Source: Neelides folsomi | Lineage: Eukaryota > Arthropoda > Collembola > Neelipleona > Neelidae | DNA: 64,000 nucleotides | Direction: 5' to 3' | NCBI GenBank assembly: GCA_034687125.1 | Contig: JAQGBZ010000288.1 | Span: forward strand, 1 to 64,000 | Shown here: piece by piece, positions 1 to 64,000 of the stretch | How the letters are laid out: the number at the start of each line of letters is the position of its first letter | Numbering within the stretch: the first letter of the stretch is position 1 | Position numbers and translations under genes: made by a program | The notes under the pieces: model-generated | Seen by the model: only the letters and a program-made list of their open reading frames with translations | What the model was told of the DNA's origin: nothing | Databases searched by the model: none

Positions 1-2311
1 AGTAAAAATCTAAAATGGTTTTAGAAATATTAAATATTTAATCATTCGGCTATTCATTTGAGCGCCAGCTTACTTAATACTCATAACTATTAGTATAAGG
101 TAATAAATCGTTAACGTCTCTTTAAATTAACTCAATTAAGTTGTAATCCAATTATTAGGATATGAAATCAAAAGCTTATTTCGTGCTTATCTTCTAAATC
201 CATTTTGATCGTAGAAATAAGATCTAAAGAGGGGAATGAATTGTCAAATTCTCCTTGCATTTCCTCTCACAGTCAGCATCAATGAGCAATTAGAAAGGAA
301 AAAAATTAAATCTTTGCCCTCAACAATTCCAATCGATCCTCGTGAATGATCTTTGATAAAATGACCCTATTTCCTATCAATAACCCTGCTGTAACAATAT
401 CTCAAGGAGATATACCTAAACCTTAATTCTCCTTTTCTTTCTCTAGATGAATCTACTCAAGTGTGAAAATGAATTATTGAACAGTGGAATTAATGAATTA
501 ACTTTGAACGACTGATGGAGCAGATTAGAAATAAGATAGATGTTAATGCAGGAATATTATTTAAAGGTATTTACACCATATGCTCCCATATGGAAATATT
601 TATAAATGCTTTAAATGTTACGATATCCTGTTATTAAGCTTCTATAATTATTTTACAGCCTTATTAAACCTATTAACATAATGATATCATATAAATAATG
701 TGTTTTAATTGAGCCATGCTAAAACTACGATTTACAGATATATTTACTAAAAATGCAATTTTTAATATTTCCATTTTATTGTTGAAATGCGGAAAAATAA
801 AAAAGCTTCACTTGATGAAGGAACTTCCTAGTAATTTAAAATTGACAGATAATGTCAATTGCATTTAATGAACTTCCTTTTCATTGTGAGTAGAGAATAA
901 TAGAAACCACAATGTTTGAGCCAAGTGACAGAAAGAGTGGCTGGAGAATTCATATGCAAATCCAACCACGAAACCCTCAAGAGATGCGCAAATGAAATTC
1001 CACATCTTTTCATAAATCCAATTACTCATAAATATTTGATTTAAAGCAATAAAGCTACCTATTTCCACTGACAAAGAAATCCTTACAGATCAAAGATCAT
1101 TCACATACATAATATACTGCCAATATTTTTACCCATAAGGTCAACAATAAAGAATAAGTAAATTTAGTGGTAGATCAAAGTTAGATAAAATGACTAAGCT
1201 GACCTCCAGTGCTGTCTTCTAAATCCAGAATGGCCTCCAAAGCTCTTTCCTCAACATCGGAGGAGATTTCCGTATCCATCCTTCCATCGCCCAAGTTGGC
1301 TCAAGGCACGACCCGCATCCCTCACAACATCGTTCAAAGTCTACAAAGGTCGAGATGTCAAATCTGAACTCCTCACATGTCACCTTCAGGGTTGGTCTCT
1401 TCGGCGGCCGCCCTCACAGGTCCAATGTCAAAGAGGGGTCACTGGGGAACAGGGGTTGGAAAAGGGCCAAGAACCATTTGGATATTGATCTCAGGCCCTG
1501 GACGGATTGTCGAAGTGCGGAAAAGTCCTCTGGCTCCTCTGGGCACCGTTGGAGCTCCTACCTGCTCATCTTCCCATTGTCGAAGGGAGGAGAGGTAGGA
1601 ACTCTACCTGTTGATTCTCCTACCTGCCAACACACTCTCTCCGCCCCAGATGGCAATCGAAAGACCCAACCATTCAACCCTATCTTAATTAAATCCTTTC
1701 ATGCGTTCGATGACTCAACCAAACAAATGCTTTTACCCTCATCATTATTAGTTAAAATATAAGGTTAAAATAAAATATTTATATAAGTGCCTAAATACAT
1801 TGTAGGTACTGTACCTACATACACTACAATAATAATTTTACTTACTTCAGCAAAAATAAAAGATTTAGATTTTTATTTGTTATATAAAAATTTATTAATT
1901 ACTTAATTTTTTAATATTTATCTTTGAACATTTCTATAAAGTATCAGTACAGCAACATTTAATGAGTTGAATAATTCAACACAATCATGAAAATATATTA
2001 TAAACTACAGATAATTAAATACAGAAAAATAATATAATTGTAGATAGAATACAAAAAAGTTATTAATATTAGTAATTTCTAACATGTGCATAATTTAAGG
2101 TAAATTCACGCATTAATGTATTAGCAACTATAAGATTGGATCAAAAGTGAAACAAATGAATTAAATTTTTATTTAATGTTAGTTATTTAACATAGGGTTT
2201 CTAAAGGACAATGCTACGGTTTTTGATCCAATCTAATATATTGAATATATACCATATATTATATGTAGGAATTGTAGTAAATAACTAGAAGTATACTCAT
2301 TTTAAAGATTT
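1..2311. other. AT-rich spacer with one GC-richer island
   Basis: No gene is recognised. Most of the stretch is AT-rich with many stops. Positions about 1195-1640 are clearly richer in GC and contain short protein-like minus-strand readings, with GT-AG-like borders such as CAG followed by GTAGGA near 1570. I could not chain them into a consistent reading frame. They may be exons of an unrecognised minus-strand gene downstream of the dsRBD gene, or conserved non-coding DNA. Confidence 0.4.
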
Positions 2312-3679
2312 TCATAAAATCCTACTTGTCTTCTCTATTGGAGAATTCTCCGTAACTTGGTCGTTTTCTTTGCCATCCGTTAACAATTTATCCTGGGGCT
2401 TGTAATTCATTTGTTTGAAGAATTGGAGAACATCGTGAATTGCATCCAATTTAGCTTTCTTCTCTGTTTGACCAATTCCAATGAGAGTGGCTGGCGGTTC
2501 CAGTGTCAATTGAATCAAGCATTGATGAAGTTTATTTGCATTCAATTCATCAATTGGAATAATAATTACGGTAAATTTCTGCTCCTTGGCTAAATCTTGA
2601 AGAAATTTTTCAGGGTCATCGAGAGTTGCTTCAAAGTTTTCTTCCTATAAAAATAAATTACATTTCTTGTCATTTCTTGATTCCTTAAGAGAATTTAAAT
2701 ATTACTTTTTGGTTGAATTCTTACATGAATTTTATCTAACAGTTCTCCTCTATATTCTCTCAGAAAATTAGGGAGTCCTTTTATGAGATCAATTGAATTT
2801 TTTGCAGATTTGGAATCTCGGAGTATTTCAATAATCCTATCATCATCGTCATCAAATGCATGGGAATTTGCTGTTTCGAGTGGCAGTGACCGCAAGCGCT
2901 CAGCCATCATTTGGGCCGCCATCCTCTTTGCTAGCTTTTTCGATTTTCCGCGACCTATTTCCGTAAAATGGTCACCAACTTTGCATGCAATGGCAAATTG
3001 CCGCTCATGTGGCAAACCTTCTTCAGAATGTACCTATGAAATTTTTATAAATAACATTTAAATAAAATTCTAAATATTTTAACAAATTAAGATTTTTACC
3101 TCGTATGAAGGAGGAGAATATTTAAGTTTCATGCAGAGTTCCTGAAGGACTCCAACCGGATTTGAGTCCATGTCAACTTCACTTCTTCTCAAATTTTCTC
3201 CGTTGACAAAAATAGGCCCGCTTGGACATTCTTTGGTAATTTCCCTGGGCATTAAATTCATCTCTTGAAGAATTGCCTGAGCAGCTCGATGCTTAGCATT
3301 TTTCTTCGACCTCCCACTTCCCATTTCTGTAAAAAATCGTTTTGATTAAGACTCAATCTCAATTACGTGAGTTAATTACCTTCATATTGAGACCCGTTAT
3401 ACTCCAAGGAAATTCTGTACTGGAAGGTCGGCTCATGAACTTGCCCTTCAACTTGGAGTAAATCGTATTTTGGAGAAATATTACGCCGTGTGCAGAATTC
3501 ATGAAGGAACGACACAGGGGTTTTATTGTTATTATTATAGTGATCCAAATCTATTAATTAAACAAATCAATAATTAAATAAAGCAGTAAATAAAATATGC
3601 AATTATTATTTCTTAAATATAAATAATAAAGTAATTAGTTAGTTTTGTAATGAATTCACTTACTGTCAATTCGTTCCAT
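2312..3679 (-). CDS. loqs: Three-dsRBD protein, Loquacious/TRBP/PACT family (Dicer partner)
   Basis: Cytoplasmic double-stranded-RNA-binding cofactor of Dicer in miRNA/siRNA processing (family knowledge). Five exons by splice phase: 3664-3679, 3380-3550, 3100-3326, 2725-3033 and 2312-2644, giving 351 aa. The first exon codes only MERID and ends at GTAAGT. dsRBD1 spans about residues 15-83, beginning KTPVSFLHEF and ending in the RNA-contacting KKNAKHRAAQAIL helix. dsRBD2 spans about 112-182 (NPVGVLQEL ... GRGKSKKLAKRMAAQMM). dsRBD3 spans about 255-320 (DPEKFLQDLAKEQKF ... TEKKAKLDAIHDVLQFF). The third domain lacks a basic KKxAK helix of RNA-binding type, as in TRBP and Loqs, where it binds Dicer. 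A DDDDD acidic run lies in the linker. Human TRBP shows the same NPVGxLQEL and SKKLAKRxAA motifs. The gene is head-to-head with the ropporin gene 943 bp away. Whether it is strictly loqs or R2D2-like is inferred from having three domains. Confidence 0.9.
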
Positions 3680-4621
3680 CTTTCCGCCTTATTAAATTAG
3701 ACTAGAGTTTATTGGTTTAATTAATTTAGTTCAAATGCAGAATAAGAGCTAATATCTCGCTATAAGAACGCTCTTCAATGAGCTTTGAATAAGACAATTA
3801 AATATTAATTAATTAATTATGAATTCCTTTCATTTTTCCTTTTCGTGTCCTGTGGCATTTGAAGTGGAGAGGAAAAGTATGAGGGTTTAGACTCGTGCGG
3901 CGCAAGGTGAATAAAATGAGAAAATGCTGCATATTTCCCTTTTAACCCAAATTATGTAAAGACGATTAAGAAGTGTTAAATGGGTTGGTAAGTGAAGAAG
4001 AAGGGGCGAATGGGCAGATTAGGGACATTTTGTTTCATGGAGGAATGTCGTGTCGTTGCCCGGGGATTTTCCTCCCTCGATCGTACACAACAAATGGGGA
4101 AATTCGGGAAGGCGGTTGACCAATCAGATCGATCCGACGGTTCTTTCTCTCCTTTCACTTCCACTTGGAGAGAATTTGTGGCGAGTCGCGTTTCTTCTGC
4201 TTCCCTCTCCCTTAATTAATCAACTTTAATTAGGAATTTAACCGATAATTATAAAATTAACCAAGTCAGTCGTCCTCATTCACACAATCAGTTGTTATAT
4301 AATTTTGGTAATTGAAATTTTAATTCGAATTCAACCGCATACACGTGCCCGTTCAATCCCACTATATTTTACAGTCAATTTTCGCCCATAACTATCATCA
4401 CCTTTTAATTGGCTTAAGGTGGAATATGGAATATATTTGACCTAGGAATTTGACCCTTAAAAGATTTAAGGATTAAAATTAAAATTGGGGGGCTTTTCTT
4501 TGTTAGACCTTTTGAATGGGCTTTTACGAGTTCATTCAGGTCATTCACCTTTTAGGCCATTGCTCTGTGGGTAATAAGTTTCTATTTGAATATTTTTTAA
4601 GGGTCTTTGAGCTTAAGAAAT
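3680..4621. promoter_or_regulatory. Divergent intergenic region between the dsRBD and ropporin genes
   Basis: This 942-base gap separates two genes whose start codons point away from each other, so it must hold both promoters. A GC-richer block at about 3990-4210 is open on both strands for 60-75 codons but resembles no protein and is probably 5' UTR or promoter. No clear TATA box was identified for either gene. Confidence 0.45.
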
Positions 4622-5849
4622 ATGGACAACAATCGCCCTGGGCCTTCAAAATCTCCTGAATCCTCCGGTAAACGTCCGATGATCTCAACCTTGTCAGGGT
4701 CGGATGAACCGTCGCCAACTAGCGAGCGGAAACCTTCTGCTGGCAGTTTTACACCTCCTAATTCGTTGACATCCATTGAAGGGATCGAAGAGTTCATGGT
4801 TCGATGTCCTGAAGACATCGTCATCCCTGCTAATCTTGTAGGGATTTTAAAAGAGTTCACAAAGTCCGCCATTCGAACACAACCCCGGGATCTCCTCGCT
4901 TGGACCAAAGCTTACTTTATGTCAAAGGCTAACGGTGATCCACCACCAGTTAAAGATCGGTTCGAGTTCCCTATGGCGTATTCTAAAATTGGCCTCACCA
5001 TTGGCCTCCTTCGAGTGATGCGAAAGCAGGTAGACTTATTAAAATTTCTTTTTATTATGTATTACCAAAGTTCTTAAGTTAAGATCTTTTATATGATTAT
5101 ATGTAAAAAGTTTTTTAAGACATTATTATTAATATTTGAAATATTTGATTTTTTAAGCTCCGAGGCATTCGAACAGCTCCTAAAGAAGAGCTTCTGGAAA
5201 TCTGGCGTGGACTGTGTCTTGAAGAATTCTCTTTAGACGATTTCATTGAGTGTGGGAATCTGAACTCGCACGATATTGATCTCAGGAAGCTTTTTGCTCT
5301 CATGTGCAAAACTCTTGCCACTGTATGATTTTATGCTTCTCATTATCAGAAAATATTAATGTTAATAAAAATTAGATTCGTGCATAAATTGGCTTGAAAC
5401 ATTATGGAGCAGTAGTAGATAATTTCTAATTTTATTCATTTTAGACTATTGAACATACTATGGACATCGTGTGTGAAGTTTACACTGAAGAACTCGACGG
5501 AAAAGACGCCCTCATCCCATTTGAGATATTTTGGGAGTCGTACTTGGCTATTGCGGAGTTTGATGACCTTAACATTGATGAGAATCTCTTCGAGTTTTTG
5601 TCAGGGGTGAACGGCGGTATGATCGGGCCAGCTATCATTAAATCATCAGCGTGTCCGTCTTTGGATTCGAAGCCCTTGATCACTTCAACTGTTGCTCCAT
5701 CAGCAAATGACTCTGGGACATTTTACATCGAAGAGCTTGACATAGATGACACAAACGACGATTATCCGAGAATTGGAATCCAATTGGGCGATGAAGATGA
5801 TGAGCCTTCAACAGAGAACGCTCCTGAAGAGGCCCCTAAAAACCAATAA
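4622..5849 (+). CDS. Ropporin-1-like protein (RIIa domain, radial spoke RSP11 type)
   Basis: Sperm-flagellum or cilium protein; ropporins bind AKAPs through an RIIa dimerisation/docking fold and are radial-spoke components (family knowledge). Three exons: 4622-5029, 5158-5322 and 5445-5849, all in phase 0, giving 325 aa. The start is the first ATG in frame. Residues 1-60 are a Ser/Pro-rich tail. The RIIa segment is about 61-110, with IVIPANLVGILKEFTKSAIR then QPRDLLAWTKAYF, the ropporin signature pattern (PPELPKMLKEFAKAAIRxQPxDL). The second and third exons match the ropporin C-terminal half: EELLEIWRGLCL, then TIEHTMDIVCEVYTEEL and LIPFEIFWESYL. The protein is about 110 aa longer than vertebrate ropporin because of the N-terminal tail and a C-terminal acidic tail (GDEDDEPSTENAPEE). 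Presence implies motile sperm with axonemes. Confidence 0.85.
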
Positions 5850-7800
5850 GCTCCATGATAACTCAAAGACGCTTCAAATCCATATTACATACATAATCTA
5901 TCTCTCATCTTCCATGACATAAGACTCTCCATAATTAATCTTTAAATTTCTTCTACATAATCCGCATGGTTATGACCTTAAATTTCTACAGTGAAAATCT
6001 TACTAAAACAGATCTATCTATACATTATTTATACGCATTATACTATACATTTTAAATACATCTCTGGTGACTGATTAAAATGTAGGACCCAAAAATATGA
6101 CTATAAAATTCCAATTCTAAAAGTATATTAATCAACCAACCATAGAAAAATAAATTTTCATTATAAAATTCTAAAATATCTAGTAGTTCACTTTTTAAAC
6201 ATTCATTGAGCACATTCTATTATATCTAATCTTTCTTGTTAAGAAAAAAGATTCTTGAATATTACAACATTTTGTAATTTATAAAAGTAACTAACCCTAC
6301 GAAACTTATTTAACAGAGCATAATAGAAGATATTCTTATAAATAACAATAAGTATCAGCTCATTGACGATGAGCATTATTGAATGAAACGAGTTATATAA
6401 TAATTAAGGGCCGGTTCCCACGTGTGATCTCTTTTCCACTCGGGGGGAGGTCATCGCCATTCCAATGTGTTTGAATGGAGCTGAAGAGCCGGACGATGGC
6501 TCAACTCCTCAACAATGGAATTGGTCTGAGTTCAATTGGAGGCAAGAGGAAGAGGAGGATCTGGCATGTGAACGAGAAATATGGGACAGGATAATTGAAT
6601 GATTTGAATCCTCTTGGGGAATTATGAACAACCTCTTGGTTTCATTTGAGGACTCATTGAGTAGTTGTTACCAAATGGTTGATGATATATTTAGGTTATG
6701 TTTGCCAACTATTTCTCTTCGGAACTGCAAAGGAATCAGATTAAGGTAGAAGGTGATGGAGATAAACAAACAGCCGTGTGGGGTCAGGTGGCTGAGTGAG
6801 AGTGATGGGGAAGGTGAAGTCGGATCGACCGGCGGTGGTGGGGTCAAATGGCCTTCACCCTGACCCGCTACCCTCTTAATGAGAGGCACGAGAAGGAAAG
6901 AAGGCGGAGCATCCACCTTTTTTTAATTTCTTATCGGTAAAAGTTGATCTTGCTGGCGAGGAACGGAACAATCAGTGTGTCAATAAAAACGAGTAGAGGA
7001 CTACGCCATTTCCACTTGAGGTGATCGCCAAAGTGTGCCCAATCCCTCCGACGAACTTCACTCTCTTTCGCCTCTAATGACTAATTACACTCGTTTTTTA
7101 AAATGTTTGAAGAGAGAGGAGATTGGTGGTCAATTAAAAGACCAGAGATGGACTCCTTGAGCTGAGGGACATCATTGGGATAAGGAAAGTGAGAACCACC
7201 TTCGATCATCTCATTCATCTCCTATAGACATACAAGGATGAGGAATCGCTAACAATAAACCACAAACATCGACTCTTTTAGCTAACTACTCAATGGACAT
7301 TGCTATTATATATTTAACCCTATGACGAGCCTTTGACGCGCCTTCCACATTCGAGTCGTTTCCATCGAGCCTCATGTGAAGGAGATGGGGACCTCGAGTG
7401 GATGACATAACGAGTTCAACATTGTCCAATTAGGAAACGGTTTTATCTCCTCGCTGGACTAATCTCCTTTTTAGACACGTATCAGTTAAAGAGATGGTTG
7501 GACTTTAGCACATTCCATTTTCTCTTCCTCCTTCGTCCCGACCATTCCACTCCACTGGACCAGGAGACCAGAAGGAGCAGATGAGCAGGTAGGAGACACA
7601 ATGGGGGCTTCTTGTGGATCACAACTTGTTGTTTCTGACTGACGGCAAGGTGAGGGAGGGATCCTTCTGGGAGAACTTGAGCCCCTTTAAAAAAGAGACT
7701 CACGGACGTTTCTCTCATTACACAATTAGTGAGCTGAGCGGATCGACACTTCCTCCAATCAACTCTTTTTTGTGTTAGTGATCAAAGTGGAGACCGAGAG
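5850..7800. other. Intergenic region between ropporin and FAR genes
   Basis: The first part is AT-rich, presumably 3' UTR and spacer. From about 6410 to 7740 the sequence becomes GC-richer with no recognised protein. A TTTAAAAAAG word at 7685 followed by an ATG at 7801 could be a promoter and 5' UTR for the fatty acyl-CoA reductase gene. No repeat or RNA gene was recognised. Confidence 0.35.
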
Positions 7801-7834
7801 ATGAACCCAGCCGACGGGCCACTCATTGTTGACG
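7801..7834 (+). other. Candidate upstream coding exon of the FAR gene
   Basis: An ATG opens a short reading (MNPADGPLIVD plus one base) ending at G followed by GTTAGT, a usable donor. Spliced to the TTTTCAG acceptor ending at 9010 it stays in frame and runs through a 28-residue linker into [12 protein letters not shown]. This would lengthen the reductase N terminus by about 40 residues. The polypyrimidine tract before the acceptor is weak, so this is an alternative start rather than the preferred one. Confidence 0.35.
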
Positions 7835-9093
7835 GTTAGTTGCTTCATTTCCTACCCACCTTACCAATTACCATTCAAGCTCCATTGACCCAGTAAATAA
7901 ATATCAATGGATTAATTAAGCAAAATTAGGAAAGTCTTTGATTAATTATTTTTAATTCGTCAGATGAAGCCCTTTCCCCAATAGATTGAAAATTTGTCGA
8001 ATAGTATTTTTGCAACTAAGGAAACAATGCCTGGATATAACAAATGCCACGCGGAGCCACCTCAGAACTTTTCCTTCACAAAGCCGACAAATTTCTCAAA
8101 ACTCAAAGATATTTTCTTTTCATTGAAAAAATAATTATTTTCTATCGATCTAATCACCTTTTGATTAAAATTATCTAATCAGAGCGGTAGCAATTGATAT
8201 TCGTCATGTCCCACAGAATGTTTGAATGGAAGGCGAGGGCTCATGAGTTCTTCTTAGGTAATATTTCAATCCCCCAAATTAATTGTAAGCAAAAATACAT
8301 TTCAACAACCCAAAATTTTATTTTTAACTAAAAAAACCGGAATTAACTAGTTAATTAATAGAATTAACTATTTAATTATACAATTTAAATTTTTTTTACT
8401 AGTTTAGCTAATTGGAAAATTAATATTCCCAAAGGCAAAAGTGAATTGGTGAAAATAAAAGTAAATTGAGTTCCATCGTATCTCATTAATTAAACAAGAG
8501 CTGAAATGATGGAAAAATCATTTAATCAACAACAAGCTTCATCCAATACACATCATAGTTACATAAGGTCTTGTTATTTGAAAACCGGTTTGTGGTAGCA
8601 GGACTCCTGCATTATGCATTTAACAATGTGTGCATTGGATGAAGGGAACTCGTCAAGTGAACAGTAAAGTTGTTTACAATCGAATACCTTCTTCACGTAT
8701 TTATAATAATGCATTTATGAGCGAAGGAGATTGGGAATTTCCATTCGGCACCTCAGACTCATAATTTGCCATGAGGCCGCCGTTGATCTGGCCACTCCCA
8801 ATTAACATCCATTATCACTTCATTAGGGACTGACAGGTGAAGGTAAATAGGGGAATGAGTGGGATTTGTAGGACGACAATTAGGACTGGGTTGAATGTGA
8901 GAAAGGGAGTTGAGCGGGTTTTATATGCCGGTGTTCCCTTTGCGATGTGGGGAGTGCCGGCGATTGAAACTGCGCGGCCGAATCCGAAAAGGAGAGTTTG
9001 GGATTTTCAGGAGGGGGCAGTCGTTGGGGCTTGGAGGAGGAAAATAATTTCCGCCACTGTTCCTCCCGAATTTCGGTTCCGCCGACGAGTCAA

Positions 9094-11289
9094 ATGGACC
9101 GGAACAACTCACACATCGCGGACTTCTATGCGGACCGGGCCGTGTTCATCACGGGGGCCACGGGGTTCCTGGGAAAGGCCACGGTTGAGAAGCTCCTCCG
9201 GTCGTGTTCGCGGATTAAGGCCATTTACGTCCTTATAAGGCCAAAGTCCGGCTCCGATGTCAAGGCCCGACTCAGCGAGCTCATCGACAACTCCGTAAGA
9301 CTCGCCGTTTATTATTTACAATCACCTTTATTTTACTCCTCAATGGGCCGTTTTTTACATTATTAATTCTTAATCGATTTCTCTGTATTTTATCAATTTG
9401 ATGATTTTTTTAATATTTGATCATTTATCGATTTTATTTTAACATTACCGTTTTTTTATTTCAAATTTAATTTTCTTTGTAGTTGTATGAGACCCTGAAG
9501 ACGGAAACGCCGGAGTTGTTGTCCAAGATCATTCCTGTAGCTGGTGATATCACACTGCCAGAGTTAGGCATCAGTGAAGAGGACCAGAAGCTCCTTGTGG
9601 AGGAGGTTTCTATCGTGATACATTCAGCGGCCACCGTCAAGTTCGACGAGAAGCTAAAATTGTCAATTAACGTCAATCTGACTGGGACGAAGAGGATGGT
9701 GGACTTGTGCAAGAGGATGAAGAACCTTGTGGTAAGTTCCTACATTACTTTGGGAAGGTAATTAAAAAGAGATCCAAAGAATCTAAACATGTTTGGTTCT
9801 CAAGGCCTTGGTCCATGTCTCGACGGCATATGCGAACTGTGAGAGGGCTGAGATCAACGAACAAATCTATCCACCTCCGGCCGACCCTCACAAGCTCATC
9901 CAATGTGTGGAATGGATGAATGACGATATCGTCAACACGATCACACCACAGTAAGCCCTCCTTCCACCAACCTATGAATCATTCCATGACTCGGACAATT
10001 TAATGCCAATTCCATTACTTTTAGACTCATTGGGACGAAACCCAACACGTACACTTTCACAAAGGCACTTGCGGAACATATTTTGAGTGAAGAAGCCGGC
10101 TCGCTTCCCATCACCATCGTTCGCCCCTCAATCGGTACTTTCTCACTTTAGCTTAAATCCTTTAGTTATTAATTACTTATCTGAAAGGATAAATAAAAAA
10201 CATATTTAATTTACAAATTTACTTCAATTATTTTCTTTAGTAACGGCGACATGGAAGGAGCCAGTGGCTGGATGGATCGACAACATCAATGGGCCCACGG
10301 GTCTCATCGCTGCTTGCGGCAAAGGGGTTTTGAGAACTCTTCTGTGCCATCGGAAGAAAGTGGCCGATTTGATCCCGCTTGACTTCCCTGTCAATCTCAT
10401 CATTGCTGCCGGTTGGCACACTGCCACTGCTAGGTTCTTTTTCAACTCTTAATGCATTATGCATTTAATTTGTAACACTAACAAGTGACTAATTCCAGGC
10501 CCAACGGCATCGCTGTGTACAATTGCTGTTCTGGTGCGGATAATCCACTTCTTTGGGGTGAACTCGAGCGCTGGGGCTTTGCCCACCTTTTAATAAATCC
10601 TCTCAATGACGTGGTCTGGTACCCGGGTGGGACTTTCACGACCAACCGCGTCTGGAACAACGTCAACGACTTCTTTATACATTACGTTCCAGCGTACTTG
10701 ATGGACACGGTGGCCAAGTTGACCGGGAAGAAACAAGTGTACGTATTTACTATTGCAGATGACCGAGCCAATGGACTCGTTGTAATCGGATATGTATTTT
10801 TGCAGGATGCTCAAGTTATATTACAAGCTGGCCAAGGCCGTGGCTTCGCTCCAGTTCTTCACGACTCATGAATGGGCGTTCAAGACGGACAACATGACGG
10901 ACCTCTACGACAAGCTGAGCCCTGAGGATCAGAAGCTCTTCAACTTCAACATCAAAGAAGTGAATTGGCCTAATTACATCGGGAAGTATTGTCTTGGGCT
11001 CCGGAAGTATGTTCTCAAGGAAGATCTCAGTTCTCTCCCTCGTGCCAGGAAGCACGTGAGAAAGTGAGTGTGTTTGGAATGCTATATGGATAATTGATTG
11101 GGGATCATTGTAATCATTTCCCAATTTTTCAGATTGTACTGGATTCATCGATGTACCCAATTCATGCTGATCCTTCTCTTCTGGCGTGCAATAATGTTCC
11201 GATCTGAGGCGGCGAGACATCTTTGGTCATTCATGTTCGGGATGGTTCTCCGTGTGTCCCGCATGCTCCCCATTGGGGAGTCCCTTTAA
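9094..11289 (+). CDS. Fatty acyl-CoA reductase (alcohol-forming)
   Basis: Reduces long-chain acyl-CoA to fatty alcohol with NADPH, supplying wax esters, ether lipids or cuticular lipids; usually on ER or peroxisome membranes (family knowledge). Eight exons: 9094-9294, 9483-9731, 9805-9950, 10025-10134, 10241-10433, 10499-10738, 10806-11063 and 11133-11289, giving 517 aa, the usual size. The Rossmann NADP-binding motif TGATGFLG is at residues 20-27. [10 protein letters not shown] and [10 protein letters not shown] are typical of the family. The catalytic YxxxK is Y208-K212 in [11 protein letters not shown], followed by IVRPSI. Residues after about 350 form the FAR C-terminal (sterile) domain (FFTTHEWAF, then [12 protein letters not shown]). 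The last exon holds a hydrophobic stretch ([13 protein letters not shown]), a likely membrane anchor. The start was taken at the ATG giving the normal short leader before [11 protein letters not shown]; an upstream exon at 7801 is possible. Confidence 0.93.
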
Positions 11290-14200
11290 ACTCGCTCACC
11301 TCGGTGAAGGGGGAGCGAAGGGGGCCAATTTTAGGTTTCTCACCAGACATCTCCTCCCCCCTCACCTATATACAAATATGAAAAAAATGGAAGTGTTTCA
11401 GTCATTCATAGAAAATTCTAGTTGAAAATTGTGTCATTGTTCATCTCAATAAGTTTATAAATATTTATATTAGGTGATCCAAATCCCACCTGGGGTCAAC
11501 TCTAATAACAACAATTTTACACCTTCATATATAATTTCTTAATTCCTCTTTCGTTCCTCCCCAATTTTCTATTCCCTGAAAGTCAAATGCTTTCTTTGAT
11601 GTCCGGCAAAAACAAAAGTGTCAATTAAAGTGGATCGTGTTTAATTGTCAAATTCCTATTCAATATTTTTTTAATTATTATATGTACTTGTCATCTCCTG
11701 TGTAACTCTTTCTTATTTTTTACCTATTTCGAAAGGATTGTTTCGAGTTCCTCCAATATGGGAGCATTTTTAAATTCGGACTTATAGAGCTTTACAAATT
11801 AGTCATTTTAAAGTTTAACTGGAGAGGATCCTTTGGTTTTAATTTGCGTCCCGAGTTTTATTTTTTCAATGCCTTTTTTCCTCGTTCCTCCAACGCTCCA
11901 ACTGGCAGTTGAGCTAAAAGACACCGGCAATTCAGTTTGAATGCTCATCCTACGTAGTTTTAGATTTACTTGAAAACTCCGTTGAATGACTTTTCGAGTG
12001 GCGAACTCAAATTTGGGGATGTTCAAATCTCTGGAGTTTATTAGAAGTCACCAACTCCCGCGCTTGTAATTGATTAGTCAAGTGACCCTCTTGGCCTGAC
12101 CCTTTAGGAATCTTTGTCTCAACTAGATAATAATGGACTAATATATGAGAACGTTGAGCGTACTTTTTACAATCCCTTATTCTTTCATTTCTAACATGTA
12201 CATTTAGTCATTTAGGCATTTGAGGAAATCCCCTTTATGCAACATTGTACCTACTATTAGCAAAATTGCTTCTAAAAATATGATACATAATTATGATAAT
12301 ATATCCCAGTTAATAATTTTAGTGGAGTTTGTAAGATATAGATTTTATTTGGAGTTTTCAATTTTCTGACTATATTACTGAGGCATTCAGAGGTATGCAT
12401 ATGGATATTTTAAATTATTTCACTTTGATTTTGCATGAGTGAGCAGCGTGAATACTTTTAACTTTCCTTTCAAACTACTATTAGTCTTTTCCTCAAAAGT
12501 TGAGCTATTAAATATTTAAAGTTCTTAGAACTTTTTATCCTGTGTAAACTCTAACTAATTTATTTCCCAATTCAGACAAGGGAATTTTATCGAGAGCGGT
12601 AATTTGGAACTTCAATGGATAGCCCCTTTAATTAGGTAGCTTAAATTTAATTACTTTAGGTAGTTAGTGTAAATAGGAATCAAGGGTGCATTGAAGAAGA
12701 ATGTGTGTAAACTACGTCACCGTAAAAATGATTTTTAAATTGTGATTCATTTTTCTTAAGGAACGTTGAGCAAATAAATGTTACAAATACGATTATAATT
12801 TAATTGTAAACTAATTATATATATAATAACTTAAATAATTTAAGTTACACTTTAAAAACTCCAATGGTTCTTTTCGTCAATTATAATAATGGATTGAAAT
12901 TGACAAAGTGTGTTATAAAAAAGCTTTTTATTTTATTTTGTGATTCCTTTCTCCCAATGAATATATTTAATTTTAATTGTAAGAATTCTAGTGAATAATT
13001 AAGATATTTTTTGTGTCATTTAATCCTAATTGTGGATTGTAAATATCTAAGAATAATTTTATTGTACACAATATTGGATATATCCTCTTAAACTTGTCAA
13101 CAGCAGTTAAATTTTAATTATTTTTCCTTTTCTGAGCTTTCAATTATTTGATTTATTTTCCCAGCTCTTTTTCAACTTGTTAAGAATTTCCGTTGTTATC
13201 CCTTGAGGATTTCTTCCACTTTTGTTTCTCCCGATTCTTCTTGTGAGTCTTTAAGCAGAGTTGTGGTGGATAAATCGGTCACACGAGGTTAAAAACCTCT
13301 CGACCTCTTCTTCGCCCTTTCCAACCATTTACAATTAAGGTTGAATGTTTAGGATCAATTCCTTTGATATTATGAGGGTTCTTCTCCATCGCTGCAAAAA
13401 CCCAATTGATATTAACTACAAGTCTCATAAATGATTGTTAATTTTTCACAAATGCTTTTTTACTCAATGCATCCCCCTTAAGGGTCACGGGTTGAGTCGA
13501 GGTTTATCTTCACATTTTAATTCTAATTTACTCGGCTCACGTACGAGCGAGAAAGATCAATCGCAAAAGTTTCATTTCCACCTTCCTTTTCCCACTTTCA
13601 AATGTTACACGTTCGAAAAAAACGAATAAAATTTTATTCCTCAACTCCATTTTTATTGCAAATTCATTTCTCATTACGTAGATTCAACTTCATCTTCATT
13701 CTTCAATTTCAACCAATTCCTAAAGTTTTATAAATATGTAAACAAATAATTATATACATTAACTACTCTAATTATTACTTTTAATTTACAGACCTATAAT
13801 ACTCCATTAAAAAGGATTTGGGCATTTAAGAAAATCACTACTCTCTGTTTCATAAATAATAATCAAACGGTTCAATGACGCGGTGCATTTCCTTTAAGGC
13901 TATTTATCCTAATCTCATTCAAATGTTAATTAACAGGCTGGAGTTGGATTTAAATTGCAAATGGTCTGGTGTGTTAAAAACAGCCAAGATGTTGAATATT
14001 TCCCGATTCGCCCTCCAGCTTGGTCTTTGAATGACGGATGACTCCTCGCAGTTCTCGGAGAGAATGAATAATGTAAGGGGAAGATGAGGACTTTGAATGA
14101 GATTAAGGAGGGATTAAGGCTCTTACTCAAATCCACATTTTCACCATTTGGACTATAAATATATTACAGATTGAATCTCAGGTTTCCTTCCACGACCATG

Positions 14201-17200
14201 TACTCGGAGCACGGAACCCTCTGCACAGCATCGAGACATGCGAACCTCTCGACCCTTCAACAAACACCCCATTCTTATATTACAATCGTTATTGCAATAT
14301 AGATAAATGAAGGATTAAACGAGTCATAATGACTGACTCAGTCATTCATGTGGCTTAATAGGAGATTAAAACCTCACACATTCGTCCTCTGACATTTAAG
14401 AAGTTCCCAATTTCACCTGCTTTCTCCACATAGGGAATTGGAGAGGCTCAACAGTTAGTGGATTGGCGTTTTGTGGTCGATTGTGTTGAAATCCTCCCAC
14501 GCGTCTCCGAGCCCATGTCGAGGTCCTCATTTAAACCTCGTTACGACGACACTTCATTCCATCCCTTCATAAAAACCACCGCGGAGAAAAACCGAGGAAA
14601 AAGAAGAGGAATTTTTAATGAGAATGACCAGAAATTTAGAAGTCTGTTTGAAACTTGACACGAATGAATTTATCATGTGGGAATAAGTGGACTCTACATT
14701 GGTTTATACATTTATAGTAGAGCATATTAGTACCTAAGTGTAATATATGTAAGAGTAAATTATGAGTGTAATATAATATCCAAGTACAAGTATAGCTGTA
14801 TATAAGTATTATTACCTTATTAAAATATGTGTTTGTTTAACATTTTTTAAAGTTTATGGATATAAGATTAATTAACTTAATTCATTTTTAAAAAATGTCA
14901 AAAATATTGAAAACTGAAAGTTCCTATATTATTTATTTAGTTTTTATATGATTGTGATTAATTTAAATTTCCTCATATTTCCTGACCTCTTGCATTATTT
15001 GACAAAATATTTGTACATGAATCTTTCATTCTCATTCTCATGATGATTGAGTAATTAAATGTCGTGCATTTTTGAACTCACTGGCTAAAAGTTGAAGTTT
15101 CAATCTACTTTTTGAATCTCCTTATATCATGTATGTTAAAATTAATATTTCATGTGAGCTTTTAAGATTAGAAAGTTCATATAGAGTCGGAGTTATTTGC
15201 ACATAGGTAAACAAATTAATGTATTTTAACTTATAATTTACATGTAAGTGATATATAAATTTGATATATTTGTATAATTAGGGGAAGTAATTAGAGCTTA
15301 GTAATACAATAAACATTATTATAAACGTTTCCCCTATGATGGATTTCAAATTCATTACGTCTCTGCATTCAAAATCCATTACGTCTCTGCATTCAATGAC
15401 GTCAAGACCGTTCGGGCATTCAATTTGATAAAAATACATAAACTCATGCTTACTAAAGTGAAAATGAAGCTGTAGGGGAGACCTTTTCCATTAAATGAAT
15501 TTTCATAATAGTAGAAAATATTAACATGTAAGGTATACATAATTAATTTTAATGGTTATAAGTTTAGTTAAGAAGTAATATGTGAACTGTAAAATCAAAA
15601 TAATAAGTATGTTAATAATAGAGAAGTACTGTTTGTTTGCTCAAACTTGATTTTCATTCAAATAATGCTAAATAAATATTTTGACATGAGATGAGATGAG
15701 GCTTATGATGCTAAGGGAGAGATGAGGGTGAAAATAGAGAGGTGAAGTTGATTTAAAGAGGCGAGGGCGTCTCAAGTAATGAAATTTATCGAATTATGAA
15801 CGACGTGGAGCATTGCGCCATTTATGAGAGACCTGCAAAACTCAAATTTATCGCTCCCTCCCTTGCGGTGTAATTCATCTTGAGAATTTGTTAACAAAGT
15901 TACATAGGGATTGATGGGCTCCGTGATGGTAAATACAACTTGGTCGAGAGATTCATCTAAAAAACTTAAGTCAATTTATAGTAAAATGGAGAAAAAATGA
16001 ATGAAGTTGGAAGTGCACGAGATATAGTCTGACAAATGAGCTGACTATATACTGACTGAGATCCAAGATGGTTTCCATTAAAAACGTGCGAGACGTAAAA
16101 AAACTCTCCGTTCGACGTCAATGAGGATTCAAGAAGGTGTTTTCCTTACACCTTACACAAATTCATGAAGATTTATGTCCTTTCCCCCTTCCGATCTCTC
16201 GAGGAACAGAAACAACGAAAGTGAAATTGAAGCGAAAAATAATAAAACCACTTTTGCTTTTTCCAACACAAATATTTCAAATTTACTCAAAAATCTTCGC
16301 AAATCCCAATACATAAATTCATAATTTTTAACCTCATTTAAGAATACACAAAATTTGCATGAAATCTTTTTAAATGGTAAATGTAAAAAAATGTTTTTTA
16401 TATTTGTAACAATATTTGTTTACTTATATAACAAATTAGTTATTGATTAATAAATATGTATTACATATCTTGATTTTATACATGAAGTTTATTACTAGAA
16501 CGTAATTTACAATAAATGACATAAACATTCAACAGTAGTTTCCACTCTTTCGACATTAGTTCATAGTTTTCAAAGTTCTACTTGCCTAACTTATACTTAT
16601 TCTTTATTTTCTCAATAAAAGCAATTTTGTAAAGTTAGACATCGACTCTATTATTTTTATTTATCTATGCAGAATACAGTTTAGCATACCATAGTGGTAT
16701 ATATTTAATATGTAAATACGAGTAGTATGTATTACATTTTATAAATTATGCATATTACTTCTAAAGCTCTATACTATAGCATATACTTACTTATTTATAA
16801 CAAGAATCTTTAGCATTTAATCATTTTTAAATGTTTTGTTGAACGTACATAATTATTGTACGTCTTTGATTATTCATTAGATTTCAATTATGTTTAGGTA
16901 CAGAAGAATTTACTTTTGTTATTCACCTCGTAGCATTTGTTTCACATTGGTTAAACGATGACCTCAATAAAACAATAGCTCAATAAATTTCCAATTATTT
17001 TTAAATACAATTTCAACAAATCTTGTTTGAGATATTAAATAAACAGAAAATTAAAAAAAGTTTAAAAAGTGAGAATAGCTGAATAATTACAACATGTAAC
17101 ATATCCCTATATTTGTATGTAATATGTTTATAAATATCATTGAGTGACTGCATTGTAAAATAAACATATTTATGAAATTATAATAGAAAATCCTAAAATA

Positions 17201-19561
17201 TTAAATTAATACAAAAAAAGTCAAACGTCTTTGGATAGAAATAATAAAGAAGAGTCGTAATACTTTCACGGAACTTTTTTTGAAGAAAGAGAAGCCCTGA
17301 GGGTTTCAACTTCGTCGCCCACCCCTTTTTGCTCCATCGCCCAACATCGAACAATTGGAACTGATTTTACACCGTTTGGTTCTTTCTCACTTTCTTCAAC
17401 ATTCTCCGTCGAAGTGACTTTTGTTCGGGGCGTTTATTTACAACATTTGAGAACTGACGTGTTTTTCCTACGGCTTTCTTCCCTTCCACTTCCCATTTGA
17501 AATTAAATTTCAAGGAAATGACGTCTCACTCTCAAACTTTACTTTATTGGCTTAAGATTGGGGAAATGCAAAGGGGAATTTTAATTTATTCTAGATTGAC
17601 TTGATTGATATATCTAAAACAATTAAATGATTGCTTATACAATATATACTTACTAAACTACTTTGATATAAGAATTAAGTTCACTAACAATAAGTTAAAG
17701 TTATGTACATGTAACACACCTAGTTATTTAAGAGTTACAGTGTTAAGTATGAGAGAGAGAGAGAGATCTTATTGAGTTAAGGGAATTATTTTCCAATTTC
17801 TAACACGTAAGTTTTTACAATTTTCCCATTTTTTACATTTCCTTCATGACTCATATGTTTAGCATAGTTTACATATGTTACAAACATTGAGATGAGATAT
17901 ATGGTACATTGTGAATTTAGGACCCCAAGGAAGTGTTTTTATATATAAAATCTCACTAAATTCTTCTAATTATATTCCAACTTGACACTCGAATTTATAA
18001 CTTTTTTCACAAATATTTTAATTAATATATATTCATATATACCATATTATATGATTACTTTGCCATATGTAGATTACCAATTAATGTAAGTAGGTATTTA
18101 ACATACTTACCTACATATAATTATTTTAATTTTAACAGGTAACTTTAATTATGATTCAGAGTACTTAATAACTTTGTAGCGATAGGAGACACTCAATATG
18201 TTATTTAAATTCCTCATTCCTGGGAAAGCGTAGGAAATTGAGAAATACACATAAATTAGATTTGAGAAAAGTTGAGATCATTTAAAGCATCTACTACCAT
18301 ACTTCCAATTTGAGAAGACCCCAACAACAACACAATTTCTTAATTCAACATTTTGATCTCTTCCAGATGCCAAAGGTCAAGTTGAAATTAAATGAATCTT
18401 GAACAAAGCAGTTGGGGTTTTTTTGATCGAAGAAAATCGCCGTCTTGAGATGTTTCTTGCTATTAATTGTGCAAGACTGAAGCTCCTTTTCCTTTCTACG
18501 TTGGAGGGTCCGAGGGTGAAAGTGCAGGTGAATGTCAAAATTCGACCAAGCCAAAAAGAAAACTTGCAGGAAAACAAAGACAAATGAATTCATCACAGTG
18601 GCTTCGTCTCATTCCATCATCTGAAAAATTCGGTAACATTAATTTCGGCTTTTAACTTCTAATGGGGTCCGGGTCATGAAAAACCTTTGGTTTTATAAAT
18701 GTGTAAATATAGTTTCATCGGATGTCTTTAGTGGGAATGTGCAGAGATGAAAAAGAGATGAATTTAAAGGCCGTTACTTCCAGGACCCTTCAACTCTCCT
18801 CGTAAAAGATTGAGAGTCGAAGGGTCGGAGGAGTTTCAAACCTCGGGAAAGGGACATAAATGAGGAAAATACGCATGTAATGGATTCTCTGCCAAAGAGG
18901 ATCTTTGAATTTAATAGGGGGTTTTACAGCCGGCGGCGTATTAAAACCACTTCTCTGTTCAATTATTCAATGCCCTGCGGGGTTCGTCCCCGAAGCTCTC
19001 CTGAATAAAAATTGCGGGAATTCGTGGGCGGAAGCCAAAGAGATCCCTTCATCCCCCCCACCATATTTCCAATGTCTTTCCCCACATCCCTCACAGGGGA
19101 TTTTGAAAGGACGGGGAATGAAGAGTTTTTAAACAGCGGGAGGGTGCGGGTGGCTTTTCCTGTCAACCAAATCAAAGAGGAACCCAAATGGTCTCAATAA
19201 ACCCACCTCGTAAACAAATCATTCGACCCTTCCCTTTATGAATTGTTAAATATGGAAATAAAGTTGAAACGATGGGAGTTCCATTGGAAATATGGTAATT
19301 AAAATTGGCATTAATTGAGAGAAACGGGGGCGGGGATTTCCAGGTTTCAATGAGGAAATGAAGTCTAATTGGGAGAGAACACTCCCAAGTGGAACGGGGC
19401 TTTGAAAGTGGAAAAGTTTGAGAACAATGAGATCAATGTCTGAATGGAACGAGTTTGGAAATGGACAAGTTGTTGTTTGAGGGACGTGGAGTTAGGTGGA
19501 CATGGCCATGAGGAAACAAACTTGACTCACTTTCTATGACTTAACATTTCTCGGCATTCTC
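11290..19561. other. Gene-poor AT-rich region (8.3 kb)
   Basis: After the FAR stop, roughly the first few hundred bases are probably 3' UTR. The remainder shows no recognisable exon on either strand. Seen within it are a short GA run at about 17753-17766, a 24-base tandem duplication at 15350-15397, and patches of higher GC at 14020-14660 and 18770-19560. The last patch abuts the 3' end of the peptide gene. Open stretches of 60-80 codons here, such as 14458-14658 (+) and 18345-18596 (-), look like chance. Confidence 0.4.
15350..15397. repeat. Two-copy tandem repeat of about 24 bp
   Basis: The core CATTACGTCTCTGCATTCAA occurs twice in direct succession, differing at only a few flanking bases. 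It looks like a small local duplication. Confidence 0.7.
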
Positions 19562-21858
19562 TCAGTTTTGGTCGATGCGCGGGTCGTCTAAGCTCGGAGG
19601 GTCGAGAATCCAAGACTCGAAATCCTCGGCCCCAGGTGAGAACCGAAGAGACTTCTTCTTACGCCCACTGAAATTTTCACAAAATTTTCTTCACTTGTTC
19701 TCATCAAGGATTCATTTATTCGGGAATGTTCTCCGTAGCTCAACAAAGCTGTGGAGTCCCTCTGGGTTTAAATGGAGGCTTCTGCCTTCTCAAAACCCAA
19801 ATTAATCTCAAATAGGGAAAACTTGGGATTTCCATCCCTTTTTTAAAAACTTTCTTTCATTTCCCCCATCGTTCACCTTCAGCATGACGTAAATAGAGAG
19901 ATTGAGAACTTTTACTTTAAAAACTCATTTCTTCATTTTGTACTCCGACTAATAGAAAGTTGGGGGGGCTGACAGGAATTTGTTCGTGTTATGTATACAC
20001 GCGGATTTACAACAAATTAATAGATTCATAAAGCTATTAAAAAATTTTAAAATCCAAATTTCCAATTTAAACCATCAACTTCAAATACACGTAATCTCAT
20101 CTCAAAATAGAAAGTTTTCAGATTCGGAAAATACATTTAAATTGAGATTAACAAATATGAAATCTAATCTCATACTTTAAACTTATACTTATTTATAAAT
20201 AAACTAGTAAAACCATTTCAAACTTTTTAATCTCAAAAAAAACTTCAAAATTAAACTAATCCATAAGAATATATGAGGCATCAAATTGTAAATAGTGCAC
20301 TTGAAAATAAAATAGGCCATACATACATGTCTAACATAATAATAATATTTAGTATATTTATCCTATAAATTGGAATTTGGATTAGATGAATGAAATTTCA
20401 TGATAAAATAATCCTTATCCAAATTGTTCTTTGCATTCTAGCAGAAAGGAAAACAAAAATTTGATGCTCAAAATGAACGATGGAGGGTTTTTCCACTCGA
20501 GTTATTTAGGAAGGTTTTCCTATTTAAGTGGAAAGGCTTCGTATTCAAATTCGACTTGTGTGTTTAGTAAAAGTTTTGGTTAATGGAGGGGCCGAATTGA
20601 CAAAGAGCTCTTTTGAAATAAACATTGAATAGACAACTCACATTTTGTCGAAATCGATGAGTTTAAATCCGTGATGACGTGTCAAGTCATTGTGGCGGTT
20701 CCATTCCCGACGTGGGCCGTATTTCTGAAGGGCTAAAAGAGTCTCAAGTTCCGCCACTCGTTGATCCGACTGCCGCTTCTCCCTCATCCCTCTCCTGCAA
20801 AATTCAATAAGCATTTCCATGAATATTCCCACCCCTAATTTCCATCTCCAATGAGGAATTTTCAATTTTTCCTCAACTTTAACATTTTAAATGGTCCGGG
20901 GGTTATTTCCCTACCGACCCATTGCAAACGGAAGTTTTTCCTTATGATAATAAACATCTAATGTATTTTATCTACCGTTTGTATCTACTTTTATTACAAT
21001 TCCAAGCTGCTTGAAATACATGCAGTAACTATTATATAAACTCCTGGATGTTCAATGTTGTGGGATGTGGAATGTGGAAGAAAGAAGTTTGAAGGGATTT
21101 GGCCTACCGCAAATTAGAAAAGGATTAAAGTAATAGGAAGATGTTGGGGATTGAATGTTGGCCTTTTATTAATCCGCATAAGAAGAAAATGCTCGGATTT
21201 CTATTCTTCAACAACGCCCACACTGGAAAGAACGATGGTTCAAATCCAAAAATTGGGAAAAACCATTTGGCCCCCTATTTATTAGTACAACATTCAGAGT
21301 TATCTCAATACTTTCCAATTACTCGTCTTATCGCTCAAAGGTCTTTATGGCGGATGATAGGAAAAGTGTAACAAGTGGATTTTCCAATAAAGTACATAAA
21401 TTCATCAAGATTCGACCTTCATGGGCAGACACCAAAAACGTCCCTTTCATTTTAACATACAAAATCTCACATTCTCAGTTACATTAGCAAAAATATAATT
21501 ATAAAAAATTAATAAAAAATCTGTCATAGAGTAAAAAATGAAGAAGGGGAAAAAATAATTGCTTAAGATAATGAAGGCCTTACAGCCATGAAATTCGAGT
21601 TAAAGTGTATTTTAAACAAAGGGATATTGAATGTCCTCATTACTTCCTCAAAGGAATAATTGGATGTAAATTGTAATTTGGGCTGAAAAATGCTGATGAA
21701 ATTTTCTCAACGATGCAGTGACGCCTTTTTTCAATCATGACAAGACAAATCAAAGGTATCAAAAATATTTCTTACGGAATGGCTGGTCTTGCCGAAACAA
21801 ACAAACTTCCAATGAAGATGAAGAAAACAATGCAGATGAGTTTATTGAAAACTTCCAT
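19562..21858 (-). CDS. Secreted, amidated neuropeptide-like precursor
   Basis: Three exons by splice signals and phase: 21776-21858 (ends CC, GTAAGA donor), 20642-20794 (TTTTGCAG acceptor, GTGAGT donor) and 19562-19667 (TTTCAG acceptor), giving 113 aa. Residues 1-23 are a clear signal peptide (MEVFNKLICIVFFIFIGSLF then VSA). A KR cleavage site follows at 34-35. The predicted peptide is residues 36-79, 44 aa, starting QSDQRVAELETLLALQKYGP, with a Gln that could become pyroglutamate. It ends GFKLIDFDKI followed by GRKKK, where Gly donates the amide and the basic run is the cleavage site. An internal RR at 56-57 could split it in two. The GRKKK signal appears only when exons 2 and 3 are joined in the predicted phase, strong support for the model. 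Without splicing, exon 2 runs into TGA. The C-terminal 30 residues form an acidic tail ending DDPRIDQN. I do not recognise the family; it is not PDF, DH31 or a CRF-like hormone by sequence. A good TATA box lies 120 bases upstream. Confidence 0.75.
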
Positions 21859-21977
21859 TTTCCAAGTTGAGTTGATGTCAAAGAACCACTTTGGGATCAC
21901 CGGTGTGATTGAACGCGAAGAGACGTTCTTCGTTCCTTTGGTGGAGTGAGAGTGAAGTAGAGTGAGGTATGTGGAGC

Positions 21978-21987
21978 CTTTTATATA
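21978..21987 (-). promoter_or_regulatory. TATA box of the neuropeptide-like gene
   Basis: Read on the minus strand the sequence is TATATAAAAG, a near-perfect TATA box. It lies about 120 bases upstream of the ATG at 21858, leaving room for a transcription start near 21950 and a 5' UTR of about 90 bases. It supports the gene model independently of the coding sequence. Confidence 0.6.
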
Positions 21988-22949
21988 CCAATACAAACTC
22001 AAACAAATCTGACTCAATCCACCATCGTTCTTGCCAAGGCGCCAGGCCCAATTCGCTCTGACAATGAGAGGGAATGGACCGACCCCCTCAACATTATGCA
22101 AACCTATTGTTTTTTTTAAATTCTCCTTTTAAAACCACCTTCAAGTATAAGTAAATTGTAGTTATATTATTTACTTTTGGATTGATATTAAACTTACTTA
22201 TTCAATCCCAACCAAATCAATACAACTAATGGTCATCAAGTCATTATTATCCGTTTAATAAAAAGAATTTAAAGGAAAAGTTGTATTTATTAACTTCCAC
22301 AATTAATCTAAATAAATTAGTTTTATAGAAAATAATTGAACCACCACTTTTAAGTACAAAAAGTAATGCAATATGTGAGAGTTCCTTAATGTTCTACTTG
22401 TTAAGAATTCAAGTTCTAGAATTCTGCAACCATATTTGTATTGTTCGAATGGTATATCAAATTACATTGCAATCAACTTTTAATTATATTTTATGTTAAC
22501 TTCCTTTAATTAATAGAGAGTATTTTTTATTACCATTAGCCAATATGTCTGATTCGTGGTAGATTTTAATTGGGAGGGCTTCAAGCAGTTAATTCCCATT
22601 TCTTGAACCTGTAAGTATTGTACTGTTATATATTAAGCACTTTGAAGTAATCTAATCAAAATTAATTAAATATTTAAATAGAGCTGATAAGCATAGTTCG
22701 ACTGCACAAGTAAGCGTAATGTTAAATTTTAATTTCACTTTGAAAAACCTTAGGTCTATGGATACAATTTGAAGTCTTTTTTATCTTTGGGTTTAATTAA
22801 TGGGTTGATTTGGGCAATTGAGATGGTGATGAACGTTCTGGCGCTTCTGGGCCGACGACTTCAACATTCCAATTGAAAAAAAAGAGAGAAAGAGGAATCT
22901 TTCTTATAGGATGATCTCACACTTGTTGCCTGAAGTCCTGAAGTGTGTA

Positions 22950-22980
22950 CTTTGAACGTTCGATTGCGGAACGTTCAAAG
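22950..22980. repeat. Perfect 12-bp inverted repeat
   Basis: CTTTGAACGTTC, a 7-base loop, then GAACGTTCAAAG. The arms are fully complementary. No terminator role is implied in an animal; it could be a palindromic protein-binding site or the remnant of a small element. Confidence 0.7.
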
Positions 22981-23330
22981 ATGGGATTAAAAGGAAGAAG
23001 CTGCAGATTGGTTATATAATAATATGTTTTTACTTTCCATTATCATGATCCAACTTGAGAGGGTCTGGGTGTGCGGAAGATTTTACTTCGTGTAGCAAAA
23101 ACGGGGCTTATAGAAAAACGCGAATGACCAACACGTTCTTTCTTGAATGAATGAATATTTTTTCCATTCATTATTCTTATGACTCATCAACTCACCAGAG
23201 GTATTTTTAAAATATGACATCTCTTTCCATCTCTCATTTAGAATCTCATGAATTTGTCATTGCCAATTTTCGCCTGAATCCTCTTTAAAAGAAGGAAATT
23301 GATCTATAATGATTAAATGGTTTTGAAATA

Positions 23331-23360
23331 TGTCTTATATGAAAATGGTCATATAAGACA
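23331..23360. repeat. Perfect 12-bp inverted repeat
   Basis: TGTCTTATATGA, a 6-base loop, then TCATATAAGACA. The stem is too short and the loop too tight for a microRNA precursor. Function unknown. Confidence 0.7.
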
Positions 23361-26300
23361 TTTTGGAGGTCTTTGATGGAGCGAGTTGGGAGATTATCTT
23401 AATAAATGGTTCATTCTTAATCGAACTCTTTTGGATTCATTTAGAGCAAGTACAATGGAAGTGGGTGATTTGTTTGAAGCGGAGGAAAAGATTAAAGATC
23501 CTTTTGTGAACAATGAATTGAGGACAAAGTTTTAAAAGTCTCCTCTTACCTCTAATTTAATGTTGAGACGGAGGCGGAGTGGAAGATTTAAATTCCAAAT
23601 TCCTTTGAACAAATTTCATATCACATGCCTCTAAACGGGAATTTGATCCATTGAAACAAAAGCCGTTTCTTTGCAAACTCTTCAAACCCTCGGTCTTAAA
23701 GTTGAATTGTACATAGGGACCAAGGCAGATGGAATATTTTTGGAATATATTAAGCATATAAGATACACATTTCACAATACTCATATACAAACTCCAGGTG
23801 TAATTCCCCGCAGTTTTCCTCCGCCTTCAAATGAAGTTCTTTGACCATATGAGCAGAAATAGGTAAATAGTTACAATGTAATTTAAACTCCAGCTCATAG
23901 CAGGAATAGTTTGGGAATTTGGAAATTATAATGTAGATTGTCATATAAATTTTATTATTTGTCGAATCGTTGGGTCGCATTTCCCTGGCCCATTCATTCA
24001 CTCCGATGGTTTTCATGACGGAAATTTCGCATATGGGGACGAGGAAGCAATCGAGGCCATCTCGAACATCTCGCCCCATATGGACACAATATTTTGACAA
24101 TTTGACTCATGGAAGATTATCCAATGCATTTACTATATTTCCTAAACCTTATTTTGTTGACTCCCGTCGCTTTGAGGAGAAAACGACCGGAGGATCCTTT
24201 TGCTCAATGACCAATTTTATCTCTCGATTAAATCCCCGTAAGAATTATCATCAGTCATTAAAGGAAGCAATAAAGGAGAAGATGACGTAATCGCTCCAAC
24301 GACCTCCTTTGGCTATTTTATGTCAAGAGAAATTAATTGGACAAATTCTTCAATCTTTATTAAATCTGATCTGGAATGTTTAATAACTACCCTCATTAAA
24401 ACTCATATACGTTGTTGTACTTAACTTTCCCCCTCACAAGGAAAGTGTATTTGGCTAGTTCATTTTTGCACAACTCCTACATATTTCGACGTGCGTTCCA
24501 TCACGTAAGCTCCATTTCAGCCATATCTGAATATTCATGTTCTCTGACAATGAAAGAGTTCTGAGAGATGTTTAAAAGACTTCGAAATCCTTCGACTCGC
24601 AAGGATTCCCCACTGTTGGGCCTCATTTATTCCGAGCTCAACAATTACAACTAACTCTTGAGCATATTTATGGTTTAGAAATTCCCAATGAACACTTGCC
24701 CCAATATCCGAGTTGAATCATACATGTGCATTTTGGGGAAACGTTCATACTAGTGGGATTTTTGAGTGCCGGTGACTCGCTCACATGTCCAATATAGGAA
24801 TATTTTAGTAGATAATGTTTAATCTTGTGGACTTTCCCCAAATTAACCTTTGTTATTTTTATTATTGGTATTTAAGTATATGGAAACAATGTCCATTGAT
24901 TGAGGTGAATCAGTATCCAGATGGTTTTATTAGTATATGGACACGAAACGTGGGAAAAGGACTCTGAACGAGGGATTTAATAATTTAAGATTATGATAAA
25001 TTGATAAAGAATGATTCATTCATTAGATTTGATTGTAAATTTGGAAAGCTTTCATTTATATTTATTTACACACCGCACATCTGCACGGGTTCAGATGTTC
25101 AGAGCTTCCAGCGCATATTAACACAACTCACAATCAATCAACCGGAGCCAAATCACCCAAATCTTCTCCGAGTCTCCAATTAGTCTTAAGGTCAATATGA
25201 GAAACTAATCAAACTCAATTAATTAATAAGGACGTTATAATAGATGGGTATATCGAATGGAGACTTGTAATGTTAATGATTTTAACATTAAAATTCACGT
25301 TTCTTTAATATAATTAAGGAACCAAATTCAATAAAGTCTTCTGTCTAGCTCTAATTTTTGGATTAAAGTCCTTTTTAGTGTTAAATATAATGGTTGATGC
25401 ATAAATGTTCTTCGGATGAATGGTTTGTTTGTGTAAAATCTTTGTATGTTGTGATCAATTGTTATCATGTATGAGTATTTGTGGTAATTATATAATTAAT
25501 GGAAAGGAGCAGAGAAAGGACTTTCAATGCAATCAGTCACATATATCAAAAAGATCAATACTTCAATCTTAACATATACATACTTACAATTAGTTAGCAT
25601 ATCAAAGCCAATACTGAAGTATAATAAACCATAAACATAAACTATTTAAAACTTAAATAATAATATGATAATAATTAAAGATACAATAAATATGTAAATG
25701 TACTTGTTAAGAGTTTAAATCTTCCCATCAATCGTATGGTTTTAATGAGGGTATGACCTGGACTGGACCCACTTGTCCTTCCTCTTCCCCTTGATGACGT
25801 AGAAAGGCAAGGAGACGTTACCGCCAATACAATCTTCAAATGTATATAAATGTAAGTTAGCGATTTTAAAAATGAGGCCTAATCTACATTCAATAATACT
25901 TCAATTATATTAAAGATTAAATATATTTATAATAGACCCAATGTAAATATTTCTACATGGTCTAATCTAAGCATATAATATATTTGAATAACTAAAACAA
26001 ATAAATAAATAATTTTTTATAAAATGATCTAAAATATCACCCAGCTAGCAGCTCAGTGATTGTAATTGTAAGCACAATTAAATTTATTTAATATCTAAAT
26101 CCACATTCGAATTCATTCAAAATTGTCTCAAACAACCCCGTTGAACTATACATGAACAATTTATTGAAATTCCTCACCGCGAGGATTGTAAATTTCTTTT
26201 CTAAACGTGAAAATGAAAAGTTAAAAAAAGTAAATTTAATCTTCAGAATTCTATTAAAATTGATATAAATTAGATAAATAATAAACCCAGATTCATACAC

Positions 26301-26361
26301 AGTTCCGTTGTGAACTCAGAAATGTGTTTTAGTTATATTAGCTAATTGAATTCTGGTCACC

Positions 26362-28460
26362 ATGCTTAGTAAGATTCAAATGTTGAATTCGTCCCTTCGT
26401 CCGCTTCTAATCGGTTAGAATTTCTTCTTCAATATAACGAATAACGATACAATTACATATTCATTTATTTACGATTTTATTATACCAGTATTATTTAGAC
26501 ATAGTTTTCTTATTTTTTCAAAATAGAAGCGACACGAGGACTAACAATTTCAGCACTTAAAATCGAAATGAAGATTCCCGGAAATCATAGTATTTTGTCG
26601 ATTGTATCACCTTTCCTTAATCAAACCAGAAATACGACCAGTTTCTTCTGTAGAAGTACGTCTGATAAATTTAACAATTTTAACATTTATAACTTGATTA
26701 CGTATTTATAATTGTGTTCAATTTAGACTCGGCTGAACAGCTCTGGAAAGGAGTAACGAGTGTAAGTAATGCTGGACGAAAGAGAGGTCGTGGGAAAGGA
26801 ACAGGGAGGAAAACGGCAAAGAATTTAAATAGGGGACAAATAATTGGAGTTGGTAAGGGATTTGAATACAATCCTGTATTGATGGATAAAGATTAATTTA
26901 TATACAATATATATATATATATATGCACCTATATGATTAATTCAAAGAATCTTGGTTTTTCATTTTATTCATATTTTCAGGGAAAGTGAATATTCGGTTT
27001 CCGGGACTCAACGCCCCGATTATTCAGGGAAAAGAACTTCTTCAGCAAGTTTCCCTTCCACCTGATGAAGAACGTGAAAAAAAGTTACTTCGCTTAAGAG
27101 ATTCAATGGCTACTTTCAAACCTCTCAAATTATCTCCTCTTGAGCGAGGATGGTCAGGTGCTAAAATGCACGGGAGAAGTATTGGACCTCCTGATCCAAT
27201 TGGAGATGGTAATTTTAGCTACACTATTTTTATGGAATTAAATATAAATGCTAATTTATTAAATATTAAAATATTAAATTAAATTTTCAGTTACATTTGA
27301 AGGCTTTGACACGAAGATCTTGGCAGTAAGTTAAATTATTAAAATGTCTAATACATACTAACTGGTTTATTAATCATTGCAATCATTTCATTTATTAGAT
27401 GAAAACAGTCGCACATATGAGTGCGAATTTTGGTAAAGTTCGCCAGTTTTCCGTCTTCTCCTTCACAGGGAATGGCAATGGACTTGGAGGATTTGCTGAA
27501 GCAAAGAGCGCCGAAGGTAAAGCGGCTTTGAGGAAATCCAAAAACCGAGCTGCCCAAAAGCTCTTGTATTTTGAGCGCTTCAATGATCATACAAGTAAGT
27601 TGTCAATTTTACAATAAAGAATTTTTTATATCTGTACGATTTGATTTAACAAACTTTCCATCAGTTCTGCACGACTTTCATTGCCGGTTTGGCCAAACTC
27701 AACTTTTCGTTTACAAGAAACCACCTGGCTATGGGCTCGTTTGCCACCGAGCTCTACGAGAAATTTGCAAACTGATTGGAATTAAAGACATCTATGCGAA
27801 AAGGGAAGGTGCTCGAAATTTGCAACACACTGTAAAGGCATTTATTCTTGGTCTTCTCAGACAAGTGAGTGTTTGGAATTTTTTAATTCAATATCGATAT
27901 AAATAATTGTATGATTGATAAATAATAATTTCTTTAATTTAGAAAAAATACAATGAAGTCGTAGCCGACAAAGGTCTCTTCCTAGTCGAACAGCGAAAAG
28001 AAGAATTTTTGTTCCCTCGGGTTATCGCTGCTCCACCGAAGCTTCGAACCGAAAATGAAATTCCTTCTGATGAAGTTCTTGACTTCACTCAGGCATGTTA
28101 ACTTTTTAAAAGTTCCTATTATCCGCTAATTAAATCCGAATATTATTTAATTGCTTAAAATGGTATTAATTCTTATTTAAATGAAAATTTCAAATGAAGG
28201 TGATGATGGATGGGAAAATTGCACTGAGGAGGAAAAAGAAGGAGATTTTCTACACACGACTCCCAAGTTGGACCAATCACTTATTGAAGACCGAATGGCG
28301 TCGCGGACACCAGGAAATCAACGTTCATATGGCGGCTGAATATGGGCATGGGAAGAGTCAACTTACTTCTATTTATCCAGAGAGCGATCGCCACTACGCC
28401 AAGCAGCTCATGAGGAAAAAGAAAGCTGAAGCTGCTGCTCAAGAAGAGGCCGAATCATAA
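26362..28460 (+). CDS. mRpS5: Mitochondrial small-subunit ribosomal protein uS5m
   Basis: Component of the mitochondrial ribosome small subunit near the mRNA entry and decoding region (family knowledge). Nine exons: 26362-26413, 26527-26655, 26727-26852, 26981-27208, 27291-27325, 27399-27594, 27665-27864, 27943-28092 and 28200-28460, giving 458 aa. Residues 1-17 (MLSKIQMLNSSLRPLLI) look like a mitochondrial targeting peptide. RGRGKGTGRKTAKNLNRGQI is the animal MRPS5 signature before the core. The S5 N-terminal domain starts near residue 191 (VRQFSVFSFTGNGNGLGGFA, then KSAEGKAALRKSKNRA). The S5 C-terminal domain follows (PPGYGLVCHRALREICKLIG and YAKREGARN). The last intron appears to use a GC donor (ACTCAG then GCATGT). 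That choice keeps the long basic tail in frame; a GT donor two bases on gives a different, shorter acidic tail. Confidence 0.92.
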
Positions 28461-28829
28461 GATCTTTCAATTTTTCATCATGGCTCCATATGTAAACATT
28501 TTAGTTATTTAATAGACATTGTGTCTCTTTGATCAACAATGAGTTTTTTATATTAGAATTCCCTCCATTTTCAATCCTTCTATCAAATAGTAAATTATTT
28601 AATAAAGTTGATAAAAATTGAAAACTGAACGAACTTGAGTAATTTCAAATCATTTCAAAGATTGGTTAGTTTAAGTTGTAAATATGAGTCAATTATGAGC
28701 AATTATTTTTAAAGAAATTAAATTTTGTTTATTTACTCTAGTTAATAAAATGGAGAAATCTTTTGGTATCATTTTGTTTTGTAGCAAAGTCAATTTTGAA
28801 TTGACCGGCCATTGTCTTTCTGCTCATTC
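28461..28829. other. Convergent 3' gap between uS5m and ADAMTS
   Basis: Two genes end towards each other here with 369 bases between stop codons. The sequence is AT-rich and presumably holds both 3' UTRs. AATAAAG and ATAAAATG words near 28600 and 28745 may serve as polyadenylation signals. Nothing else is seen. Confidence 0.5.
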
Positions 28830-31800
28830 TCATAGAATTGAGTATGAAAATGTTGAGGGCGATTTTCGACGGAGAAGGAAGTTGAGCGAGGCGGGGAGTT
28901 TGGACACTCTGAGGATGTTGGGAGGGCAAGGGGCGAGACAGGGGATGAAGCCAGAAATCCCCGGGCGACGATCCGAAGAGCAAAGAGATGCATCTACCGT
29001 TGTGGATCCACTCACGCACTCTACAACCACTTCCCGCATTCCTAAACAAACTCAAATAATTACATAACGACTTACACTTAAGATATAAGTAACAGGGAAA
29101 AGGGAAAAACAATAGAAACTTAAATATTTACATTAAAAATGGTATAGTATTAAAAAGTAGAAATTTAATAAAACTTAATACAATTTAACCGCTTTAATAA
29201 CCAAGAGTGGGAGGTACGAGAAAGAAACCGTATTTAATGAAATGAACGAACCAGATCCACAAGTAACGGAGCAGTCAGACACACTTTTCCGCCATTCGTA
29301 AAATGAGCCTTCAAGCGGAGAATTTTCTTCTTCCTCCCTCATGTACATTTTTGGCCTCGAGAAGTCGATGGGTATTGCTGACCAATTCCCAGGTATTTCT
29401 CTTTTCGTTCGGGAAAAAAGCCCGTCCAATGCCCCAACGTCGCGTTCTGACATCACTCCTTCTGGCGTATCATCCGCTCCAAATTCCTTTAATGTAATAA
29501 TAGTTCCTTTCATGTTAAGTATTTCATATGTAAAGATATTTTATTTCAAGTAGTTATTATTAAATTGAAAACAAAAGGCCTTTCAATTACGATGCATTTC
29601 CCTGCTAAGCAATAAGCCTTTCTAGATGAATCTCCACGCGAGCAATCTGTTCCTGGAGGGAATTGACCTTCTTCTCCATTGACCATGTAGAAACGGTAAG
29701 GGATATTTGAGTCCTGGCACCCGATCCGGCAAGGTCTGTCAACTTCTCCTAAACCAAAGTAAATTCGTTTGCAATAGTTACAACTTAATTAAAGACATTG
29801 TTGAGGAAACTGAATTTTGGAAATAAAACCTTTGGTGGCTGACAATTGCATTCCAATTCCAGAAAGTCCACGAACTTTCGCAGAATATTTACGACAAATT
29901 TTGCTCGCATGTTCAAAAGGAGTCTCAAGACGACGACAACCCAACTCCAAGATCTGAAATCATAATAGTTATCAACTTATCAAACATAAAAGAAAAATTC
30001 AACATTTCAATTACACTCTAAAATTCAATAAAATATAAGTATTCTACATAGAAAATACATATTACAAGTAACACAGGTAATAATATTACTAGTGTAATAA
30101 TTTAGTAAGGATATTAAATTGATTGGGATGATTTTAAAATGATTGTCTTACGGTCGCCTTTGAAGGTTTGCAGAGTCTCAAGGAAAGTCTTAGCCCTGGA
30201 CAATTGGATGTGGAGGTTGCTGTACAAGGTCGTTCAACGACTTCGAGTCCTTTAGCAAGGGCGAGACAAGAAGGGCGACATTGGCTTCGACTTTCCCAAT
30301 TCCCCCAACCACTCCGTCCCACGCGACTCTTCCCACATTCATCTTCAGAAAGGGAAAAGTGAGTTGACCCGTCGCAAGCGAACTCCTGGAAAAACCCCAG
30401 TTTAAAAAGGAATATGTGCTTAAATTAAGAAAGCAATTAAAATGGCACGAGAAAGTGACCTTTAGTGAGCAGATTGCAAGTTCCGATATGATGAGTTCAA
30501 AAATGAGGAGAAACTCAAGATGCTCAATTTGACAATTTCCTACAAACATCCCCTGGCATGACGGACATTGCCATGAGGTGACAAAAGACCAGAACGAACT
30601 CGCAATGGATTGCGTGTTGTTTAAAACCACCTTTGTTAATTAACTCTTTATTTGTAATCTCTTTGAGTCCACTGACACTGAAGGCCATCTTTTACTAAAA
30701 TAAGTACAATTAAACTTGCGTTGATTTGATGAATGAATTATAAAATAAAATGCATTGGATTATGCGGTGGAAATCCTTAAATGAGAATTGAATGAACCAA
30801 AGGAGTAAAAGGGTGAATAATAATAATTTGTTTTTATGAATGTCTTGTTGCATAAGCATCAAAGCCATCTCAATTGTCTCCATGTGAATCGAAGAGTGAC
30901 CAAAATTCGTCAACACCCTCAGACTCAAAGGGAGGATGAAAAGTGAATTTTTCAATGGTCCCACTTTCCTTTTATCTCCTTCACCTTCCTCTTTGGTGGC
31001 ACACTCGGAATGAACCAAATTTCTCAATGGGAAATCTCTCTTATCTCACTTTGCCCCATTGGGAAATACAAAAGGATGATTGGGAGATCAACATGGTGCA
31101 AGTTGGAGAGGGATTCAATTTGTTACAACATCTCTCCAACTCTTCCTCAGTTCCACTCTCTTTAATTCCTCCACTGACCAACTGCAAAGATTCAGAAACA
31201 CCAAAATCCCTCAGAATCAGAGACGGTGGAGTGGAAAGATGGGAATCACGGTTGTTCAAAAATGAAGGTTCAATTATTAAACGCTGATCATAATGGGAGA
31301 TGAAAAAACCTCATATCTATTATACCACATATGTACTTTGAAATGGATCTTATAGTAGACATAGCAAATTGAATGTAGTTCATAAATACGATTACAATGT
31401 GGAATAAAGCATAGGGTTAAAGCACTTGAACTAATTTGATTAATTCACGGAGTGTAAAAGGAAGGTCATTTCCATTTTTACATCAGTTGAATGAATAGAT
31501 AATACGTACCGTATGCGTGAGTATATGGTTCACTTATAAATATACATACACCATAGATTTATTAAATTTACTATGCACCATATACCAAATATCCATATAG
31601 TGGGTATAAATGCATAAAATCCTGTGAAAATATTTAAAAATGAAGATTTGGGCAAAAACAGTTTTTTACCTGACATTTCCCTGCGACGCAGAAGGTGGAG
31701 GATCCAGGACGAGAGAGAAGGCGACAAGCAGTTCCATCAGGGAAACTCCAACCTCGACTCCTTGAACCATCACGTCCAACACTCCCACACCACACAGAAC

Positions 31801-34800
31801 AAGCCCGTTCAGCTATAAATTAAGAAAAATGAACAACTCAACATGCAATTAAGCCTCACTTCCCACTCCAATTATTCTTTATATTTATATAAAATACAAA
31901 ATTCATTTTAAAGCTAATCGTCCAATGATTTGAATCCCTTACGATCGTTCGTGTTAGTCATGAAACCAAGTCCGGTGAGTTCGTTGTCAGCGAGGGCGGC
32001 TCTTGCACAAACTTCTTTTGCATATCCCTCCACCGTCCTATCACGTCCACCCGGTTCGCAGACCTTTAACCCCAAAATACAAATAAACATTTGGAACCAT
32101 TTTATAATAACAATTCGAAAGGGAAGGGATCGGTGGATCATTGTTTGTAATTAAAGTTTTATTTAATAATTAAGGATATTTTAATATAATTTTACTCCGT
32201 AATATTTGTATATGATTTTTAAATGACCTTTTGAGGGCGACAAGTCTTGTACTTTCTGTCAGGTCCGTAGCATTGCGCCCCGCCGTTTTGTGGCCGAGGA
32301 GAATCACATCTCCTCGCGGCGAGTCGAATCCCCGTTGAGTCATCAAGACACGAAGAAGAGCATTCAGTGAAGGGGGACCAACTCCCCCAACCGCCCTCGA
32401 CAGCATGGCCCGATGAAGAAGCCGCCGTTTCCGACCCGCGTCCCTCGTCCTCTCCAGCTACGCATTTCCCACCTCGACACCACTAGAAAAATGAAGAATG
32501 AGATTGAGATGACTTGACCTCACAACTCACCATTCCCTTTCCACAAAAAGTTCCTTCAAGGGCCGGATGAGAAGTCCAAGTATAGTGATCCCGACGGCAA
32601 TGGAGATCTCTGCAGACATCTTCAATGGGCTGCTGCCCAGCGTGGAAACTTCCTTTCCCATACTTCAATACGCCTTCATGGTGAATAAATGTATTAGAAC
32701 TTATTGTTAGGAAGATAAATATGTAGGTACTTAATAAACGTTGTATAGTAAATCCCCTATTGGCTTAATTAATAACATTGTTTATCTGCATCGAATCTCT
32801 GGCCCGGGAGTCTTCCATCTGCATCGTGAGCGAGTCGCGGATCGGCTTCCCCACTGTCGAAGAGACACTTGGCTTGGGGAGTTTCAAGAAAACTATCCAA
32901 GTACTTTTGACTACAAGGAGACCATGTGATTTTTCCTGATCCCAACGTCGGCGACATGATGTGACTTGTTGGGTCGCAGTCATTTCCCGCCCCTGGGCCA
33001 TCATGGCGCATTCCAAGACTTAAAACAAGTCATAATTTTTATATATGATTCCGTGAATGAGCAGGCCAAGTGAATGTTTAAATTGATGCGAAATGATGTT
33101 TAATTGTAAGTGAAAGGTGAAAATCATAAAATTAAGAATTTTTAAAATTCTTACTTGTGACCGATCTCATGAGCGACGACGTAAACGCTGAAAGAGAAAA
33201 GGAAATAAGGCAAGGGATTAAAAGCAATTTGGGAAACCTTTCAAAGTGTCGTCCTTCATTGACGGTGCAGGAAGAGGATCGGGTGCACATGCCGGCAACA
33301 GGGGCGAGTCCCACCACTTGATTGCTCACTTTCCCTGAGCCGTGAACAACGTAGAGGTCAAGTCCAGTGAGGATCAAAGCGTGGTCCCAAGTCCCGTCTT
33401 TGTTCTCCCCTCTTTGCCACTTGCAAAAGCTCGTGAGGAAACGGTCGATGTCGAAGGGGCGCAGAAGGCCGGGCGGATCCTCCCTCAACACTTCCAACCG
33501 CTTCAGCACGAATCTCACTTTTCGACCCAATGAAGGGTCACCGTAAAGAAGCTGCACAGCATTGACCATGGCTAAGACCACACGTGTCACTTCCGCTTCC
33601 GCCTCATCCCCAAAATTGGCCTCCATGTGGGCAAAAAGGTCTTTGTCCACGAACACGGCTGTCTCGACCGTCAAGTCCCGTCTCACCTTCTCCACCAAGT
33701 TTTCTCCTGAGTCTGGTGGGCGGCCGATGCGCTGACCAAATACAGAATTTCCTTCCTCCTCAGGCTCAGTGAACCGATGGAGACTTCTTTTCGGCGGCCG
33801 ACGAAGGTCTTCTTCTGTGCTCAGAGCGGCCAATTTGTCTTCGTAGTCTTCGTGAAATAGGAACCGGGGTCGGCCGGATCGGCGGAACGGCGGAGTGTCC
33901 GTCGACCGATATCGCAGCCAATAAGAGTCCGTTGGAGCTCCGAGGGGAGTATAAGACCGGGAAGAACGGCGGGTCCGGGTGGATTTCCTCGTTGGCCAGA
34001 CCAACACAGCAGACGAGTTGAAGCGAGCAGGGAGGGGATGGAGGGAAAAATCGTTTTCTCCATCCCCAGACAATATCACACCTTTCTGTTGAATTCATTA
34101 ATTTTGGTAAATTGATCATCAATCCAATCAATTCATCTCCTAATTAGAAGAAACTAAACTTTTGAATTTCTCACCAAACCGCCACAAAGATCCAAAGCTG
34201 CCGCTCCATGGGCCACTTCCTTTTCCTTCCCCAGTGGGTGGTGAGTGACGTGGGCATGGACGAAGCAAGAAGTGAGGGATTGGGCCATTCCACGACCGAC
34301 CTCCTCCACACCGCCCCCGCCGCGGACCACGTGGACAAACTGAGGATGGAGAAGATCCGGATTGTGTCGGAATTTGAGGTGGAAGGATCGGCCGAGTGCT
34401 TTGACTTCCATCCCATCTCCATCACCTATCCTCTCCGCCACCCCGACCTCCCTCACTAATAAAGAGGGAATTATGAATTAAATGGTTTGTAGACCGGAAG
34501 TGTTCCGCTCTCAAACCCACAGAGACACACACGCTCATTTTTCATTTTGGTTTTTCCTTTGGGGACTCTTCCCCATCCCTCATCGAAGAGACAGCAGAGA
34601 AAGGGAAGGTTCTTTGTTCTCCAAATTGGCCACGATCCACTTCCCCCTTCACTTTCCCGCTCAAGACAATCATGATTATTTTAACTGCAGGGACACGTGT
34701 GTAATTGCCTCCAGGGGTTCTGCTCCACATGTGGATGATTTGGCCCGTGAAGGGCCGGAAGTCTCACCTGAACCTTCGTGGTCCGGCCCAAGGATCCGCT

Positions 34801-36758
34801 CCGCCTCGACGCTGTTCAGCTCCAACTCTCGACCCTCAAATATGAAGACACAATATTTCAACCTCCCAATTTAATTTATTTGACCTTTGTTCAAGTTAAT
34901 TAATACACCTTGCTTGTTTACAATTTAATTATTTACATCCTTTTCTAATTTACCTTAATGAGTAAGTAATATTTAATAAACAATTAAAGGAAATGTTTAA
35001 AAACCACTCCTTAATTCTACCTAATAATTATTGAAGATATTTATGCACGCCTTTATCTACATATTACTATTTAATATTCACATTTACATGCGTCCAGCAC
35101 AAATTTTTATTAAAATATAGTTAAATGTTATTAAATTGGATTAAACGTAGATGATTGGAAAAATCCACCTTGCAATTTTCTTTTCAATATTGAAACATAC
35201 ATATATGGTCAATGTTAATTTAATCATGTGCTGAATCATGAAATTAACATTAAGAATGTTCCATTTTAAAGTAACATTAAAAAGCTACTTATGTCCTTAT
35301 CAATCTCATTACTTTTTAGTTTGTATTTACCTTTTTCCATTAAAATACACATAACATTTGGTTTTTTTATCTTGAAAGTATTTACTCTATTTCTTTTTAA
35401 ATCACTTTATTTTAAGGTTCGAGTAATTAGGTAATTATGCACACAATACATGCCCTGGTGGTTATTTATCTATTCACTGGCACTTATTTACTGTACTACT
35501 GACTGACTTGCCTGATTATCTATTTGCAATAATAAATGCGTAAGTTGGCTATTTTAACTCCATTCATTCATCTTATTGACTATCATGAAATCGTGCGTCT
35601 TTCACAATTGTTTCCTTTCCACTTCTCCCATTGTGCAATTTAAGATTCATTTGAGGACATAAAAGTAAAGCAAGTAGCAACATTTGGATTTGTCAAAGTG
35701 TTTATAAGTGAATCTTTTAATTCCCAGACCATTTGCTTGGACCCAACTGCCACGAAATGTTTTTTTGCTCAAATGTGACGAGGTTTTCATAATTGCGGTG
35801 GCTCGGGTCTGTTGCGTAAGTGGGGCACATTTGGTGAAGTTGCGAGGAGCCACTGGCCGCCCTCGAAGCTCAAGCGCCCAAAACTCTCCTCATTACGACG
35901 ATCATCCACCGTAGCCCAGTTGAGGCTACCAACAACTTCCTTCTAATTAACTCACCCTCACTCAGACCAAGGTCCAACAACAACTTCCCTTTAATGAGAA
36001 GGACGAAACTCCAAGGGTCACATCACGAATCTTCTTTTAATTAATTATCTATGGTTTCACTTCTCACATTTACAGTCAATTCTCTTTCGGGTAAATGAAA
36101 GCCATCAATTGACTCTTCACTGGAAATTCCTCTACTATACACATGTACTTGTTTATACATTACATATTTGCACGCATAGTATTCATACTCCTATGTAATT
36201 TAACATTTTATAATATTGCATATTGAAGATCATGTGAATCTAAATATAGTAGACTCCTTAAATATTCCAACCATGCATCTATAGTGTATTAATTACTATT
36301 TCAGATACTACATATACTTTTTTGATTTTACGCGTTAAATTGCTGGAAAAGACAATGAAATAAAAATATATACAGATATCAGATATATCCTATGTACCTA
36401 CATTTCAAAGTATTAAAATTCTATCAATTATTCATTAGGAGTAGTTATTTAATTGTAGATATGGAATATTATAAGTTATTATAACTTATAACATGTTCAT
36501 GTTATGACTATTATGAAAACATTTGAGATAATAATATATAGTTTACTTCGAATTGAATATTTTATAAATTATGCTCTGAATTAATTCGGGAATGTTTAGT
36601 TGCGTGTACATAGTTAGCAAATTCAATTCCAATTCCTATGGCGAGTTTAAAATGTTATATCAACTTACCCGACTATCGGTGCAAATCCTTGTTGTCTCAA
36701 CGAGTCCGAGGAGACCGAGGAGGATCCCAAACCTCCGCCAAAGTGTCCCCAGTCTCAT
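28830..36758 (-). CDS. ADAMTS-type secreted metalloprotease with duplicated TSP1/Cys-rich block
   Basis: Extracellular zinc endopeptidase acting on matrix proteins (family knowledge). Fifteen exons in phase: 36669-36758, 34768-34834, 34175-34455, 33238-34085, 33155-33187, 32777-33018, 32531-32673, 32228-32482, 31943-32063, 31670-31812, 30152-30385, 29830-29953, 29591-29748, 29252-29486 and 28830-29041; 1061 aa. Signal peptide at 1-21. Propeptide includes GRSFHLKFRHNPDLLHPQFV and LDLCGGLKGVILSGDGENDF. The metalloprotease has HEIGHNLGMRHD at 435-446 with three zinc His and the Met-turn SHIMSP. The disintegrin-like part is about 505-575. TSP1-1 (GGWGSWSPFTECSSSC) is followed by Cys-rich 1 ending FCVAGKCQ. 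Then come EF-linker plus TSP1-2 (SGWGNWESRSQCRPSC), Cys-rich 2 ending YCLAGKCI, EF-linker and TSP1-3 (DCSVTCGSG). The family order is one TSP1, one Cys-rich, a spacer, then more TSP1. Here the TSP1/Cys-rich unit is doubled and no full spacer is seen. The assignment of exon 2 and of the first exon is less certain. Confidence 0.88.
30386..31669 (-). other. Large ADAMTS intron (1.28 kb)
   Basis: This intron separates the first Cys-rich block from the second TSP1 exon. It contains a minus-strand reading beginning MAFSVSGLKEITNKELINK near 30691 and other open stretches. None could be joined to the ADAMTS frame or recognised. It is treated as intron. Confidence 0.5.
34835..36668 (-). other. First ADAMTS intron (1.8 kb)
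   Basis: This lies between the signal-peptide exon (GTAAGT donor) and the second exon (TTTGAG acceptor). It is AT-rich except for about 35700-35960. No other gene is recognised inside it. Confidence 0.5.
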
Positions 36759-38194
36759 TCCGACCTCTTGAGCGCCTTCCCCATGAGAGTCTGCCGACGG
36801 AGGGCGAGTGACGAAGGTTGGCTTCTCTCGTCGCCTCCCAATTTCCAAAACCTCCCGACCCCCCACTCATGTGGGAAGGTGAAGGTTGAAAGTCTTCGGT
36901 GGCAGGTGAGGGGGATCACGGGAGTGGTGAAACTCGACATCACATCAAACACCAAATCAAAATCATGCGAGATTGCCCAAATATAACTTTCAATTAAATC
37001 TCCATTCTCATGATATTTATATATTTATGATTTTATAAAAAGAATAAACGCTTGAGGAATTAATTTATCTAATTAAACACACTTTAACATTTTAAATAAG
37101 CTTAATAATACAATAATTAATATGCGCTATAAATTATAATAATATATATTAATATCCTTAGGCATAAGCATATTCAAAGATACAAAAATAATCAAGTATA
37201 TACGTGTTTGTAATTTGCATATTTACATTACTACATACCTTACATAGCAAATGCTTTGTCTTCATAAACTTATTATGTTTTACTTATTTATTTAGATATA
37301 AATTAAATCTAGCAATACATTATGTATGATACCTGTTTTTTTTAAATACGTATATATCTATAATTATATTAAAATTGTCGTTCAAGGTTTGATTAACAAT
37401 AAGTAAAAGCACCTTCTTAATATTTAGAAAATTGGACGTCGAGAAAGAAGGTGCAAAGTACAAAGTTCGAAATTTAAATTCTCCCTATTCCGATTAACAT
37501 TTAAATGGGCTAAAGTTAATGAAGAGACGTTTTCTTCCAACTGGGCTTCAACTTTCCCAAACTCCTTCCTCGTTGGTCAACCAGTCAAAATCGTGAACGT
37601 AGAAGTAAATGAAAGTAATACAATTAACAAACGATGGTTAAACTCCTCGCCCGCTTTTCCGTCCGCTCTCTCGGGTATAATAAAGGTCTCCTTCCCTTGT
37701 CATCAAACTCGCCCTCGTGCGCCCTCAAAAGAGAATAAAGAAGGCTGTTACGCTGCCCGACTGACCACTCAACTTTCTCCAAACAATCTCAACGTTTTTT
37801 CAAACCTACGCCGTTCTTCATCATTAAGGTAAATTCTTCAATTCTATCTGTATTGTATCTATGATTTAACAAAGCCAGTCAATTGTAGACTAGATGTGAG
37901 TAGATTATATATAATGAATGAATATATATATAATGAAGAGATGAATACATTTTAATGATAGATTAAAAATATGTAATTTAACAAAACCAATACATTGTAT
38001 ATGTATATAGATTTTAATGTTCAATATTTTGATTTTACAAAAATCTTATGTAGGGTGGGTAGATTTTATTAATATTTTTCATTTAAATTGTGTGATTTCG
38101 CCAAGTTAATATTTAGTAGAGGTGCGTAGATTTTAATTTTACTTGAATTATTAATTAATTTATTAATTTTTCTCTATTGGGTGTTGATTTCAGA
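36759..38194. other. Head-to-head region between ADAMTS and piwi
   Basis: The ADAMTS start codon (minus) and the piwi start codon (plus) face away from each other here. GC-richer sequence lies directly upstream of ADAMTS (36759-36960) and again at 37430-37830 before the piwi leader exon. The middle is AT-rich and holds nothing recognised. Confidence 0.4.
37676..37684 (+). promoter_or_regulatory. Possible TATA box and 5' UTR exon of the piwi gene
   Basis: TATAATAAA is followed by a pyrimidine-rich GC-richer leader that ends at 37828 with TTAAG then GTAAAT. That is a plausible donor for a non-coding first exon joined to the acceptor TTTCAG just before the start codon at 38195. The intron would be 365 bases. 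Confidence 0.4.
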
Positions 38195-41100
38195 ATGGAG
38201 CAAAGAAGGCCTTTTGGTAGGGGTCGCGGAATGGGACGTGGTGTGCAGAGAGAACCCGGCTACATCACTCCTGAATCTCAATCTGAAACGAACATTGCCT
38301 TGTCATCCCTCTCTGGAGAAATGTCGAGTCTTACAACTGAATCTGATGATGTATCGGGAGTTGGAGATGCTGGAAAGCCCAGCAACAGAGGAACTCCTTA
38401 TTGGGAGGCTGGGACGAGGATGAGACCTGTCGAAAGTCACCCACTTCCCGATACTGATGAAGACGGTGCGCCCCGGACCGCGGCTTCACGAGGAAGCTCC
38501 CTTGAAAGAAGAATTACATCCTACAAAGTCCCACCATTGCCAGAATCTCCCATGGATGAACGTTCTGCCGAATTGCTCAAAGTTGTCGGAGATGAGCAAG
38601 GACACATTCCGGGGGATATTCCTAAGCGTGGAGGCCATCGCGCAGTCGGGGTGGAACCTGGAAATTGGCGTAACACCATCCAAACCAGGAGCAAAACCCT
38701 GGAGAGCAAAGTGGGGAAGAATGGAAAGTCAGTGGAGTTGATGTCCAATTACTTCAAGCTGATCCAGTCCAAGGATTGGACTCTCTACAACATCCCTGTC
38801 AGATTCTCCCCACCAGTGGACGAAAAGAACTCACGACGTTGGCTGATCCGACAAATTTCCGAAGACATCGCTCCTTATGTCTGGGACGGGGCGAATCTCT
38901 TCACCGTCAATGCATTGTGCGAAAAGGGAAAACAGAGGACTTGGACTATTCCAGACCCCAAGACTGCCTCCAACGTGACCATCAGCATGGAAGATTCCTA
39001 CAAGATTCCGAGCGGGGACCCGCAATGCTTCCAGCTCTACAACCTCATCATTCGCAAATGCATGCTCGGGATGAAGTTGGAAGAACTCGGACGACACTTC
39101 TACGACCCGAATCAAGAAATATTTATTAAAGAAGCCCAGCTCCGTTTGTGGCCTGGATTCATCACGTCCATGAGACCTCACGAGCGGGACGTTCTTATGT
39201 GCGTCGAAATCACCCACAAGGTCCTGAGGGCTGAAACGGCCTACGACATCGTCCAGGAGCTTTTAAGGGAACATGGAAGAGACCCAAAGGGCCAACAGAG
39301 AATCTCGGACGAGTTGGTCGGCCAGGTTGTGCTGACAACATATGGGAACAAGACGGCTTCATATCGGATCGACGACGTCAAATGGTCCATGAATCCAATG
39401 GCCACCTTTGAGAAGCGGGTGAAAGGGGAGAAGGGCGCGGAGCCGAAGACGGCCCCAATCTCCTTCGCCCAATACATGCTCGAGAGATACAACATGAAAG
39501 TGAATGACACGAAGCAGCCGCTTCTCGTGTCCAAGCCGAAGAAGAAGACAATCCACAGTGGGGAAGTGCAGAATGTTTTGCTCATCCCGGAGTTCTGCCA
39601 AATGACTGGTCTCACTGATCGAATGAGGGCCAATTTCAACCTCATGAAGAGTTTGGCTACTCATCTCCATCAAGGACCGGGGACGAGGATTGGCTCAATC
39701 AAGAAATTCATTAACTCACTTCACTCAACGGATGAGGTAATTTTTTTACTTTGATATTATTACTAAAATTATTATCATTACTTTAAATAAAAATTAATTA
39801 GTTGATAATTTGTTAATGTGAAATTAAAATTTAACGTTATATTTTCGTTTCAGTTGGTGAAGGAGCTTAAGAGCTGGGACATGAGATTCGACAAAGAACT
39901 CATCACCTTCCCGGGAAGAATCCTCAACCGAGAAACGATCCTATTTGGAAATGGAGGAACTGAGGCCCCAAACCAAGAGGCTGATTGGACCATGGGATTT
40001 AGAAGTAATTTTTTTATTCTTCAATTAAATATTTATAAATAGATATTTTATTTGAATATATAATATAGGTTCCAGAAGTTCTTTAATTTTACTTATTCTA
40101 ATTTGCTTATATTTATTTTTTAGAACAAAAACTCTTTTCTGTGGTCAACATGAACAAATGGGTGTTGGTGTCTCCTTTTCGAGAAAGGCAAGCAGCGGAC
40201 ACTTTCGTCATGACCATGCAAAAAGTCGGGAAACCAATTGACATGCAAATTGTCAGGCCACTCGAAGTCGTTACCGTTGGGGATGTGAAGCCGGTGACGT
40301 ACATCAAGGAAATCAAGAATGTCATCGCGAAACATAAGAATGATCTTCAAATGGTTTTCGTCGTTCTTCCCAACAATAAAACTGAATTGTACAACGCGGT
40401 CAAGAAATGTCTTGGAGTTGATTATGGAAGTAAGTTTTTATTATTTTTACATATTACATTAAAATTGTTATTTATTCATCAATAATTATTTTATCACTTT
40501 TACACTTTCTCATGCAATTTCTACTTTAATCATTGCTTATTTAATTTCCAGTTCCATCTCAATGTTTCTTGTCCAAGAACGTCCAGAAGAATAACATGTC
40601 AGTGGCGACGAAGGGAGTAATTCAAATGAGTGCAAAAATCGGCGGAGAACCTTGGAGCGTCAAACTTCCCCTTAAGGACTTGATGGTCGTTGGATTTGAC
40701 GTCTACCATGACAAAAGCTCGAGAGGCAAAACAGTTGGTGCAATGGTTGCTTCCATGTCCCCCACTTTGGCCAAATATTATTCATTGACTTCGTATCATT
40801 CAACGGATACAGAACTGAGCAACAACATGGCTGACATGATTATTGGTAAGTTCCCTTTTCGAATCTCTTTATTTGGTTCAATGGCCAAAATATTGATATT
40901 TATTTTCAAATTCCAGAATGCTGCCAAGAATACAAAAAGGTGAACGGGAGCCTCCCCAAACGGATCATCCTTTATCGTGATGGAGTCTCAGACGGACAAG
41001 TGGACTTTGTTGTAAGGAGCGAACTCCAAACGATCATTTCTTCTCTTGAGAGTCACTGCAAGGCTGCAGAAGCGGACGAGGTCAAGTTGACATTCATCAT

Positions 41101-41570
41101 CTGCACCAAGAGGATCAACACGAGGCTTTTCATTAAACAGGAAAATCCTCCTCCGGGAACTGTCTGCGACGACGTGGTGACTCTTCCAGAAAGGTAAAAA
41201 TTGATTTTTAACGAATTGATATTTAATTTATACTAATTGATATTAACCTCTTTCTAATTCACTAAATAGTAAATTGAATAAACTAAATTTTGTTATTAAT
41301 TTCAGATACGACTTCTTCCTCATTGCTCAATTCTCCAAGCAGGGAACGGTGAGCCCTGTGAACTTCAATGTCATCCACGATACCAACATGCTGGATCCCG
41401 ACAAGGTTCAAATCCTCACGTTCAAGATGTGTCACATGTATTTCAACTGGTCTGGAACTGTCCCTGTTCCTGCTCAATGTCAATACGCACACAAACTGGC
41501 CTACCTTACTGGAACGGCTTTTGGAAATCAAGCCAATTTGAAACTCAGCAATCTTCTTCATTTCCTTTAA
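38195..41570 (+). CDS. piwi: Piwi-clade Argonaute (piRNA-guided slicer)
   Basis: Binds piRNAs and silences transposons in the germ line and sometimes soma (family knowledge). Six coding exons: 38195-39736, 39854-40004, 40124-40429, 40552-40845, 40917-41193 and 41306-41570, giving 944 aa. The N terminus carries Arg-Gly motifs (RRPFGRGRGMGRGVQREPG), likely methylated for Tudor-protein binding. The Piwi-type N/L1 region follows (VELMSNYFKLIQSKDWTLYN). PAZ is roughly 290-400. The MID guide-5' phosphate region has YNAVKKCLG then PSQCF. The PIWI catalytic tetrad is complete: D716 (GFDVYHD), E754 (STDTELS), D786 (LYRDGVSDGQ) and H919 (YAHKLAYLTG). Slicer activity is therefore expected. YKKVNGSLPKRIILYRDGVS is typical of Piwi rather than Ago. 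The large first exon (514 codons) with small 3' exons suggests partial intron loss. I cannot say whether it is the Aub-, Piwi- or Ago3-type member; the RG-rich tail and DEDH fit Aub/Piwi. Confidence 0.95.
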
Positions 41571-42477
41571 TTGCCCCATTTTCACAAAGTATTTGATTAG
41601 TTATTTGAATTATTATGTTTTTCATTTTTAATTGTATGGGTAGGACTATTTGGTGGTAGGATTATTTCATTTTAATTAATTCGTATTTTCGAGTATGTAT
41701 TTTAAATAATTTGATAATAATAATTTTAATTTGTTCATGCTTAATTGTTTAAATTCTAATTAGTATTTAAAATGTTCAATTTTATTATTACAAACCTATT
41801 TTTATGATCATAATTCTTTGTACATATTTTGATATTTTTGTCTTCGAGACGTATTGAGCTAAAATATATGTATATAGAATAGATGTCATAATTCAATAAT
41901 TACTTAAGATTCATTTTCCTTTAAATTATCCATATTCGACTTCATTCGCCATTCAGTATAAAATTAAGTACAATTTGTAAATTATATTAAAATAATGGAC
42001 AATGAACCACAATTCATTTTTAAGTATAAATTGTTATTTATTATAATATAATTTATATATAATTTTTAATATCAACCATTTTTCATTTTTACTACAAAAG
42101 TGTCTGGGAAAAGTAAAGTTAGAAGAATATAAATAATTTTCATAACATTATTAAATCTTCAATTTCATCTCTCGTAATTTCCATCGACTGGGAGGGAAAG
42201 GGAATGGTTTTTAAATGGTAGGTAACCGCTTCACTCGACGAAGGCTACTCGATAAATATAACATTTCTTAATTTTTAATCTTCAATTCAATTTGAGCGAA
42301 ATCCTCTCAGGCGATCGGTAGAAAAAAGCGAGAAAAATGGCAATCGAGGAAGTCGAAGATTGGATATATAAATTCGCTCTCGGCAATAGTTTATTAGGAA
42401 GTCAGACGTGTGGAACAGCAAGTTACCAACAATTTTTTAGATCGCTCAAATTAAATTAAATTGACGAGGGGCCAGAT
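41571..42477. other. Convergent 3' gap between piwi and Rab35
   Basis: Both genes end into this AT-rich stretch. It presumably contains two 3' UTRs. No exon, repeat or RNA gene is recognised. Confidence 0.5.
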
Positions 42478-43705
42478 TTAGCAGCAGCCCTTTTTCGGCT
42501 TTTCTTTTGATTTCTTGTCCAAATTGATGGTGTCATGTGGATTATCCTTTGTCAATTGTGACCGCTTCGTGATGAGTACTTGCTTAGTAATGGCCATAAA
42601 CATCTAAAACAAACACACCAATTAATACCAACAACCTTCCCACCATCATAAGTAATGCAATCTAATAGTTTTTGTAATTACTTCTTCAACGTTAATATTG
42701 TCTTTAGCACTGGTTTCGTAGAGTTGAATCCCCATTTGATCAGAGAATCGCTGAGCGTCGGTGGTGAGGACGACTTTCTTCGAAGGGTCATCGTTTTTAT
42801 TCCCAACAAGAACTTTATTGACAAGATCGCAATTCTGCTCAATTTCGTGAAGCCAGCGTTTGACGTTGGCAAAGGAATCTCCATTCGTCACGTCATATAC
42901 AATTATCACACCATGAGTCCCCCGGTAATACCTGAGAAAATTAAACAATAGTGATTAAATTCATCCATCAATTCGATACTTTAATAAAACTATTACTGTA
43001 TTTTTTTTATCAAGGTTCAACGCAATGGAATTATGCTCAATGCGTGAGTTATACTAATAGATGCAATCTATTATGTATTCTCTAATTATTAGGTAAATGA
43101 AACTTTCTCACGATGTGAAGGAAAATAAAGACTACATCTAAAAAAATTAAACTCGCTTGATTTTAGTCAAAATTTTAGTTCATTAAAAATATATTGGGAG
43201 AATAAAATAAAAGATTACTAGTTCTGGCCAATATTTATTTTATTGATAAAATTTGAGCATAACTGGGGCGAGAAACGAATTGATGAAAAATCAATATTCA
43301 GTTTCCGTGGGTATATTTTATGATTCAAAAATAAATTAGGAAATTTGGTAATTAAAAAATATTTAGTTGAATTGCTTACGTTGAAGTGATTGTCCTGAAC
43401 CTTTCCTGGCCGGCGGTGTCCCATATTTGCAATTTGACCCGTTCCTGATTGACGACCAGCGTCCGAATCTTGAAGTCGACTCCAATGGTTGTAATGTAAT
43501 TTGTGGAGAACACATTGTCCGCAAACCTGACGAGAAGGGCGCTTTTGCCAACCCCTTTACATCCAATGGTCAGTTAAAGTGTTTGGTTAGTTAATTAATT
43601 GTTGGAAAGAGGGTTTCAAGGGCGCGGCTCACCCGAATCTCCAATGATGAGGAGTTTGAAGAGATGGTCGTACTCTTTCGAATGCCCGGCCCCCCGACTC
43701 GCCAT
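42478..43705 (-). CDS. Rab35: Rab35-like small GTPase
   Basis: Membrane-trafficking switch on the plasma membrane and recycling endosomes (family knowledge). Four exons: 43633-43705, 43380-43554, 42682-42931 and 42478-42603, giving 207 aa. All guanine-binding motifs are present: P-loop GDSGVGKS (22-29), switch-I Thr in [18 protein letters not shown] (70-74), NKND (127-130) and ETSAKDN near 157. The switch region and [25 protein letters not shown] and [14 protein letters not shown] are the Rab1/35 pattern and closest to Rab35. The C terminus is basic and ends KKGCC, a double-cysteine geranylgeranylation site. Compared with vertebrate Rab35 it has an extra short leader ([17 protein letters not shown]). 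Confidence 0.95.
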
Positions 43706-45944
43706 TATTCCCTGATCCCCGACTTGGAGCAGACGAGGTCGGAGTCGTGGAGAAAAGAGTCAGTTCGCGTCTTTGTGGTCCTCACTGTCGCTGAATGAAA
43801 AAGACTTTTGAGGAAGGTGCAAGGGGATGGGCGGAGAGGTGGAGGATCCAAATATTTATTACCCTTTTTACCATACAAAATCCCATCCCAAGATCCTCAT
43901 TTAATGAATCAACGCATGTTGTAGGCTCAACATTTCATAAAGTTGCATTCGCACCGATAAGTGTCGAAGGTCTCCAATGTCAATTAATTATTCCCGCAGA
44001 GCGGCACATTTAGATCTTCCCTCTGATCTCGGCCCAGGTGGAAAGTCGTCAGTGATCGGGAGAATGCTCGGCGGTTCCGACTCCTCCTGCTCAGCCTCCG
44101 CTCCAAATTCGGATTTCACCCGTCCGCAAATTCGGATTCTACCCGGAGTCTCGTAAAATGAGATCCCACCCGGAGTCGGTCCAGAGGAGCCGCCACTGCC
44201 CTCCCGACCCACCTCGACCTCCGCCTCGCCAAGGATTTCTCCCGCCGTCGGATCCAGGTCGAGTGGTTTCTCCACCTTCTCCCGCATCCCTCTCGTTCCG
44301 AATCGGATCTTGGGGCAGGGCGAGGGTTGAAAGCGCAGATCCTTTGCAGGGACTACGCAACAACCCACGTAAATACTTCCACATTCAAATCACGTCCACA
44401 TTTTCCACTTCCAATGCGCTGCCAGTTCCGCCGGATCGCCTCGCCCCATAAAACAATCCAAGCGTCTCTGACCCCAAACGGTCACATTCGCCCAATCTCA
44501 CTTTCCAGGTCTTCTGTTCCATAAGACCAAGGAAGTTTTCCTATTGAGCAACCCTGTCCCCCGAGTATATTTAATATTTAAAATATGCTCGCTTGACGGG
44601 TCCCCTCAATTGGATTTCGTACAACTTGCATTGTCTGCCAATCAAGATTCGCCTCTCTTCCTCTCTATATATTTTACACATTCAAAAGATTCACTTATAT
44701 CGTCATCATATAATACTTATATGAGATATACTGTTATATAACATACAATAGAATAATATAGCATTTATTCTATTTAAGATTTTAGAAGATTTAACACATT
44801 TAATATTACAATTAGATACTTTACAGCCATGTATCATTACAAATTAGATTACAGTTTGAGTATGTTTAACCTAATATTCATATTCTCAAAATTTTGATCC
44901 ATATTGGTTTCCATATCCATAAAAAATACCATTGAGAAATGATATTTAATATGATTTTGTCACATCTTGAATTATCATCTGTATTGTTTTGTTTTAAAAC
45001 ATAAAATTTGCATTAGCATGTAAAATACTAATACCAATACTTATACTATTACTAATATTGTTAATCACAAAGTGCTCTACCTACAGACAAATTCCTACTT
45101 TAGGTATAGGTAGTTAAACAATGCAATGTATACATACGGTATAATATAAAATGCTTAACCAAACGTTTTATAATTTTTAAGACATTTCGACATAATTTCG
45201 AATTCCACTTTGTACTTTAGTTTGTAAATTCAAATATTCAAAGTGAAGGAATATAAATGGTCACTAAACTTATATACTTAGGTAAATAAATTATTGGAGT
45301 TCTGATGTCAATAGAGCCATTTTTATTTTCTAAAACCATTGCAACATCTCACTACAAATTGATAACTAACTAAAATTAATTGCAAATAGTGAAATCGTTT
45401 ATTTGACTTGACCTATTAATGATTTCCGAATATGAAAAGTATAAACAATTCATCACTTTGAATAGAGACAATTGTTGGAAAATGTTTAGAACATCTGGAG
45501 CTTTTCTTAAATTTTACTTTTTAAGTTAGGAAGATAAAAATTAAATTTTTAATGACTTTTAAATTAAAAATTATAGAAATTTTGTGGATTTTGACCATTT
45601 TACAAATGTGAGCTCACACTTTGGCTAACCCCACCCAACCTATTGTAACACTTTTCCCTACCCCACCCCCCCTCTTAAGCGTGAGTTCATTTATGGACAG
45701 TCCCTAAAATAAGGTACAACTATATGTATTTATATCAACTAGATAAACTATTATTATTCATAATTACTGTATTTATTAAACCCAATCTTTGATATTAATT
45801 AAGATATTATAGAATAAAGAAATTAGCATCATTAAATTAACAAATTAAAGGGATAAATGTTAAATTAATAACCGTACGTTATCTATATATATGCATTACA
45901 TAGTGTAATAAACAACAGATTCAGATTTAACTTTTAAGTAATCA

Positions 45945-47253
45945 CCCAATAAGCACAAAGTATTTACAACTCAGTTACTTCAAGGTCTCACGTAAAGTTA
46001 CGCTAAGGTGGAATATGGCCGGCAAAATAACGTTGATATCAGGTTTCAGCGGAACTTCGTTGACTTCAACGTTGATACAAGGTTAAAGTAAGGTTACCCA
46101 TAGAAATTTTTTTGGTTGATTTAAACGTTACATTATAATTATAAATCTAATAACGCACGCTGGTTTATATACCGCGACAAATGTGGTAAATAAAAATAGT
46201 TTTTAATTATTTAATAAAAAAGAAACTTTTATTAAACAAATCGATTATGGTTTAAATGAGGTATACATACAAATGTCGACTTTTGATTTACACTTATATC
46301 TTTATAAAATGGAATTAAGATACATTTTTTAATTAATTTATCCCGATTAATAATATATTTAACATCGTCATCTTCAATCTGTAGAGTTGGATTTGGAATC
46401 GAAAAATGTGCATTCCCAAAGATTTCATCGGATGTGTCGAATTTTTGTTTTTTGTGAAAAGGCTTCTTTCCATTATGCTTTAATTTTTGGTCCCTTTTAT
46501 CTTCATCACTTGACGTTTCAATATTTGTTTCAATTCCGGAGTAAGATTGTGAAACGATCATTGAATTTTCATGTGTCTATAAATTAATATATTTATAGAT
46601 TAAATAATTTAATTTTAGTACAGTCGTATTAAATAATTATTTAAATAAATTGAAATATTTGATTTACCTCCATTATTAAGAATTTTGCACTTATTTTCAC
46701 TCCATGATGATTTTGGAACTGCAGAGTTTTTGATCAATGCACTTGAACAAGGTCCCGGAGGCCAGAGGCAAACAGTTTTCTTAATTCCTTTTTTGACCCA
46801 ACAAGAAGGAACAACGGACACACTTTTATCTTTAAATTGAACTATTAGATTACTTTTTTGGAATATAATATATCTAGAGTTGCACACTTGTTTTTCAAAA
46901 TAGAAGGATGTGAATATTTCTTACAAGTTCGTTCTTTCACTTCTTTATCGCAAATTAAAACGCGCATGAATGATGTTCAGTGCAGTATTTAGTTGAGGCA
47001 ACTAAGTATGTAATGAAACCAGAATGTAACGTCAATATCAACATAAATAAATCTAGACATGAAGTAGTTGTTTTGTTAACTTTAATTCAACGTTGTTGTA
47101 GTATGAGTTTAAAAACGATTATTTTTTATCGTTTTTCCGTTGCATTGCATTAGTTACCTAAAGGTTACTGCAACATTATTTAAATAACTGTAACCACTAT
47201 GTAATTTTGTAACATTGAAACAACTAATTTGTAAAAACTACGTGCTTGTTGGG
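45945..47253. mobile_element. DNA element with about 43-bp inverted ends (1309 bp)
   Basis: The left end CCCAATAAGCACAAAGTATT and the reverse complement of the right end CCCAACAAGCACGTAGTTTT match over about 43 bases at roughly 80 percent. Just inside the left end AACGTTGATA occurs twice (46029-46038 and 46068-46077), with related AACGTTG words at the right side, typical of subterminal repeats. Flanks share only CA, so no convincing target duplication is seen. It carries a minus-strand gene fragment but no transposase that I recognise. It is therefore probably non-autonomous or of an unfamiliar class. The family is not assigned. Confidence 0.7.
46232..46967 (-). CDS. WPP-motif protein inside the TIR element (DUF4806-associated type)
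   Basis: Two exons join cleanly: 46925-46967 (MRVLICDKEVKERT plus one base, GTAAGA donor) and 46668-46886. They give about 87 aa including YIIFQKSNLIVQFKDKSVSV, VPSCW, CLWPPGPCSSALIKNSAVP and SSWSENKCKIL. The pattern VPSxW ... WPP ... IxNxxVPxxxW ... xKIL recalls the short N-terminal module of DUF4806-bearing proteins common in some insect genomes. That link is from memory of the pattern only. A further open segment at 46232-46561 (Asp/Lys-rich, 109 aa) follows after a 5' splice site GAGGTAAAT, but the only acceptor I see gives the wrong phase. The gene may be decayed, or have another short exon. Its nucleic-acid or transposition role is unknown. Confidence 0.45.
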
Positions 47254-48181
47254 CATACTACTTACATTTAGACATGTGTGGTTAAGAAGATTTTGTACTT
47301 TACAAGTATTTAAATTTATAAGGCTCAGAATGTCATCATAAATCTCTAATATGTAATGTACGTAAATATATCAAGAAAAAGTTTATATATATACTAATAT
47401 TTGTAATTGACAATTTACATGCATTCTGCCAATGAACTATTGGATAACTTTTAGTTTCAATTTTAGTATTTATCCCCTTAATTTTATACATTCAATTAAA
47501 TTATTATTAATATTTCATTTACACAATCAGTTTTATTCGAAGTATTATCCATACAAATGATATGAGTACATTTGTATATACAGATATAACTACAATTCCC
47601 TATATATTTTTAGATCAATAAATATGTACATAAATACATAGTATCAATGAATATTTATCGTATACCTATGTGTAATGCTTAATGCTTATTGATTTTACAA
47701 ATCACGCATAGCCAATACTTGATTGATTCAAGCCCATGAACGTAGATTTAGTAAAACGCCATTAGAAGTGAACCTTATCATTGAATTGCCTTTTTCAACT
47801 TAAGCGTCGATGCGTTTATTTTATGTACTTTAGATAACGAGGGTTGTATTAAAAGTGACTTTCTCCTATTAGGCAAATGCATTGGGGACAGGATGATATA
47901 TGCATCTAATAACACACTACATTGAAGATCTCTTGGCGGCGCTCGATTCCAACCCATACGGATACGGATACTAAATGTTAAATTAAATTACTATTATTAA
48001 AGGCCTGTCCATCTGCAGTTCAATTTCATTTCACAATTAAAATGAACTAATAAACCATTAGAAGTAATTCCTCATGCTCTGGTTGGAGTCATCAGGTCAA
48101 AATGTGGACGAATGTCCATAAAACAATTCTTTATTGACCTTCGTACTCGGAAGAATATTTCAGACTCGCAGACTTTAAATC

Positions 48182-49966
48182 ATGTCCTTGCCATCAAGAA
48201 GTCTGAGTCTTTTCCAAAGAATTAAACCTTGTAAGTCAAAATCACAAACAATATAAATTAAAGTATATCATTTAACAAATATATGGTAAACTTATGCAAG
48301 CCTGAATTTGAAATTTAAAGATTGTCATTGTTTTTAAGACCCTTTGATTTGGAGATCGTATGGGAAATTATCCGAGAATTGGCAGCCGAAACGGGCTCTT
48401 ATTTTAACTAAATTGTCAAGGTTGGAGTTTGAGAAACTTCGTCACCCGGGAATCTCCGATGATGACCTTGAAAAGAAATTAAGGCACCGAGGATCAGATT
48501 ACAGTACACTTCTTTACCATCATTATATTCATAAGGTTCGGATCTTCGCCAGCCTTTTTCTTCAATTTTAACTTTTATTTTTCATTAAGGGCTGCGAGAA
48601 TCGAGTCGACAAATGCTTCAGAGAAATCGGAGTGGAAACCAAAGTCATAAATAGATTTGAGTACAATGATGTAAGTGCACTATATCATTTACTTTCAAAA
48701 TATTGCTATGTAATTAAAATTAATTCTCCATTTCAGTTTACTTTGACAGAATTAATAATTAAATACTCTATAGATGCATATTTCCAAGGTCTATTAAAAT
48801 TGTATACTTTACAGGATAATATCAATTGGGCAGATGTGATCGTGACTACAGGCGGAGATGGAACTTTCCTAATGGCAGCATGCCGAATTACCGACAGGAA
48901 CAAACCAGTCATTGGCTTCAACACCGACCCAACAAGGTCTGAGGGATATCTCTGTCTGCCCAAGAAATACTCCATAGCAATTGGAGAAGCCGTGAAAAAG
49001 ATCTACGAAGGGAAGTTCAAGTGGACTTTCCGGAAAAGGATTCGAATCACACTCAAAGGCAACTCAGCCTTCCAAGTTCCTGTAGAACTCCACGACCAAC
49101 AACTTCATCATCCTGAAAACAGGTAAAGTGGAAATGGCTAGCCAATTAGTTGTAAAAATATACTCTTATCCATTATTCTTAATAAGGATTGGGTATTTGA
49201 AGATTCTTTGAATGCTTCCGCGAGCCGTTGAAACGACGAACTGAAGATCTCCATCGGCTTCAAACCAGAGTTCTTCCTGCCCTCGCTCTCAACGAGGTTC
49301 GATAAATTATTATTATTATTTCAACTCCATTATTATTCACAGAATTTCTCAATTGTTAATTGTAAAGGTTTACATCGGAGAGTGCGTTTCTGCTCGAGTT
49401 TCTTACTTTGAAATGGCCGTTGATGGACGTGAGCCGGTAAAGACGAAAAACGCCGGGCTTTGTGTCTGCACCGGGACTGGGTCAACTTCATGGGCCTACA
49501 ACATCTCCAAGATTTCCCCACAGACAGTGGAAGAAATTCTAAGGATCCTCCAAGAAGAAGAAGGAATACCCGAACTCCCAGCTGCCAAAATGCTTCTTGA
49601 CCGAGTCACAAAATCCTACAATTCCCGCCTTGCTTTCCATCCAGGTTAAATGGAAATCTTAATAGCAATTTAGAGATTAATTGGAAATTTTTAATAATTT
49701 AAATATGAATTTGATCTTCAGAACGGAAAGAAATGTTGTACACGCTCCGGGATCTCATATCGTCCTATACTTTGCCCTACGCAGTGGAAATTCCATCCCG
49801 GGCTTTTGCCTCCCGCCTCGAAGTTCGATCCCGTTGTTTCGATGCCTGTTTAGTTATCGACGGAGGTTTGACCTTCACTTTTAATGATGGAGCTGTTGCA
49901 GTGTTCGAAATGCACGATGCAGATGCTCTGAGAACAATCATTGATGTCAATGATTCAGACGACTGA
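48182..49966 (+). CDS. NADK2: Mitochondrial NAD kinase 2
   Basis: Phosphorylates NAD to NADP in mitochondria, supporting proline synthesis, fatty-acid and lysine metabolism (family knowledge). Seven exons: 48182-48230, 48339-48535, 48590-48670, 48815-49122, 49203-49296, 49368-49644 and 49722-49966, giving 416 aa. The N terminus MSLPSRSLSLFQRIKP is a plausible targeting peptide. The catalytic GGDGT is at 122-126 (VIVTTGGDGTFLMAA). NTDPTRSEGYLCLP (145 onward) is the signature that separates NADK2 from cytosolic NADK, where NxE...FL is found instead. TGTGSTSW near 278-285 is the second substrate-binding motif. The C-terminal exon has SRCFDACLVIDGG then FNDGAVA, as in the human enzyme. The exon at 48590-48670 is small, and alternative readings through the neighbouring intron are stop-free for some distance but unlike the family. 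Confidence 0.94.
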
Positions 49967-52900
49967 AACTCATGGCTCAACTCTTGCCCTGTCAAGCTTA
50001 AGAATTAAAGTAAATATGATAAAATTATTTATTTATTAGTCATATCTCCAATTGTTAATTGGATTGAGAGGAAACTATAAATCCATTTGGCATTTTATGG
50101 ATTAAGTAATGCTGATTTATTTGCATATTCAACGTATGCGTAGTAAATTAAAACGAGTTAATTAATTTAATATTTATTTATAAATTATAATTACAAATAG
50201 AAGAAATCATGAAATGTATTTCATTATATCTCTACAAGGTACCTCTAACTAGATTCCATATTATAAACTTAAAGTTACCTTTTACTGTGTAGGTATTTGT
50301 TAATATATGGTTTTATTTCATAATGTGGAATCTACCTTGTAAGTTGTAGAGTAAATAGTCATGTCCATGTCATGGAACATTTTAATTTTTTAAACGCCGA
50401 ATTCCTAAATAGCCAAATATACATGTCATTTAAGACATTTATACAGATTTCTACTTAGGTACTTGTCACAGGGTTAAATCTTATTGTAAATCAAAATTTG
50501 GAAATGTAAACTATACTATATATTTTAACATCTTAAATCAATAGCCTTCAGTCATTTTTTTTATTAACGAAAATCAATTTGTTAAGCATGTAATGTACCT
50601 GCAATGCATTCAAATGACTTTTTGAAACTTCCACTTTCTAAAAACAATTATAGTACATTTTTACAAGTGAATATCTTACCATAATGGAAATCACGAATTG
50701 GTGGTTTTAGAATCAGCTAAAAATGTTACTGTCTTACATAACATATATTCTTGTCTTTTGAGTCTTTTTAAATAAATACTGAAAAATGTGAAATCTCTTT
50801 GCTTGTTCTTATTCATTACTACGTAGTTACTTAATAATAGCAATTCATTCTGATGTCTTACGACCATAACATAATTATTTTCGTATGAGAAATTCAAACA
50901 AGTATATTCAAATTATTTTTTTATTTTATTAATACAAACATTTAAAGCAAATATACATACCTACATTATATTGAAGTACATTGATATTATTTACTTTTGT
51001 AGATTATTTTATATCAAATTTTAACATTTATAATTATAAATAGCACATTAGTAGCTAAAAGCTTAGGTAAATATTTATACACATTGTATAGGTCATACAC
51101 AGGTAAGGTAGGTAATGTAAAGGTAGACTGTAGGGTATTTAGTAATTAGTAAGTTTAGTCTGTTTTGTGTTTATTATAAAGTTATATTAGTTTAATAAAT
51201 CAATAAATTAAAAATAATCTTACATAAGATTTAAGAGATAATTATTTAAAGCGATTCATCACGAATGTTTCCTCTTTTCCTAAGCTTTAAAATAAACAAA
51301 GCGAAAAGACTATGAATTTGTTATTTTAACAAATTGTTCCACAATTCCATTTCAACAACTTTTCCCCTTTACCCTCACGCCTATAAAATAGTAAATAAAA
51401 AAATGAAAAATATTTATTGAAATTAAAAAATGGCAAGTAGTTTGGAAAAATTAAAAACGTAATTAACGTAACTGGCTAACTGAAAAGGTGTATGACTTAA
51501 GCTTCCTAAAGGTTTTTTCATATTCAAGTTCAAGCAAGTGCCTGTGAAATTACAACACAACATACCTAATTAACAACGACTGTAACTTTAATTATATTTA
51601 CTTTCATTATTACATAATGTATACCATAGTTAGTGATTCATTGATTTGAAATGAACCATACACTATATATCATTAGTATAGTATACTTATTTAAAGACTT
51701 AATTAAGGTCATTTAATAACTCACATTTTCCCAATTTCACAATGTTAACTTTAAGTTTCATAAATATATTAGGTAGGTACTTTTATCAGTAAACAAATCG
51801 TTTAACTAAAATTTTACATGATTTTATAAGCATATATTTTGTTCCACAAGACTTGTTAAAAGGAACTTATAATATACTTATCTTTTTGTGTTTGATTGAG
51901 GTAAGCTAAGTTCTTAACATATTTAAACATTCAGATACATAATACAATTTTATAACAATCTATAGAATTATTGAATGGGTTAACAAGAAAGTATATCTAG
52001 GAGATTATTTGTAAATCATATTTTGCATACTTAACTAATAAAGTAATATAACATAATTATATATTTGTATCGATGATATATTTAACTAGAAGACATTAAA
52101 TATGAATTTCATTATATTTCATTATTATGTACTCAAGATCACAAACAATTTTCAATTAGATTCGGATTTTATTGTTAAGAGTTAAATTAACTTTAATAAA
52201 TAATTAACCTATAAATAGTCCATAATATGTACAATATTCTTTTGGGTTCTAAAATATCACCTCTGAAACGTGTTGAAGAAATATTAAACTTAAGATAGTT
52301 ATAAGCAGTTAAATTGATTATTGTATGAAGTGAGGAATTTCCAGAGAAGGAAGGGGGAAGGAAGTGAAAAAGGGAAGTTGGGAGACCAAAGTCACACAAA
52401 AAAAGTAAATACAGCAAAAAGGTTTTAAATGGAGCAAATAACTCTGACTTGTGACTTTAGAAATATTTGAAATTGAGCCGCGGAGTGATAGAAGTCCAAT
52501 TAAAAGTAAATAAGTTTGCAAATAATTAAATTCATATCTCAATTTGGAATGAGGTTGATATTTATGTAAGGGGAAGTAATTAGGAAGTTGGTTATTACAA
52601 GTTCTGTTGAGGGAATAAGATTAGGCGTTTAAATATAGAGGAAGGCTGGGGGGCAAGAGAGAGAGATCTCGATTGTCATTTGGTATTTCCTCTGGGAAGA
52701 TCTCGGAGGGTAAATATTTGTGTTGGGGAGATCCAGAGGGACAGACGGCGGTGGCAAAGAACCCTCGAGCACACAAATGTCCTCTCTCTCTTTAAATTAA
52801 TTACCTATTCCGACCGAGTCCTTTTTATTATTACATTGGGTCGTCCCTTGAGAAATCCCGCTCTGCTACTCTCAAAACTCACAATTTGAGAATGATTAAT

Positions 52901-55900
52901 ATAAATATTTCATCTCACTCATCTCCCGATTCAAATCCGGACCTTGAGACCTTCAACTAGGGCAAATGAATCTGGGAGAAAATTCTCGTCGATGAATATT
53001 GGATACTGGAAAGGTTTGACCTTAGTTCATTTAAAACCAAATAGTCTGACATAAAGTATACTGTGTAGTTATTTCTCTCATTTGAGAAATCATTTGAGCT
53101 GACAATATTTTCCTGATTCTCCAAAAACATATTTCATGCATCTTTGATTAGATAAATTGCGTTTGGGGGGACGTATTGCATTACATAATTTAAAAAGTTA
53201 ATCGAAATTTTAAATCTCATTTCTCGATTAATCTAAATTTTAAATTCAGGCGTGGAGGGCGCGGTGAGGAAAGTTGGGTTTAGGGGAAGTTATGTAATAA
53301 ATAGACCCACTGCTTTCACTGCTTTCACGACTCGCTCCAAATGGACCTTCAGATTCTTCATTTTACTCTCTCCGAATGTAAAAGAGGGTTGTTTAAGGCG
53401 TAATGTTCCACCGAGTACTTACTCTCATTTTACAGCTCTTTTACGCTTTTCTCCTCTCAAGTTCTCTGACTTGCCCCGATTACACAGCCGCATGTATTCA
53501 GATGGTCCATCATGGAGAATAATATTGGGGATTTCCCTATTTACGACCACTTGTACAAGATCTTGGGGAAAAACTGAGAAAGAATGGCCGCCATTAGAAT
53601 AATACTTCCCCATATCCACTTTATTAGCAAGATGGTTGTAGTATGGGTGTTGGGCAAATAAGATACATCCATTGGGTTCTATACTCCTGCTCATGAACTT
53701 GGGGAGTTTAAGGTCGTCCGTATGTTCGGACCATCATGGCTCTATTCGACCCATTCGCTCCCGAGATCCAAATCATGTGTTTTTATATAGTGAAAAAAGA
53801 CTCCTCACTTCCGCCCTTCAGTTTATAGCCCTTCTCCAGGAGGAAGTTAAAGAAAGTTTTTGATCGGCCTTTTTTTCTAAGTAGTTAGAAGGGATGATTG
53901 GAATTTGGAAGTAGTGCCAAAGGTTGATGTTATCTGTACAACACTTTCTATATCTACATTTCTATTACAAGGAATGAAAATAATGATTAAGTCATATCTT
54001 ACAATGTGTAACTATGTAATACTAATACTGTATATTTTATATACTCTATGTTACGCTTAATACATATTATTTAGATAACAGGTTATTCACTAAAAAGGTT
54101 GACACTTTCACCGAATTTCTCCCCTTTCCCCATATAAAGTGAAAGAAAAAATGAATATTTTATGTTGATTTTACTAAATTTCAACATAACTTATTTAAAT
54201 TGTACGGATGAGTACTTACATAATTATGTTTAAATGATTAAATTGTAGTTATGTAATACAATATAAGCATACCTAAGTATGGTAAATATATAAAGTATAA
54301 ATGTACATACATACATAGATATAAATATCGTTGAGTTGTAAAGATAAATAATTTGTTAAATTTTATTTGTGAGTTTGTCCTATATCTGTACAATAGGTAT
54401 ATATGGTAAAATTCTACTTTACACAGAATAGGGACCCAATCCAGCTTCCTCGACTTCCGCCTCCAAAAATGAGATTTCTTCGGCTTTCCCTACCTGCCGA
54501 CTTTACATGCGGAGGCGAATGAGGTTCTTACATACTACATATGTATCTTTAGCTATAGGCATTAACAATACATGTATCAGTGTCAGCACATCTCATACAT
54601 TCCATTTGGAGCGAACAATTATTTCTCTTTATTCAAAATTTTAAATAGGTAATTTAATATAACTTTAGTTGTATAACAAAATCCTTATTGGATTGCATGT
54701 AAACATTAAACAAAGTTAAGGGAAGTATAGGGTCTATCTGTTTTAGTCAATTACTTATTCAATGCCTAATGAATTGAACAACATATAGCTTCTACAGATA
54801 CTTATTATTATGCATACTATATGTTCTATGTTACATACTATACATATTACTATTACTTGTGTATTGTAGGTGGTAATGTTCAGAATTCAAAGAATCTATT
54901 TATCCTAGACTTGTTTTACGTATCTCAAAATGGAGTTTAATTTATATTATTTTTGTTAGGAATAATTGAAGAATACTGGGACGCGCGATATTAAATGTAA
55001 GTTGAGTGTTTTTACACTTATTCGACTATGCTAATTACGAATCTGAAGTTAGTTTGCGTCGCTCGCGTAAAATAAAAAAGTTATGAATATTTAAAGTTTT
55101 ATTAATCATGTGTGCGCATAGGCAGAAAATGGTAAAGCGATCTAGAGTTGTTGCCTTTTAATAAACACATTAAAAGTCAAATATCCAAATAGAAAAGTAT
55201 TCTTCTTAACCTAACCTAACATAATATAAATAATAACTAGAATTCAAAAATAATCAAACCTAACCTAATATAAATATAAACCAGAATTAAAAAAATATAT
55301 AAAATAAATTAAAATAATAAAACAAATCGATTAACCAATCGTAAAATTAAAGTTGAAAAGAAAGAAATGAACATGGAAAAAATGAAAATGATTTTCAGAA
55401 ATTAGAAAGGAAAGAGAAAATTGAAGGTGGAATAGGCCGAGCTAGGCACGACCTTTACAAAGCATTTAAACTTTAAATGGTCATAACTTTTTCATTTCAC
55501 GCGAGCGACGCAAACTAACTTCAGGTTTGTAATTAGCATAGTCGAATTAGTGTAAAATCACTCACCTTATATTTGATATCGCGCGTCCCAGTATTCTTCA
55601 ATTATACCTTTTTGTTATATTACAATATACATGTTAGCCATTCAATCTCACTCTCAAATCCATAATAATAAACTTTAAAACGTGGGAATTCAAGTGAACA
55701 TTTCTCTGGAATTTTTGAAAAAAGTTAAAAGTTTCTCTGAAAAGTTAATTTGAAATTCTATTTAATTGGCTCAGGAAAAAAACTGTTTGCGTCTTGAGAT
55801 AATTGATGAAACTTGATGATTTTCAAAACAATCAACTTAACATGATTTTCGTATTTGAAAGAGAATGGAAAAATAGGTCTGATAAGAAAGCTTGAATGGA

Positions 55901-58623
55901 ATACAAAGTATTCCTAAAATTTTAATAATAGTAGTAAAAGTTAATTGAGTGTTAATTAACTTTCTTCAACTTGGCAAACTTTATTATTTGGACCATTTTG
56001 TAAATATGTTTTTATACTTAATGGGAGCTCATCGACAATAAGTTAGTTCATTTCAATAAAGTGAAATTTCCATGTTCCTTTTCTATCACTTCTGTTCCGT
56101 CTTACACCAATCACTTCGCATTTTAAGGAATAAAAATGTAAAATAAATTGAGTCCCTCGATTTGGTATATTTAAAAAGTTCCCTCATTGTTTATATTTTT
56201 CTCTAGATATTATAATACTGTGAATGACTGACTTTAAATGTTCGTACTCAATTATACATTTACCCTAAAGTAAATAGATACAATTAGTGATTGTTTTGTG
56301 GTGGAATTTTATCCTTCGATTTAGATTTTATTTAACAATCTATAGTAGGTACACTATATGTATATTATATGTATTCAATTAAAAACCGTTAAAGTGAATA
56401 TAAAAAATGAAGAATCAGGAGTGTCGGCGTATTTTTCCAATGACTCCTTCGTCTCCTTTAATTTATTGGTCATGATCGGAGCCGAAAAGAACTAGAATCC
56501 CTTCATGGACGATCATTTGAATGGGTTAAATGGAATGTAATTAATCCATCCTAACTTATCATTTAACTCTAATGAAGTTAAATTTCTAATGTAACTATTT
56601 AACTTTTAGGTACTCATTCATTGTCGTTCAAAACTACCCATTCGTACAACTTTATAAACCCATTTAACTCTACAGTTGCTCTACCATGCCTCTAATTTTT
56701 GCACAAATCAACTTGATACAACATGCATTAAATGTTCAGTTTCAATTGTTATATTAGTATTTATTTTAAAACATGCTAGTAGGATATATTTAATTAAAAT
56801 TATGATATTTACTTTCACATATGATGGGTAACAATTAGTTAACATGTTACTTATGAATACGTAATAGTTATAACAACATTAATAGAATAGCATCTTTTTG
56901 CATGCCGTCCATCATTCACATTGGTGAGTCTCGACTCTCAAGCTTCAAAGAGCTTTAAAGCTTAAATCAAAAACTTACAAGAGCTTAAACTTTTTATCAA
57001 TCGGGCTTTATGTCACCCATAATTAAGTTCAATTCGAATAAGGAGGACATTTCCGAGTTTTGAGAAATCTCTTAATTTGTAAATAATACAAGTTAAAGAT
57101 GGAAAATGGGAATAAAATTGCTCCAACTTTGGGTTATTTGATAAAGAATTCTGTGTTCAACACAGGTCGATATTTTAATGTTCTTCTGTTCGACACTTAT
57201 AGCCTTTCTATTTACGATCTTTGAACCTGAGCCAGGAGGCTTTTACATTTTTAATTAATGTACGAATCACTTGTTCAACAAAAGGTGAATCTTTTCCTTT
57301 ACACAAATTCAATAAAGCTATTTGGCATCAGAATAAATATGTACATTACTTATGTGAGTATCGATTATTTTCTTGACTAGACTATCATATGGTATATAAT
57401 AGTTAACATAGGATTGGTGGAAATATGTAATACAATCAATGTAAGATTTCAAAAATCTGTGGCTCCCGGTGAATATTAATTATAGATAACTAATCTTGTA
57501 ATTGATTGGATATATGGATAATACTTATTGAATATGTAAGAAGCTTGTATTTTATAATTAAAGTATTATACCTAAATAAAAATGTTAAATTTTATAATAA
57601 AACTTATATATATTTAGTTATACAGATAAGTGTAAAGTGTGTATAATAGGTTTGCTTACTTTAATATTGAATTTACAAATTACGTGTAAAACATGTGAAA
57701 ATAACAGTTTATGGAATTTAAAAACTGTACATTGGTAACATATCATATTTTATTTCAAATAAAATGCCAACGCTTGATAAAATAAAAGTAAATAATAAAA
57801 AGGAATTATTAACTCTTAATAAGTATGATGATGCAAATAAGCACGTTTAAGTAAATAAGTCAATTTACAATTTTCAGTGGGAAATTCACATGAATAGGAA
57901 TGTATAATATAAAATTCAGTAATATTTAACTGGGTATGTATATAAATATGAAGTTAAATATTATTACTTATAAATAGTTACAAGAAAATCTTTCCTTGTT
58001 CGAATTAATTACATAGTGAGTGAATGTAGGGATTAAATGGAATCAGTTGAAGCTTCAACGATCCCTTTTGGAGTGAGAAAAATACTCGTCCAAAGACATT
58101 TATCTTAACATTTTGAACATTTTTGTTAGAAATTAATTTGATTGTGGTTGTATTTATTTAATTAAGAATTTGAAACACCTCATGGCACCTTCAAGCCAAG
58201 ACTCAATATGTCCCCTTAACATTCTTCAACTAAAGAGGAGAAATACTATTTGATATTAACTCTTACCTTTACAATACCATAGTGTCAATGCTCATTAAAC
58301 TCGAAGTTAAAACACCTTAAGACTAGTAGGTTAACAAACACAATTCATATCAATTAATTAATATGGTATATCAGGGCTTTAATACTTATATAGAATTACA
58401 ATAAATACTATTACAATACAACAAATACAATTAGTACTTTTATGTTTACATATACTATTATGTAATTAGAATAAGTAATTACTCAATTTCAATATACTAT
58501 AGCGCTAAATTTAGCGGATGTTTTAATTGAATTTGTAATTGGACAAATTCAAATCTTCCCTCTTAATAAATGGTTTAGTGAATGTGTAAAGCCAGTGTAT
58601 GTTGAGATCATTTTAATATGAAT
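49967..58623. other. Gene-poor AT-rich region (8.7 kb) with one MITE
   Basis: No exon is recognised across this stretch. GC-richer patches occur at 52550-52880 and 53230-53870, the latter with an 89-codon minus-strand reading (53425-53694) that I cannot identify. The only definite object is the inverted-repeat element at 54965-55602. Confidence 0.4.
54965..55602. mobile_element. MITE-like element with long terminal inverted repeats
   Basis: The two ends are inverted copies of about 120 bases, about 85-90 percent identical. They start ATTGAAGAATACTGGGACGC and include GTTTGCGTCGCTCGCGT near 55050 and 55510. The 638-bp element is flanked by TA on both sides, consistent with a Tc1/mariner-type target duplication. 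The interior is AT-rich, contains CCTAACCTAA words and has no coding capacity. It is a non-autonomous hairpin-forming element; its autonomous partner is not in this window. Confidence 0.8.
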
Positions 58624-61600
58624 TTACTCAGCTTCTTCCTCTTCTTCATCTCCCTTCCTTTTGAAGATGGAAAAGAAGCTCTTGGGCTTCGCTTCTGGCG
58701 CCATTAGCATCGGGACGCGATTCTTGTGAGATATGCGAATCTAAACAAAAGGATGCTAAAGAAAGTGGAATGGGAAATATTTGCTTACGGTTGACGGCGG
58801 TTGCATCCAGGGCTCTCCGTCAATTTGCATTGGGAGCCGTTTCTTGGAGCGGATGACAACGGTGGAACATTGAGCCAACCGCTTGCCCGAAGCTCGCAAT
58901 CCAGTTTTCACTTGACCCATGTGAAGACAATTCTCAAGCCCGATCACTTCAATCAATTTGTCCCCAATATCTGAATAATAGCAAGTTCATTAATTAGATT
59001 AAATTAATTAGATTTCATTAATTATTTCGTTAATTAAATTTAATAAATTAAATCTGGCGAATAAATGATTTAATATGTAAAAATGAAACCTTGGACAGCA
59101 GTGGAGATGTCTGCATTGGATGCTTCCGACTCACCACGTTTGGTTCTCTTGTTGGCTCGTTTACGAGACAATTGATCTCCCCAGAGATTCGTCCCTCCAT
59201 GTGTATAAGGAATGTTGAGAATGGCCAAACCCTGAAGGGCCGGACCTTGGCTTAAATCAAGTGCCACCCCGTCGCACTATTAAAAAACCAATTATTTATC
59301 CTTTTCTAAACTAATTCCCTTACAAGTCGAAATTATACGTGAAACATAAGACATAATGTTAAACACATACATTAAGAGGAAATGGCCCTTTTATGCAAAT
59401 TTTATTTTAATCATTAAAAATTTTCCCTTTAATGTTAGTTGAATGGGCTATTTGAGGAATTGGTAAAATTATAATTTGTAATTTTCTTGATTGATTGTTC
59501 AAAAACGTCATAGAGCTAAAGCCTTGTGGGCATTCAGAATTTGCCAAGATGTACAGAAGTATGTATTTATATGAGGAAAGTATGCAAATATTTGTTTAGG
59601 TATACTTTTAGAGCATAGGAAGAAAGTTGGAAGAAAGAGCTGGGAGAAAATTGCACAAGATTTGCATTTTAAAAGTGAAAGTGGAGATTTAATGTTGGAT
59701 GTGATAAATGAACGGAGCACCTGGAAGAACTCGTTAAAAACTCACCTCAACCTCAATCTCTTGATGGAGATTTTTGCAAGAAGAGGCGAACTGCTCGGTC
59801 ATTCCATACTCAAAATACCACATTTTGTTCCTCATCCGAGAGTTGAACTTGTGGGGATTTTTCTCTCGCTCCACGTGGAATTTGACACAGATGGCCGCGT
59901 CCTGCATGAAGCCATTGAAAAACCCATTTACCTCACAACTTTCCCACTCAATCCAACTCCCCAAATGAAATGAGTCCTACCACGCCAACGGAAAAGTAAT
60001 TGTTGATGATGTTGAATGGGATGGGATCCCCAGGCTTGTCGTCGACCTCATCCTGGCTAATGTTGATCTCCCATCGGTCCATCATGACTTCGGTAGCTTT
60101 CTCGATTTTCTATTTCAAACAGCCCCGGGGTTAACAAAAGGACCGAGGTTTAACCTCCGCTACCTCGAGAATCTTGTTGAGACTTTCGCCCTCATAACCG
60201 CCGCCCCATCGGAGACACCGAGCGAGATCATTCCCCGTTCCGAGCGGAATCACCCCAACGGTAGGAGGATGGGCAAATTGAATCTTGTCTACATTAGTAA
60301 ATTTAAAGGTATAGCAAGGCCTTTTAGGTTAGGGTGGGTTAGGGTAATTTACCCATGGTGTCGAGTATCCAACCAACGGTTCCATCGCCGCCACAACAAA
60401 TGATTCTGAGTGACGGGACATCTTTGAACATTTGAAGAATGGCCCATGGATTTGTATGAGCAAGGTTGTAAACCTGGCGCGGATTGAGGATGTACTGAAA
60501 CTTCCTCAACAGCCGCGGGCCTTGACGACCCCCACTTTTGGGGTTTATAAAGACTAGGAGCGGGCGAGTGTCCGGGAGAGGTGAGATCTGAAATGAAGTT
60601 GGTCCGGTGGCTCCAGGTGTGAACACCGTGGCGATATTTCCCCCTTCGGATGACGACCGTCGCTGTTGAAAAGAAATTAAGGGAAATCGGAGAAAGGGGA
60701 GGCTTACGCGGGAAGGACCGGCCACGGGTTCTTCTCTTCCCATGCTCGAATTGGCTCGACGATCTCTTGAGAAAGATCTCTGACGGTCAAGGATGACTGG
60801 ACAGATGCAAATGGGTGGGATGATGTGGCTTCGATGAGCTCCCAAAGTACATTCAGTTTTCACGCCAGACACACATTTAGTGTGGAGCTGCATATTTAAA
60901 CCAAAAGTAAATCGGAAGTATGGGGATATCAATTAAAGAATTTACCGTCATGTGACACCATCGACAATGCTGACCAGACATTCCGCTGCCTGACTTGACC
61001 TTCTTCTTGCACTTGCTACACTTCCCATGGCAATTCCCCATGACCCAATGGTGATGCATGACCTGCTGTGCCTTCCGGGACTTGACATACGTTGCGATGC
61101 ACGTGGCTGGATTCCGTTGAACACAACGTTCATGGACAGTGTATTTGCAAACTAAAAGGGGAGCGGGAAAAACTTATAAATATGAACAGACCATTATGGG
61201 AAAGTAAAGAAGGACCTAATGGGAATTGAGGAAATCAACTCTGAATTATTGCGCGACGGAGATGGGGGAAGGGAGGAAATAAAAAATAAATGGTCTCCGT
61301 TGCTAGACGTCATGAGGGCCCAATTGAGGAAGGTCAATGGAGGATTGGTTAAGATGGTCCTTACAAACACAGCAGAGGCCCTTCTTCCCCACACCCACGA
61401 GCATGTTGAGGCAGAAGTTGCAGTAGGCGGATCTGTTGAAGTGCTTCAGCCTCCAAAAATGCGTCCCATCTTCCTTCACGTTCTGAAGAAACCAAAGTTT
61501 ATGACTATGATGAACATTATTGTCCACCGGAATCGATACTTTGGCTCTGGCCCATCATCTCCCGTCTTACTCCACTTTCCCCCGTATGTTCCTCAGACCA

Positions 61601-62731
61601 TTCCGGATTCAAATCCGTCCCATCAACTTTTCTTTCTACATATCCGAATAACTGAGTTGTTCAACATTAAAAGATCTTTCTAACTCGGCTCCAGTGGGAG
61701 TCGAATTGGATGTATTTTGGCCATAAACTACTCCATGCGGCCTTCTCTCCTCACCCATCAATTTCCTTAATGACAAGTGGATGAATGAATTTATTAAACC
61801 GGGCATTGCGAGTCTTCCTCGGAAGTATCCATTTGGGGAGGGTGGCGATAAAGCCGGGAGCTTTCCCCCGGCCCATCCAGAGATTGAGCGATGAAGAGAG
61901 CGACCGCATGAAACGACCCTTCCCACCTAATCGACTCCTTTCTCCAATTCCCCGGCCAAAATCCAGAGGAGATTTACGGCCAAGATTACATCCCTACTAA
62001 ATGCCTCTGCTCGGGAAAACGTCAAAGGCCAAGGTCCGCCCTCAAATCCCCCATCCAAGTCCTCTTACACCATTACAGCCATCCCAAACCAAAGTACAAG
62101 TGGATTATGATTTAAAAGAATGTGAACCTGATCAAGTCCGAGGAGAACGAGCAGTGGGATTGTAGTGAGTCCCCCGCGCTTCCATTCTTCGAGAGACACC
62201 GTCCCATCGGCGTCATAGTCAATCTCCAACATCATGTCTTGGAGGATCTGAAACAATGGCGTGATTTCCTCTGGGAACAACCCCGTGCCCAACTCACCGG
62301 CTTCAGCTCGCTCACGTCCCACCCAAGGTACTCGGCCACTTTCATCATTTGATTCACAATGTTGTCCAACTCCTATGGGGAAATATATCAAAATTCCAAT
62401 TCTCGGTAGCTAACAACCTTACGAATGTGTCGAGCACGCCGTTTCCGTCTGTGTCATAGAGCCGGAACATGACTAGAGAAGGTTTTTTTAAAACAACCAT
62501 CGAGATACATTCCCATTTCTAATCCCCCAAACGTATTTCAATTTTTCAATGCATAGTAATAAAATAATTAAATACATTCGAGCTTGTCTTCGGGGCGACC
62601 ACCTTCCAAGAGGGAAAGGTAGCAGATGATTTCCTTAAGAGAGATCCGAATCCCAGAGATGTCAACAGGCGGCTCACGTCCTTTCTCCGCAGATCCTCCA
62701 GCAGATCCCCCGCCATGATCTTTGCGCTTCG
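58624..62731 (-). CDS. Dgk: Type I diacylglycerol kinase (EF-hand, C1, catalytic domains)
   Basis: Phosphorylates diacylglycerol to phosphatidic acid; calcium-regulated through EF hands (family knowledge). Exons by phase: 62576-62731, 62423-62472, 62298-62372, 62128-62247, 61365-61482, 60946-61151, 60708-60887, 60353-60662, 60164-60288, 59981-60109, 59746-59901, 59090-59276, 58789-58970 and 58624-58740. The N-terminal part has [22 protein letters not shown]-hand 1 is [11 protein letters not shown]-hand 2 [13 protein letters not shown], then [14 protein letters not shown]1a has [16 protein letters not shown]1b has [19 protein letters not shown]. The catalytic part has [15 protein letters not shown], the ATP-site GGDGTVGW and [20 protein letters not shown]. 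The accessory domain has [17 protein letters not shown] and [10 protein letters not shown]. The end is acidic (GDEEEEEAE). It matches animal DGK alpha/beta/gamma throughout. The first exon listed needs an upstream exon; see the candidate at 63217-63388. A 45-base GT-AG segment (60663-60707) may be an optional intron. Confidence 0.93.
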
Positions 62732-63216
62732 CTGTAGGAAAGACGAAAAAGTATCCTTTCCCATTCCTACAAACATTCCACGAAATGTGGGCGAAATCGG
62801 GGATACCAAAAGTGTAAGCCCGAGACCGAGACCATTGGGACTTCCCAGCTTCATACATACAGTACATGCTGTACTTCTATCTACATAATACTTTTTCATA
62901 TATTTATCTGACTTCTAATTCCCAATGCCAAAAACCGTAACATTATTACAAAGCCAATTTCGCAATTTTAAAAACATAACTATACATACACCTGTATAGA
63001 TAAAATTTGATATAATTTTCGATTCACCTGCATGTTCCATGTAAATCCAGTCATTCATATAAGCTCATATTAAATTTAATCCTATGTGGGAACATTCCTA
63101 AATTCCCAATTAGAAGGTGTCTAGGGGGAAGCGGAGAAAGACCACATTGAAGAAATTGCAGAGGAGCTGTGGGTTTGGTAACGGAAGGGGAAAAGCGAAC
63201 TTCTCATGTTTGATAC

Positions 63217-63388
63217 CCTCGTGTTGGGGGAATTCCTGGCTGGTTTGCGATCCGAAGGAATGCAGCTCATCTTCCGACCCTGAAGCAGAATGTTTGAGAT
63301 TCGGAGAGGCATTGGCGGAGTCGGCGGGGAACTCGGAGCTCCTTGAGCCTGTTGCCGTAAATGTGAGAGAATCTCGCCATGTTGTCAT
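63217..63388 (-). CDS. Candidate first coding exon of the diacylglycerol kinase
   Basis: The reading begins with ATG at 63386-63388 (MTTWRDSLTFTATGSRSSEF) and is Ser-rich with GSEDELHSFGSQTSQ. It ends in phase 1 at GAGG followed by GTATCA. Joined to the exon at 62731 it keeps frame ([11 protein letters not shown]), giving a 760-residue kinase. It lacks the recoverin-homology domain that normally precedes the EF hands. The true main start may therefore lie further upstream, outside this window, and this could be an alternative first exon. Confidence 0.45.
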
Positions 63389-64000
63389 TGGGATTGAATG
63401 GGACCATTAGGAGTAAATGGAAGTTCCTCATGTTGATGAGGCTAATGAGGGGGCAGGGGCTTCCTATTGTGCCCCCTAACGACGTGGACTAATGGATTCA
63501 GAGGGAGACATCCATTACCGCCCCATGGAAAGATCTCGGAATAAAGTGAGGCTTTCCCTCATCACCTCGTCCTCAATTACGACCTCGATCTCTCAAAAAT
63601 GGGGGAATGTGGGCGAGATGGTCACAATTATTCATCCCGCAGAGAAAACAACTTGGTATGCAAGGAGCGTAATTGGAGGGAGAGTAATTAGAGGATTTTT
63701 AAAGGAATGTGTGAAATGGTTGTAAGCTCCAAGTGACAGGAAGGAGAGACATATATAACTCAAACGTGACTGAGATTAAACGGGATTTGTTATTACGGGA
63801 CCATCCGGACCACTCGGAGTAGTGGAGAAAGTAATAGAATTAATTATTTAAGACAACGCAACTCCTTCAAAGATTAAAAGGAGATTTTTGTGGAGAATTG
63901 GGAGTCTGGATCTGATACGTAGACCCATGAGGACATAACTAACAATTTCCCCTACATTGTGGTTGGAGCAGAAGAGAAGCCCTCCATGACTCCCACATTC
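63389..64000. other. Upstream flank of the diacylglycerol kinase gene
   Basis: This stretch is moderately GC-rich. A plus-strand open stretch at 63492-63725 resembles nothing known. It probably holds promoter or intron of the kinase gene, which may continue past the window. Confidence 0.35.

Follow-up and report, generated by a model that had tools for sequence, protein, structure and literature searches.

A three-exon gene on the minus strand of a 64,000-nucleotide stretch of Neelides folsomi DNA (contig JAQGBZ010000288.1, positions 1 to 64,000; the window) most likely encodes a peptide hormone of the iPTH/PXXXamide family, as judged from its sequence. The gene looks real, and it is probably a new iPTH-type member that carries Phe in place of the name-giving Pro. 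An earlier note on this DNA had read the locus as an amidated peptide-hormone precursor of unrecognised family. Gene anatomy and chance estimates support the first part of that interpretation, whereas the second part is probably wrong, as features published for iPTH/PXXXamide are present.

Gene structure

The three exons join in frame through GT..AG introns and encode 113 residues and a stop codon. The resulting precursor, MEVFNKLICIVFFIFIGSLFVSARPAIPRGMREKRQSDQRVAELETLLALQKYGPRREWNRHNDLTRHHGFKLIDFDKIGRKKKSLRFSPGAEDFESWILDPPSLDDPRIDQN, opens with a signal peptide; a KR site precedes the 44-residue peptide (QSDQ...FDKI), which GRKKK separates from a C-terminal extension. Exon 1 (21858-21776, minus strand, as are all features of the gene) contains the start codon and the predicted signal peptide MEVFNKLICIVFFIFIGSLFVSA, ends in phase 2, and is followed by the donor GTAAGA. 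Intron 1 (20795..21775, 981 nt) runs from this donor to TTTTGCAG, the acceptor of exon 2. Exon 2 (20794-20642) encodes the propeptide RGMREKR and 43 of the 44 mature residues (QSDQ...DFDK; residues 1-43 at 20644..20772), and the codon for Ile-44 is split by the splice junction. Intron 2 (19668..20641, 974 nt), in phase 2 like intron 1, opens with the donor GTGAGT and closes with ATTTCAG, and exon 3 (19667-19562) carries the GRKKK signal, an acidic C-terminal extension of 29 residues past it (SLRFSPGAEDFESWILDPPSLDDPRIDQN), and the stop codon TGA. Base-by-base comparison confirmed the exons, coordinates, and splice sites of the earlier note, and the signal peptide, KR, and Gln-started 44-mer lie where it had placed them. 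Its central observation, that FDKI-GRKKK is made by the in-phase joining of exons 2 and 3, also holds, as the junction assembles an Ile codon from AT and T and continues with GGG CGT AAG AAG AAG.

Within the 44-mer, Gln is N-terminal, SD occupies positions 2-3, an internal RR lies at positions 21-22, and the end reads I-D-x-x-K-I. As a free acid it has an average mass of 5345.9; the amide would weigh about 0.98 less, and the pyroglutamate form another 17.03 less. The core of the signal peptide reaches a mean Kyte-Doolittle value of 3.69 over its top hydrophobic 10-mer by a simple rule. The -3/-1 rule is a guide to signal-peptide cleavage sites, and by this rule the signal peptide is likely to be cut between VSA and RPAIP.

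Upstream on the same strand, the TATA box of the earlier note was found at 21987-21978 (TATATAAAAG), where two overlapping TATAWAAR matches start at 21987 and 21985. The two strands of the window hold 47 such matches in total, which makes the argument from the TATA box one of position and not of presence. Sequence matches to initiator-like TCACTC sites occur at 21965, 21955, and 21949 (21944..21965, minus strand), and the predicted transcription start is probably near 21953, 32 nt past the first base of TATAAAAG. No ATG occurs in 21964-21859, so that the start codon of exon 1 is the first ATG downstream of the probable transcription start. On the downstream side, the nearest minus-strand AATAAA is at 17590, nearly 2 kb away, and an ATTAAA is found at 18915.

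Relationship to the iPTH/PXXXamide family

Xie et al. 2020 (PMC7224569) describe the precursor of insect parathyroid hormone (iPTH), formerly PXXXamide, as a signal peptide and a KR site followed by a mature peptide with a highly conserved SD close to its N-terminus. A strictly conserved G with two basic residues after it and a C-terminal extension complete the precursor. All five of these features were found in the candidate precursor. A signal peptide and then KR precede the mature peptide, KR is followed directly by QSDQ, I-GRKKK is spliced together at the exon 2/3 junction, and an extension continues past the amidation signal. Pro at position -4 is absent and is replaced by Phe (F-D-K-I); in iPTH this Pro is only mildly conserved and is not defining in the wider survey (PMC7224569).

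The C-terminus of Tribolium castaneum iPTH, known from the peptide used for an antibody, is TMPVGGGRIDPGRI-amide (PMC7224569). When its ...GGGRIDPGRI-amide is set against ...GFKLIDFDKI-amide of the candidate, the two have I-D-x-x-basic-I in common. End-anchored BLOSUM62 comparison of the Tribolium end with TRHHGFKLIDFDKI gave scores of 11 (last 6 residues), 7 (last 8), 10 (last 10), and 9 (last 14), a comparison that covers one member's printed 14-residue end, so homology rests on motifs. When the 44-mer was shuffled 100000 times, 294, 1275, 248, and 178 shuffles, respectively, scored as high. The window also has 45 open G[KR][KR] sites that involve no splicing, and none of them reached these scores over 6, 8, or 10 residues. 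Of 1055 KR or RR sites in six frames, 9 are followed by SD within 0-2 residues, the candidate's site among them. The family was picked after looking, among many peptide families, and all of these motif chances are therefore optimistic.

Overall, the candidate resembles Tribolium iPTH in its signal peptide, KR, SD, G-basic-basic end, C-terminal extension, and I-D-x-x-[RK]-I-amide, but differs in having GRKKK instead of GRR and Phe instead of Pro at -4 (PMC7224569). It also carries an internal RR, although the Tribolium peptide was compared at its C-terminal end alone. The length of the precursor, 113 residues, is close to the 110 residues of each of the iPTH precursors of Tenebrio and Zophobas, one of which has been confirmed by mass spectrometry (PMC9552230). 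In the oyster Crassostrea gigas, members of the family (PXXXamide/QSamide) are called PYKI-, PIKI-, and PALI-amide, and the first two names indicate that a K-I end recurs in the family (PMC8398477). The candidate is like PYKIamide and PIKIamide in its K-I-amide end, and the same receptor type is proposed for it. It is unlike the oyster system in that a single oyster gene is alternatively spliced to yield several such peptides, and the named ones retain Pro at -4 (PMC8398477). The likeness to vertebrate PTH, PTHrP, and TIP39 is limited to the proposed orthologous receptor branch; iPTH is less than 12% identical to these hormones (PMC7224569), and the candidate has no Pfam match.

In the passages of the literature searched, we found no printed crustacean or copepod iPTH precursor. 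Xie et al. (PMC7224569) state that iPTH is also present in other arthropods, and a Daphnia sequence is listed in a figure legend of the oyster paper (PMC8398477); hence, we make no claim of first discovery.

It is possible, though unlikely, that the gene encodes a real amidated peptide precursor of another or new family and that its likeness to iPTH is convergent. Besides the processing signals, the matches are limited to SD and the I-D-x-x-basic-I end, the comparison is limited to the ends of the mature peptide, and Pro at -4 is missing. The lack of any Pfam or NCBIfam match would also be compatible with convergence, but Pfam possibly has no iPTH model. Against convergence, the placement of SD, the KR, the G-basic-basic signal, the C-terminal extension, and the C-terminal residues jointly fit a single published description, which favors membership in the iPTH/PXXXamide family.

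Profile and relative searches

A Pfam profile search of the 113-residue precursor up to E = 10 returned no family, and no NCBIfam family matched it. The 44-mer matched only DUF4327 in Pfam up to E = 10 (E = 0.16); HMMER filters lose most matches above about 0.1, and very weak Pfam matches could thus be missed. Searches of solved structures with these two sequences returned no match above chance level. Relatives were sought in viral contigs, where none of 25 pattern matches was confirmed, and in bacterial and archaeal genomes, where none of 217 was confirmed, as is expected of an animal gene. Scans of the window for tRNA genes and Rfam families gave no match in either case.

Predicted processing and proposed action

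The precursor would enter the secretory route by means of its signal peptide, and prohormone convertase would cleave after KR and at RKKK. A carboxypeptidase would then remove the basic residues, and the glycine would be converted to a C-terminal amide on Ile-44, while Gln-1 might become pyroglutamate. The released peptide, pQSDQ...FDKI-amide, is probably helical across its first three quarters and, like Tribolium iPTH, would be a ligand for a receptor of the parathyroid hormone branch of class B1 GPCRs. These steps go beyond the sequence itself, and the receptor action is proposed by analogy with Tribolium. An AlphaFold2 model of the 43 residues encoded by exon 2, built from the single sequence, has helices at 2-18 and 20-33 and a loose end (mean pLDDT 76.7, pTM 0.39). 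Ligands of class B1 GPCRs are expected to be helical. The hydrophobic moment of the first helix, SDQRVAELETLLAL, does not stand above that of shuffled sequences, 4233 of 5000 of which reach the observed value.

In Tribolium, two PTH-type receptors are activated by synthetic iPTH, with EC50 values of 63 and 413 nM; when the receptors are knocked down, cuticle formation is disturbed, as is fecundity, measured as egg number (PMC7224569). RNAi of iPTH itself gave no phenotype there, the phenotype arising from receptor RNAi only, and the authors offered incomplete knock-down or a further ligand as reasons (PMC7224569).

The internal RR raises the possibility that this is a divergent iPTH-type hormone without the PXXX signature whose precursor is split into an SD-bearing N-terminal helix (QSDQRVAELETLLALQKYGP) and a second, amidated peptide, EWNRHNDLTRHHGFKLIDFDKI-amide. 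We think this reading improbable. A survey of stink bug peptides enters the PTH precursor as 'L1' (PMC10570428), which we read as a single long peptide and which favors an uncut 44-mer.

Chance expectation and coding signal

The exons could also be no gene at all but open frames and splice-like motifs that happen to line up, and we judge this very improbable. We defined a chain as a signal peptide, a GTRAG donor, an acceptor, [KR]R, a second donor, a second acceptor, and G[KR][KR] near the second junction. Applied to both strands of the window, this rule returned a single chain, the candidate gene. Among 800 simulated 64-kb windows, generated as order-3 Markov sequences by 8-kb block, at least one chain arose in 6 under the tight rule and in 13 under a looser one, and these figures are optimistic since the rule was relaxed once to admit the candidate. 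The initial rule was stricter, asking for 6 pyrimidines among the 11 bases before AG. It returned no chain in the real window and missed the candidate as well, which we attribute to the candidate's pyrimidine-poor intron-2 acceptor. After looking, we accepted 5 pyrimidines where 6 had been required and widened the signal-peptide window from 18 to 20 residues. An earlier order-2 simulation had given a chain in 1 of 120 windows. The earlier note had called such a coincidence unlikely by chance.

The training set for codon usage consisted of 13 Pfam-anchored stretches, extended somewhat past the matches (1461 codons in all, not leave-one-out). Of the six frames, the proposed one scores best in exon 2 (8.7 bits) and in exon 3 (9.2 bits with the stop codon, 13.2 without it). 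In exon 1, it falls below zero (-2.9 bits), and a frame on the opposite strand does better (1.6). Exon 2 was equalled or exceeded by 1101 of the 7647 other open stretches of 150 nt, and exon 3 by 296 of the 16240 open stretches of 102 nt, although both sets may include other real exons. With so many other open stretches scoring as high, codon usage by itself supports the gene weakly.

The simulated chains, the intron-2 acceptor poor in pyrimidines, and the weak coding signal, below zero in exon 1, all leave some room for a chance origin. However, a chance chain would additionally need to resemble an independently published peptide family at the N-terminal as well as the C-terminal end of the 44-mer, to have a TATA box at a fitting distance, and to have no upstream ATG.

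Peptides of the CRF-type diuretic hormone (DH44) resemble the candidate in length, helix, and Ile-amide end. Nevertheless, a DH44 or another class B1 ligand of similar length and Ile-amide end (PDF or calcitonin-type DH31) is a scarcely credible reading, as 44 residues, a predicted helix, and an Ile-amide end stand against the failure of the precursor to match the Pfam profiles of CRF-type DH44, vertebrate PTH, PDF, and calcitonin/DH31, a 44-mer matching DUF4327 only (at the E-value above), and a handful of solved chains, matched at chance level, none of which is a hormone.

Genomic context

Pfam matches set the candidate among animal genes. A fatty acyl-CoA reductase lies on the plus strand at 8968-11067 (NAD_binding_4 in two open frames, Sterile in a third), and the mitochondrial ribosomal protein uS5m lies on the same strand at 26941-27906 (N-terminal and C-terminal domains, two open frames). 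Between the two, at about 11.1-26.9 kb, no Pfam match was found; besides the candidate, one open frame was scanned there (23750-24106), and further genes in this interval are therefore possible. An ADAMTS-like secreted metalloprotease is encoded on the minus strand at 29546-34094 by reprolysin, TSP1, and Adt-1-like pieces, the last below the Pfam cut-off. It was considered whether the exons belong to this same-strand gene, which we think unlikely, since the plus-strand uS5m gene intervenes between them.

Farther along, a Piwi-clade Argonaute occupies 38159-41570 on the plus strand (PAZ, E 7e-28, and two Piwi-domain pieces), and the best-scoring solved relatives of its first Piwi piece are Piwi-like protein 1 and Siwi. 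A diacylglycerol kinase lies on the minus strand at 60339-62409 and is represented by catalytic and C1 pieces; its EF-hand piece falls below the Pfam cut-off. Pieces of a double-stranded-RNA-binding protein (2695-3033, minus strand), a Ras-family GTPase (42646-42954, minus strand), and an NAD kinase (48572-49126, plus strand) were also observed.

Significance

Genes of this kind are easily missed, being made of three short exons and having no Pfam or NCBIfam match. The candidate is not a new kind of system. In a shrimp, a PTH-type receptor has been reported, and in the passages covered no such ligand is named among the ligand-receptor pairs. Members of the iPTH family from outside the insects would therefore be useful, and with this assignment the N. 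folsomi gene would gain a family name and a testable candidate receptor partner.
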